NCBI GenBank assembly: GCA_028386065.3
Contig: JAKUCV010007782.1
Span: forward strand, 62,001-126,000
Reading direction: 5' to 3'
Length of the DNA: 64,000 nucleotides
From: Turnera subulata
Taxonomy: Eukaryota; Streptophyta; Magnoliopsida; Malpighiales; Passifloraceae
This document shows positions 1-64,000 of this stretch, in pieces (positions within the stretch are counted from its first letter, which is position 1; each line of letters begins with the position of its first letter). The position numbers and the translations under genes are program-made. Under the pieces are notes generated by a model that saw nothing but the letters and a program-made list of their open reading frames with translations, was not told the DNA's origin and did not search any database.

Positions 1-1684
1 CATATGTATATATTTTTCCAAAAAGATATTATTATTTATACTTGGTAATATATTTTCAGAATAAAAAATGCCATATTTACTTTCAAAACATTTACAGAAA
101 TTAGTCGTACATATATTTTTCTCCAAAATTTATTTCCCAAAATTATTTATGTTAACGTATATATATATTTTCCAAAACATTTTCATAGTATATAATAAAA
201 AGCATGATTTACTCTAGTAATTCTTTTTTCAAAGGCTATAATTATATCTGGTCAAATTATTTGTCTAATTCCAGAAATATATAATTCACTGTATATATTT
301 TCCCATAATATTTATATTCCAGATTATGTATCTATTTATTTTATTGTTATTTTTATTTTTTACCAAATGGGTCAGCCCACAAACCAAATCCATAGGTCAG
401 CCCAGGAGCTTGGTCAGGTCCATGTGCAAGCCCATCTCGGCTCTGGCCCAGATCCTGACCTAACCCACCAGCCTGACCCGTGGTGCAGCCGGGTCGACCC
501 TCCCAAAACGGGTCGTCTTCAACCTTGCTCACCTAGGCGTCAGGCGAGCTTGGCGCCGGCGGCATGGGACGAGGCAGGCGACACAGGATCGGACGCGCGA
601 CGTGGAAAGGCGAGGCGCTGGTCGTGATGGAGGAGGAGGTGCGCGGCAGCAGAGTGAACTCGCTTGTCGAGTCATCTCGTCTTAGACGTCGGCGCGGCTG
701 GGTTCGGTGACGGCAGTGACTTGCAGCGACGGCGAGCGAGGGCAGCACGGCGAGACGAGGAAGCAACGGTGGCTTCGTAGAGGAAGGCCCGATCCAACGA
801 CATCTGTAACGAGGCGACACGATCGGGGCGACGTCGCCGGCTTACATCAGGTCGCGGTTCGTTGTCAGCTGCGGCAAGGCAGACTCGGTCTCGCAGCAGC
901 TTGGCTCGGCGGTGGCGATCTGCTTGCCTCGTCTTGACGGCGGCACTGCAGTGTGAGGAAGGTGGCGGTCGAGCTCTCCGGTGGTGGTGCTGTTGGCGAC
1001 GGCGAGGAGGTGGAAAAGAGAGGGTGGTGGCTGGCGGTGTGTGGTGGCGGGTCGGGTGGTTGCCGTTGGGAGGAAGAGGAAGGACGAGGGCGGTGGTTGT
1101 ATGTTTTTCTTTGTTTTTTTTCCTTTCTACTGGTTTGGTTTTAAGAGGTTTTGCAGGTACAGAAAAAGAACGAGGAATTGGCTTTGTAGGTGAAGAGAAT
1201 CACTGGGTTATTGGGTAGTGGTTTTGCAGAGGAGAGTGAGGGAAGGTGATGAGGGTGTAGTGTACTGGGTTTGTAAGCAGGAAGAAAAGAAGACTGATTT
1301 TTTTTTGTTTTGGGCAGGTTGCAAGCTGGAAATCACGAGCTAACAGGAGAAGGCAGGTCATAGGCGACACAGGAGAAAAGAAAGTGCCGCCTGCATTATT
1401 GCCACAATAATGCAGGCGTGTCCAAACCGGACCAAAAAATAACTGCTATACCCACTTAACTATTTTTCGGTGTGATTTTTCTGAGGATTCCGGGACCCGA
1501 AAAATACCAACTTTGGTCCGTAAAATCTACGGAAAAATCCCGAGCGCGGGAAAAGCCTCGATTTCGAAAGACGACACTCGATTTACCTTGAATTAATTAC
1601 CCAAGAATAATTCTTTCGGTAAATAACTGTATAACGACTTTAACAGTCCCGGTAAAAATCCAAATTTTTACCCGGGCTGTTACA
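1..1684 (-). repeat. Left LTR of copy A, partial
   Basis: Ends in the family terminus CCCGGGCTGTTACA. It aligns nearly base for base with 8989-10665, with small indels near 800-835. The AT-rich block 1-366 and the GC-rich block 500-1080 correspond to the candidate intron and first exon of the LTR leader. The short ORFs here lie in GC-rich or low-complexity sequence and are not believed to be genes. Confidence 0.88.
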
Positions 1685-1697
1685 TTCTACCCTCCTC
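1685..1697 (-). other. Polypurine tract of copy A
   Basis: On minus it reads GAGGAGGGTAGAA directly before the LTR start TGTAACAG. The matching site in copy B (13675-13690) and E2 (54448-54460) is less pure (GGTGG-type) but occupies the same place. It fixes the retroelement strand as minus. Confidence 0.65.
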
Positions 1698-1789
1698 AAA
1701 AAGAATTTCGTCCCCAAAATTCCGTCTTATCCGTGGGTCCTACCACATTAAGCTTCTGGTATACTCTACCAGGTGTCCAAACTCAACGC

Positions 1790-1836
1790 GAGATACCGCT
1801 TATACCCTTAAGCGACATCTCCTCCGCTTATAAAAA
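1790..1836 (+). promoter_or_regulatory. TATA box and upstream dyad of cargo ORF A (copy A)
   Basis: TATAAAAA at 1829-1836 lies about 35 bp upstream of the ORF A start codon. Just before it is a nested dyad: outer arms GAGAT (1790-1794) and ATCTC (1817-1821), inner arms CGCTTA (1797-1802) and TAAGCG (1809-1814). The same arrangement is kept in copy B (TATAAATA 13818-13825) and E2 (TATAAATA 54592-54599). Confidence 0.6.
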
Positions 1837-1870
1837 CCGAACCTCATAACTGAGACACTCACTCTCAGCC

Positions 1871-2248
1871 ATGGACTCTCCACTAAGAACAAGAACCACC
1901 TCAGACTCCGAGGATAACAGCTACATCAGTGGTACTGCTTTCCCGACAAGCTTCGATGAAGAACCTCCCAAGAAGCGGTTCAAGGCAAACACCATCAGTC
2001 TGAAGGAAGAAGTGGTGGTCTCCCCAAGACAGCGAAAGAGGCGTGCTGGCAAAGAAGCCGATGATCGGAAGGGCAAAGCAACGGCTGAAAGAAACACTCC
2101 ACTGCAGACACTATCGCAGCTGAACGTCTCACTGAAGAAGGTCAGCTCAGCGGTGATGCAGATAGAACTGGCGTGTGCGGAAATCTTTCCCCACGTCAAA
2201 AACATCCAAAAACTTGTAAAAGACCTTGAGAAGCAAGTAACTCCTTAG
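1871..2248 (+). CDS. Cargo ORF A, basic coiled-coil-like protein (antisense to the retroelement)
   Basis: A 125-residue ORF in the internal region of copy A, on the strand opposite to the retroelement. I do not recognise a family. Visible features are a Ser/Asp-rich N-terminus, a nuclear-localisation-like PKKRFK at residues 33-38 and a second basic cluster PRQRKRR at 52-58. A C-terminal amphipathic segment (about 78-123) with regularly spaced Leu/Ile/Val ends in LVKDLEKQ. The C-terminal half is the best conserved part across the three copies (QIELACAE, FPH, LVKDLEKQV), and many differences are V/I/L/M exchanges. It has its own TATA box, and AATAAATAAA follows the stop at about 2280. This is the only intact copy. 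The start is the first ATG after the TATA and is shared by all copies. Inference: a small nuclear protein. Confidence 0.6.
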   Translation: MDSPLRTRTTSDSEDNSYISGTAFPTSFDEEPPKKRFKANTISLKEEVVVSPRQRKRRAGKEADDRKGKATAERNTPLQTLSQLNVSLKKVSSAVMQIELACAEIFPHVKNIQKLVKDLEKQVTP

Positions 2249-3075
2249 AGTACTTCTTCTCCGTTGTAAAACCGTTATGAATAAATAAAACAAGTTTTCC
2301 TTTTTAAAACAAAACTCTTGTTAAATTATGAAAACTCACGCTAACAGAAAGATAAAAACATCCCAAAGCAGAACAAAAACCAACAAGAAGGATATAAAAT
2401 CAAACATAAAGAAATTAAAAATAAAACTCGTTTAACAAAACCAAAACATGAAGAAGTTAAACCAAAAACATATTTTCATGATCAGCGCTCTAGATCGGTC
2501 GTAAACATCCTCGATCCCAAAAAACGTGACATGCACAGCTAACGGTGACGTCTGTTTCCCTCGTGAAAAAGACGTCCGTTAACTCGCAAGGCGATGATCA
2601 CGAGAACGTCCTGTTTCCTCGAAAGAAAAGATATCCACCTATCCACAAGCCAAAAATGCTGTCAAGTCTCGTATCCCTCCTTGATGTCCGAACAGGTGTA
2701 AGCTTGTCGCACATGCACTCTACTCGAGGTTTGGTCCCATCAGTCTAGCCACAACGGTCACGGATGCATGTGATAAAAGATGCAGGAAAAATTCATAAAA
2801 ATAATAAAGCAAGGTAGCCAAGGCGATAGAAAATCATGAGATGGGAAGGGCTAAAAAACACTTGCGTTAGTAGCCCCAAAACACACAAAGTGATGAAGTA
2901 ATAAATGAGGCAATGGAAAAATTTTCAAAAAGCAACACCTTGAAGAATGAAAATGATTTGGAGCTTTGTGAAGGGAATCTGCTTTTCCCATCACCGAAAA
3001 ATCCTTTAGACTTTCCCGGGGATAGGTGGGGTCTAAACTTGAAAAACAAAACAGTAATCACGCTCCCCATAAGAG

Positions 3076-3083
3076 TATAAAAG
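3076..3083 (+). promoter_or_regulatory. TATA box of cargo ORF B (copy A)
   Basis: TATAAAAG in the context AAGAGTATAAAAGACGGAG, about 115 bp upstream of the ORF B start. The same box is kept at 14965-14972 (copy B) and 55728-55735 (E2). It indicates that ORF B has its own promoter, separate from ORF A and opposed to the LTR promoter. Confidence 0.6.
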
Positions 3084-3196
3084 ACGGAGTGGCGAGATGC
3101 AAATCATCAAAAGCATTTTGAAAGAGAGTTTTGTATCACGTTTAGAAAAATAAATACAAAACACGTCCAGAAAAGACACAAAATCGCCAAGTCAGA

Positions 3197-3541
3197 ATGC
3201 CTGCTCCATCATTCGTCTTCTTCGTCGAAGGTGCCTCCCTAGGCAGAAGAAACCGGCTGGCCTACAGCATGATCAACGAACGTCCAGAGGAGCTACCGAA
3301 TGAGCTCGGCAGGATGCCCCGTCTGGTCTTCGTCGACGAACTTTACTCCTCCAGGTTTTTCGTCACTCCCATGGAAGAGACGTTCTTCCTAGAGGACCAA
3401 GGCACCCTGAGGACCTCCTTCTACGGCTCGGCTAATTCCGTCATGTTTTTCATTTCTGAAAGACTTCAGGAATTCAACCTAGAGCCCACTTGCCATTTCC
3501 TGGACCAAGGTACCTACTACAAGCTCTCGATGACTGCCTAG
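3197..3541 (+). CDS. Cargo ORF B, N-terminal part (copy A, ends at amber codon)
   Basis: A 114-residue ORF equal to the N-terminal half of the 227-residue ORF B seen intact at 55842-56525. It contains the unrecognised conserved domain (VFFVEGA, GRRNRLAYSM, PNELGRMPRLVFVDELYSSRFF, with several aromatic pairs). It ends at a TAG where E2 has CAG (Gln115). Copy B has the same TAG. The reading frame resumes with ATG four bases later (TAGAGCATG), so this copy may behave as two separate ORFs. Whether the TAG is a disabling mutation or a functional boundary cannot be told from this window. Confidence 0.55.
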   Translation: MPAPSFVFFVEGASLGRRNRLAYSMINERPEELPNELGRMPRLVFVDELYSSRFFVTPMEETFFLEDQGTLRTSFYGSANSVMFFISERLQEFNLEPTCHFLDQGTYYKLSMTA

Positions 3542-3544
3542 AGC

Positions 3545-3880
3545 ATGCCCAGAGTGACTCGATTACCCGCAACTTGGCCAAAGGCCCGACTTCTGGTGTG
3601 GAACTACAGAGGAATCGGTAGGTGTTTCCAGGAGTTCTCGCATACCCTGAGGGACCTGAAGAACCAGTACAAGCCCAACATGGTTCTTCTCACGGAGACC
3701 CAGTGGCAACCTGAAGACGATCACGGCGTCATCCCACTCCGGTTCCCTCCAGCAAACCGGTTCGAGCTTCCTGGCCAGAACAACGCGAGCGGCATGTGGT
3801 TCTCGTGGAATGACAACATCAGGGTCAACATCAACAATGACACCAATAGCTTTAGGGTCAACGTTGTTCCGAGAAGATGA
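3545..3880 (+). CDS. Cargo ORF B, C-terminal EEP-like part (copy A)
   Basis: A 111-residue ORF in the same frame as the preceding ORF. It starts at the ATG immediately after the shared TAG. It carries the segment resembling the start of endonuclease/exonuclease/phosphatase domains of plant LINEs: LLVWNYRGIG, then LRDLKNQYKPNMVLLTETQ. The family's conserved N (in WN) and E (in ET) are present, but only about 90 residues of a normal domain of over 200 residues, so catalysis is unlikely. The downstream AT-rich stretch has TGTAAT-type poly(A) signals. Confidence 0.55.
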   Translation: MPRVTRLPATWPKARLLVWNYRGIGRCFQEFSHTLRDLKNQYKPNMVLLTETQWQPEDDHGVIPLRFPPANRFELPGQNNASGMWFSWNDNIRVNINNDTNSFRVNVVPRR

Positions 3881-4130
3881 ATGTTTTTTTTTACAATATA
3901 ATGTAATTTTAATGTTTGTAATATTAATATTAGTGACATTAATAATATTAATATTTTCGCTTATTTATGGCATTAATTACCTCTTATGTGTTTGTTCTGT
4001 GGCAAGTTGGCGTCCCTCGACTGGAACCATCATGTACTAACTAAATGATATAAAATAATAAACAAATGGAGCGAACTATGCAAACGAGAACAACAAACAC
4101 ACAAGGACTACCTAACAAGACCTAACGCCC

Positions 4131-4142
4131 GCTCCGCTACCA
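4131..4142 (-). other. Primer-binding-site-like sequence of copy A
   Basis: On minus it reads TGGTAGCGGAGC, close to the tRNA-iMet-complementary TGGTATCAGAGC used by many plant LTR elements. It lies four bases from the LTR terminus. Identical sites are at 16018-16029 (copy B) and 56818-56829 (E2). Confidence 0.65.
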
Positions 4143-5471
4143 AAAATGAAATGCCCCGACCCGTATTTACCAGTCTCAGTAAACACGTGCCGGAACTGTA
4201 CAACAGTAAATATATCACGAAACACAGCCCAATGGCCCAAAGATAATATCAATGTATAAATCAAAGAAACCGGCCCAACGGCCCAATGTAATCAAAATCA
4301 CCATAAGAAATCTGGCCCATCGGCCCATTGACAAACACACGTCACCCAAACCCGGGGACCCAAAACACAGCACAACCGGCCCAATGGCCCAACAATAGCA
4401 ATAAACAGCACATCGGAAGACTTAATAACTCACAAAGACACTGTGTGCGACACTAATGCAAACTATGGATCCAAGTCCTGTCCAAGGGATAACGCCGCAG
4501 CCTGTCTGGAATGCATCATACCTGAACTATAACAGCCCGGGTAAAATTTGGATTTTTACCGGGACTGTAAAAGTCTTTCTACAGTGATTTACCGAAAGAA
4601 TTAATCTTGGGTAATTAATTCAAGGTAAATCGGGCGTCGTTTTTTGTAACCGAGGCTTTTCCCGTGCTCGAGATTTTTTCGTGGATTTTTCGGGCCTAAG
4701 TCGGTATTTTTTGGGTCCCGGAATCCTCAGAAAAATCACACCAGAAAATAACTAAGGGGGTATCGGTTATTTTCTGGTCCGGTCTGGACACGACTGCGTG
4801 ATTGAGTCACGCAGCCGCCTCTTATCTGTGCTGCCCGTGACAACCCTGTATAGCCTATGATTCTTTTCTTTTTCCCGTGCTTACCCTACTTCACTCCGCA
4901 CTCTGCAAACACAAACACAAAAACTCAAGCAAAACCAGAAAAAAAAAAAAGGAAATGAACAACAAAACATAAGCAACACCACACACCACCATTACCGAGC
5001 CACCCGAGCGCGCCACCATTCCTCCGCGCCGCCTCCCTCTCCTTCTTCCTTTCCTTTCTCCCTCGCCCGCCAGCGTACCGCCCCTGCAGCTTTCGTCGCC
5101 GACACGACCAGCGAGACAACCCACCAAAGCCACGACGAGCCTCTTCTTCCTCTCCTTTCTCCTCTCCGGCGACACCTCCACCGCGCCGTCTGAGTTCTCC
5201 ACGAACCGCTGCCACCGCCATCGCTTCGTCGTCTTGCTCGTGTCACCACCCTCACGTGACACCACCTGCACCCAAGCAACACCACCGAGCCGCCTCCTCT
5301 TCTACCGACCGTCGTGTGTAGCAGCCACCAGCACCGACGACGCCACCGACAGCAACCACCCACAGCAGCGTCTTCACCGCCGTCCTCAAGTCTCCAGACC
5401 CGAACTGCAGCCGACCCTGCCTCGACACACGCCTCGCCGTGCCCAGCCGCCTGCAACCCGCCGTTGCCAAG

Positions 5472-6528
5472 GTGAGTACCTTGGGTTGAAGATGACCCAA
5501 AGGGTCATATGGGCTGGATGGGTTGGAGATGGGCCTTAGGCCTTTAGCCTGGGTTTGGTTGGTTTGGGTTTGGTTTAAATTGGGGCTTTGGGTCTTATGG
5601 GATAAGGCTGAGAGTTTAGTTTGGGCTTGGGTTTTGGCTGTTGGGTGGATTTGGGTTGCTTGGTTTGGCCCAGTCCGTTATATGTAAAAAAATAATAATA
5701 AATAATAATAAAAATAAAATAAATAATAACATATAAACAGAAATGGACCATTAAATAAATATGTTGGTAAAATATTTCTGGGAAATAGACAAATAATAAA
5801 CTTGACAAGATATATTATATCCTTTGGAAAATTACTTATATACTATGTAAATATTTTGGTGAAATGTTTATATACGTTAGCATAAATGATTTTGGAATAA
5901 CTTTTGGAAATATATATGGTTATAAACTATTTAAATTAAATAAATAAAAAAATATTTTTTGAAATATATATATATATGGTATATCTAAGTAATATTCCTG
6001 GAAATAGATTATTGTGTTGATAAATATAATTGCTTGGGGATGAAATATATCTTTAGGAAATAAATATGCATACCTATATTTATTTTCAGAAAAAATTTAT
6101 ATGATTATAATTTCTGGAAAAAGAATACATATAGTATATGCTTACCTTAATATGTATATATTTGATAAATAATAATTTTCAGGATACATATATATATTTA
6201 TATTTAATTCATGTTGCTAGAAAAATAAAGAATATGACATAATTTTGAGAATTAAGGTTAAACGACATAATTTATTATATGGAAGTATTTTCTGATATAT
6301 ATATATAATTTGGTAAGTATTTATTATGGTGATACTTTTGTCTTATGGAAAAAGAATATACGATATGGTAATAAAAATTATTTTCAAGGAAATATTTTCA
6401 GAAAAAGGTTTAATTACGGTAAAAGATGATAATAAAGGATATGAAACGGGAAGGGTTTATTTCGCAGTATTGGCATCATAGTATACCGATTATGTGCATT
6501 TATGTGAGGATATTGTTTTGTTGTATAG
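5472..6528 (+). other. Candidate intron in the LTR leader
   Basis: CCAAG then GTGAGTACC at 5472, an AT-rich 1.06-kb stretch, then TTGTTGTATAG ending at 6528. A second donor (AAG then GTGAGG, GT at 6606) follows a 77-nt candidate exon. The same order recurs on minus in other LTRs: copy B donor 12766, acceptor 12184, second donor 12107; solo 48111-51023 donor 50060, acceptor 49266. Prediction from sequence only. Confidence 0.5.
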
Positions 6529-6703
6529 GTTACGAGATCGGGCAGTTTCCCAAGGAGCCGGCCTTGCTATCGGTCACTGTCTTCAGAGTTGAGTAATCGA
6601 CTAAGGTGAGGATGGATTTCCTTCAATATGTGCATGTATTACTCGGTTATTGTGTTTGATGATTATTGCACTGTTGTTTGTTGCATTTGCTGTGGTTTGT
6701 TTC

Positions 6704-7085
6704 GGGATGTTTATCCCAGTGCTTTGATTGGTTTTTGGGATGTTTGTCCCCGTGTTGAGTTTTGGATATTTATCACTGTGTCTTTTTGGTATAAAGTATA
6801 ACGGAATAAATAATAAATTGTGATAAGGATGTCGATCCTCGATTTTGGATGGGATGTCTATCCCGGTATTTTGGTTAGGGATGTTGATCCTTGTGATTTA
6901 GTTTTGAATGACGATAATATAATTGTCACGTGGTAAGTAGAGGTACGACTCGATGGTTTAAGACTGTTTTGTGGTGGCTATGACCTGGGTTACTTGTGAT
7001 AAGCATGTTTATGCTTGGGATGTCTATCCCGTGATTATTTTTGAGATGTCTATCCTTGGGTTCTTATTTTTGGGATGTCGGTCCC
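6704..7085 (+). repeat. Array of about nine short hairpins in the LTR
   Basis: Units of the form (N)GGGAT-GTYK-ATCCC(N) occur at 6704, 6737, 6825, 6851, 6877, 7001, 7018, about 7043 and 7072. Arm sequences differ but stay complementary, for example GGGAT/ATCCC, AAGGAT/ATCCTC and AAGCAT/ATGCTT. Equivalent arrays on minus are at 11636-12012, 16602-16980, 45647-45960, 48698-49105, 52349-52503 and 59643-60030. Confidence 0.7.
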
Positions 7086-8012
7086 TGGGATCTCTTGGAT
7101 TTGGTCTGGCACCCGAAATATGTTGATAACCAGCCCCTAGCTTATCCGTGACGGGGCCCGGAAAGATAAAATTGGAAATTGGATTTTTATTTGAGTCTTT
7201 TTGGTCTTGGACCAGTGTTGGGTCTTGTCTTTTGGTTTGGCTGTTATGTTTGTTTTGACCTTGAGTAATTATAGTGTTGCATATTGATTGTCTATCCTTC
7301 GTCGATGAGCACTTCGGACTCACCCCTCACCTGCGGGCTTTCATCCCGTAGGATGAGTTATTTGTGGTACAGGTTTGGTGCATTCCAGACAGGCTGCGGC
7401 GTTATCCCTCGGACAGGACTCGGATCCATAGTTTGCATCAGTGTCGCATACAGTGTCTTTGTCAGTTATTAAGTCTTCCGCTGTGCATTATATTGCTATT
7501 GTTGGGCCATTGGGCCGATTATGATGTTATAGATGATCCTGAATTCGGGTGATATGTTTTATTGTTGGGCCGAAGGGCCAGATTTCTGATGTTTTATTTT
7601 GGGCTGTTGAGCCCGAGTTTCTGTTATATACACTGTATGCCGGGGTTGTTTTGTTGGGTCATTACAGTTCCGGTACGTGCTTACTGTATACGGTAAATGC
7701 GGGTCGGGGCGTTTCATGAACCACAAATAACTCAACCTACAGGATGAAAGCCCGCAGGTGAGGGGTGAGTCCGAAGTGCTCACCGGGTAAAACCCATAAG
7801 CAAATATACATATACAAACAACCGTAAATTTTTAAGCCACATCACCAACAATTAACTAAGGTTCTCAAGAACCTAAAATGACACACCTGTGATTCTAGAC
7901 ACGCTATTCCAATTTTATTATCAGGGCCCCTATCACAAGTTAAATGATGGGCGTCGCCTGGTAGTCAAGCTAGCTAGCCCGTGGACCCCGCCCTGGTACC
8001 TCCACGTATAAC

Positions 8013-8190
8013 TGGCACGGACAAGGAGTAGACCCCAAGCACACTCTCCCCCAGCGCCTAACAATAATAATTGGTACAGACAGGGAGCAGACCCCAAGCA
8101 CATTCTCCCCTAGCGCCTAAAAATAATAATTGGTACAGACAGGGAGCAGACACCAAACACACTCTCCCCCAGCACCATAAAATAAAAGAC
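8013..8190. repeat. Tandem repeat, three units of about 59 bp
   Basis: Three imperfect units start near 8013, 8073 and 8132. Each holds GGTACAGACAGGGAGCAGAC and a CTCCCCYAGCGCC core. The repeat is found only in the copy A subfamily of LTRs. Confidence 0.75.
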
Positions 8191-10665
8191 TACCATCTGG
8201 CTGTTCCAACATTTAACCGTGACTTACTAGATGTCTAAGTGTTTCCATTTTATTAATATTACCTTTTTAGTCTTGATACCACAATACTGTTAACCAACCA
8301 TCAACTCATTATCCCGAGCAGGCTCGCAGCCTCTCCGCTCGTCTGGATAATGCAACCTTGTTCCAACTATTTTCCCATACTAGTACCCTCGGTACTCAAC
8401 TCACACAATTTCACAGTCAACAACAGTAATAAATTACTTATACCAATAATTCCAACATCACCAATAACATCAACAGCATCAATCATCAATTTAATTTACC
8501 ACAAATAAACCATTCACAGCCACAAAGTATCATACCAGCAACATCGCACACAGTAAACAAACATCAACTTGATATCACGGGCAGTATATAAATATTTACT
8601 TAACCTCACCTTAGCCGATTATCAGGTTTAGAAATCCTCAAAACTTCCCAAAGTCGGTTCCTCGTTGAACTGCTCTGTAGCAACTCCTATATAACACATA
8701 ATATGCACACATATAAAATGCACAGCAAATAACATGCGATGACAGAATGTAATGTTCCCTTTTACCCCGGTTCTTCTTTGGTTATGATGAGAATATCATT
8801 ATCTTTTATCATTATTAATCCATTTCTAAAGATAATATATCATATTTATATCCGGGTATTATTCTGGTATTTAATACTTTGATAATATCCTTTCCAAAAT
8901 ATTTCTATGAAAATAATTATTTACTATAGCGTATATTCTTATCCAAAAGGAGATAGTTACAATAGGATAATTTCCAAAAACAAATAATCATATGTATATA
9001 TTTTTCCAAAAAGATATTATTATTTATACTTGGTAATATATTTTCAGAATATAAAATGCCATATTTACTTTCAAAACATTTATAGAAATTAGTCGTACAT
9101 ATATTTTTCTCCAAAAGTTATTTCCCAAAATTATTTATGTTAACGTATATATATATTTTCCAAAACATTTTCATAGTATATAATAAAAAAGCATCATTTA
9201 CTCTATAGTAATGTTTTTTCAAAGGCTATAATTATATTTGGTCAAATTATTTGTCTAATTCCAGAAATATATAATTCACTATATATATTTTCCCATAATA
9301 TTTATATTCCAGATTATGTATCTATTTATTTTATTGTTATTATTATTTTTTTACCAAATGGGTCAGCCCACAAATCAAATCCATTGGTCAGCCCAGGAGC
9401 TTGGTCAGGTCCATCTGCAAGCCCATCTTGGCCCTGGCCCAGATCCTGACCTAACCCACCAGCCTGACCCGTGGTGCAGCCGGGTCGACCCTCCCAAATC
9501 GGGTCGTCTTCAACCTTGCTCACCTAGGCGTCAGGCGAGCTCGGCGGCGGCGGCATGGGACGAGGCAGGCGACACGGGATCGGAGGCACGACGGGGAAAG
9601 GCGAGGCGCTGGTCGTGATGGAGGAGGAGGTGAGCGGCAGCGGGGTGAACTCGCTTGTCGAGTCATCTCGTCTGGGAAGTCGGCGCGACTGGGTTCGGTG
9701 ACGGCGGTGACTTGCAGCGACGGCGAGCGAGGGCAGCACGGCGAGACGAGGAAACAACGGCGGCTTCGTGGAGGAAGGCCCGATCCAACGACATCTGCAG
9801 CGAGGCGACGTCGCCGGCTTACATCGGGTCGCGGGTCGTTGTCGGCTGCAGCAAGGCAGGCCCGGTCTCGCAGCAGCTTGGCTCGGCGGTGGCGATCTAC
9901 TTGCCTCGTCTTGACGGCGGCACTGCAGCGTGAGGAAGGTGACGGTCGAGCTCTCCGATGGTGGTGCTGTTGGCGACGGCGAGGAAGTGAAAGAAGGAGG
10001 AAAAGAGAGGGTGGTGGCTGGTGGTGTGTGGTGGCGGGTTGGGTGGTCGCCGTTGGGAGGAAGGACGAGGGCGGTGGTTGTTTGTTTTTCTTTGTTTTTT
10101 TTTTTCTTTTTTACTGGTTTGGTTTTAAGTGGTTTTGCAGGTACAGAAAAAGAACGAGAAATTGGCTTTGTAGGTGAAGTGAAGAACTGGCTTATTGGGT
10201 AGTGGTTTTGCAGAGGAGAGTGAGGGAAGGTGATGGGGGTGTAGTGTACTGGGTTTGTAGGCAGGAAGAAAAGAGACTGATTTTTTTTGTTTTGGGCAGG
10301 TTGCAAGCAAGAAATCACGAGTTAACAGGAGAAGGCAGGTCACAGCGACACAGGAGAAAAGAAAACGCTGCCTGCATTATTGCCACAATAATGCAGGCGT
10401 GTCCAAACCGGACCAGAAAATAACTACTATACCCACTTAATTATTTTCCGGTGTGATTTTTTTGAGGATTCCGGGACCCGAAAAATACCAACTTTGGTCC
10501 GTAAAATCCACAGAAAAATCCCGAGCGCGAGAAAAGCCTCAGTTTTGAAAGACGACGCTCGATTTACCTTGAATTAATTACCCAAGAATAAATATTTTGG
10601 TAAATTACTGTATAACGACTTTAACAGTCCCGGTAAAAATCCAAATTTTTACCCGGGCTGTTACA

Positions 10666-11065
10666 TCAATTCTCATAATTTTTTTATTAATCAAATCCTA
10701 TTAATTTGAACCATTAATCAAAGAAGTCCTATGTGTGATTTCCGTCTAATATTGTTGGGTTGGCATTTATCTTATGACGTAGCATTGTGCACATCATTTG
10801 ATAACGAGTTAAAATGTTCACAACATTAGGATTTAATTGATCAAATAAAAAAATTATAGGACTCGATTAAATTTTTTTTATAAATTATATGATTTCTAAG
10901 GATTTTTAATCTCAAGATAATAAAATTCTAAAATTTTAAATTTTAAACTCTAAACTGTTATTCTTTAAAAAAAATATAGTCATAAACATTAAATATAAAA
11001 CCTTAAATCTTGCACTCTTTAATACTAAAATTCCAAACTTGAAAATTTAAATCGAAAACCTTTCA
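10666..11065. mobile_element. Left fragment of an AT-rich foldback (long-TIR) element
   Basis: The stretch with GTTGGCATTTATCTTATGACGT and TTATAGGACTCGATTAAA matches, in order, the reverse complement of 63160-63400. It is bounded on the left by the end of copy A. On the right it is broken by copy B, whose TSD TTTCA is at 11061-11065. The interior is degenerate TAAACCTTAAAT-like sequence and continues at 18661-18812. Confidence 0.55.
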
Positions 11066-13674
11066 TGAAACGCCCCGACCCGTATTTACCGTACACAATA
11101 AACACGTGTCGGAACTGTGACGACCCAACCATACCAAGCCCAGCTTACAGTGTATATAACAGAAATCCGGGCTCAACAGCCCAAAGTAAAAATAATAATA
11201 ATAACTTAACTGCCCAATGGCCCAACAATAATAAAAAAATGCACAGCGGAAGACTTAATAACTCACATAAACACTGTATGCGACATAGATGCAAACTATG
11301 GATCCGAGCCCTGTCCAAGGGATAACGCCGCAGCCTGTCTGGAATGCACCAATCCTGTACCACAAATAATCCATCCTACGGGATGAAAGCCCGCAGGTGA
11401 GGGGTGAGTCCGAAGTGCTCACCGACAAAGGAAAGACAATCAATATGCACACTATAAATACTCAAGGTCAAAAACGGGTAAAAACCATCAAAATACACCA
11501 GACCGAAAACAAATCAAAAGACTCAAACAAAATTCCAATTTCCAATTTTATCTTTCTGGGCCCCGTCACGGATAAGCAAGAGGTCAGACCTGATTATCAA
11601 CACATTCCGGGTGCCAGACCAAATCCAGAGAACCCAGGGATCGACATCCCAAAAATACAAACCCAGGGATAGACATCCAAAAAATAATCACGGGATAGAC
11701 ATCCCAAGCATAGACATGCTTATCACAAGAACCCTGGTCACGGCCACCACGAAACAGTCTTAAACCATCGAGTCGTACCACTACTTATCACGTGACAATT
11801 ATATTATCGTCATCAAAATCAAACCGTAGGGATCGACATCCCTAACCAAGATACCGGGATAGACATCCCTATCCAAAATACCAAGGATCGACATCCTTGT
11901 CACAATTTATTATTAATCCATTTTATACTTTGAACCAAAAGACAAAGAAAATCAACACGGGGGTAAACATCCCAAAAATACCAAATCAAAATACTGGGAT
12001 AATCATCCCGACAACAATCACAACAAATGCAATCATCAACAGTGCAATAAACATCAAGCACAATAACCAAGTAATACAGGCACATATTGAAGGAAATCCA
12101 TCCTCACCTTGGTCGATTACTCAACTCCGAAAACAGTGACCGATCCGACGCCGGCTCCTCGGGAAACTGCCCGATATCCAAACCTATACCACAAGACAAT
12201 ATATACACATAAATGCACATAATCGGTATACTATGATGCCAATATTGCGAAATATCTCATCCCGGTTCATATTCTTTATTTTCATCTTTTACCAAAAATA
12301 TTATACCGTACGTTTATCCGAATATAATTTCGGTACCATACTTTAATTAAAACTCTCTTTCAAAATATTTCCATAAAATAATTATAATTTTCCAAAATTA
12401 TAATCTCCTTAATTTTTCCAGAAAATAATAACGTATTTATAATTTTCAGAAAATATTTATTTAGTATTTATCTTTTTCTCAATATATAATGATAATATCT
12501 TTTTTTTCTAAATAAACATAATACTAATTTTCAAAATAAAATATAACTATCTTTAATTTTCAAAATCAAGTATATATACATATATATATTTCTTCCCAAT
12601 AGCATAATTTAGAACTAACTATATTTTCAAAATATAAATATATATATTTTTTTCCAAATTAAAAACAAGCTTATATGAATATATATATATATACATATAT
12701 TATTATTTTTTTTCTGGTTGAAACAGGTCACGACCCGGACCAGAAGAACGGGTCGCCCGGCCTCACCTTCGGGTTGCAGCGTCGTGACGGCGAGAGGAGG
12801 AAGGCGAACGCGAGGAAGGAACAGGCGCAGCAGCGGCGTCACTGGGACGACGCTGGGACGGCGGAAAGAGAGGCGCGGCGGCGCTGGAGCAGCGACGGGC
12901 GCGGAGGAGGACGGATCCGCGGGTTCTCCGCCTGGTCAACGCATCTAGCAGGAGCGTCCGGCGACAGAAACGAGAGGGGGAGGCGGGGTTCAGTCGGCGA
13001 TGGCGTGGAGAGGGCCATGGTGGCGGCGGTGTAGCTCGGGTCGGCGCCGATCGCTACCACATGAACAGTGGCAGGGAGGAGGCTCCGGGGTGACGACTGT
13101 TCACTCCGGGTTTTCTTCTTTTTTTTTCCGATTTTCTATTTTTTTTCTTTCCCTCTTTTTTTCTATTTTTTGTATTTATTTTTCTCCCTCTTCTTTTTTT
13201 TTTCTTTTCCCTCTTCTTTTTTTCTGATTTTTTCTTTTTTTCTCTCTTTTTTTCTTTTCTTTTTTTCTCTTTTCTTTTTTTTCTCTATTTTTCTTTTTCT
13301 TCTCCTCTTCCTCTCCTCTTCCTTTCTTCTCGTGCTTCCTTCTTTTTATAAACGTAAAACTACTGTTACACTTGTGATTCCTTAATAATGCAGCTTGCAT
13401 TATTAAGCGAGTCCAGTCCGGACCAGAAAATAACTGATACCCCCTTAGTTATTTTCCGTTGTGATTTTTTTCTGAAAATCCCGGGACCCGAAAAATACCA
13501 ACTTAGGCCCGAAAAATCCACGGAAAAATCACGAGCGCGGGAAAACTCTCGGTTTCGAAAAACGACGCTCGATTTACCTTGAATTAATTACCAAAGATTA
13601 ATTCAACAGTAAATCACGGTAAAAAGACTTTTACAGTCCCGGTAAAAATTAAAAATTTTACCCGGGCTGTTACA
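11066..13674 (-). repeat. Left LTR of copy B
   Basis: TGAAACGCCCCGACC to CCCGGGCTGTTACA. On minus (sense) it contains a 12-bp-arm palindrome (13381-13407), a TATA-like TATAAAAAG just downstream of it (about 13343-13352), a homopurine tract (plus 13110-13335 is pyrimidine), a GC-rich block with a candidate donor at 12766, an AT-rich block and the hairpin array 11636-12012. Confidence 0.94.
13110..13335. repeat. Homopyrimidine/homopurine tract in LTR
   Basis: About 225 bp of almost pure C/T on plus, mostly T runs separated by C. Counterparts are at 18085-18340, 46830-47130, 50398-50690, 53830-54115, 58595-58880 and 61355-61600. Copy A and the solo at 4528 lack a long version. Translations through it give F/S/L-rich or K/E/R-rich artefacts. 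Confidence 0.85.
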
Positions 13675-13859
13675 GTCTACCACCTTAAAAAGAATTTCGT
13701 CCCCGAAATTCCGTCTTATCTGTGGGTCCTACCACGATAAGCTTCTATTATACTCCACCAGGTGTCCAGAGTCAACATGAGATACCGCTTATACCCTTAA
13801 GCGACATCTCATCTGCTTATAAATACCAAACCTCATGACTGGCATACTCACTCACAGTC

Positions 13860-14235
13860 ATGGACTCTCCACTGAGATCAAGAACTACCTCAGACTCCGA
13901 GAACAACAGCTACATCGGCGGCACTGCCTTCCCGACAAGCTCCGATGAAGAACCTCCGAAGAAGCGGTTCAAAACCAACATCATCGGCCTGAAGGAACAC
14001 ATGGTCGACTCCAGCAGACGGTGAAAGAAACGTGCTCCCAAGAAAGCTGAGGATAAGAAGGGCAAGGCGGTAGCTGAGAGCAGCACTCCGCAGCAGCCAC
14101 TGACGCAGCTGAACGTCTCACTGAAGAAGATCAGCTCGGCGGTGTTGCAGATCGAACTGGCGTGCGCGGAGCTCTTCCCTCATATGAAAATGTCCAAAAG
14201 CTTGTAAAAGACTTAGAGAAGCATGTAACTCAATA
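13860..14235 (+). pseudogene. Degenerate cargo ORF A (copy B)
   Basis: Starts with the same MDSPLRSRTTS sequence after TATAAATA (13818-13825). It is stopped by TGA at about 14021, where copy A has CGA. A one-base loss near 14190 also shifts the frame through the conserved C-terminus. Between these lesions the QLNVSLKKISSAV segment is still readable. Confidence 0.75.
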
Positions 14236-15078
14236 GAGTACTCCTTCTCCAGTTGTAAAACTATTATGAACAAATAAAATAAGTTTTCTTTTTAAATCAA
14301 AATTCTTATGTTAAACGAAAAATTTAAACATCTCAAAGCAAAATAAAACTTAACAATAAAAATATAAAATAAAACATAAAGAAATCAAAAATAAAACTCG
14401 TTTAACAATATCAAAACAAAAAGAAATTAAAACAAAATATGTTTTCATGATCGGTGCTCGTATCGGACGAAAACACCCTCGAACCAAGAAACGTAACACG
14501 TGCAACTAACGATGACGTCTGTTTCCCTCGTGGAAGAGACGTCCGTTATCTCGCACGGTGATGATCACGAGAGCGTCCTGTGTCCCTCGAAAGAAACGTA
14601 CTCACTTGTCCACAAATTCCGCATGAGCCAAAAACGTCTGCCAGATCTCCTATCTCTCCACGATGTCCGAACAGCTGTAAACTTGTCGCACATGCGCTCT
14701 ACTCGAGGTGTGGCCCCATCAGTCCAGCCTCAACAGTGACGGATGTATGTGATAAAAGATGCAGAAAAATATAGTAAAACCATAAAAAGAAAGGACAAAG
14801 TAGCTAGAGCGAAAGAAAATCATAAGATGGAAAAAGGCTGAAAAACTCTGGCATTGCAGCCCGAAAAACGTATAAAGTAACGTAGCAATAAATTAAGCAA
14901 CGGCAAAATTTTCAAAAGGCAAAATCTTGAAAATCAAAAACTGTAATCACGCTCCCCATAAGAGTATAAAAGACGGAGCGGTGAGGTGTAAATCATCAAA
15001 AGCATTTTAAAGCAAACAAACGCTGAGGCAAAGAAACCTCAAAACTCAGAAAACAAAACACCAGCACGTCCCAACACA

Positions 15079-15762
15079 ATGCCTACTCCATCTTCCGTCT
15101 TCTTCGTCGAGGGTGCCAACCTAGGCAGAAGGAACCGACTGGCCAACAGCATGGTCAACGAGCTCCCGAAAGAGCTACCGAACGAGCTCGGCAGGATGCC
15201 GCGTCTGGTCTTCGTCGACGAACTCTACTCGTCCAGATTCTTCATCACTCCCATGGAAGAGGCGTTCTTCCTGGAGGACCATGGCACTCTGAGGACCTCG
15301 TACTACGGCTTGGCAAACTCCATCATGTTTTTCATCTCCGAAAGACTTTAGGAGTTCAACCTGGAGTCCACTTACCATACCCTGGAGCAAGGTACCTACT
15401 ACCAGCTCTCGATGACGGCCTAGAGCATGCCTAGAGTCACTTGTCTGCCCGCAACTTGGCCAAAGGCCCGACTACTGGTGTGGAACTGCAAAGGAGTCGC
15501 AAGGCGTTCCCAGGGGTTCTCGCGTACCCTGAGAGACCTGAAGAACCAATACAAACCAAACATGGTTCTTCTCACGGAGACCTAGTGGCAACCTGAAGAC
15601 GATCACGGTCTCATCCCACTCTGGTTCCCTGCAGCAAACCGGTTCGAGCTTCCTGGCCAGAACAACGCAGGCGGCATGTGGTTCTCGTGGAGTGACAGCA
15701 TCCAAGTCAACATCAACAACGACCCCAACAGCTTCAGGGTCAACGTCGTTCCAAAGCGATAA
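15079..15762 (+). pseudogene. Degenerate cargo ORF B (copy B)
   Basis: The length (228 codons including stop) equals the intact E2 copy with no indel that shifts frame, but three in-frame TAG codons fall at residues 91, 115 and 169. Where the other copies have CAG at these positions, all three are CAG to TAG changes. The WNCKGVA and KPNMVLLTET segments of the EEP-like part remain clear. A TATA box lies at 14965-14972. Confidence 0.78.
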
Positions 15763-16032
15763 ATGTATTTTCTAATTTTATAAAATATCAATGTAATATT
15801 TATCTTTGTAATGAAATTATCAGTATTAATAATAATATTTGTATTTTCGCTTATTTATGGCATCATTACCTCTTATGTGTATGTTCTGCGACAGTTGGCG
15901 TCCCTTGACTGGATCCATAATGCACTAACTAAAATGATATAAAATAATAACAAATGGAGCGAACTATGCAAACAAGGACAACAACACTCAAAGACTGCCC
16001 AACAAGACCTAACGCCCGCTCCGCTACCAAAA

Positions 16033-18660
16033 TGAAACGCCCCGACCCGTATTTAACGTACACAGTAAACACGTGCCGGAACTATGACGACCCAACCATA
16101 CCAAGCCCAGCATACAGTGTATATAACAGAAATCCAGGCTCAATAGCCCAAAGTAAAAACAATAATAATAACTTAACTGGCCCAATGGCCCAACAATAAT
16201 AAAACAATGCACAGCGGAAGACTTAATAACTCACATAAACACTGTATGCGACATAGATGCAAACTATGGATCCGAGCCCTGTCCAAGGGATAACGCCGCA
16301 GCCTGTCTGGAATGCACCAATCCTGTACCACAAATAATCCATCCTACGGGATGAAAGCCCGCAGGTGAGGGGTGAGTCCGAAGTGCTTACCGACGAAGGA
16401 AAGACAATTAATATGCACACTATAAATACTCAAGGTCAAAAACGGGTAAAAACCATCAAAATACACCAGATCGAAAACAAATCAAAAGACAAACAAAATT
16501 CCAATTTCCAGTTTTATCTTTCCGGGCCCCCGTCACGGATAAGCTAGAGGTCAGACCTGGTTATCAACACATTCTGGGTGCCAGACCAAATCCAGAGAAC
16601 CCAGGGATCGACATCCCAAAAATACAAACCCAGGGATAGACATCCCAAAAATAATCACGGGATAGACATCCCAAGCATAGACATGCTTATCACAAGAACC
16701 CAGGTCATGGCCACCACGAAACAGTCTTAAACCATCGAGTCGTACCACTACTTATCACGTGAAAATTATATTATCGTCATCAAAATCAAACCGTAGAGAT
16801 CGACATCCCTAACCAAGATACCGGGATAGACATCCCTATCCAAAATACCAAGGATCGACATCCTTGTCACAATTTATTATTAATCCATATTATACTTTGA
16901 ACCAAAAGACACAGAAAATCAACACGGGGATAAACATCCCAAAAATACCAAATCAAAATACTGGGATAATCATCCCGACAACAATCACAACAAATGCAAT
17001 CATCAACAGTGCAATAAACATCAAGCACAATAACCGAGTAATACAGGCATATATTGAAGGAAATCCATCCTCACCTTGGCCGATTACTCAACTCCGGAAA
17101 CAATGACCGGTCCGACGCCGGCTCCTCGGGAAACTGCCCGATATCCAAACCTATACCACAAGACAATATATACACATAAATGCACATAATCGGTATACTA
17201 TGATGCCAATATTGTGAAATATCCCATCCCGGTTCATATTCTTTATTTTCATCTTTTAGCGAAAATATTATACCGTACGTTTATCCGAATATAATTTCGG
17301 TACCATACTTTAATTAAAACTCTCTTTCAAAATATTTCCATAAAATAATTATAATTTTCCAAAATTATAATCTCCTTAATTTTTCCAGAAAATAATAACG
17401 TATTTATAATTTTCAGAAAATATTTATTTAGTATTTATCTTTTTCTCAATATATAATGATAATATCTTTTTTTTCTAAATAAACATAATACTAATTTTCA
17501 AAATAAAATATAACTATCTTTAATTTTCAAAATCAAGTATATATACATATATATATTTCTTCCCAATAGCATAATTTAGAACTAACTATATTTTCAAAAT
17601 ATAAATATATATATTTTTTTCCAAATTAAAAACAAGCTTATATGAATATATATATATATATATATATACATATATTATTATTTTTTTTCTGGTTGAAACA
17701 GGTCACGACCCGGACCAGAAGAACGGGTCGCCCGGCCTCACCTTCGGGTTGCAGCGTCGTGACGGCGAGAGGAGGAAGGCGAATGCGAGGAAGGAACAGG
17801 CGCAGCAGCGACGTCACTGGGACGACGCTGGGACGGCGGAAAGAGAGGCGCGGCGGCGCTGGAGCAGCGACGGGCGCGGAGGAGGACGGATCCGCGGGTT
17901 CTCCGCCGGGTCAACGCCTCTAGCAGGAGCGTCCGGCGGCGGAAACGAGCGGGGGAGGCAGGGTTCAGTCGACGATGGCGTGGCGAGGGCCATGGTGGCG
18001 GCGGTGTAGCTCGGGTCGGCGCCGATCGCTACCACATGAACAGTGGCAGGGAGGAGGCTCCGGGGTGATGACTGTTCACTCCGAGTTTTCTTCTTTTTTT
18101 CCGATTTTCTATTTTTTTCTTTCCCTCTTTTTTTTCTATTTTCTGTATTTATTTTTCTCCTTCTTCTTTTTTTTTCTTTCCCCTCTTCTTTTTTTTCTGA
18201 TTTTTCTTCTTTTTTTTCTTTTTCTTCTTTTTTTTCTTTTTCTTCTCTTTTTTTTTCTTTTCTTTTTTTCTCTTTTCTTTTTTTTCTCTCTTTTTCTTTT
18301 TCTTCTCCTCTTCCTCTCCTCTTCCTTTCTTCTCCTATAAACGTAAAACTACTGTTACACTTGTGATTCCTTAATAATGCCTGCATTATTAAGCGAGTCC
18401 AGTCCGGACCAGAAAATAACTGATACCCCCTTAGTTATTTTCCTGTGTAATTTTTTTCCGAAAATCCCGGGACCCGAAAAATACCAACTTAGGCCCGAAA
18501 AATCCACGGAAAAATCACGAGCGCGGGAAAACTCTCGGTTTCGAAAAACGACGCTCGATTTACCTTGAATTAATTACCCAAGATTAATTCAACAGTAAAT
18601 CACGGTAAAAAGACTTTTACAGTCCCGGTAAAAATCAAAAATTTTACCCGGGCTGTTACA
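16033..18660 (-). repeat. Right LTR of copy B
   Basis: Near-identical partner of 11066-13674, with scattered single-base differences and small length changes in TA and pyrimidine runs. Confidence 0.94.
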
Positions 18661-18812
18661 TTTCAAGTTTTTATTTTGGATTTAGAATTAAGATTTAAAG
18701 TTTAACGTTTAGGATTTGGGATTAACGTTAGGGATTTGAGTAACTCGAGTTACAAATTAATACTTTAAACTTTATTATTTTAGGATTTAAAATTTTATTA
18801 TTTTAGGATTTA
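18661..18812. mobile_element. Continuation of the foldback element interior
   Basis: Begins with the TTTCA duplication of copy B and consists of degenerate TTTAGGATTT/TTTAAAGTTT-type sequence, like 62900-63120. The right terminus is missing; a LINE fragment follows. Confidence 0.45.
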
Positions 18813-20032
18813 AAATTTCACTCCATTGATTACTCGCCTGCATGGGTCAGTATTCTCAACAATTTTCACCGGGCTGATGTTTTTGAATCATGGCCTTCCT
18901 TCCTCATTAATGGAATTTCAGGAAATTGGCGAGATATGATTAATTCAGGTACGGACTATAATGATGTAAGGGGCTTGAACAGCTTTCTGCGATTGTGTTT
19001 AGGAGATGGACGTTCATGCAGGTTTTGGCATAACTGTTGGATTGAAGGAGAACCTTTGAAATTGACTTTCCCTCGGCTGTTTGATAACGCAATTCATCAA
19101 GATCTGGTTGTAAGGGAAGCCGCTAGATGGGATAATGATAGGTGGATTGCTGATATATGTTGGAGAAGGCCTCTGTTTTCGTGGGAACAAGAGGAATTGG
19201 AATCAATAAATAGAAGAATTGTTGGTATTCGGCTTAGGGAGGGTCTGCAAGATTACTGGTGCTGGTCCCGGGATAAAATTGGCTCTTATTCGTTGAAAGA
19301 TAGATACCTTGCTCTAACCTCTGCAGCTCCTCCGCATACCCTTTTATCGAATATTTGGCTGAGATTGGCACCCCCTAAGGTAGAATCCTTCCTCTGGATG
19401 GCCTTTCATCATGGTATATTGTCTCTAAGTCTGCACTGCTTCATCGTTATTGCTATTGAGGATTCAATGTGTGTGTTTTGTTTGGATGAGATTGAAAATA
19501 GAGATCATCTATTCCTTCATTGTCGATATTCATGGAGTCTCTTTGGCAAAAATCTATGCTTGGTGGGGGTGTCAAATGGTGTTCATTATTAAGCCTTGAA
19601 GAGTTGTTTATGCAGTGGTATGATCTTGCAGGATCAGCAGCGGCGAGATGATCATGGATGATTATTCTCTATGCTTTTTTGTGGAGTATCTGGCTCACCA
19701 GGAATAAGAAGATACTTCATCAAGTCGATGCTGATTGGGGTAGAGTTTTTGACATCGTATTACTATGATCACTATCTTGGATTAAAGTTAAACAACCTGC
19801 TTTTCCTGACAATCTTAATGATTTACTCATCAAATGTGATTGTATCAAAGTGTGGCAGAGTAAGTTTAGTGTGAGTAGTTTTGTTGGAAGCTAGCTATGT
19901 ATCAGGTGATTGAGTCCTGATACGATGCACTTTTCTACTCTGTTTAGCAGGTGTCATCACTTTGATGACCGCTAAAAACTTCTGTTGTACAGTTCCTTCT
20001 TATTACATATCGTTTTCATTAAAAAAAAAAAA
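18813..20032 (+). mobile_element. 5'-truncated LINE (L1-like) with poly(A) tail
   Basis: Coding sequence for the reverse-transcriptase C-terminal region (zf-RVT) runs to about 19592. About 430 bp of degenerate C-terminal and 3' untranslated sequence follow, ending in thirteen A at 20020-20032. I could not find a target duplication. The 5' edge is placed where the LINE reading frame begins. Confidence 0.75.
18817..19592 (+). pseudogene. LINE reverse-transcriptase C-terminal / zf-RVT fragment
   Basis: An open frame begins upstream of the first ATG (18936) at about 18817 and ends at 19592. Recognisable elements of plant L1 ORF2 are LGDGRSCRFWHNCWIEGEPL followed by FPRLF, W-rich spacing, then LAPPKVESFLWMAFHHGIL and the zinc-binding CVFCLDEIENRDHLFLHC (zf-RVT). 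The reverse transcriptase catalytic core and the endonuclease are absent. The frame is lost near GVSNGVHY, and weak homology continues downstream, so this is a dead fragment. Confidence 0.8.
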
Positions 20033-20318
20033 ATGAAGTTGGTAAATTATCCACCCATGGAAGAACAAAAATAAACAAAAAAAAAAAAAGAAAATAGAAC
20101 GGCGAAAACATTAGACATCAGATCTCATGAATACACTCTGCAACAATATCACAAAGAAAAGAACAACAAAGCACACGAAACAAGCTCGCTTATGACTAGC
20201 TAGCTACACAGCTCTTATAAATTAACAACAATTCATGAAAACATTAATCAAACTTGTGTTTTGAATAATGACAGAAAGAAAGCATCAACCATAGCTTAAT
20301 TTGGGTGTTGGAACTGTA
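20033..20318. other. Downstream flank of the cysteine-rich peptide gene
   Basis: A-rich sequence that would hold the 3' untranslated region of the minus-strand peptide gene. No other gene is seen. Confidence 0.4.
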
Positions 20319-20568
20319 TTACTGGCATTCACCCCAGCCGCCGCTCACATATTGGCAGCCATTGCAACAACCGGTGCAGCCTTGAACCAACGTACCACGG
20401 GGAGGGCAGTCGAGAAGAGATCTAGCGGTAGTAGTGGTAGTAGAGCCATCAAATGGATTGGAGCGAGCGCTAGAGGCGAGTTGAACACAGGAGGAGGCAA
20501 TGAGCATTGAGCAGCACCAAGGCAACCACCATCACCACCCCACTGATCTTTTTCCCACCACCTGCCAT
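20319..20568 (-). pseudogene. Small secreted cysteine-rich peptide, frameshifted
   Basis: ATG at 20568 opens a signal-peptide-like start (MAGGGKKISGVVMVVALVLL). In the next frame a continuous ORF runs to a TAA at 20319 with six cysteines in its last part (DC, GC, GCC, GC, EC), including CTGCCNGCQYVSGGWGEC. The distance from ATG to stop is one base too long, so one extra base near 20505-20515 separates the two halves. The C-terminal pattern loosely resembles potato type II proteinase-inhibitor repeats (CxxCC, GCxY), but has fewer cysteines, so the family is uncertain. A TATA box on minus supports a real transcription unit. It may be a true pseudogene, a sequencing error, or use a start in the second frame (MPWCC at 20525). 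Confidence 0.6.
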
Positions 20569-20680
20569 GGTCAGTACTCACTCTACAGATGTCTAATTAA
20601 TATCTTGATTGATATTCTTGGTTTTGTGCTAATTATACAACTGTTGTTCGATGTGGATTCTTCCCGTCTCCTGTCACTCC

Positions 20681-20688
20681 TATTTATA
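20681..20688 (-). promoter_or_regulatory. TATA box of the cysteine-rich peptide gene
   Basis: On minus it reads CCTATAAATAGG, about 115 bp upstream of the ATG at 20568, a normal plant distance. Confidence 0.6.
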
Positions 20689-23600
20689 GGGATGAGAATG
20701 GTGCATGGTGACTTGACTTGTGTATTAATGTTCGCAGGAGTACTCCAAGCTTACCTTTTTCCACGTGAACAAATTAATGCCATGTTTGTTTCGATAGTAA
20801 ATTAATGCCACCTCCACAAGTAGATGTTTAAGGATATTTATTCATTTAGGTGTTCATAATTTCCTTAATCTACGTATTTCAAAAGCCAAAGTTTATCTTT
20901 TCCATGTTACAATAATGCAATTTCCACAAGTGGATGTTTAATAAGAATTTATATATTCATGTGGATTAGCATCGAGATCCAACAAATATAATTTTTACAA
21001 ACAATGAATAATACTCCCTCTCCCACCCAAATTTGGAAAATTCTTTTTAGTCACCACCTGTCACCAAAATTAGATGTGCCCCCCAAATCGAATCTAGATA
21101 AAATTAGATGCGGGGCCAGATCTAATCTAGATTAGTTAGAGGAAGCTCCAATACATGATCGGAAACCAAAAAAACTAGCTTATTCACAGAAAAAAAAAAA
21201 ACTCAAGCTGATCTGTTAAAAAATTTAAGCATTAATGGGTTCACCTGGCTCTTCGACTGTCCAAGCATCAATGGCAGACTCCGCGTATTTCGCAATCGAT
21301 TGGCTTCTTGTAAATTACTCTTTTTTTATATAAATATTAGGGATAATTTAATTACATAAGATATTTTCTCTCTAAAAAAATTGCTAACACCGCTTAATTT
21401 CCCATGCTTAATCTAACACGCCAATCTGAGTGAGACACAACACAAGTACTATAAACTCTCTGTTATTTGCAGTTCGATTACGAAGAACCTAATAAATCTT
21501 GCGCATTATTTAAACAATTGTTGAAAACAGGGATTGATTCTTTCTTTTTTAGGGGATACGCAGAAGAGTATAAAAATAAGGAAACCATTGGTGTAGTAGC
21601 TAGTAGTTGCAGAACTATTTCATCTGATGCCGCACATCAATGTTTCTTGTATGAGTATAAAAATAAATTGAAATGAGACTAGAGTTCCATTGTGGCTCTT
21701 TCTAAAAAACTTTTAGATCAAGAGTGACCTTATGTTGATTAACAGTTTAGGGGTTTTATACTTGACTCGCATCTGTTTAACAGCAAAAAAAAACAAAAAA
21801 AAAAGACACTACACCTACCATGCTAATAAGACAGAAGATCTTTTTTTTTAATACTAAGCGAATAAGACAAAAAATCAATTCAGTTCCTTTTACAGATAGA
21901 CCTATAACTTGCCGTCCTGATGCTGATCCGTATATCAATTTAAATGAATAAACATCTATTTGTGGAGCTGGATCGAATTAATTACTAATTTGGGTAACGC
22001 CAAAGGTAAGCTCTGACTTTTGAAATATATGAATGAACCAATGGCAGGATTAATTTACTAGTGTGTGCAAGATGATTGAGCTTATACATAGCCGACTGAG
22101 ACACGAGTTTGTATAAACATATATTGCTCTCTCAAATTCAGTCCATACAAGACAAATAAAAAAAATATATTCCATGAATCGAATAAAGAAAATTATTATG
22201 TTAGCCACGTTATGTTACCTAGCCTGAAATTTTACCCTTGTAAGAGTAGCAATGAGATACAAGATGTTGCCCATTACCTTTTATTCCAATTTGAATATCT
22301 CATATTCTTTTTTCCCCCTATAAATTTGACACATCTTTTACTTCTCTTTTGTTCATTGTTTTCCTTACCTTACCTCCATAAACTATTTGTTCACAGGTGG
22401 GATTACGCTCTATCTTTTGTTTTTTTCTTTTGTTAACCTATTGAATAAATTTAATATCAGATTGACAAACAAATTGGCTCTCTGTTTAATTATTATGTTC
22501 TAAATATAACAACCTCTCTTTTTGGATATTGTTAAAACAACGCCATCGCAGGTCAGAATTTGTCTCTGGAATAGTTTTGTACTATAGCTTGTTTTTTATT
22601 TTTATTCTCATTTGGTGTTTGATTGCTAGAATGGGCTTTCTGAACCATGGCCAAATGCTTAGGCCGAATGTCACCAAGTGACATCAAATGGGTTTGCTGA
22701 TCATCGCTATTTTCATTTTGTTATGTTCTTTCCGGCCCATCTGTTTTAGTTTTGTTGTCAGTCATACAAATTGTAATATCCAGCCGACATGATTTTCACA
22801 TGGGCTTTTAGACATTTCCCAGTTTATGCCCAATATCTACAGTATATGGCACCGTCTATACATATGTGTTGGAGGGGTAATTCATGAAGCCAAAGATGTT
22901 GTCTAGTAGATATTCTTTCGAAACCAAAGATATTCCCAGTTTGTTAAGAGGAAAATTTTAATAAATTCGCTTCCATACCGAATAAAATTGGTTGAAAGTT
23001 ATAAAAACACATGAAAAGTTTATGTGTTCAATATATTTTAAAAAGCTTTCGATATATTTAAAGTTTGATTTGTTATGTATTCTATCTATTTTTGAACTTT
23101 ATTCGTGATACGGATCCAACTTTTGCTTGTTCGGAGAATAAACTCGTATTTTTTACATGCACAAAAATGAAAGAAATTAGAAGCTATAAATCATTTACTG
23201 AAGTAAAATAGTCCAAACATTTAGCTACTGACGTCTGAAAAAAAATGTAACAGAAGTCCGTTATCAATAGTTTTCAACTTTCAAGATCAAACCTGTAAAG
23301 AGAGAAATGGATGGACAAGTTTTGAAATAAGTTAATGTAACTAGCACTTTTTATCTCATTCCAGACTTTACCCTGATTAATTCGGATCTGACCTGAGTTG
23401 CGAAAAAAAAAGAAAATTAATATGGGGATGGTTGTAATTTATATGCTGCTCTTGTCGGAAACTTAGTATAATTTCTGGAACAAAATTTTAGAGCCCTTAG
23501 ACGTTAATCCTAGAAATTCATGACTTCATGTCACTAGTCTCGTCCATGAACAAAAAGTCCACATAGTAACAGAGGCAGGCAATGGAACCAATTTCCTCAC

Positions 23601-23908
23601 CAAGGAGGAAATATTTCAAATTAACCGAACTCACTATTGACGAAACAAAGAATTTCGCAGTTCCAATATACACAACCAAGCTCTAAGTTACAGTATACAT
23701 TCAAGCATATATATTATCTATCTACAATAATACTAAGGCAAAAGGCCCCAGAAGGCCAAAAGAAATGCAAAATCACTCGGGCAGCTCAGCTCAGTCTTGG
23801 GTGGATTTGTCTTCAATCATCCCAAGCGGCAGCAGCAGCAGCATTATAAAAATTCACCTCAACTAAAGATTTCTTTCAAAACAAATTTTTAATTTATCCA
23901 TAAATTTA
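20689..23908. other. Intergenic, no gene recognised
   Basis: AT-rich sequence with short unsupported ORFs (for example 21467-21676) and a (GCA)n run near 23830. No recognisable TE domain or RNA gene. The last part carries the 3' flank of the phospholipase gene. Confidence 0.5.
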
Positions 23909-25424
23909 CTAGCACGAAGAAGACCAAGTTGAAAGAGTGGTGGCCGATGACGTTCTTGGTGATGGTGATGCTTGCTTCAACACCACAGTAGGCAAAATAG
24001 TTGTTCTCCTCCTCTCATGTTCCTTAATCAACTCTCCAGCAAATGATTCCAATTTGTCCAAATTTGTGCTATCCACCATCTTCTTCCCTTCAAATAGTAT
24101 AGACTCCACATTTTTCTGTGCCAGCATCTCTTCTGTTATGGCCAAAATGACACTCTTCTTGTGGGTTTTTGTTGATTTCTCCAAGCTATGATTTTTTTTA
24201 CCCAGCACACCGTTTGCCTGAAATAAGTAAATATTTTGGTCAGTATAATGTTTATTAACATAAGAAAAATAACAGTATCTTACATCAATTGAAGGGTAAT
24301 TAGTACCTGAATGCGAACATAATTGCTTGTCCGACACTGACCAAATGCCATCGAAACAGCTTGATCAACCTATTAAATAAACAAGTTTAATTAGCTTACC
24401 TACCCATCCATCATAAAAAGGACAAGACAAAATAGCAAAGCAATATATTATTAGAACAATAATAATTAATAATAAAATGACGTGTCCAGAATTAACTCAC
24501 CATATCAGAAGCTCCATCTCCGGCGATCCGAATGAAGCGACCCGGTGTGGAGATCCGATTCGGAATTCCCGAATCGGACTCGCCATTCCCTAGTGACACA
24601 ACAAGCAGATCCTCCACGCCGTTACAGAGAGGAAACTCCTGCTTGTTATTCAACACGTGCGTGATAGCCGCAGCCGTTGGATTATTCATCGCGATGCCCC
24701 CGTCAACGGCCACGATCCTCGTCTTCCTATCAACGGACCGCATCTCCACGGCGCCAACAACCGCGGGGTCGGCTGACGTGGCAAGGCAAACGTCGCTCAT
24801 CTTGAAATCGTAACCGTCCATTTCCAAAGCGTCCGCGCGGGAGAACAGGAAGGGGGCACGTGTCGCGAGATCGTAGCACGGGATAAGAACCGACTTGATC
24901 GTGTCCTTTAAACTGCACTCCCCGAATAGTTTCCGGTACACCTTCTCGTCGGATTTCCCCTGCCGGAATATCTTCCCGAGGATGCCCTCCGGCTTGCCCC
25001 CACTACCGACCCTCTTGGCCAGAAAACCCAACGCCTCCTCGGCGGTGAACAGGGGGTGGTTGTTCTTGCCGCGGGTGAAGAGCAGGGCAGCGAGGATCCC
25101 GCCGGCGCCGGACCCGGCTACTACGTCGAAGTAGTCAGCGACGGAGGCGTTGGGGTTGCCGGACTTGCTGCGGAGGCAGGACTCGAGGTGGGCGAGGGAC
25201 TTGGCGGCGAGAATGCCGTTGGTGGCAGAGCCGCCGTCGATGGAGAGGATCCTGACCTTACTGCCGCCGGCGGCGGGCTTGGCCGGTTTCAGTTGTTGCT
25301 GGATGACCGGGGCTTGTTTGAGTTTTGGGTCGTCGTATCCGCCGAAGAGGAACTTGTTCTCCAGGATGGAGAAGATCTCGTAGGTGAGCTTGTCTACGTC
25401 AAAGGTTGTGTCGAGCATGGCCAT
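23909..25424 (-). CDS. Patatin-related phospholipase, pPLAIII type
   Basis: Three exons on minus: 25424-24501, 24369-24307 and 24217-23909, all with GT-AG introns, give 431 residues, in the family range. Patatin-related acyl hydrolases cleave fatty acyl chains from membrane phospho- and galactolipids; pPLAIII members affect cell elongation and lipid and auxin responses. The patatin fold is shown by LSIDGGSATNGILAAKSLAHLE (oxyanion region) and DYFDVVAGSGAGGILAALL, where the nucleophile elbow reads GSGAG (GxGxG) instead of GxSxG, the hallmark of group III. The catalytic-Asp motif is DGGIAMNNPTAAA. The N-terminus (LTYEIFSILENKFLFGGYDDPKL) also matches group III. The C-terminal exon is Ser/Thr-rich. 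No signal peptide is obvious. The ATG is the first in frame after a TATA box and CT-rich leader. It appears intact. Confidence 0.88.
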
Positions 25425-25596
25425 TGTCTCTGTTTAGTTTGTGTCTTGTTTTCAAACTTTAATGCTTAGTGGGTTTTTTTTCCTCCTTTTTGTGAGAGTG
25501 AAATGTGAAGTAAGTAAGTACAGAGAAGAGGAGAGGAGAAGAGAAAGACTGGAAAGTGTAGTGATGAAGATGGGGGAATGGAAGTGCGGGAGAGTG

Positions 25597-25604
25597 TTTT
25601 TATA
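25597..25604 (-). promoter_or_regulatory. TATA box of the phospholipase gene
   Basis: On minus it reads CTATAAAAAC, followed by a pyrimidine-rich leader of about 150 bp to the ATG at 25424. Confidence 0.6.
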
Positions 25605-28600
25605 GTGTGGAAAATATTAGCGATGGGTGTGGTGTGAATTTAGTGATGTTGCCATCCAGGAACATTCCATTAGTGAACGATTAATCGGCAAATGGAATTC
25701 CTTCTTTATTTTCTTATTCTTTTTCTTTAAAAAATAATAATTAGGATTTTAAATATTGATATACGTTTTGTCCTTTCCTTTTCTTCCCCTTTAGTGTGTG
25801 TGTAAGGTGGGTGGTGTTTTAATTAGAGTTAGGGGAAAAGATTGATAAAGCCAAAGGGGGAGACAAGGGGAGTATATGTGAGTATATTTAATATTATCAT
25901 CTTCTATGCTTAAAGGAGGACGAATGTTAGGAAGGTCTCTTCTTTCTCAATTATTGTGCTTTACTAATTTTTTTGGTAAAGTAATTAAACATTCGATAGA
26001 AGAAATAATTAGTAGATGAAGAAGCAAAAAGTATGCGAGGAGGAGGCAAAGAAGAAGACAAATTCATTAAGTATAATTATAAAATTTTAAGAAAATTATT
26101 ATAGTTGCATCCGCGATTGAAAGCAATGCGTGCGATTATTAGTAGCATAAAGCTATAGTATTAGTAATATCTGACAAAACTATAAAGGTAATGACTCTTC
26201 TGGTTAAGAAAAATATCTAATATGGTATGAAGAAACAAAACAAACAAAATCCATCTTTTTAACATCCTTCTAAAATAACCCGATATTTATTATTAGATAA
26301 TAAAACAACAAAATCCCAAGGTAGGATATGTGTCCTTCACAAGGTAAGGAATCCTTTAATCAAATGAACAATCTATTTTGGCAATGCATTTTACAAAAAA
26401 GCTGAATCTAGAAAAACCGTTATGTTGCTATTTCAAGGTCAAAATAGCTTTCACATAGTTTAATTTTTTTTTTGGATTCACACCATATTTATTTAGATGG
26501 TGTCGGTGAAAAATATAAGAAGGATATTAACCCCTTAAGGCTTGTACATAGCCTCGAGGATTTACTTAATTAACCAAGTAGGGAGTTCGTTTCCTCCATA
26601 GTTTTTGTTAGCCAAATTTTGAATTATTGAGTCTTTTGAGTATAAATTCTTTCGAATTTCTTGCTTTCTTTGATCAACACATTTCTTTTTTTGACATCAT
26701 ACTAGCTTAAAAAGTGATACAATTAGTGAGGATATTTAATCAAGGCTTTCATTTAATTATATGTGTTGGCAAGCAGAGCTGCCGCAGATGTACCTTGAAT
26801 TTGCATGTAACGACTAACGAGGTAGCATATAGCACACGATTTGGCAATCATTCTTATAGAAAACGACTACAAAACAATTCACAATACAAACAAGCGCATA
26901 TATTGGGGTCTGTTTGCTTCATATAAAATAAGAAAGAAAATTGTTTCAAAGTTTTAAAAAGTGTAATTTTTGTTAATCTTTTAAGTACTAAAAGTAATTC
27001 ATCCGTGTGAGGGATGTTTGCTTTTATATGTATTCTTTCATACCAAGAAAAAAAAATTCTGCCACGTTCAAAAAAAAGAAAAAAACTCTGCCCAACTACC
27101 GTTTACCTCTCATTCTTTTAGCATTTTATTATCATACAGTTGAAATTTATACCTTCAATTAAATATTTATGCCTCTATATTAAATCAAAAGTACTATTTA
27201 ACACATCAATTTAGGTAGGTTGCCTCCAAATTGGCAGTCATTGTTATAATGTTTCAACTATGTGCCCGCCAAAGAGAGAAGAATCGTGCTTTTCTTTTGG
27301 CAAGATCTTTTTATGCATGTCTTTGCCTTATACAACAAGGAAGCAGTTATAAAGATCACCTGTTCCCGCCTAATTGCTACTGCCTTGATTACAAATTAAA
27401 GCTTTTGCTTAAAGTGCAAAATTTACAAAGAATGCTTGTTTCCACCATACATATGTTACTGCTTTGATTACAAACTTAATTAAAGGCTTTGCTTAAAGTG
27501 CAAAATCCGTTAAATGAAAGTCTTTGTATATATAAATGACTTGCTGCTATTGATAGCTCGAGTAATTAATCAAAAGTAGCTTTAATAAAGGTGTGAATGG
27601 ATTGAGTGGAACACATATTCAACGGCTCTCATATAGGATGGTGTAAAAATATGTTGAAGATACAAGAGCAGGGAAAAGAAGATAGACAAGAATTAATGCC
27701 ATATGTGGCCCATTTGGTGCAAATTAATAAGTACTTAACGAACTATATATGCTTTGCGGTTAAAACGTTGACTAAGGATTGTTGTGTGTTAATGCTAGAA
27801 CACAACTTGGATAGCCCATGACAGCCCACTGACTTGAATATGGAAAAATAATTATGGAAGCCAGGGAGAATGTAATAGTTGTACAAAATTCTACGCGGTT
27901 CAAATGAATTTTGTGATGTGATGATATTGGTCAGAGAGAAAATCTTAGTAGGGCCTTATAAGATGTGGTTGTTGTTCGTACAAGGCCTCACTATTTTTCA
28001 CCTTTTTCCCATAATATTTTTTTATTTAGTTATTCTTTTCTTTCTTTTTCTCTTCCGCACATGAATTTTATGTACGGCTGTACCGACATTTGGTGCCAAA
28101 TATCTTATTACATACCTCTATTTACTCCTGCTCCGGGAAGTACTCTTTGGTGGCTAATGAGAAGAAGATAATACATAACTTCAGCCACAACCGAATGCCA
28201 TAAATTGGTAGTATCTCATCAGATTTTTGCACATCAAGGCCACACAATTCTGGGGGGTACCCATATCGTAAAGCTGCCCCATCTAAGTTTTTTGATGCAG
28301 CTCGATCACAGTTGTCCATATGGATCCGTACCAAGGACACACGTGCCAACTTGTTGTGGGTGTGACAAGCTACCTCAAGAAATTCAACCTTCGAGGATAT
28401 ACTAGATATATATATATATATAGTCCTTTTACTCACTTACCTGGATTAATTGTTTAGGACCTAAGAGTGACCCAGAAATGAAAATGAAGAAAGTCGGCTA
28501 GCTCATATTATGAAGAGAATGTTTTTGTTGATGCACACGTGAACGAACTCATGGTCATGTAAGAGCAGCAATATTGGTTTGAATTTTGAATTGAAATGAC

Positions 28601-29358
28601 TGGTTTCTTCTTCTTCTTTATAGCGTGCTATCTTTTTTGACCTTTTCAATTGGCAACATTTACTTTATATCATCGGCAAATGGAAGGAGACTGAAAGTTA
28701 CTGGCAAAACTGGGTATATCTTTATAGGCATGAAATTTGAGGTCCCCTTTTGTATGCCGGATGGCAACATATATATATAACTTTATTTGGACGGTCCAGG
28801 AATTGGCAGTATATGTATTGGTAGCTTTATGTATATAGGAGGGTATGGATTAATCAAGTGATGAAAACGTCAAAGCAAAGCTGAAATATATACTCTTCTA
28901 CTATGAAACAACAAAGTATTGGAAGTGGTCCGATCCATGTACTCAAATTTTTTTAAAAAAGAGGAGAAGAAATGTTCCTACATCAATCACCCATGCATGT
29001 CCACACACCTAGGTTTGAAATTTGAATATACCATATCATATAATACCAAAAGTATTTATTCCATATTATTGTGGTGGCGTAATGGTTTCATCATTATAAA
29101 ATTAAAATAACTCTCTTTTGTAACAATAATGAAGTATGAACTATGGGACTAAACCTATAGTGCTGCTAAAAAAGAAAAAGTAGGAAACTAGCCAAAAAAA
29201 TAACTCATTTATTCTAGAAAAAAGTGGCAATATAGAATATGGTCAACCCTACTAAAATTATTGAAATAGCAGCCAACACCATAAAATTCAATTTAATCCA
29301 CTCCCTCCACACTGTATGTGGTTGATCTAGCGACGTGGAATGATGATATAGGTACAAC
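25605..29358. other. Intergenic, no gene recognised
   Basis: AT-rich sequence. It includes an approximate local duplication (27378-27427 and 27459-27510, both ending CTTAAAGTGCAAAAT) and a short TA run near 28415. A 104-codon minus ORF at 28122-28436 has no recognisable domain. Confidence 0.45.
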
Positions 29359-29375
29359 AATGGTACTCCTATCCT

Positions 29376-29572
29376 TACAAGGAGTCTAATCAGGTAGCAC
29401 ATAATTTGGCTCTGATAGCCCCTGATTGGTGTGATGGATTTTCAGTTCTTCAATCCCCTCCAGCTGCGATTTGTGCGCTGTTAAGGGTTGATAGATACTA
29501 CACGGCTTAATAGCCTTGTTCTGTACATTTTTTGAAATATTAATGTAATATATCCCGTTTTCGAAAAAAAAA
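29376..29572 (+). mobile_element. Short 5'-truncated LINE 3' end with 17-bp target duplication
   Basis: About 197 bp ending in an A run, flanked by the perfect duplication AATGGTACTCCTATCCT at 29359-29375 and 29573-29589. The tail contains TTAATGTAATATATCCCG before poly(A), typical of L1-type 3' ends. Target duplication, truncation and poly(A) together indicate target-primed reverse transcription. Confidence 0.85.
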
Positions 29573-29589
29573 AATGGTACTCCTATCCT

Positions 29590-31925
29590 ATTTCCTACAT
29601 ATACTAGTAGTAGTGTATATTATTTTTTTGAAGTATATACTATTGAAGCCTAGTTAGCTAGCAATTCATGCTGGTCCTAACCATGATATTAGATTTTCAA
29701 TTATATCTTCTCCCGCACGGGGCTTAAATGGGTCCCCAAAAATTATTCCTCCTCTTCACGTCAAGTGTCAACTAAAAGTCGCCGATTTATATAAGTTACG
29801 CACACCCTTATGGTTTTTCACTTAGTTCGCTCCATTTCCTCGCAGATCACCGACGCCAGTGTTCATGCTCCAAGAATTTAATAGCCCACAAGAGGACTAT
29901 ACGTGCAATCAGATCGAATCAGCAGCTGATATTTGTCAGCAGTGAATGCTGGCCTCAGTGGGGACACCGCCAATTTAAGCGTTAGGTGAACAAAGAAGAG
30001 AAAGAAAAGAAAGGAAAGGAAAGGAGGCAAGAAGCCAAAAGCACAAATTGACCCCCAACAGAAAAATTTAACTTAGAAGAGAAAAACATTGTGACCACGT
30101 CGTTTTGTCGGGCCACCACCACTTCGTCCACCACCACCACAACAAACAGACTCATTGAATGTTCTAATCTATCTAAATTAATCCCTTTTTTGGCATATAT
30201 TAAGTCGTGATTTACGGATTAAGACACTTTCCCTTTGTCACCATCCGACCATTCAATGGTTTGTTAATCATATGTTTAGGCCTTTAATGATTAAGTTAGT
30301 TAAAATATTGCTTGGTCTCTTGTCTTTTCAGAAAAGAATAGGGTTTTGTTTCCACTCGTTTGGTGGTGCTAGTTCAAGGTATTGGATAGAGGGGAATAAC
30401 GTGGACGCTAACTTCCCCCCATTACTTAATTAAATGGATCAAAGTGGATTTTGTATATACTCTTTTTTTTTTGAGAGGTTTTGTTTATGTTTGATGCTGT
30501 GGGTTAACAAGGGAGGAAAATGTTGTGTTTTAGTGCATAAACAACAGAAGTAACTCGTGCAAGAAAAAGACAGGAAGGCACCAAGAAGGAGTACAAGGAC
30601 AAGAAATTAAGAATATGGTTCCTTTTTTTTTTTTTTTCCCTTGGACAAGGTCAACATAGAATAGGGCTGGAAGGCCAACTCAATTGAGGGCCACCACCCG
30701 GACAAAATTTGTATGTATCAGTGTATGGTACTGTGGCTGTTAGCCGACAGTTGCTACAGTGTGATCTGTGAGTATTAGCCGTCGGATTTCGGTCTGTTTT
30801 TGGTGATGAATCTGATGCATATACAAAGTAATCTTCGACCCATTCTTTACTTTTATGGTATCGTCTCTGCTGTTGGATTTCTTTTGTTTTGTGGCGTCGA
30901 TTCTGGTAATGCCAGTCCAAGGAAGAATTCTGGGTTAAAATTTTTAAAAATGGAATCCAAGGGACAACATCTGTTCTATTCTACCTGTCCAAAAAAATAT
31001 TAGAAGAAGAGAATCCTGGTGGGTCGTGAACTGGCCTCTCTAAAAGCCTTTGAAGTTGATTTATTGCCTACCTTGGGCCGAAGTTCAAACAAAGTCCAAA
31101 AGAAATGTAAGGAAACAATTCTGTTGTATTTGGTGTGTGTGACTTTGTAAATTATGCTTGGATGCTAATGTGAAATTTAATGGAATATCCTTTACTAAGG
31201 TTGGTCTGGCCAATTTGTTTAATTTTGGGCTACATTGGTGTCAGGAATGTGTCCACAATTTGTCCACAACACCTAATAGCAGGACCAACCACAAAATGCC
31301 AATCAATGTTGGTATCTCAATAGTTTACTAACGCCTTGTGCCTCAATCTAAGGAGAAGTTTTTATGGTTCTGACCAAATCAATCCTTAATAAAAAGAGGA
31401 GAAATACCAATACTAATGAAATTGGAATTAGCATATTGTGACTAATGCCATGCCAGTTTCTTCTTTCTTGTTTTGTCTCTCTATCGTCTGCTCACAGGTA
31501 ACAGAGAATAAAGTTGGAATTTGTAATGGTGTCTACAATTGATTTTCAAATACAGTTGAAACATTTTAGTCCATGGCCAAGAATGGAAAACTGGATCAGG
31601 AAACAAAAATCATGAATCATAGTCAAATGCTTGTTTTAAAGAGGAAGAGGAAGAGAACCAAAAAAAAAAAAAAGCTGTTGACACTTGACAGTAATACAAC
31701 TGAAGTACCCATCGAAGTTTTAGATATTAGTGGGTAACACGTTCCATGGACCGTTAATTGCCTTAAAAATTAGGGCAGCTAGGTACTATTTGGTTCAATA
31801 AATTAATGATGGTTCCAAAATTAAAGGTCTTTCGGTTGAATTTTGTTTTAAAATGATCAAATAGACCAAGTCTATTACCTCAACAGTCAACATATATAGA
31901 ATAAGACTACTCTGAAAGTAACACT
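29590..31925. other. Intergenic, no gene recognised
   Basis: AT-rich sequence. A T run at 30625-30640, followed by a moderately GC-rich 230-bp stretch (CTCAATTGAGGGCCACCACCC), may be a minus-strand retroposon end. No tRNA-like box A or B was seen. Confidence 0.4.
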
Positions 31926-31946
31926 AAGTCACATAACTTAGGTCCT

Positions 31947-32679
31947 AATGACTCATTCTCACAACACTCTCTCTCTTTCTAAATTTTTTTCTCTCAACCC
32001 TCTCTAGGAACCTCCGCCTTTGGTTTTTCCTGGGGCTGCCTTCCGACAGCCTCACCCCTTTTTTTTTTCTTTTTTTGCTTTCTTTGTTTTTGTCTCCTTG
32101 CTCCGGATAAATAGTTGTACCCATTCAGATCTACTTCTTCGTTTAGATTTGGATTGGGATATTTGCCTCTTTTTGAGGATCTCTACCCCTAGTTGGGAAT
32201 TTTATCCACACAGAAGAGTTTTATAGTGCTCTTTACCGTGGATCTGTATGTTTATTGTTGTGTGGAGTATGGAGCATGCTGTGAAGTGTTTACTCGCAAG
32301 GGCGGATCTTGGCTTTCTCCCGTTTCTCTGGTGATGGTATATGCTTGGCTTGCTCGTGTCTCAGAGTTAAAGCCGATAGCTGCCGACCACTGTAAGCGAA
32401 CTTGGTTGCTGTTTGGGGCTAGTCCTGCTTTATGCGGACATCACACTCTCCCGTTCATGGGTAGCTGCAAGTTCTTTGGTTTGTGTTTTAATCTTTGCCT
32501 ATGTCCGGATCTAAGTGTAATCATTTTGTATTTATGGTTTATGCTTTGTTTGTGGATTTATTCCACCATGTTTGTGACCTTTAACTCTGTTTTTTCACTA
32601 ATTTTTAACAATCTATGTAATTCTCATATGTATGCTGTACGCGATTCTTATTAATATATCTTTACCCTTTCGAAAAAAA
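31947..32679 (+). mobile_element. LINE-like retroposon with 21-bp target duplication
   Basis: About 730 bp, flanked by AAGTCACATAACTTAGGTCCT (31926-31946) and its copy with one change (32680-32700), and ending in CGAAAAAAAA. The 5' part is CT-rich (CTCTCAACCCTCTCTAGGAACC), like plant LINE 5' leaders, and the 3' part is LINE-tail-like. No endonuclease or reverse transcriptase is present. A 153-codon ORF (32193-32654) has no recognised domain. It may be an internally deleted LINE or a retroposed transcript. Confidence 0.75.
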
Positions 32680-32700
32680 AAGTCACATAACTTAAGTCCT

Positions 32701-33232
32701 TGAACAGTTGTACCAGAAAAAACCAGGTCGCTGGGTCAAAGCCTTTAATGCAATTAATCCTTTTGGGTTACATTTAATGCAATAATTTGTGACAGACCAT
32801 CAACTCCTTCAAAACCTTAACAACTGAATTAAGTTTGAACGTGGGAGAAACTCCAAATCCAAAAATCTTAAAACGAAAGCCCAACAGCTCACACGAACCA
32901 ATGACCCAAGTTGTAATACCCAGATAACCCAATCTCTACTTCACATCCAATCCAAGTGCTTTTTTGGAGCAAGAGAACGGTTACACGACAAGTAGGTTAG
33001 GCGAACTACATGCCGTTTAGAGGTGGTCAGAGTTAAGTGATGATGTGATGACTAGGAATCATTTCAGGTCAGTTCAGTTTCATTCATCGGGTTTATAGAA
33101 GACACCAACCACCCGAGTCGAATCGGGTCGGATACTTCCCGAATGCAAGAACCGTTTAAACCCCGCAAAAACCTCTTCGAATTATCAACCACAAGAAAGA
33201 ACCTGCTCCCTCAACGACAGCCGGCAGCGAGG
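32701..33232. promoter_or_regulatory. Upstream region of the chaperonin gene
   Basis: Intergenic sequence immediately before the CPN60 start. An in-frame upstream ATG at 33143 could extend the protein by 30 residues. No clear TATA box. Confidence 0.35.
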
Positions 33233-36200
33233 ATGCCTCTCTCCTTCTTCGCCGTATCCTCGCCGTTAATTCTTCCTCAAAAGCTCCTCTTCTCTGTGAG
33301 TTCTTCCCTACTCTCTCTCCTTCGTGGCTGGTTTTCGTTTTGAGTTTTTGATTTCATTGTGAAAATTGGTGCAGAATCTTCATGGGAACAGAAGGGTTGG
33401 TGGGTTATGGACAGAGAGAACAACAGTGAGGAAATTGGTTGTAAGGTCTGGCCCGAAGAAGATATCTTATGGTCAAGAATGTAGAGAGGGCTTACTAGCT
33501 GGAATTGATAAGCTAGCTGATGCTGTTTCTGTCACTTTAGGACCAAAAGGTACAAATTTCTTGCCTTCCCTGATTCTGTCATCTTCTTATGTCGTGGTTG
33601 GCTAGAAATTGATAACGACATATTCAAAAGATAGGATTTTTAAACGTCTTAGTGGATGATAATGGTGTAAATAAATGGATATGGTTTGTTCAAGTGTTTA
33701 ATCAAAAATGGTGCAGGGCGTAATGTGGTTCTTTCCGATAGTAAATCACTAAAAGTAGTGAATGATGGGGTGACGATAGCTCGGGCGATTGAGCTTTCGG
33801 ATTCAGTGGAGAATGCTGGGGTCATGCTAATCCAAGAGGTCATTCATGGTTTGCTATGTTCATCCTCTTCAATCACCACCTAAACTTGTGTTCATCTGTT
33901 ACTTGATGTGAACCGGCTTAGTGTAATGTAACAGTTGAAGGTTTTGCATGTAGGTAGCTGATAAAATGAATGATTTGGCTGGAGATGGGACGTCCACTGC
34001 AATTATTTTGGCTCGGGAAATGATTAAAGCCGGGCTGCTAGCAGTTGCCAATGGGGCTAACCCTGTTTCCTTAAAGAGAGGAATGGATTTGACTGTCAAA
34101 GAATTGGTCAAGGTCTTGAAGCAGTACAGTGTTCCTGTAAAAGGGAGGGATGACATAAAGGGTATCTACTTTGTCTTTGCTTACTGCCTATGGAGAAAAA
34201 CAAAATTGATTTGAAATATATTTAAAACTTTTATCTTTTGCAGCGGTTGCTTCAATTTCTGCTGGAAATGATGAATTTGTGGGGAACTTGATTGCTGATT
34301 CTATGACTAAGATAGGGCCTGATGGAATAATCTCTCTTCAAACGTCTCAAACCAAAGAAACATTTGTTATAATAGAAGAAGGAATGAAGGTGATTAGTCC
34401 TGTTCTGGCTTGAATTTTTTTTGAATGTTTTAGTAAGATAAGGTCCTGGAAGATGACCTTAATGAGTTGAAGGTCCTCCATGTTTCCAGACATCGTAAAC
34501 ATATTGGAACATTAGCGTGATTGAAAGTTTTGGTCCTTGTGATAGTTAAGTTTGACTTCATTTAAATCTAAATGTATGTCATAAACAGGGTTTTTTTTTT
34601 TCTTCCAGCAATTAGATCATTTTAAATTAACTCATAAACTAGTGTCATTTGACAGACCATTCAGATAGAATGCTCTAGCTTCCTTCCGTGTGGATACTTT
34701 GTTTTCTTTTCTTTTTCCTCCTTTCCCTTTCTGCTGCTTGAGTTATGTTCAGTTTTCTTTCTCCGCAGATTGACAAGGGCTATATGTCCCCCCGTTTCAT
34801 TACTAATCAGGAGAAGTCTATAATAGAGTTCGACAATCCCAAAATCCTAGTTACTGATCTAAAGATTTTGTCTGTTCAAGAAATAGTTCCAGTGTTAGAG
34901 AAAACCATCCAGCTGAGTGTCCCACTGTTAATTTTTGCGGAGGATATCTCAAAGAAGGTACTGGACACACTGGTGATGAACAAATTGAAAGGCTTACTTA
35001 ATGTTGCTGTTGTCAAATGCCCAGGAATTTTGGGTCGAAAGAAAGCATTATTGCAAGACATCGCACTCATGACAGGTAATTTAACCCTTGCTTTCCTACC
35101 ATATGTATGAGAAGTACTGTGGGCAAAGATATGTTATACCAGTTTAGCTGTCATCAACTGACTGCATATTTATTTTGTTGTAAGCACTTGCAGGTGGGTG
35201 TGTGCATATGTCATACATTTAACGTGTCCTTATGTTTGTGTGATGAGTCCTGTATACTGTGATTATTGCTTGCATCCAAGTACGAGTAAGGGTTCCATGA
35301 TCATGAGGAAAGTTATCATTGGTTAGGTTTCAGTTTGCTGTTTGCACTTGAAACATGTGATAAATTTCTTATAATAGTAAAGATTGTATGACAAATTTCA
35401 TATGGCCATTCATAGCGAGGATATTGTGTCTCCCCTGTTTATAATTGACACAATGTGAATGCTGGCAGGTGCTGATTTTCTGTCTGGTGATTTTGGCATG
35501 GCTCTCAAAGATGCAACCTCTGATCAACTTGGAATTGCACAAAAAGTCACCATAACAAGCAATTCAACAACCATAGTTGCTGACCCATCTATGAAAGCAG
35601 AAATTCAGGCCAGAATTTCACAGATAAAGAAGGATCTTGCTGAAACTGATAAAGATGGCTTACGTGAAAAGCTATCTGAAAGAATTGCTAAATTATCTGG
35701 TGGTGTTGCTATTATCAAGGTTCGTGATGCTATAGAGTAGTTATAAAAATTATCCAAGAGAAAGTGCATCTCTTTTGGGATGTAAGACAAGAGGTGTGGA
35801 GAATCACACATTGCCGTCTTAAGAGTTTCAACTGATGAGTGTTTGGCTCAGAACACTTTTCTGGATAATAATATGACATATAGACAGGAGTCTCCAATAA
35901 TTTGATTCAATATAGATTTTTTTTTGCCTCAACTTGTTAATGACATGCATGTAGTGTAGGTAGGAGCATCGACAGAGACGGAACTGGAAGATAGGAAACT
36001 GAGAATTGAAGATGCAAAAAACGCTACATTTGCCGCCATGGAAGAAGGGATAGTACCTGGTGGTGGTGCAGCATACGTGCATCTCTCTGAGAAGATCTCC
36101 GCCATAAAAGGGTTCATGGGAGATGAAAATGAGAAGATGGGTGCAAGTATTGTAGAACAAGTCTGTTCTCCATTCCTTTTGCTCGCATATCTTTATTATA

Positions 36201-36575
36201 AATTATTGTAGTTGTCCTATTGCACTCGGATTCGATTGCAGCACGTAACACTTGCCAAAATTGCAGGCGCTTCTTGTACCTGCAAAAACTATTGCAACTA
36301 ATGCGGGCATTGATGGATCAGTGGTGGTTGAGAATGTTCGAAACTGTGATTGGAGGACGGGCTATAATGCAATGACTGGCAGATATGAAGATCTTCTGAA
36401 TGCAGGAGTGATAGATCCGTGTAGGGTTTCTAGGTGTGCACTTCAAAGTGCTGCCTCAATTGCTGGGATAGCTTTAACAACTCAAGCCATACTGGTGGAA
36501 AAAATAAAGAAACCCAAGCCTCTTGTCCCTCATGTCCCTGGAATCACACCGGCAATAATGGGAAGTTCACCTTAG
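33233..36575 (+). CDS. CPN60B4: Chloroplast chaperonin 60 subunit beta 4-like
   Basis: Nine exons: 33233-33295, 33375-33549, 33717-33838, 33954-34161, 34244-34389, 34769-35075, 35469-35719, 35960-36160 and 36267-36575, all GT-AG, give 593 residues, the usual Cpn60 length. Type I chaperonins form double-ring ATP-driven folding chambers in the stroma; beta-4 subunits are divergent and in Arabidopsis are needed for NDH subunit NdhH. Visible features are the [20 protein letters not shown]-terminal block, the ATP motif [11 protein letters not shown], apical and intermediate blocks ([14 protein letters not shown]), [11 protein letters not shown], and a late block [13 protein letters not shown]. The C-terminus ends [19 protein letters not shown] with no GGM-rich tail, as in beta-4 forms. 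The first about 40 residues look like a transit peptide (Ser/Leu/Arg-rich). No lesions. An upstream in-frame ATG (33143) is an alternative start. Confidence 0.87.
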
Positions 36576-37481
36576 GAAATGATTGAAAAGTTGTTTACAG
36601 GTACGGAAGAAGCTGAAGAAACTTTCTTTGGATTGTTCACAACTAAGGTTGGTTTCAGTGGGCTCATTTGCACTACACTGGGAGAAAAGGACCTGAGGAA
36701 ACAACAACAAGATGCGCACTTGCCAGAAACATTCTTGTTTCTTATGAAGATGATGCGAGCAGGGAAGAACTCGCTGCTGTCCGGTAATTCTTGGTTATGG
36801 TCGCTAATTTACATAATAGCTGTTAGCTCTAAGAATGTTGGTTAGAGTCCTGTTCAAAATCTCTCCCTATCTTTGGATGAGACCTCTACCGTTATCCCAA
36901 ACAGCCATGTTAGTGTAGATAACAGTGTCCCAAAGTTGTCTGAATTGTTGAATCATAAGTAACCAACTCAGTGAGGAAAATCTGTACTTGATGGATTTGC
37001 TTCAAGTCTTGAACTAATACGAGGATTATGTAGGTGCCAAATTTATTGATGAGTTTGTGCCCTGTTGGGAGTTGTCATTGGATGAAGAAATGATATACAT
37101 TTGTTTCGTTTACTTATCATAAACTTTTTAGTACAAATCATTTTAGTACATACCATTTCTCAATCGTTTAGTGTTAGAATGTAAAGCGATTTAAAAAACT
37201 CGGTTTTCCGCGTTATCCATTTAGGCTACAAGTGGGCCTTAAAGCCCATGCAAAGTCCGATATGAAAAGAGAATCAGCTTAGGATAGCAAGGCCCAAGGA
37301 ACAAACTGTCTGTTCGGGCGACAAATGGCGCGGAGCACCCAAAAATGGCACCAAATCTCTAGGGATGAATTATATTTTATTACCATGGTTAACTTCTCAG
37401 AGTCACATAATAATCAAATGTTTGTGTAAGAATTGATTGTAAAAGCTCTAGTCCTCCTCAGAAAACCAAAACCTCCTGCTC
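36576..37481. other. 3' flank of the chaperonin gene and spacer
   Basis: The first 270 bp stay open in one frame (36579-36845) but look like 3' untranslated sequence. The rest is intergenic, up to the terpene synthase stop. Confidence 0.45.
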
Positions 37482-37665
37482 TCATATTGGCACGGGATCG
37501 ATAAACAAAGATGAGACACGGCTCCTCATGACTTTTCCTATGGTGGTATATTCATCTCCATCTTTGTACAAGAGATCCACGACCCGTGAGAAATTAAGGA
37601 CCCGGGTGAGGACAGGCAGAGGCATGTTGCTAGGGTTGATTAGCCACTCCTCATTTGTATCCAAC

Positions 37666-38090
37666 TGTTAGCAGACGATAATCCTAATCCTAAGTAATAG
37701 GCTTATCATAATCTTGTTTCTATTCTTATCGTTTACAACTCCCTTTGTACTGGAGTTCTTGTATGACTGTAACACTAACCTACTTGTATGACTTATATCA
37801 GTATATAATACCACGGCTGGGTACATGATTTGTGTGCCAGTATTCTACACATAACAAGTCTATTAGGTTAAGTTTCTACATGGTAGCGGAGCCTTCTGCT
37901 TAATCGCTTACCCAAACAAATTTCTTCTCTTTTCCTCTTGCTCTCCCTATTGTTTTTCGATGGCACAAGATACTCCTCCCTCTGGTTCTGTTAATTCTGG
38001 GACAGGGAACAACAACAATAACCCTCCTATTGGTGGTGCTGCTGCAGCGCCCGCCATTGTTGTGCAACCCCTCACAAACTCTCATCAATC
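37666..38090 (+). mobile_element. Truncated Copia-type element in TPS exon 7
   Basis: An LTR of 215 bp (37666-37880, TGTTAGCAG to TTTCTACA), then the primer-binding site TGGTAGCGGAGCC (37881-37893), then the first part of a gag-like ORF. The 3' side ends abruptly in TPS exon 7 coding sequence at about 38090. There is no matching target duplication, so the end was lost by deletion or rearrangement. Confidence 0.75.
37960..38090 (+). pseudogene. Copia gag N-terminal fragment
   Basis: MAQDTPPSGSVNSGTGNN followed by a low-complexity Asn/Ala stretch and VVQPLTNS, the usual look of the first residues of plant Copia gag. The apparent ORF to 38169 is an artefact: beyond about 38090 it reads antisense TPS exon 7. 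Confidence 0.6.
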
Positions 38091-38699
38091 TGGTACACCA
38101 TATTGGTTCATGCAACATTCCACGCTAGAGGGAGCTTGCGCTCTTTGTTGCTCGAACTGTAATAATTAAGCATCCATTAATTCACCACAACATGAGGTTA
38201 ATTCAATGATAAAAGGATAGCAAATTTGATACTTATACATATGACAGAATTATATATAGAGGCATATGCTTACCTCGTGACCAGCAATGTCATCCATGAT
38301 CCTACAAATAACGGCAGAAGCTCTGATGATTTTTGGGTCGCTGATGGCCCAATCTAAGGCTTCCTTTGGGGCCAAATTTCCCATGCCAAGGTATGATGTG
38401 ACTGCTAGCATTAAATAACCACTGGATGGGACTGAGATGCTCAGATACTCATCCAATGTTGGTATATACTTTTTATGTAACCACTTGGTTTCGTCGAAGT
38501 AATATTGGGCTAGATTCTTCATCTGAGAAACATTCATCAACCATTTGAGACAACTACGTGAGCCATTATATGACTAGAATAAATCAAATTTCAAAGAAGG
38601 TGGATCAGCATCTTACGTATATGAAAAAGGCACATATTTGCACAAAAAAAAAGAGAGGCACATATTAGCGCTCAAAAAGAAGAAGAAAAAGGCACATAT

Positions 38700-38816
38700 T
38701 AATTTTTTTTTTGATGCTAATCGAGACTTTATTCCGTCAGATGAAAAAGTCAAAAACAATAACAGAGCATGAAAACTCCAAGCCATTGAGTGAATGGCGA
38801 GGAATATTGGATAAGG
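38700..38816 (-). mobile_element. Small retroposon-like insertion in TPS intron 5
   Basis: On minus, an A run follows GGAATAAAGTCTCGATTAGC, so the T run at 38702-38711 marks its 3' end. The flanks ACATATTAATT and ACATGTTAATT are similar and may be a decayed target duplication. It lies next to three AGGCACATATT repeats (38627-38700). Confidence 0.35.
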
Positions 38817-39595
38817 TACATGTTAATTAATTACTTACTTCTTCTTTTGAATATTGGATAAGGTAAGATCTTCCTTGTTTCGTTAGTTCCTTCTCCATCT
38901 CTTCATAAGTATCCAGAAGTGCTTTATACCAGTGTTTCATGTACTCCGGGAGCTTATCCATGCAACTAAAATCCCACCTGAAGCATCAAAGTAATACAGT
39001 TTTAACCAGGTCTAATTAATTTATAATATCTAAGATGAAGAGCTTTGAGTGTTAATCAAACCTCTTAATTGTATCCGTAAGGAGTTGTAATTCCTCAGGG
39101 GTGCCATATGCATCGTATATGTCGTCCACATTTGACGATAAGATCAATGTTTTCACTAACATCTTCCTGCCCAATGAGTACTGTGGCTCGAAATACACAG
39201 ACAATATCCATACGAAACACTCCACCAGCCTGTCTCGTGTAAATGGCAGCTTTGTTGCAAAGTCTAATTCTTTCCACCACCTATATATATAACACATGAC
39301 AAAGGAAATGTGTCACTATAATATATAGATAATATGTGAAGTAGATCTAATTCTTATAAATTTTGTTCAAGTCGAGAATTTAATTTGGTGATAAATCATT
39401 TAGAAACCTTGAGACAACACTGAGCTCCACTTGGTGCAGTTTTTGCAGTCTGTTGAAGTCCAACTTGGCAAAGGCCAGGAGCACTTTATCATGCGAAGCA
39501 TCTGCTTCATAGATGGAGAAGAAATGCCTAGCCTGTACTCTTGGTACACTCTTCCGGATAGGATATTTTAGGGCTAGCCTTACTTGAGTTGAAAG

Positions 39596-40521
39596 TGTTG
39601 TCTCGCTTGTTTCTCAAAAATGATCTTCAGCTCAAGAACATCGATGTTGAATCAATAACATCGATGTTTTGTAGCTACTGGTCTTCAAGTAATCTGGCCG
39701 AGAGCTTAGAACATCGATGTTGAACTAAGAACATCGATGTTGAAATGCTACTGGAACTTCAAGTGATTTTGCCGAACGATTATAACATCGATGTTGTCTC
39801 AAGAACATCGATGTTATGCGAATTCTGGGAAGTTGGCAGAAGCTCTAGAACATCGATGTTTCACCTAGAACATCGATGTTTTTTGGAAATTCCAGAATTC
39901 CTCAAGAACACCAAGAACACAAGAAACTTGAATCGATCTGAAGTGACTCTGAACCTTTCGGAATTGTTCTATTAGTGATTGAACAACTTTGTTTACTCTC
40001 AAATTACACTCAGAAACGAAAAGAATGGGTGTTTGACAAGTCTCACAAGAATCTCACTCAAGAACAGAATATGAACATGAAGAATATTCATGCAATTTTC
40101 CAGAATTGAACTTGTTTCTCTAAACTCTCAATCCTTTTTTTCTTTGTAAGAGCAAGTCTGAAGCCTTGCAATGAAGTGAAAACACCACGTTTTTACTTGA
40201 ATTCACTTTGTTTCACTTATTTTCACTTGTATAAAAAACACATTACAATAGTCCTTATATAGACCAAAAGTGTAGTCCACTAACATAGAACTTAGTGCAC
40301 TTAGCATGTCTGAAAAACACTGAATAAGCATGCTCACACTAACCTAACAAGCATGTTACTAAACCTGACAATAAACAGAGAATATTACTAAAAGACAAGA
40401 GCATAACTAACTAAAAGAAAATAATAACAACATGCAGATTTTCCCTTCTTCCAATGCTTGCAGATTTCCTCTTCCAAGCTGTACTCTTCACAAACTCAAG
40501 ACAAGCTGATCAATTCCAACA
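39596..40521 (-). repeat. LTR (element 3' side) of the DEK_C element
   Basis: On minus it begins TGTTGGAATTGATC and ends GAGACAACA. It contains a TATA box at 40261-40253 and four palindrome pairs at 39637-39880. Confidence 0.93.
39637..39880. repeat. Four paired AACATCGATGTT palindromes
   Basis: Eight copies of the 12-bp palindrome lie at 39637, 39657, 39710, 39730, 39784, 39804, 39849 and 39869. Within every pair exactly 8 bp separate the two copies, so each pair can fold as a 12-bp stem with an 8-nt loop. Pairs repeat every 65-74 bp. The other LTR has the same array at 41402-41645, with two copies mutated by one base. Confidence 0.95.
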
Positions 40522-41319
40522 CTCCCTCTTGGTCAGATTGTCTTGCACCTTGAGCTGAGCTGTGATCTCAGGAAATACTTGAATGGACAGACTTGAAATC
40601 TCTTCATCCCTTCTTTTCTTTTTCTTTCTCTTTGCAGAGTATCTTCTTTTGTCTTCCTTGGCCGTTGAAACATCAAACAAGTCATAGACCTCTAATGACT
40701 TCTCTTCAATGCATGCTTCAATCTTTTTTCTCACGTTAAAATTCTGTTTCTTGTCATTTAAAACTTCCAAAATTTCAAGCTCCACTAACTCATCATCGAC
40801 AGCATCATCACCTAAACTATCACTCCCACACTCAACTTCAATTGATTTATAATTTGAGTAATCTTTAAAATCCAAGCAAATATCTTCACAAACAACAACT
40901 CCAGAATGATCACTTTCCACAGAAATAGCATTTTCATGTCTATAATCAGTGAAATTCTCATCAACCAAAACCTCATCATCAAAATATTCATCAATTTCAG
41001 AATGCTCACCAAAAAACTCATCACTTTTATCATCCAAATTCAAAACAAAGCCTTTCGTTACCTCTGTTTTTGAATCTTCCACTGGATTGTCACTGCAATC
41101 TTCTTCATCTTCATCAATCTCCTCATTTTCATTGCTCATGAACTCATTACTTTCCAGGAACAGCATCGCCTGATATATGACAAACGATGTTCTGTCCGAC
41201 AAATCCAAGCCGAACTCTTCTTCCAGCTTCTGACTTAACATCTTTATGGTAATTGTGTTGACGTCAGAATTTTGAAGAAGCTCCCTCAACCTTGTAGCAA
41301 TTACGCAATCAGAAACCAT
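40510..41319 (-). CDS. DEK_C-domain acidic protein carried by the LTR element
   Basis: A 269-residue intact ORF, the only one in the element. It starts 27 bases after the primer-binding site and ends inside the 3' LTR (…KRECWN), reading through the purine tract. Residues 1-58 (MVSDCVIATRLRELLQNSDV, then KLEEEFGLDLSDR and FLES) match the DEK_C domain at the N-terminus of plant SWIB/MDM2-domain chromatin proteins. The domain forms a small helical DNA- or chromatin-binding unit in that family. Residues 63-190 are very acidic (repeated D/E), and 224-238 are a basic nuclear-localisation-like cluster (KRRYSAKRKKKKRRD). No SWIB domain follows. Inference: a captured host exon that the element has kept open. 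Whether it is translated is unknown. Confidence 0.75.
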   Translation of the reverse strand: MVSDCVIATRLRELLQNSDVNTITIKMLSQKLEEEFGLDLSDRTSFVIYQAMLFLESNEFMSNENEEIDEDEEDCSDNPVEDSKTEVTKGFVLNLDDKSDEFFGEHSEIDEYFDDEVLVDENFTDYRHENAISVESDHSGVVVCEDICLDFKDYSNYKSIEVECGSDSLGDDAVDDELVELEILEVLNDKKQNFNVRKKIEACIEEKSLEVYDLFDVSTAKEDKRRYSAKRKKKKRRDEEISSLSIQVFPEITAQLKVQDNLTKRECWN

Positions 41320-41360
41320 TCTTCTTGGTCACGCAGGATCAAAGCTGCTCTGCTACCAAT

Positions 41361-42287
41361 GGTTGTCTCGCTTGTTTCTAAAAAATGATCTTCAGCTCAA
41401 GAACATTGATGTTGAATCAATAACATCGATGTTTTGTAGCTACTGGTCTTCAAGTAATCTGGCCGAGAGCTTAGAACATCGATATTGAACTAAGAACATC
41501 GATGTTGAAATGCTACTGGAACTTCAAGTGATTTTGCCGAACGATTATAACATCGATGTTGTCTCAAGAACATCGATGTTATGCGAATTCTGGGAAGTTG
41601 GCAGAAGCTCTAGAACATCGATGTTTCACCTAGAACATCGATGTTTTCTGGAAATTCCAGAATTCCTCAAGAACACCAAGAACACAAGAAACTTGAATCG
41701 ATCTGAAGTGACTCTGAACCTTTCAGAATTGTTCTATTAGTGATTGAACAACTTTGTTTACTCTCAAATTACACTCAGAAATGAAAAGAATGGGTGTTTG
41801 ACAAGTCTCACAAGAATCTCACTCAAGAACAGAATATGAACATGAAGAACATTCATGCAATTTTCCAGAATTGAACTTGTTTCTCTAAACTCTCAATCCT
41901 TTTTTTCTTTGTAAGAGCAAGTCTGAAGCCTTGCAATGAAGTGAAAACCCCACGTTTTTACTTGAATTCACTTTGTTTCACTTATTTTCACTTGTATAAA
42001 AAACACATTACAATAGTCCTTATATAGACCAAAAGTGTAGTCCACTAACATAGAACTTAGTGCACTTAGCATGTCTGAAAAACACTGAATAAGCATGCTC
42101 ACACTAACCTAACAAGCATGTTACTAAACTTGACAATAAACAGAGAATATTACTAAAAGACAAGAACATAACTAACTAAAAGAAAACAATAACAATATGC
42201 AGATTTTTCCTTCTTCCAATGCTTGCAGACTTTCCTCTTCCAAGCTGTACTCTTCACAAACTCAAGACAAGCTGATCAATTCCAACA
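41361..42287 (-). repeat. LTR (element 5' side) of the DEK_C element
   Basis: Near-identical to 39596-40521. Its inner end reads ACAACC rather than ACAACA. Confidence 0.93.
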
Positions 42288-43104
42288 GAAAGAGGTGGGC
42301 TTAATTCGGATACTATAGACTCAAGATGTTTGGTAGTGAAAACAAGTGCTTCCTCGAGTATTTGTTCACTGTGTACCCTGAAATGCGAGGCCTCATATAA
42401 GCTCAATATTGTACACGCATCTTTGGTATTAAGGTCTTCATTGAAGTGCCCCTTTTGATCCTTGAACTTGTTAAAAACATCTGCTCCAATCACCACCCAA
42501 CATAAATATTGGCATTAGTTTCTCTTAATTACACTCAACCAACTACTAAGATGGTGAATACATACATTCATTTTATGCATGTATAATATTTAAAGGCATA
42601 CCACACGAGACGAAGACACCTTGTTGCCTAAGCAGCCGAAACCGAAGAGCAACCATGTAAAGGTCATCATCGTTGCCTGGTTTGTCTAAATTGCTTTTAA
42701 GCAGTTCTTCACCAAATGCTTCGTCTATCTCGCTATCGAAATGATAAGCCATACCTAAACGTTGGATAAGATCGATAAGGTTTAGAATCTGTGAATCGTT
42801 TCCAGCTGCAGCAATCATCTTCTTTTTCACTTCTTCCTTCAGTTCCTGAACTTGCTTCTCCAAATAATTGTCCATTTCCTACAATAAAGAAACTCTTTCT
42901 CAGTTAGCATCAAAGGGAAGAAAAAAAAAAAAAGAAGTGCATATTTTTTTAAGGTATATATTGTGGGCGCAATTAAGTGACAACGAAGGTACATGTGATG
43001 TTAATGTTGGTACGATAGTTAATTTACCGTTGATTTGGGAGATGAAAGGAAGCGATCGCCCCAGATACGGTTGAGATAGGAAGTGCTAAAATTTGAGAAG
43101 GCAT

Positions 43105-43499
43105 TTTTTTCCTCTTGTACACTCTTTGACTTTTCTCCTTTCTCTTATATGTTATTGTCCCCTCTTCCTGTAAAACTTTTGTTTAATTCGATTATCTTGT
43201 GTGACATCTCAGCAGCTACCTACTTGTAGGTGATATTTGTGGTTGAGGCTTTCTTCATCGCATCCAAGAAAAGCAGCGGTAGACGACAAGAAAAGCAACT
43301 TGGAGAAGCAAATTATGGTCTGCTAATTTACATTCACAAAAACTTAAAAAGATGTAAACGTGTGTAGGCATTCAAGAAAAGCAACTTGGACAACGATGGA
43401 CTGCTAATTTACATCCATAAAAAAACTTACACACGTTTTTTTATCTCCCACAACAAATTATTCTACGCCGAGGACAATGGGAATGGGGCATACTGAAAA
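43105..43499. other. Spacer upstream of the TPS pseudogene
   Basis: No gene seen. It contains two related segments with AAGAAAAGCAACTTGGA (near 43290 and 43377). The promoter of the former TPS gene would lie here, but no clear TATA box was identified. Confidence 0.4.
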
Positions 43500-44655
43500 A
43501 TCCACTATTTTTTCCCCATTACAAATCTTAGGGTTTCTCTTTTCTCTTTCTTTGAGGAAAATTTTAGATCTACATATCGGGGTTCTCGCCGACGACTCTT
43601 TTTCAGCCGGTGAACCCCCACCAATTAGTTTTTTTCTTTTTAACTTTTCAATTTTGTTAGTTTATTCTTATTTTTTGTGGGTTTAGTTTCTTTTGTGAGT
43701 TTAGTCCTACTTTTCTAGTAATTTTATGTTTCCGGTATGCATTTTCTCTCTCAGTCGTCATTAGCCTGGCTTAGTTTAAGGTACTGAGAGCTTATTTTCA
43801 ATAAGATCGAATTCTCCCCTTGCTTGACTCGAGCGCTAGCTTCCTTCTTCTGTCCGAGAGAGATCTTGAGCAAGCGGTAACCGGCTTCGCGGAACCATTT
43901 CGGCCCACACACGGCTAAGCTCCTGGTGCGGTGCTTTCTCAATCTGCTAACTGACTGAAGATAGAAGACTAACCGAATCTCGAGAAAGATCAAAGTCGAA
44001 TTGACTCGATCATTCAAGTTAGATAGTTTTTCTCTTTATCTACGCAGACCTACAACAGCTTTCTTCTTGGTTTGGCAATTAAAAAGTTGGTTGGTTCGCC
44101 TAGTTCGTGGGCAAGATAAAGATGCTTTAGTCCCGTTATCGAGGTGCGAATTCCTCTAAAAAATCCATATGAGCAGGAAAAGAAAGGGAGTGAAAGTTTC
44201 CCAAGTAGTTTGGGAATTGAGCAAAAGAAAGATAAGTTGGAGGGGTGGATATAGTCCTATTTTTTGTGGGCTAGTTTGTGCCTTTTCACCTTTTCTGGGT
44301 GATTCAAATAAGATTATGGGAGCCAAAAATCATGGATGAAGATTAGACTTCAAGAACAATTCTCTATCTACTGCAGAAATTCACCAACAAAGAGATATTT
44401 TTCCACAATAGGTATGCATCACCCTCACTTGTTGACTTGGTGGTTGTTGTACGGACGATACAAGTTATGACGTCCGCAAGAGCAGGGTGTTTTTGTAAAT
44501 CCTCTTTTAAAAGATATAGATCAAGTCCGTTGTATTGTGTGTTTCTTGTAGTAGTTTGGAAAGAATTTTTATGTTTTATTTTTCTCATGTTCCATTAGAT
44601 CTTTAATTTTTTTTGATATATTTATATGAATAAAAAATGCTCCTTTACATAAAAA
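43500..44655 (+). other. Retroposed-looking unit with an organelle-like core
   Basis: The 5' part (AATCTTAGGGTTTCTC, then TCTCGCCGACGACTC) resembles LINE or mRNA leaders. The 3' part ends TATGAATAAAAAATGCTCC, followed by an A run. The central 43745-44250 differs in composition (GCTTGACTCGAGCGCTAGC, CGGCCCACACACGGCTAAGC) and looks like plant mitochondrial intergenic DNA. The call rests on texture only, and the 88-codon minus ORF inside it is not recognised. Confidence 0.3.
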
Positions 44656-45253
44656 AATTTCCCTCCATATTCTCCTGAAGATGTGAGGCGTAACTTCAAC
44701 GTCAATCTGGACCTCGTATTAACATTTCGTTTTGAATTATGTAGGCAAGAGCTGGACGGACTACCCAACCCACTAAAGAATAAAAGCCTTTTCAATCCTG
44801 ATTTTCTCCAACTCAAACTTGAAACCTTATTTAAAGGATTTTTTTTTTTTTTGGATTAGAGCCAACCATTCACTATAATGACATGAGTTGGTCATGTTCC
44901 ATGACTTCAGCCCACAAAAACTCCACCCTTTTTTCGTGCTCTCAAAATTTCTCTAGCACAAGAAACATAAAGACCATAAAATACTTTCCATTATCAGCCA
45001 CCACCAAAAATAATTCTCGTCTACAAGACTACCAGAGGCGATATTGGCGCTCCAAACTGTTGTGAATTGCACTTCACATTTTTGCTTTTGTAAACAAATT
45101 GTCCAAAATGCCACAACTTACTTGTCCATGTTAACTTTTATCTCCTTTCTTTCCCAATCAAAACAACTTTTATCCCCTATCCGTAATAAATGCAAAAGAA
45201 TAAAATGTCATACCTGATAAGATTGCAAAAGACTCCAAAAAATTTACGGCACC
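44656..45253. other. Spacer, no gene recognised
   Basis: AT-rich sequence with short ORFs without domains. It ends with the A run used as the target of the next solo LTR. Confidence 0.4.
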
Positions 45254-45258
45254 AAAAA

Positions 45259-47488
45259 TGAGACGCCCCGACCCGTATTTACCGTACACAGTAAACACGA
45301 GCCGGAACTGTGACAACCCAACCCAAATAACCTAGCATACAGTGCAAATAATAGAAAACAGGCTTAACAGCCCAAAATATAAAACCCATATATTTGGCCC
45401 CTCGGCCCGACAACAAAATATCTCAACAGGCCCAATGGCCCAACCATAATAAAACAATGCACAGCGGAAGACTTTAAACTCACATAAGCACTGTATGCAT
45501 AAATGCAAACTATGGATCCGAGCNGACTCAAATAAAATCCAATTATCCAATTTTATCTTTCCGGGCCCCGTCACGGATAAGCTAGGGTCGTACCAGGTTA
45601 TCAACCTGTTCCTGGAGCCAGATCAAAAAGAACCCGGGATCAACATCCCAATATCAAACTCAGGGATCAACATCCCAATCAAACCGGCATCAACATGCCC
45701 ATCACAAGTAACCCAGATCATGGCACCACAAAACAGTCACAAACCATCCGGTCGTACCTCTACTTACCACGTGACAATTATATTTCCGTCATCAAAAACC
45801 AACTCACAGGGATCGACATCCCTAACCAAAATACCGAGGATCGACATCCTCATCACAATTCATTAATTATTCCATTATATTTATTCCAAAGGACACAGAA
45901 AGTCGACACGGGGATAAACATCCCAAAATACCAAACAAGCACCGGGATAGACATCCCGAGCCAAAACACAACAAAAGCACAGCATCCATCAATGCAACAA
46001 CACCAAACACAATAACCGAGTAATAAGGCACATATTGAAGGAAATCCATCCTCACCTTGGCCGATTACTCAACTCCGGAACTATGACCGGTACGACGCCG
46101 GTTCCTCGGGAAACTGCCCGATATCCAAACCTATACAACAAGACCACATACACACACATAAATGCACATAAGAGTATGTCATGATGCCAATATTTCAAAT
46201 TAATCCCATCCCGATTACTTATCCTTTATTATCTCCATTTATCGAAAATATTTAACCATACGTATATCCGAATATAATTTCGGTACTATACTTTAATTAA
46301 AACTCTTTTTCAAAATAATTTTCATAAATTAACTAAGATTATCCAAAATAATAATTACTATAATTTTCCAGAAAAGTAATAAGCTATTTATAATTTCTAG
46401 AAAACATTTATAGTATTTATCTTTTCTAAATATATATACAATTGAATTTCCTACACAAAACATAATTACTTTTAATTTACAAAATACATATTTATATACA
46501 TACACCAAAATCATAATTTTCCAGATGAAAATAATAATACACGAGGGAAGGCTGGCGTGGGGTCGTGAAGCTGGGGCGACTCCACGGCGGCAGCAAACTC
46601 AGCGCGGCGGCGACAGGAGGTGGCGGAAGGCGCTGTGAAGGAAGACCCGCGGGTTGCACGACGGGTCAACGGCGCGTGACGGGTCTACCGGCTGAGGAAA
46701 ACGACGGGAGCGACGGCAAAAGGACGGCGACAGGGCGGCGAACTCCGTGGCGGCGGTGGTGTGTCGAGATCGGCCTCCGAACGCGTCGGGATGCACAGTA
46801 AATGGAGAAGCTGACGGTGAACAATGTTCCTTCTCTTTCTTTTCCAGTTTTTTTCTTCTTTTCTTTTTTTCGTATTTCCTTTTTTTTCTCTATTTTTCTG
46901 ATTTACTTCTTTTTTTCATTTCTTCTTTTTTTTTTTATTTTTTTCCTTCTTCTCTCACTGTTTTCTCTTTTTTTTCCTGTATTTATTTATTTATTTATTT
47001 TTCTTTTTCTTCTCCTTTTTTTTTTCCTTTTTCCTCTCCTTTTTTTCTTTTCTCTCTTTTTCTCTCTTTTCTTTTTTTTTCTTTCTCTCCTTTTTCTCTC
47101 TTCTTTCTTTTCTTTTTTTCTTCACCTCTTCTTCCCCTCCACCGGCTGCTATCCTCCTTAAATAATAGAAAATTTACTGTTTGGCATGTGAATATCAATA
47201 ATACGATTCGTCCGTATTACGGGCGAATCCGATCCGGACCAGAAAATAACTGATACCTCCTTAGTTATTTTCCGATGTGATTTTCCGAGAAATTCCGAAA
47301 CCTGAAAAATACCAACTTAGTTCCGAAAAATCCGCGGGAAAATCACGAGCGCGGGAAAACTCTCGGATTCGAAAAACGACTCCCGATTTACCTTGAATTA
47401 ATTACCCAAGATTAATTCAACAGTAAATCACGGTAAATAGACTTTTACAGTCCGGTAAAAATCCAAAATTTTTACCCGGGCTGTTACA
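45259..47488 (-). mobile_element. Solo LTR of the long-LTR family, with an assembly gap
   Basis: TGAGACGCCCCGACC to CCCGGGCTGTTACA, flanked by AAAAA on both sides (45254-45258 and 47489-47493), a weak duplication in an A run. A single N at 45524 replaces the stretch of about 250 bp that other copies have there (GATAACGCCGCAGCC to the GGTGAGGGGTGAGTCC region), so sequence is missing. Confidence 0.85.
45524..45524. other. Assembly gap (single N) inside the LTR
   Basis: Sequence jumps from GGATCCGAGC to GACTCAAATAAAATCC, skipping a conserved LTR segment present in all intact copies. Confidence 0.9.
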
Positions 47489-47493
47489 AAAAA

Positions 47494-48105
47494 AGTAATA
47501 TTCTTTTTTTATAAAAGTTTATAAACCTAACCGTATAAATCCCTATTATACATAAAATCAGATCCCATCCCATCCATAATTATTAATATACACATGGGCT
47601 AATTTTTTCACGTATATATCTTCTCCTACTTTGATTTCGTATACAATATAAAATTATATATATATATATATATATATATTCCTTGAAAAAGTCTAACTTA
47701 ATTATATTAAATTCTTGGTATAACTATTCTATAATAATTTACTGGATAAGAATATTACTCAAATATTCTTGTAGTTCATAGTCTTTTAATCTAAATTTTT
47801 TTTCCAATCAATTTTTTCGTCTACTTCGAAAAATTTTATACATATCTTTCTTTTTTTTCAAATTTTTTTATACGATTTAATTTTGTAAGCGTAGTTACAA
47901 CTCCGCAAGGATGACAAAAAAACTAGCTGTTAGTTTATTTAAAAAAATCAATCATTTTATTAAAAAAATCAACTCCTAGTTTATCTAGATAATCTATTAT
48001 ATGTTAGTCTCTTTTTTTTTTTTTCTTAACAATCTATTTTATGTTTAGTCTCCTATAGTCCCTTCTATGTTTTTACCAATAACATTAATAAATATATATA
48101 ATACA
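47494..48105. other. Low-copy AT-rich spacer
   Basis: No gene seen. A (TA)n run lies at 47655-47680. Confidence 0.5.
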
Positions 48106-48110
48106 ACATC

Positions 48111-51023
48111 TGAAACGCCCCGACCCGTATTTACCGTACACAGTAAACACGTGCCGGAACTGTGACAACCCAACCAAACCAAGACCAGCATACAGTGTAT
48201 ACAACAGTAACTCGGGCTCAACAGCCCAAAAATAATAACAACAATAATGACACAACCGGCCCAATGGCCCAATAATATCAATAAAATGCACAGCGGAAGA
48301 CTTAATAACTCACATAAACACTGTATGCGACACTGATGCAAACTATGGATCCAAGCACTGACCAATGGATAACGCCGCAGCCTGTCTGGAATGCACCAAT
48401 CCTGTACCAAAAATAACTCATCCTATGGGATGAAAGCCCGCAGGTGAGGGGTGAGTCCGAAGTGCTCACCGACGAAGGAAAGACAATCAATATGCAACTA
48501 TAATTACTCAAGTAAAAAACAAGTAAAATCCATCAAGATACACCAAATCGAAAGACAAGACCAAAAACCGGTCCAAAACCGAAAAGACTCAATAAAATCC
48601 AATTTTCCAGTTTTATCTTTCCGGGCCCGTTCACGGATAAGCTAGCGGTCAGACCTGGTTATCAACACATTCCGGGTGCCAGACCAAATCCAGAGAACCC
48701 AGGGATCGACATCCCAAAAATACGAACCCAGAGATAGACATCCCAAAAATAATCACGGGATAGACATCCCAAGCATAGACATGCTTATCACAAGAACCCA
48801 GGTCACGGCCACCACGAAACAGTCTTAAACCATCGAGTCGTACCACTACCTATCACGTGACAATTATATTATCGTCGTCAAAATCAAATCACAGGGATCA
48901 ACATCCCTAACCAAAATACCGGGATAGACATCCCATCCAAATCCAAGGATCGACATCCTTATCACAATTTATTATTAATCCATTTTATACTTTGAACCAA
49001 AAGACACAGAAAATCAACACGGGGATAAACATCCCAAAAACCAACATGGGATAAACATCCCGACACAATCATGACAATGGGATAAACATCCCGAAACATA
49101 ACACAGCAAATACAACATCCAACAGTGTAAAACCAACAAACACAACTACCGAGTAATATAGGCACATATTGAAGGAAATCCATCCTCACCTTGGCCGATT
49201 ACTCAACTCCGGAAACAATGACCGGTCCGACGCCGGCTCCTCGGGAAACTGCCTGATATCCAATCCTATACCACAAAGCCATATATACACATAAATGCAC
49301 ATAATCGGTATGCTATGATGCCAATACTGCGAAATATCCCATCCCGGTTCATATTCTTTATTATTACCCTTTACCGAAAATATTTACTGTACGTATATCC
49401 GAATATAATTTCGGTACCATACTTTAATTAAAACTCTTTCATAATATTTTCATAAAATAACTATAATTTCCAAAATTATAATCTCCATAATTTTTCCAGA
49501 ATAATAATAACCTATTTATAATTTTCAGAAAATATATATAGTATTTATTTTTCTATATATATTAATATTTTCCAACAAAATATAATTACCTTTAGTTTCA
49601 AAGTACATATATGTATAATTTCCACAACTACAATTTTACAGGCAAAATAATACATGTATATAAAATTTCCAGGAATTATTTTTATGGCATTTATATATTT
49701 TTCCAAATAATATTAGTTTTTCTCCAAAACATAACTTAATTATTTATCAAAGTATATATATTTATATTTTCCTAAAAATACCAGAATTAAATTGGCAATA
49801 ATTTTCTCAAAATAAATATATATTTTTTTCTCAAAATTAATTTCCAGAATATAAATAAATAAATATATATATATATATTATTTTTTTAATTAAACGGACT
49901 GGGCCATGAACAGTGCCGGCCCAGACCCTGCACAGTGCCAAGCCCAGGCCCGTGCAGAGCCCAGCAGCACAGTCCGACCCACGCCCAAGCCCAAATCAAA
50001 CCCAACCCAGAAACTGCGACCCGACTACATGTGACGGATCCTGCAAAAATCGGGTCTTACCTCCGGGTTGAGCAGCTGCGACGGCGACGGCGAGCGCGGG
50101 AAGGAAGGGCGAGCGAGGCAGGGTGTGCGGCGGATGCAGGCGACTCCATGGGCGGTGGAATGGTGGCGCGGTGACGGCAGGAGGCTGAGCAGCGACGCGG
50201 AAGAAGCAGATCCGCCGGGTTTCGCCACGGGTCAACGGCGCGTCGCGGCGGCTCCGGCGGTGGAAGGCGACGGGGACGACGGGGTTCAGGTCACGACGAT
50301 GAGGAGATGATGTTGGTGGCGGCGGTGAAGCTCGGGTCAGCGCGGATCGGCTACACGTGAACAGTGGCCGGGGAGGAGGCGAAGGTGACGACTGTTCCTT
50401 TATTTTTTTTCTTCTTTTTCTTCTTTTTCCCTATTTTCTTCTTTTCTTTTCTGATTTCCGAAATTCTTTTTTTCTTCTTCTTTTTTTTTTTTCCTTTTTT
50501 TCCCCATTCCCTCTCTGTTTCTTCTTTTTTTTTCTATTATTTCCCTTCTCTCTTTTTTTTTATTTATTTCTTTTCTCTCTTTTTTTTCCTTCTTCTTTTC
50601 TTTTTCTCTCCTCTCTTTTTCTTTTTCCTCTCCTTTTCTCTTTTTTTTTTTTTTTCTCTTCTCCTCCTCCTCTCCTGGTTTCCTCTCTTCTTTTATAAAC
50701 GGAAAAGAACTGTTAATCCTGTGATTCTCCAATAATGCAGCTTGTCTGCATTATGGAGCGAGTCCGGTCCGGACCAGAAAATAACTGATACCCCCTTAGT
50801 TATTTTCCGGTGTGATTTTTCGAGAAATTCCAAAACCCGAAAAATACCAACTTAGGCCCGAAAAATCCACGGAAAAATCACGAGCGGGGGAAAACTCTCG
50901 GTTTCGAAAAATGACGCCCGATTTACCTTGAATTAATTACCCAAGATTAATTCAACAGTAAATCACGGTAAAAAGACTTTTACAGTTCCGGTAAAAATCA
51001 AAAATTTTACCCGGGCTGTTACA
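48111..51023 (-). mobile_element. Solo LTR of the long-LTR family
   Basis: 2913 bp from TGAAACGCCCCGACC to GGGCTGTTACA, with perfect ACATC duplication (48106-48110 and 51024-51028). On minus it shows a candidate donor (GGAG then GTAAGA at 50060), an AT-rich block, an acceptor at 49266, and the hairpin array 48698-49105. A complete LTR with no internal sequence indicates LTR recombination. Confidence 0.93.
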
Positions 51024-51028
51024 ACATC

Positions 51029-51833
51029 AACACCATTTTTTTAATTTTTTTTTGGATACATAAAAACTAGTGGAGTGCGATTAACAACTGGCGGAGTGCA
51101 AATATGGCTTCCCCAAGACTACTTGTTCTCCACTAGTTTTAGCTCATAATCCCTTTGGATAAAGGATTCTGAAAGTCCTATTATTTTTAGTAATTTTTCA
51201 ATCGAGTTAATTTTTTTCATTAATCAAGTGTTATTATTTTGGACCATTTATCGTTTTTTGGTGAAAACTGGTGGGACTATGTCCCTATATTAAGTAGTAG
51301 AAACAGTACAGGTGCGACGGAAAGCCACCCCGACTAAGTCATTATGTAACAACTAGTACATATCCCGTGAAATACATGGGTGTAGAAATTGGGTTTGGAT
51401 GTATCATACTTATAATTTATTTTACTAACTAGTATTTATTGTCTGAAAAATAAATTAAAAATTAGAATATTTTAAATCTTTCTTTGATAGTCACTTAACA
51501 TACTAATATTTTTTTATATAAAAATTAAAAATAATATTTAATTAATTATATAAAATAATACAAAAAAATATTGATGAAAATACATAAAAATACAATAAAT
51601 ATAAATTAAAAAACTTACTCCTAATATCTTATCATTTTATCATTATCTCATCATCATTTTGAAAAAGAGATAAAAAAAAAACTAAATGAAAATAATTGTA
51701 TAACCAATAACCAAAAAAATTAAAATTGATGTTGTGCAAAAAAAAGCTCTATAATATAAAGCCACATGTCTTCTTCACGTTCTTTTAAAACTTTCAGGTG
51801 TCCTCTCTCCATTCTCTACTGAGATGTATGCTG
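51029..51833. other. AT-rich spacer, no gene recognised
   Basis: Short direct similarities (ACTAGTGGAGTGCGA, AACTGGCGGAGTGCA) near 51070. Otherwise unremarkable. Confidence 0.4.
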
Positions 51834-51869
<36 letters not shown>

Positions 51870-51882
51870 GATAGATAGATAG
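51834..51882. repeat. Microsatellite (TA)n followed by (GATA)n
   Basis: About 33 bp of TA repeats, then four GATA units, at the 3' edge of the LINE RNase H fragment. Confidence 0.9.
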
Positions 51883-51986
51883 TAAAGCAACAGCCGGTGA
51901 CTCCCGTGGGGAAGTGCTGCGCCAGATTGGCAAGACCTTCCGCAACAGTGTTACCTTCCTTGTAAATATATCGTATATGTACCAGC
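51870..51986 (-). pseudogene. LINE RNase H (RVT_3) domain, C-terminal part
   Basis: On minus it encodes YIYKEGNTVAEGLANLAQHF, the REGN..AD.LA motif of RVT_3 domains. It is continuous with 61947-62299 once the solo LTR between them is removed. CCAGC at 51982-51986 is one side of that insertion's target duplication. Confidence 0.7.
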
Positions 51987-52143
51987 TGAAACGCCCCGAC
52001 CCGTATTTATTGTACACAGTAAACACGTGCCGGAACCATGACGACCCAACCAAATAAAAACCAGCATACAATGTAAACAACAGATAACTGGGCTCAACAG
52101 CCCATAATAGGAAAACATCACAAATATCAAAACCGGCCCAATG

Positions 52144-54447
52144 TGAAACGCCCCGACCCGTATTTACCGTACACAGTAAACACAAGCCGGAACTGTGACA
52201 ACCCAACCAAATAAACCCAAGCATACAGTGTGAACAATAATAACTCGGGCCCAACGGCCCAAAACAGTAAACAACATAAATAACATATCCGGCCCAATGG
52301 CCCAATTATAGCGAAAACATGCACAGCGGAAGACTTATGAAAAACCGTAGGGATCGACATCCCTAACCAAAATCCCGAGGATCGACATCCTCATCACAAT
52401 TCATTATTAATCCATTATTACTTAATCCAAAAGACACAGAAATTCGATACGGGGATAAACATCCCAAAAATACCAAACAAGCACCGGGATAGACATCCCG
52501 AGCCAAAACACAACAAAAGCACAACATCCAACAATGCAACAATACCAAACACAATAACCGAGTAATAAGGCACATATTGAAGGAAATCCATCCTCACCTT
52601 GGCCGATTACTCAACTTCGGAAACTATGACCGGTCCGACGCCGGCTCCTCGGGAAACTGCCCGATACAAAAAACCTATACCACAAGACAATATATACACT
52701 CACATAAATGCACATAATCGGTATGCTATGATGCCAACATTACGATATATACCCATCCCGGTTCTTATCTAATATTATTAACTTTCATCGAAAATAATTT
52801 ACCAAACGTATTTCCGAATATAATTTCGGTATCATACTTTAATTAAAACTCTTTCAAAATTTATTTTCATAAAATAACTATAATCTTCCAAAATATTAAT
52901 CTCCATAAATTTTCCAGAAAAATAATGAACTATTTATAATTTTCAGAAACTATTTATAGTATTTATCTTTTCTAAATATATATAGTAATAATATTTTCCA
53001 ACACAAAATATATTTAACTTTAATTTCCAAAATACATATTTATATACACATACCAAAATCATAATTTTCCAAACGAAATAATATACATATAAATTTCCAC
53101 AAATTAATTTCAAGATGTATATATATATATTTTTCCAATTAAAAATAGTTTTCCAAAACCAAACTTAATTATTTATCAAAGTAAATATATTTATATTTTA
53201 ATAAAAATTCCAGAATCAAATCGTCCATAATTTTCTAAAAATAACTATATAATTTTTTTCAAAATTAAATATCAGATTATGTTTAAATAAATATATATAA
53301 AAAAATTGTTTTTTTTTAATCAGGCTGGATCGTGAATAGTGCAAGCCCAGGCCCAGGGAAGAGCCCAACCCAGCCCTGTCTGGACCTGACCCACACACAT
53401 CCACGGCCCAACCCGGAAACCAGCCCAAACAACAGAAATAAGGGCGTGACCCGACCAGAAACATCTGGGTCGGACGCGGGTCGCGGGCTGCTCACCTCGG
53501 GTTGACGCAGCGGGACGGCGGCGGCGGCGCGAGGGAGGGAAGCAACCACACCAACAGCTGCGGCGGACGAAGGGCGGCGCGAGGGTGGCGGCAACTGGCC
53601 ACGGCGGCAGCTGCTGATGTTGCAGGTGGCGGGAGAAGCAGATCCGCCGGGTCTGTCGACGGGTCGTTGGCGCGTGACGGCGGCTCCGGCGACGGGACAA
53701 CTTGCGGGCGACGGGGGTGAGGTCGCGTCGGCCTTGCGAGCACGGTGGTGGTGTCGGTGCGGCGAGATGACGGCCCGAACTCTTACACGTGAACAGTGCA
53801 GGGGCTCGGTTGAAGGTGACGACACTGTTACTCTTTTTTTTCTTTTTTTTTCCTTTCTTTTTCCTATTTTTCCTCATTTTTCTTTCTATTTTTCTAATTT
53901 TCCGAAATTCTTTTTTTTCTTTTTCTTTCTTCTTTCTTTTTTTTTCATTACTTCTTCGTTTTTTTTTTCTGTTTTTCCTTTTTTTTTTCTATTTTTCTTA
54001 TTTTTTCTTTTTCTTTTCTCTTTTTTTTCTCTTTTCCTCTCCTTTTCTCTCTTTTTCTTTTTCTCTCTTTTTTTTCCTCCTCTCTTCCTCTCCTTCTCCA
54101 CCGGTCTGCTTCTTCTTATAAACTGAGAAAAATACTATTATACATGTGATGATCAAATAATACAATTCGTCCGTATTACAGGCGAATCCGATCCGGACCA
54201 GAAAATAACCGATACCTCCTTAGTTATTTTCCGGTGTGATTTTCCGAGAAATTCCGAAAACCGAAAAATACCAACTTAGTTCCGAAAAATTCACGGGAAA
54301 ATCACGAGCGCGGGAAAACCCTCGGTTTCGAAAGACAAGTCCCGATTTACCTTGAATTAATTACCCAAGATTAATTCAACAGTAAATCACGGTAAATAGA
54401 CTTTCACAGTCCGGTAAAAATCCAAAATTTTTACCCGGGCTGTTACA
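52144..54447 (-). repeat. Left LTR of E2
   Basis: Near-identical to the right LTR, except that near 52340 it jumps from AGACTTATGAAA directly to ACCGTAGGGATCG, lacking several hundred bases found in other family members. This may be a real deletion or an assembly collapse. Confidence 0.92.
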
Positions 54448-54591
54448 GACTACCCACCTTAAAAAGAATTTCGTCCCCGAAATTCCGTCTTATTCGTGGG
54501 TCCTACCACGATAAGCTTCTGGCACACTCTGTCAGGTATCCAACCTCAACATGAGATACCGCTTATACCCTTAAGCGACATCTCATCCGCT

Positions 54592-54599
54592 TATAAATA
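54592..54599 (+). promoter_or_regulatory. TATA box of cargo ORF A (E2)
   Basis: TATAAATA about 35 bp upstream of the ATG at 54634, with the same upstream dyad as in copy A. Confidence 0.55.
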
Positions 54600-54633
54600 C
54601 CAAATCTCATGACTGGCATACTCACACACAGTC

Positions 54634-55012
54634 ATGGACTCTCCACTAAGATCTCGAACAACCTCTGACTCCGAGAACAACAGCTACATCGGCGGCAAGG
54701 CTTTCCCAACAAGCTCCGATGAAGAACCTCCAAAGAAGCGGGTTCAAGACGAACATCATCGGCCTAAAGGAGCACATGGTCGTTTCCCCAAAACGACGGA
54801 AGAAGCGAGTCCCCAAGAAAGCTGAAGATCGCAAGGGCAAGGCGGTAGCTGAGAGCAGCACTCCGCATCAGAAGTTGACGCAACTGAACTTCTCTCTGAA
54901 GAAGATCAGCTCGGCGGTGGCGCAAATAGAACTAGCGTGTGCGGAACTGTTTCCGCACATGCAAAATGTCAAAAATCTTGTAAAAGATCTAGAGAAGCAA
55001 GTAGCTCCGTAG
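54634..55012 (+). pseudogene. Cargo ORF A with a one-base frameshift (E2)
   Basis: Starts MDSPLRSRTTSDSENNSYI. One extra G at about 54740 (AAGAAGCGGG versus AAGAAGCGG in copy A) shifts the frame. The remainder is open to 55012 in the second frame and keeps PKRRKKR, QIELACAELFPHM and LVKDLEKQV. This single lesion makes it close to functional. Confidence 0.75.
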
Positions 55013-55727
55013 AGTACTCTTCTCCTGTTGTAATCCTTTATGAAATAAATAAAATAAATTTCCTTTTAAAATCAAAACTCTCTTATGTTATAAAATCTTA
55101 TGTTAATTGGAAAAATAAAACATCTCAAAGTAAAATAAAAATCAACCATAAGAATATAAAATCAAATATAAGAAAATTAAAAACAAACTCGTTTAACAAA
55201 ATCAAAACAAAAAGAAATTAAAACAAAATATATTGTCATGAACGGTGCTCGTATCGGACGAAAACATCCACGAACCCAAGAAACGTAACGTACACTAACG
55301 GTGGCGTCCGTTTCGTTAACTCACACGGCGATGATCACGGGAGCGTCCTGTGTCCCTCGAAAGAAACGTTACCCACTTGTTCACAATTTCCGCATGAGCC
55401 AAAACATCTGTCTCGTCTCGTATCTCTCCACGATGTCCGAACAGCTGTGAACTTGTCGCACATGCACTCTACTCGAGGTGTGGTCCCGTCTGTCCAACCT
55501 CAACGGTCACGGATGCAAGTGGTGAAAGATGCAAGAAAATATAGTAAAACCATAAAAAGAAAAGACAGGGTAGCCAGAGCGAAAGAAATCATGAGTTAGG
55601 AAAAGCTTGAAAAACTCTGGCATGGGTCCGGAAAACGCGTAAATTGACAAAGCATTAAATACAACAACGGTAAAATTCAAAAAGCAAATCTTGAAAATCG
55701 AAAACAATAAACAAGCTCCCCATAGGT

Positions 55728-55735
55728 GTATAAAA
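55728..55735 (+). promoter_or_regulatory. TATA box of cargo ORF B (E2)
   Basis: TATAAAAG about 110 bp upstream of the ATG at 55842. Confidence 0.6.
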
Positions 55736-55841
55736 GAAGGAGCGGTGATGTGTAAATTATCAAAAGCATTAAAGCAACAAACCATTCTGAAAAACAAAAA
55801 CGCAACGCTCCAAAAACAGAATCACACACGTTCCAATCAAG

Positions 55842-56525
55842 ATGCCTGCTCCATCTTCAGTTTTCTTCGTCGAAGGTGCCAACCTTGGCAGGAGAAACCG
55901 TCTGGCGTACAGCATGGTCAACGAACGTGCTGAAGAGCTACCGAACGAGCTTGGCAGAATGCCACGCCTGGTCTTTGTCGACGAGCTCTACTCCTCAAGA
56001 TTCTTCGTCACTCCCATGGAGGAGGTGTTCTTCCTAGAGGACCATGGGACACTGAGGACTTCATACTACGGCTCAGCAAACTCCGTGATGTTCTTCATCT
56101 CGTATAGGCTTCAAGAGTTCAACCTGGAGTCCACTTGCCAAACTGTGGAGCAAGGCGCTTACTACCAGCTCTCAATGACAGCCCAGAGCATACCCAGAAT
56201 GACTCGGCTACCTCCAACCTGGCCAAAGGTACGGCTACTGGTGTGGAACTGCAGAGGAGTGGCTAGAGGTGCACAAGAATTCTCGCGTACTTTGAGGGAC
56301 TTGAAGAACCAGTACAAGCCGAACATGGTTCTTCTGACGGAGACACAGTGGCAACCACGGGACGATCACGGTCTGATTCCACTCCGATTCCCTCAAGCTA
56401 ACCGGTTCGAGATTCCTGGCCAGCGCGACAGAGGCGACATGTGGTTCTCGTGGAGCGACAGAGTCACGGTCAACGTCAACAGTGACGCAAACAGCTTCCG
56501 TGTCAACGTCGTTGCAAACCGTTAA
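55842..56525 (+). CDS. Cargo ORF B, intact: novel N-terminal domain plus EEP-like half
   Basis: 227 residues, antisense to the retroelement that carries it. Residues 1-120 form an unrecognised domain with conserved VFFVEGANLGRRNRLAYSM, PNELGRMPRLVFVDELYSSR and FFLEDHGTLRTSYYG. Residues 131-222 resemble the first strand-helix-strand part of endonuclease/exonuclease/phosphatase domains as in plant L1 ORF2: LLVWNCRGVA (WN at 135-136), LRDLKNQYKPNMVLLTETQ (E at 167), then DMWFSW. The rest of the nuclease, including the catalytic D and H motifs, is absent, so a non-enzymatic role or a relic is likely. It has its own TATA box; the stop is followed by T-rich, TGTAAT-containing sequence. Copies A and B have TAG for Gln115. 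The start is the first ATG in good context, conserved in all three copies. Confidence 0.68.
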   Translation: MPAPSSVFFVEGANLGRRNRLAYSMVNERAEELPNELGRMPRLVFVDELYSSRFFVTPMEEVFFLEDHGTLRTSYYGSANSVMFFISYRLQEFNLESTCQTVEQGAYYQLSMTAQSIPRMTRLPPTWPKVRLLVWNCRGVARGAQEFSRTLRDLKNQYKPNMVLLTETQWQPRDDHGLIPLRFPQANRFEIPGQRDRGDMWFSWSDRVTVNVNSDANSFRVNVVANR

Positions 56526-56832
56526 ATGTATTTTCTTATTTTTATAAAATATCAAAAATTAATGTAATATTTCCCTTTTATCAAAAATCAATGGAATATT
56601 TCTCTTGTATTTCCAATATTATCAGTATTAATAATATTCGTATTTTTGCATATTATGGCATCATTTACCTCATATGTGTATGTTCTGCGACAGCTGGCGT
56701 CCCTTGACTGGATCCATAATGCACTAACTAAAATGATAAAAAATAATAAATAAATGGAGCGAACTATGCAAACAGGATAACAAACACACAGAGACTGCCC
56801 AACAAGACCTAACGCCCGCTCCGCTACCAAAA

Positions 56833-59207
56833 TGAAACGCCCCGACCCGTATTTACCGTACACAGTAAACACAAGCCGGAACTGTGACAACCCAACCAAA
56901 TAAACCCAAGCATACAGTGTGAACAATAATAACTCGGGCCCAACGGCCCAAAACAGTAAACAACATAAATAACATATCCGGCCCAATGGCCCAATTATAG
57001 CGAAAACATGCACAGCGGAAGACTTATGAAACTCACATATACACTGTATGCATAAATGCAAACTATGGATCCAAGCCCGTCCAANNNNNNNNNNNNNTCA
57101 TTAAAACAAACCGTAGGGATCGACATCCCTAACCAAAATCCCGAGGATCGACATCCTCATCACAATTCATTATTAATCCATTATTACTTAATCCAAAAGA
57201 CACAGAAATTCGATACGGGGATAAACATCCCAAAAATACCAAACAAGCACCGGGATAGACATCCCGAGCCAAAACACAACAAAAGCACAACATCCAACAA
57301 CGCAACAACACCAAACACAATTACCGAGTAATAAGGCACATATTGAAGGAAATCCATCCTCACCTTGGCCGATTACTCAACTTCGGAAACTATGACCGGT
57401 CCGACGCCGGCTCCTCGGGAAACTGCCCGATACAAAAAACCTATACCACAAGACAATATATACACTCACATAAATGCACATAATCGGTATGCTATGATGC
57501 CAACATTACGATATATACCCATCCCGGTTCTTATCTGATATTATTAACTTTCATCGAAAATAATTTACCAAACGTATTTCCGAATATAATTTCGGTATCA
57601 TACTTTAATTAAAACTCTTTCAAAATTTATTTTCATAAAATAACTATAATCTTCCAAAATATTAATCTCCATAAATTTTCCAGAAAAATAATGAACTATT
57701 TATAATTTTCAGAAACTATTTATAGTATTTATCTTTTCTAAATATATATAGTAATAATATTTTCCAACACAAAATATATTTAACTTTAATTTCCAAAATA
57801 CATATTTATATACACATACCAAAATCATAATTTTCCAAACGAAATAATATACATATAAATTTCCACAAATTAATTTCAAGATATATATATATATTTTTCC
57901 AATTAAAAATAGTTTTCCAAAACCAAACTTAATTATTTATCAAAGTAAATATATTTATATTTTAATAAAAATTCCAGAATCAAATCGTCCATAATTTTCT
58001 AAAAATAACTATATAATTTTTTTCAAAATTAAATATCAGATTATGTTTAAATAAATATATATATAAAAATTGTGTATTTTTTAATCAGGCTGGATCGTGA
58101 ATAGTGCAAGCCCAGGCCCAGGGAAGAGCCCAACCCAGCCCTGTCTGGACCCGACCCACACACATCCACGGCCCAACCCGGAAACCAGCCCAAACAACAG
58201 AAATAAGGGCGCGACCCGACCAGAAACATCCGGGTCGGACGCGGGTCGCGGGCTGCTCACCTCGGGTTGACGCAGCGGGACGGCGGCGGCGGCGCGAGGG
58301 AGGGAAGCAACCACACCAAAAGCTGCGGCGGACGAAGGACGGCGCGAGGGTGGCGGCAACTGGCCATGGCGGCAGCTGCTGATGTTGCATGTGGCGGGAG
58401 AAGCAGATCCGCCGGGTCTGTCGACGGGTCGTTGGCGCGTGACGGCGGCTCCGGCGACGGGACGACTCGCGGGCGACGGGGATGAGGTCGCGTCGGCCTT
58501 GCGAGCACGGTGGTGGTGTCGGTGCGGCGAGATGACGGCCCGAACTCTTACACGTGAACAGTGCAGGGGCTCGGTTGAAGGTGACGACACTGTTACTCTT
58601 TTTTTTCTTTTTTTTCCTTTCTTTTTCCTATTTTTCCTCATTTTTCTTTCTATTTTTCTAATTTTCCAAAATTCTTTTTTTTTTCTTTTTCTTTCTTCTT
58701 TCTTTTTTTTTCATTACTTCTCTGTTTTTTTCTGTTTTTCCTTTTTTTCTATTTTTCTTATTTTTTTCTTTTTCTTTTTTCTTTTTTTTCTCTTTTCCTC
58801 TCCTTTTCTCTCTTTTTCTTTTTCTCTCTTTTTTTCCTCCTCTCTTCCTCTCCTTCTCCACCGGTCTGCTTCTTCTTATAAACTGAGAAAAATACTATTA
58901 TACATGTGATGATCAAATAATACAATTCGTCCGTATTACGGCCGAATCCGATCCGGACCAGAAAATAACCGATACCTCCTTAGTTATTTTCCGGTGTGAT
59001 TTTCCGAGAAATTCCGAAAACCGAAAAATACCAACTTAGTTCCGAAAAATTCACGGGAAAATCACGAGCGCGGGAAAACCCTCGGTTTCGAAAGACAACT
59101 CCCGATTTACCTTGAATTAATTACCCAAGATTAATTCAACAGTAAATCACGGTAAATAGACTTTTACAGTCCGGTAAAAATCCAAAATTTTTACCCGGGC
59201 TGTTACA
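56833..59207 (-). repeat. Right LTR of E2
   Basis: TGAAACGCCCCGACC to GGGCTGTTACA. It contains a 13-N gap at 57085-57097. Confidence 0.93.
57085..57097. other. Assembly gap, 13 N
   Basis: Lies in the right LTR of E2 at the same place where the solo LTR at 45259 has an N, after GGATCCAAGC. Family members have several hundred bases here. Confidence 0.99.
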
Positions 59208-59212
59208 CAATG

Positions 59213-61946
59213 GCCCAATAATAGTAAAAACATGCACAGCGGAAGACTTATAAAACTCACATAAACACTGTATGCGACATAGATGCAAACTATGGATCCA
59301 AGCCCTGTCCAAGGGATAACGCTGCAGTCTGTCTGGAATGCGCCAAGCCTGTACAACAAATAACTCATCCTACGGGATGAAAGCCCGCAGGTGAGGGGTG
59401 AGTCCGAAGTGCTCACCGACGAAGGAAAGACCAACAATATGAACACAAAAATTACTCAAGTCAAACACAGGCTAAACAGCCAAACACACCAAAGCAAAGA
59501 CTCGACCCAAAATCGGTTAAAGACCAAAAGACTCGAATAAAATCCAATTATCCAATTTTATCTTTCCGGGCCCCGTCACGGATAAGCTAGGGGTCAGACC
59601 TGGTTATCAACACATTCCGGGTGCCAGACCAAATCCAGAGAACCCAGGGATCGACATCCCAAAAATACGAACCCAGGGATAGACATCCCAAAAATATATC
59701 ACGGGATAGACATCCCAAGCATAGACATGCTTATCAAGTAACCCAGGTCAAGGCCACCACGAAACAGTCTTAAACCATCGAGTCGTACCACTACCTGTCA
59801 CGCGACAATTATATTATCGTCGTCAAAATCAAATCGTATGGATCGACATCCCTAACCAGGATACTGGGATAGACATCCCTATCCAAAATCAAGGATCGAC
59901 ATGCTTGTCACAATTTATTATTTAATCCATTATTCTTAAACTAAAAAGACTCAGGATCAACATCCAAATACCAACCAAGATACTGGGATAAACATCCCGA
60001 CCACAATCAAGACAATGGGATAACATCCCGAACCATACCAGCAAATGCAATAATCAACAAACATGATAACCGAGTAATACAGGCACATATTGAAGGAAAT
60101 CCATCCTCACCTTGGCCGATTACTCAACTCCGGAAAAATGACCGGTCCGACGCCGGCTCCTCGGGAAACTGCCCGATATCCAAACCTATACCACAAGACA
60201 ATATAAACACACATAAATGCACATAATCGGTATGCTATGATGCCAATACTACGAAATTACCCATCCCGATTACTTATCCTTTATTTCCGTCTTTTACCGA
60301 AAATAATTACCGTACGTATATCCGAATATAATTTCGGTACCATACTTTAATTAAAACTCTTTCATAATATTTTCATAAAATAACTATAATTTCAAAAATT
60401 ATAATCACCATAATTTTTCCAGAAAAATAATAACCTATTTATAATTTTCAGAAAATATTTATATAGTATTTATCTTTTTCTAAATATGTAATAATATTTC
60501 TTACACAAAATATAATTACTTTTAATTTACAAAATACTTATTTATATACATATACCTCTATCATAATTTTCCAGACGAAAATAATATACATATTAATTTT
60601 CCAGAAATTATTTTCAAGGTATATATATATTTTTTCCAATTAATAATAGTTTTTCCAAAACAAAACTTAATTATTTATCAAAGTAAATATATTTATATTT
60701 TCCTAAAAATACCAGAATTAAATTTCCATAATTTTCTCAAAGTAAATATATAATTTTTTTTCAAAATTAAATATCAGATATAAATAAATACCTATATATA
60801 TACATATATATTATTTTTATTTTATTTTTTTTTAACTGGACTGGGCCAAACAGTGTCGGCCCAGGCCTAGCACAGCACTAAACCCAGGCCCTAGACAGGA
60901 GCCTAGGCCTTGGCCCGTGCAGCCGGCCCAGTGACACACAGCCCAAGTCCAATAGTTCTGACCCAAATTCAAAAATCAAACCCGGCCACGGAACGGGTCA
61001 GCCCGACCCTTCCGGGTCGTCCTCTCCCTAGCTCACCTCGGTCACGGCAAAGGGTGGGGATGAGCAGGACGGCCACGGCTCGACGAGGCGAGGGCGACGT
61101 CGCGGTGGAGCTTGCTGCTGCGGCTGCTAGTGGTTGTCATCGTCAGCGGCGCGGGGAAGCAGATCCGCGGGTCGCACGACGGGTCAACGACTCCACGGCG
61201 CGCGTCAAGCGGCGGAAGAGCTCAGGGTCAGCGGAGGTCGATAGGCGACGGGACGGCGACTCGACTGGCGGTGGCGGTGTGGCGAGACTCAGCCCGGAGC
61301 TCCGTTTGGTGAACAGTAATGGAGGCGGGAAGAAGGTGACAGAACTGTTCCTCCGGTTTTTTTTTCTTCTTTTTTCTGTTTTCTTCTTTTTCTTCTTTTT
61401 TTTCTATTTTCCTTCCTTTTTCCGAATTTCTTTTCTTTTTTTTCTTTCTTTCTTTTTCTTTTCCACTCTCTCTGTTTTTTTTCTATTTTTCTGTTTCTTC
61501 TCTTTTTTTTTTATTTCTTTTTTTTCCCTTTTTCTCTCTTTTTCTTTTTCCCTCTTTTTCTTTTTCTCTCTTTTTTTTTCTCTTCTCTTCTTCTTCCTCT
61601 GCTTCCTTCTTTTTATAACCGTAATATTACTGTTCAACCTGTGATTTTACTATGCAGTGTGTGATTAACCAATAATGCAGGCGGGTCCGATCCGGACCAG
61701 AAAATAACTGATACCCCCTTAGTTATTTTCCGATGTGATTTTCCGAGAAATTCCGAAACCCGAAAAATACCGACTTAGGTCCGAAAAATCCACGAAAAAA
61801 TCATGAGCGCGGGAAAACTCTCGGTTTCGAAAAACGACGCTCGATTTACCTTGAATTAACTACCCAAGATTAATTCAACAGTAAATCACGGTAAAAAGAC
61901 TTTTACAGTCCCGGTAAAAATCAAAAATTTTACCCGGGTTGTTACA
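59213..61946 (-). repeat. Second part of solo LTR E1
   Basis: Continues E1 after E2. It contains the hairpin array 59643-60030, AT-rich block, GC-rich block with candidate donor near 61036, pyrimidine tract 61355-61600 and the LTR end. The 244-codon ORF at 60910-61644 is a GC-rich and F-rich artefact. Confidence 0.9.
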
Positions 61947-62299
61947 CCAGCCAATTACAATGCAAGAGCTCTCGAATGCAGCTGACTATGGCCCGAACTG
62001 CTAAAGGGGGAGACGACTGAGTAGATAGAATCTGAATAACTATCAAAGAATCCACTTCCAGCTCAAGTTGTCGAATCTCCAAGTCCCATGCGAGGTTTAA
62101 ACCCGCCCACACACCCTAGAGTTTAGCACATAAGACAGAGCATACCCCAATTTCCAATCAAAACCAGCTATCCATCCCCAAGTGATTCTGCAATACACCC
62201 CTGGCACTAGCACTACGATCCTGTCCCTTCATTGCTCCATCAGTATTCAGTCGCGCCCAACCTTCCGGAGGGCATTGCCATCCCACCAGCCTCACCTTA
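61947..62299 (-). pseudogene. LINE RNase H (RVT_3) domain, N-terminal part
   Basis: On minus it encodes WQCPPEGWARLNTDGAMKG, then WDLEIRQLELEVDSLIV: the NTDGA and ELEVDS acidic motifs of RVT_3 in plant L1 elements. Frameshifts occur in between. It joins 51870-51986 across the E1 insertion. Upstream of 62299 the LINE is lost. Confidence 0.72.
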
Positions 62300-62317
62300 T
62301 GCACAAGTCTTATAGTC

Positions 62318-63430
62318 AAATTTTGATGAGTTGGCCGTTATCCTATGACATGGCACAGTGCTTATGTGTCCAAATGTCCATGTCATTAGGTTTTGATTGA
62401 TTAAATAAAAAAATTATAAGACTCAATTAAGAACTTTTTTTATATAAATTATAGATCTTCTAAAGATACTAAGCTCTAAAATTTTAAATTCTTAATTATA
62501 AATTTTAACCACAAATCTTGAATCCTAGAGTAATAGATTAAAGTAATAGCTTTTAAATTTTAAAATCTTAAACTCTAAAATAATACCAAAATGTTAAACA
62601 TGAAAATTCCAAATCTTGAATCCTATAATTAAATTGTTAAAAGCGCAACTCCTAAAATCTTAAATCTCTAAATTATAAAATCGCCCTAAACCTCAAAATC
62701 ATAAACCCTAAAATTCTAAGTTTTAAATCTTAGAATGTAATGATCTATAATCCTAAAATTTAAATATTAAATCCTAAAATTAAATCTTAAATTATAACTT
62801 CAGATGGTCTATGCAAAATAAATTAATTATTATTTAATATAAGTAATTGAGATTTTAGATTATTCACCATTGGTATGTAACCCTCTTTCTAATGTTAAGG
62901 TTAGGATTTAATACTTTATAATTTATAATTTATGATTTAGGGTTTTAAGATTAATAATACAAGATTTTAAAGTTTAGTCCTTTAGATTTTAGGATTTATG
63001 ATTTTAAATTTATAATTTTAATATCATAAAGTTTTGAGTTTTAAGGTTAGCATTTAAGATTAAAAATTTTATGAATTTAAACTTTAAAGTTTTAATATTT
63101 AGGAGTTTAAGATTTTTTATTTTAAAATATTCCAAAGTCGTATAATTTATAAATAATTTCTAATTAAGTCCTACAATTTTAAAATTTTACCATTCAAGTC
63201 CTATAATTTTTTGATTTAGTTAATCAAGTCTTAATGGCATGGACTTTAGACATGTTAGCATATGATGTGTACATGCCACGTCATAAGATAACGGCCAACT
63301 CAGCAAAATTAGATAGAAAATGGTGCCTCGGACTTCTGATTAATAAACAACTCAAAATAATAGGACTTCATTAATCAAAAAAGAAGTTATAGGGCTCGAT
63401 TAAAAAATACCTAAGAATAATAGAACTTTT
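62318..63430. mobile_element. AT-rich foldback element with long inverted termini
   Basis: 62318-62460 and 63160-63310 are inverted copies of each other (GAGTTGGCCGTTATCCTATGACATGGCA against its complement), with matching blocks that run on through AAAAAATTATARGACT. The interior is degenerate telomere-like TAAACCCTAAAAT and TTTAGGATTT sequence on opposite strands. No ORF. The left end looks truncated. A broken relative is at 10666-11065 plus 18661-18812. Possibly a MULE-type MITE, but no terminal duplication was identified. Confidence 0.65.
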
Positions 63431-64000
63431 AGACCCCTTTATCCCCTTGACTCTAGCAATAAAAAAATCCCTTTTACTATCCTTTCTTGATATTTTTTTT
63501 TGTATTGTCGAGATAGGATAGATGTCCCAATTCAATGTATATAGAGTATATAATATATTGTTTTTCAATTTTAAAGCCAACACTAACATCTCTCTTGAAT
63601 TGGGTCCACAGAGATCATGGGTTCCATACTTCCATCATCCCAAAAATTTTAAAAATAAATAATTGGTGGTCACGATCATATCATGCCAACAGGGTTAATT
63701 AGTGAGGAAGCCTTGTTACCTCCTCGTACAGTAATACGAGGTCCAGATTGACGTAGAAGGTATTGGTCCCGGTGGCACTATCTTGCGGAAATAATATCAC
63801 CTCACAAGGAAATAAACAAGTGGAGGACAAAAAATATAAATGACACACAATATTTAACGTGGTTCACCCGAAAACTACTGGGCTACGTCCACAAGCTCGA
63901 TCCCGCAGAAACTTCCACTATAAAATAGCAGGCTTACAAAGAGAGACCTCCCTAAAATAATTTAGGGGTAAAAGAAAACCTAGAGCTAAACCCAAAATAG
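63431..64000. other. Spacer with a plant repeat motif
   Basis: 63838-63930 contains TTTAACGTGGTTCACCC and GGGCTACGTCCAC, a combination I recall as recurrent in plant dispersed repeats. The element may continue beyond the window. No gene. Confidence 0.35.

What the first reader, a model, noticed from the sequence alone, without database searches (positions are those of the whole stretch)
54448..56832. LTR retroelement family whose only cargo is two antisense genes with their own promoters
Seen: three independent copies (A, B, E2) have LTRs, PBS-like and PPT-like sites on minus, and no gag-pol, but all share the same 2.4-kb interior with two plus-strand ORFs. Each ORF is preceded by a conserved TATA box and followed by AT-rich, poly(A)-like sequence. 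Known: some plant Ty3/Gypsy elements carry extra or antisense ORFs, usually next to gag-pol. Here the antisense genes are the entire cargo. Inference: the proteins may help a non-autonomous element (nuclear targeting, RNA binding, silencing evasion), or are captured host genes kept by selection.
Basis: partly seen in the sequence, partly recalled or inferred. Interest (0 to 1): 0.85.

Follow-up and report, generated by a model that had tools for sequence, protein, structure and literature searches.

The report
Retroelement carrying only two antisense genes
A very abundant plant jumping element lacks the usual copying genes and instead carries two genes of its own, read backwards relative to the element, that selection has kept; half of one of them comes from an enzyme of a different kind of jumping element.

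Summary
E2 is a complete LTR element on the minus strand (LTRs 52144-54447 and 56833-59207, duplication CAATG). Its 2.4-kb interior has no gag-pol, only two plus-strand, hence antisense, genes. An ORF B signature has 2,229 exact matches in the 519-Mb genome. dN/dS is 0.20 for ORF A (34 copies) and 0.15 for ORF B (24 copies), and stays low with transversions only or with copies chosen on non-coding sequence. TATA boxes precede ORF A in 22 of 28 copies and ORF B in 26 of 28. New here: about 90 C-terminal residues of ORF B descend from the N-terminal half of a LINE endonuclease, without its later catalytic motifs. PPT and LTR start resemble a chromovirus of the same genome (L054), a possible kind of helper. 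Antisense accessory genes are known in plant Gypsy elements (Grande, Retand), beside gag-pol. A high-copy family whose whole coding capacity is two conserved antisense genes, one part LINE-derived, is a new variant. Best mechanism, inferred: nuclear accessory proteins favouring their own family's amplification by borrowed enzymes. Expression was not tested.

The parts
52139..52143 (.). target-site duplication CAATG, left
52144..54447 (-). 3' LTR of E2 in the sense of the element
54448..54485 (-). PPT-like stretch, matching the PPT region of chromovirus L054
54592..54599 (+). TATA box of ORF A (TATAAATA, 42 nt before ATG; TATAAAW present in 22 of 28 copies, at exactly 42 nt in 20)
54634..55012 (+). 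ORF A region: basic, NLS-like, with a C-terminal helix; frameshifted in E2 (frames 54634-54825 and 54719-55012), intact in copy A at 1871-2248
55044..55049 (+). poly(A)-like AATAAA after ORF A
55729..55736 (+). TATA box of ORF B (TATAAAAG, 113 nt before ATG; TATAAAW in 26 of 28 copies at 104-132 nt although the flanks differ)
55842..56525 (+). ORF B, 227 aa, intact in E2
55842..56213 (+). ORF B N-terminal part (residues 1-124), no relative found
56235..56498 (+). ORF B residues 132-219, homologous to the N-terminal half of LINE endonuclease
56818..56829 (-). PBS-like site (minus strand TGGTAGCGGAGC), 3 nt from the 5' LTR
56833..59207 (-). 5' LTR of E2 in the sense of the element
59208..59212 (.). 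target-site duplication CAATG, right
11066..18660 (-). copy B: LTRs 11066-13674 and 16033-18660, interior 13675-16032, duplication TTTCA; both ORFs broken
1685..4146 (-). copy A interior: ORF A intact 1871-2248; ORF B 3197-3880 with TAG at codon 115

Best explanation
A non-autonomous, probably chromovirus-derived LTR retrotransposon family. Shown: LTRs, PPT- and PBS-like sites and target duplications, but no gag-pol; two antisense genes, each with a conserved TATA box, kept by purifying selection across many insertions; ORF B joins an unknown N-terminal part to half of a LINE endonuclease. Inferred: RNA from the LTR is packaged, reverse transcribed and integrated by the enzymes of an autonomous chromovirus. 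Meanwhile Pol II reads the two small genes off the other strand. Protein A (basic stretches, long helix) acts in the nucleus, and protein B (a nuclease-derived fold without the later catalytic motifs) acts with it on nucleic acid or protein. Together they raise the output or survival of the family's own copies, as a retroviral accessory protein or a VANC-like anti-silencing factor would. Lineages with broken genes leave fewer descendants, which gives the low dN/dS.
For: Structure and duplications; chromovirus-like PPT and LTR start. dN/dS 0.20 and 0.15, codon bootstrap 0.146-0.267 and 0.114-0.187 (60 resamplings); the ratio is higher for close pairs (ORF A 0.35 in 63 pairs at dS 0.1-0.2 against 0.18 above 0.5; ORF B 0.21 in 9 pairs against 0.14), as expected when constraint acts on copying lineages and decay follows insertion. 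Transversions only: 0.17 and 0.15; copies chosen on non-coding sequence: 0.24 (18 copies) and 0.19 (14), their transversions 0.20 and 0.27. Genome-wide: opening the first two bases of the Asn161 codon adds 27 to 2,229 copies, while the neighbouring fourfold site carries C 38, A 31, G 29, T 2 in the 100 places listed (eye count). TATA boxes in 22 and 26 of 28 copies against 0.5 and 3.1 in base-shuffled sequence. Basic clusters conserved in ORF A; residues 77-123 one helix, pLDDT above 90 over residues 81-120 by block means. LINE origin of part of ORF B.
Against: No transcript, protein, localisation or mobility data. The helper was not identified: of three chromodomain loci only L054 matched, over 36 bp of PPT region (86%) and 102 bp of LTR start (73.5%), and no non-chromovirus Gypsy element was compared. 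Selection on a protein that should work in trans needs family specificity or cis action, and neither is shown; a search for VANC-like repeated short motifs gave no clear signal. The non-coding spacer is also slow (transversion distance 0.053 against 0.13-0.14 at fourfold sites), so part of the constraint may lie on DNA or RNA, or fourfold sites may mutate faster. The copies share descent, so the TATA counts are not independent trials.
Confidence: 0.6

Rival explanations
1. Deletion derivative: the two genes are the pol-to-3'LTR accessory region of an autonomous element that still exists (Grande/Retand style); these copies lost gag-pol, and selection acts mainly in the autonomous parent.
For: Known antisense accessory genes sit between pol and the 3' LTR (PMC7264820, PMC11963269). 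ORF A lies next to the PPT, as expected for such a remainder. Some Retand clusters lack coding domains. 17 of 40 exact PBS/LTR junctions listed up to contig C329 lack the exact ORF B signature nearby (eye count); what most of them hold was not examined.
Against: In L054 the PPT match begins about 10 bp after the chromodomain match, leaving no room for ORF A or B. Of 20 copies chosen on spacer, all begin at the PPT end and 18 align through to the PBS end, L035 across an insertion; L039 is cut by another LTR and L047 stops short. The 18 interiors measured among them are 2.3-2.7 kb, too short for gag-pol. 23 of the 40 junctions above do have the exact ORF B signature 475-578 bp away in the right orientation.
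Confidence: 0.22
2. The antisense transcription, not the proteins, is what matters: antisense RNA regulates the element through double-stranded RNA, and the reading frames are incidental.
For: The spacer is conserved; the 2020 review considers this role for antisense transcripts.
Against: Frame-specific constraint: true-frame dN/dS 0.20/0.15; four of the five other frames 0.74-2.2, the fifth (0.31/0.25) being the reverse frame whose third positions fall on third positions of the true frame.
Confidence: 0.06
3. Captured host genes kept because they serve the plant; the copies are by-products of one or a few selected loci.
For: Low dN/dS by itself does not say who benefits.
Against: Constraint is seen between many separate insertions (repeats flanking the fetched interiors are about 87-98% alike). 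No relative in about 5.8 billion proteins, though how well plants are covered there is unknown to me. The only traced source is a LINE. A single-copy LTR-free relative in this genome was not specifically sought.
Confidence: 0.07

Closest known systems
Maize Grande gene23 (antisense accessory gene, nuclear protein, own promoter; Gomez-Orte 2013, seen only as cited in PMC7264820 and PMC11963269)
   Same: antisense gene in a Gypsy-type LTR element; own promoter (here only predicted); nuclear protein (here only NLS-like clusters)
   Different: Grande keeps gag-pol; here no gag-pol and two genes; sequence similarity not tested
Retand lineage with antisense TRP28 ORFs (PMC11963269, passages)
   Same: conserved antisense ORFs near the 3' LTR; some clusters non-autonomous
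   Different: Retand is non-chromovirus and 97% of its clusters carry TRP28 (PF04195); none of 14 ORF B and 19 ORF A copies scanned hits PF04195, and PPT/LTR start here resemble a chromovirus
Chromovirus LTR elements (L054; Tekay/Del-like label recalled)
   Same: PPT region and LTR start
   Different: no gag-pol here; no room for antisense genes after the chromodomain there
LARD/TRIM non-autonomous LTR elements (recalled)
   Same: LTRs without gag-pol, high copy number
   Different: those are thought not to code; here two constrained genes
Plant LINE ORF2 endonuclease (L049-L051)
   Same: ORF B residues 132-219, 29% identity to L049 by BLAST, 32% by profile
   Different: truncated before the GDFN and SDH motifs; joined to another domain; carried in an LTR element
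VANDAL21 VANC anti-silencing protein (PMC5735166, abstract)
   Same: proposed working analogy: accessory protein of a plant transposon that favours its own family
   Different: VANDAL is a DNA transposon (recalled); sequence similarity not tested; no target motif shown here

Membership tests
LTR retrotransposon | long direct repeats with TG..CA ends, 5-bp target duplication, PBS, PPT | tested here: met
   the PBS fits initiator tRNA-Met at 10 of 12 bases only as recalled, tRNA not identified
autonomous LTR retrotransposon | gag-pol | tested here: not met
   no ATG-started minus ORF over 94 aa in the three window interiors; the three of 70 aa or more have no Pfam hit over cut-off
chromovirus-derived element | PPT and LTR termini like a chromodomain-bearing element of the same genome | tested here: met
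   PPT region 86% over 36 bp, LTR start 73.5% over 102 bp with L054; the other two chromodomain loci (L052, L053) did not match; no other Gypsy lineage compared
chromovirus (as a member by its own pol) | reverse transcriptase phylogeny and chromodomain | not testable with these tools
   the element has no pol
Retand antisense-ORF elements | antisense ORF with TRP28 domain PF04195 | tested here: not met
   no PF04195 among the families listed for 14 ORF B and 19 ORF A copies at E up to 0.5
antisense accessory gene (aORF-3R) | conserved antisense coding gene with its own promoter | tested here: inconclusive
   coding constraint and TATA boxes found; transcription not testable
antisense accessory gene (aORF-3R) | lies between pol and 3' LTR | tested here: not met
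   no pol; ORF A does lie next to the PPT
LINE endonuclease (ORF B C-terminal part) | sequence homology | tested here: met
   0 of 2000 shuffles reach the score, z 17; hhalign 96%, E 2.7e-9 for one comparison with shallow profiles; PF03372 the only Pfam hit, in 8 of 14 copies, best E 0.0014, not E2 itself; whether over the cut-off is not shown in that table
LINE endonuclease (active enzyme) | complete catalytic set including GDFN and SDH motifs | tested here: not met
   present in L049, beyond the end of the part that ORF B shares; role of the motifs recalled

The most novel reading that the evidence does not exclude
A non-autonomous LTR family that lives by a two-protein antisense module assembled partly from a LINE endonuclease: borrowed gag-pol does the copying while the module, expressed from the opposite strand, secures preference for its own family (anti-silencing, nuclear import or target tethering). 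It would be a 'parasite with its own weapons', with the LINE-derived fold reused as a binding module rather than a nuclease.
Probability: 0.35. Interest if true: 0.8.

Novelty: new variant of a known kind. Interest (0 to 1): 0.63.

Why it matters
The role and origin of antisense accessory genes in plant retrotransposons are open. The 2020 review says that no clear similarities of these proteins to others had been described (while naming one SMC domain), and that lack of similarity to other transposons spoke against a transposon origin (PMC7264820). Here the genes stand alone, in more than two thousand copies, so selection on them can be measured without gag-pol, and half of one gene has a traceable transposon origin. 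If the proteins prove to favour their own family, a non-autonomous element would be shown to invest in its own success rather than only riding on a helper.

Tried and rejected
Fold search: the ORF B model was useless (mean pLDDT 31), so no fold search was run. PDB by sequence: no meaningful hit (best E 0.22 and 0.056). Protein database: a single-sequence and an alignment search of ORF B and an alignment search of ORF A gave nothing among 58, 923 and 4,936 candidates. Viral contigs: 20 pattern matches, none confirmed. LINE origin of the ORF B N-terminal part or of ORF A: not supported, scores within the shuffles against three endonucleases and two LINE upstream regions. Weak Pfam hits of ORF A (COG3_N, Sec3_CC and others, best E 0.0055; under cut-off in the two copies whose cut-offs were shown) are read as generic helix signal. 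VANC-like motif arrays: TTTTCCA occurs 5 times in part of the E2 LTR against 0.29 in shuffles, but the word was chosen after looking and the most frequent words of shuffles reach 6; not claimed. Branch-wise selection counts: not done, see below. Most of the 17 of 40 PBS/LTR junctions without the exact ORF B signature were not resolved; two of them (C235, C286) lie beside an ORF A or spacer match. Rows left out: from dN/dS, copies with under 90% of codons in the first matched stretch (5 of 39 for ORF A, 14 of 38 for ORF B); from the 28-copy interior alignment, L035 (insertion) and L039 (cut by another LTR).

Full report
What is there. E2 is a 7.1-kb LTR element lying on the minus strand: 3' LTR 52144-54447, interior 54448-56832, 5' LTR 56833-59207, with CAATG on both sides. 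Its LTRs are 98.2% identical over 2,110 bp and 100% over 199 bp. It sits inside an older solo LTR (51987-52143 and 59208-61946, flanked by CCAGC). Copy B (11066-18660) has its own duplication, TTTCA, and LTRs 95.2% alike. Copy A (interior 1685-4146) is in rearranged surroundings. The orientation rests on the PPT and LTR start: on the minus strand they match the sequence after the chromodomain of locus L054 (PPT region 86% over 36 bp, LTR 73.5% over 102 bp). L054 was one of three chromodomain loci fetched; the other two did not match. A PBS-like site lies 3 nt from the 5' LTR; it fits initiator tRNA-Met at 10 of 12 bases, the tRNA being recalled. That the host is a plant is inference from the elements and genes seen.

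No gag-pol. The ATG-started minus ORFs of 70 aa or more in the three interiors are 72, 92 and 94 aa, with no Pfam match over cut-off.

Copy number. The first-look candidate counts were 3,375 to 8,150. A 28-base pattern over a conserved stretch of ORF B has 1,133 + 1,096 exact matches, against one for the reversed control. The PBS/LTR junction has 1,655 + 1,629 matches with up to two mismatches, against none. Twenty copies were fetched with flanks, ranks 2-21 of 40 in a search with the non-coding spacer of copy A. All 20 begin at the PPT end and 18 align through to the PBS end (L035 across an insertion; L039 is cut by another LTR, L047 stops short); repeats flanking the interiors, where both lie in the fetched stretch, are about 87-98% alike. 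So activity was spread over time.

Selection. Both genes are constrained in the predicted frame. ORF A: 34 of 39 copies with a match were complete enough, dN/dS 0.20 (bootstrap 0.146-0.267). ORF B: 24 of 38, 0.15 (0.114-0.187). Codon positions 1, 2, 3 differ by 0.139, 0.090, 0.255 in ORF A and 0.103, 0.062, 0.261 in ORF B; four of five other frames give 0.74-2.2, the fifth 0.31 and 0.25 because its third positions coincide with the true ones. Close pairs show higher ratios than distant ones. Methylation-driven C-to-T change does not explain it: transversions alone give 0.17 and 0.15. Nor does choosing copies by their proteins: the copies chosen on spacer give 0.24 (18 copies) and 0.19 (14 copies), transversions 0.20 and 0.27. 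Both parts of ORF B are constrained (0.12 for residues 1-124, 0.18 for 125-219). Genome-wide, freeing the first two bases of the Asn161 codon raises the count from 2,229 to 2,256, while the fourfold site next to it shows C 38, A 31, G 29, T 2 among the 100 listed places (eye count). One result against a simple protein-only reading: the spacer between the genes also evolves slowly, transversion distance 0.053 against 0.13-0.14 at fourfold sites in 28 copies, and 0.065 against 0.15 in 8 copies not chosen on spacer. The non-coding interior may be functional too, or fourfold sites mutate faster.

Promoters. TATAAAW lies upstream of ORF A in 22 of 28 copies, in 20 of them exactly 42 nt before the ATG; 0.5 copies expected from base shuffles. 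For ORF B it is 26 of 28 at 104-132 nt, 3.1 expected. The copies share descent, so these are measures of conservation, not independent trials. The sequence around the ORF B TATA box comes in at least two forms that differ on both sides, with the TATA box kept in place. AATAAA or AATAAT follows ORF A in 27 of 28 and ORF B in 25 of 28, in AT-rich sequence and without a control, so this is weak evidence.

The proteins. ORF A (about 125 aa): conserved basic clusters like nuclear signals, N-terminal part of low confidence in the model, residues 77-123 one helix. Its weak Pfam hits are unrelated helix-type families. ORF B (227 aa): residues 132-219 align with the first ~90 residues of three endonucleases of the same genome, taken from the PF03372 list for their long open frames (1,297-1,383 aa) and not for likeness to ORF B; I call them LINE from these features, their reverse transcriptase part was not fetched. 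BLAST gives 45, 35 and 26 bits with L049, L051 and L050, phmmer 30, 31 and 21. Shuffling the sequence 2,000 times never reached the score (z 17), while residues 1-124 and ORF A scored like their shuffles; profile comparison gives 96% and E 2.7e-9; PF03372 is the only Pfam family hit, in 8 of 14 copies, best E 0.0014, and not in E2 itself. The piece keeps the WNCRG and TE motifs but stops before the GDFN and SDH motifs seen in L049, so cleavage is unlikely (the role of these motifs is recalled). Residues 1-124 and ORF A match nothing: not LINE upstream regions, and nothing in about 5.8 billion proteins, where plant coverage is unknown to me. The ORF B model has mean pLDDT 31 and was not used further.

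How it works. The copying is most likely done by enzymes of a chromovirus, inferred from the shared PPT region and LTR start. The two proteins are most likely nuclear accessory factors expressed from the opposite strand. To stay under selection in a non-autonomous element they must favour copies of their own family, for instance by acting on family-specific DNA as VANC proteins do (abstract of PMC5735166), or by acting near their own template. I found no clear target-motif array. Each functional step is inference.

Comparison. Of PMC7264820 I read the first of three parts and passages; of PMC11963269, passages. Antisense accessory ORFs in plant Gypsy elements are described between pol and 3' LTR; Grande's is nuclear and has its own promoter; Retand's carry TRP28; some Retand clusters are non-autonomous. 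I saw no description of a gag-pol-free family whose coding content is two antisense genes, nor of a LINE endonuclease piece in one, in the titles and abstract starts listed by searches; subscription papers (Gomez-Orte 2013, Steinbauerova 2011) were seen only as citations. Hence: new variant of a known kind.

Noticed in passing
window 51987-52143 and 59208-61946: E2 is nested in an older, related solo LTR with its own 5-bp duplication CCAGC.
   Followed up: yes
window 48111-51023: Another related solo LTR, flanked by ACATC on both sides.
   Followed up: partly
window 39597-40521 and 41362-42287: 926-bp direct repeats, 98.5% alike, with a 272-aa minus ORF carrying a DEK C-terminal domain (PF08766, E 3e-10) between them: a recent duplication or a gene between LTR-like repeats.
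   Followed up: partly
window 3539-3541 and 15421-15423, ORF B codon 115: Copies A and B share a TAG at codon 115, with an ATG two codons on that could restart the LINE-derived half; the other 22 of 24 nearly full copies lack this stop. A few of the 150 ORF B matches also hold one TAG, place not seen.
   Followed up: partly
L029-L048, about 100-130 nt before ORF B: At least two different sequence contexts around the same TATA box, suggesting promoter exchange between subfamilies; some copies also carry a long T/C-rich stretch just upstream.
   Followed up: partly
window 55013-55700: Non-coding spacer between the two genes changes more slowly than fourfold sites of the genes; reason unknown.
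   Followed up: partly
window 18807-19592: Retroelement fragment with a zf-RVT domain (PF13966) next to copy B.
   Followed up: no
window 24492-25433: Patatin-like phospholipase gene on minus (PF01734).
   Followed up: no
window 57085-57097: 13-base run of N inside the 5' LTR of E2.
   Followed up: no
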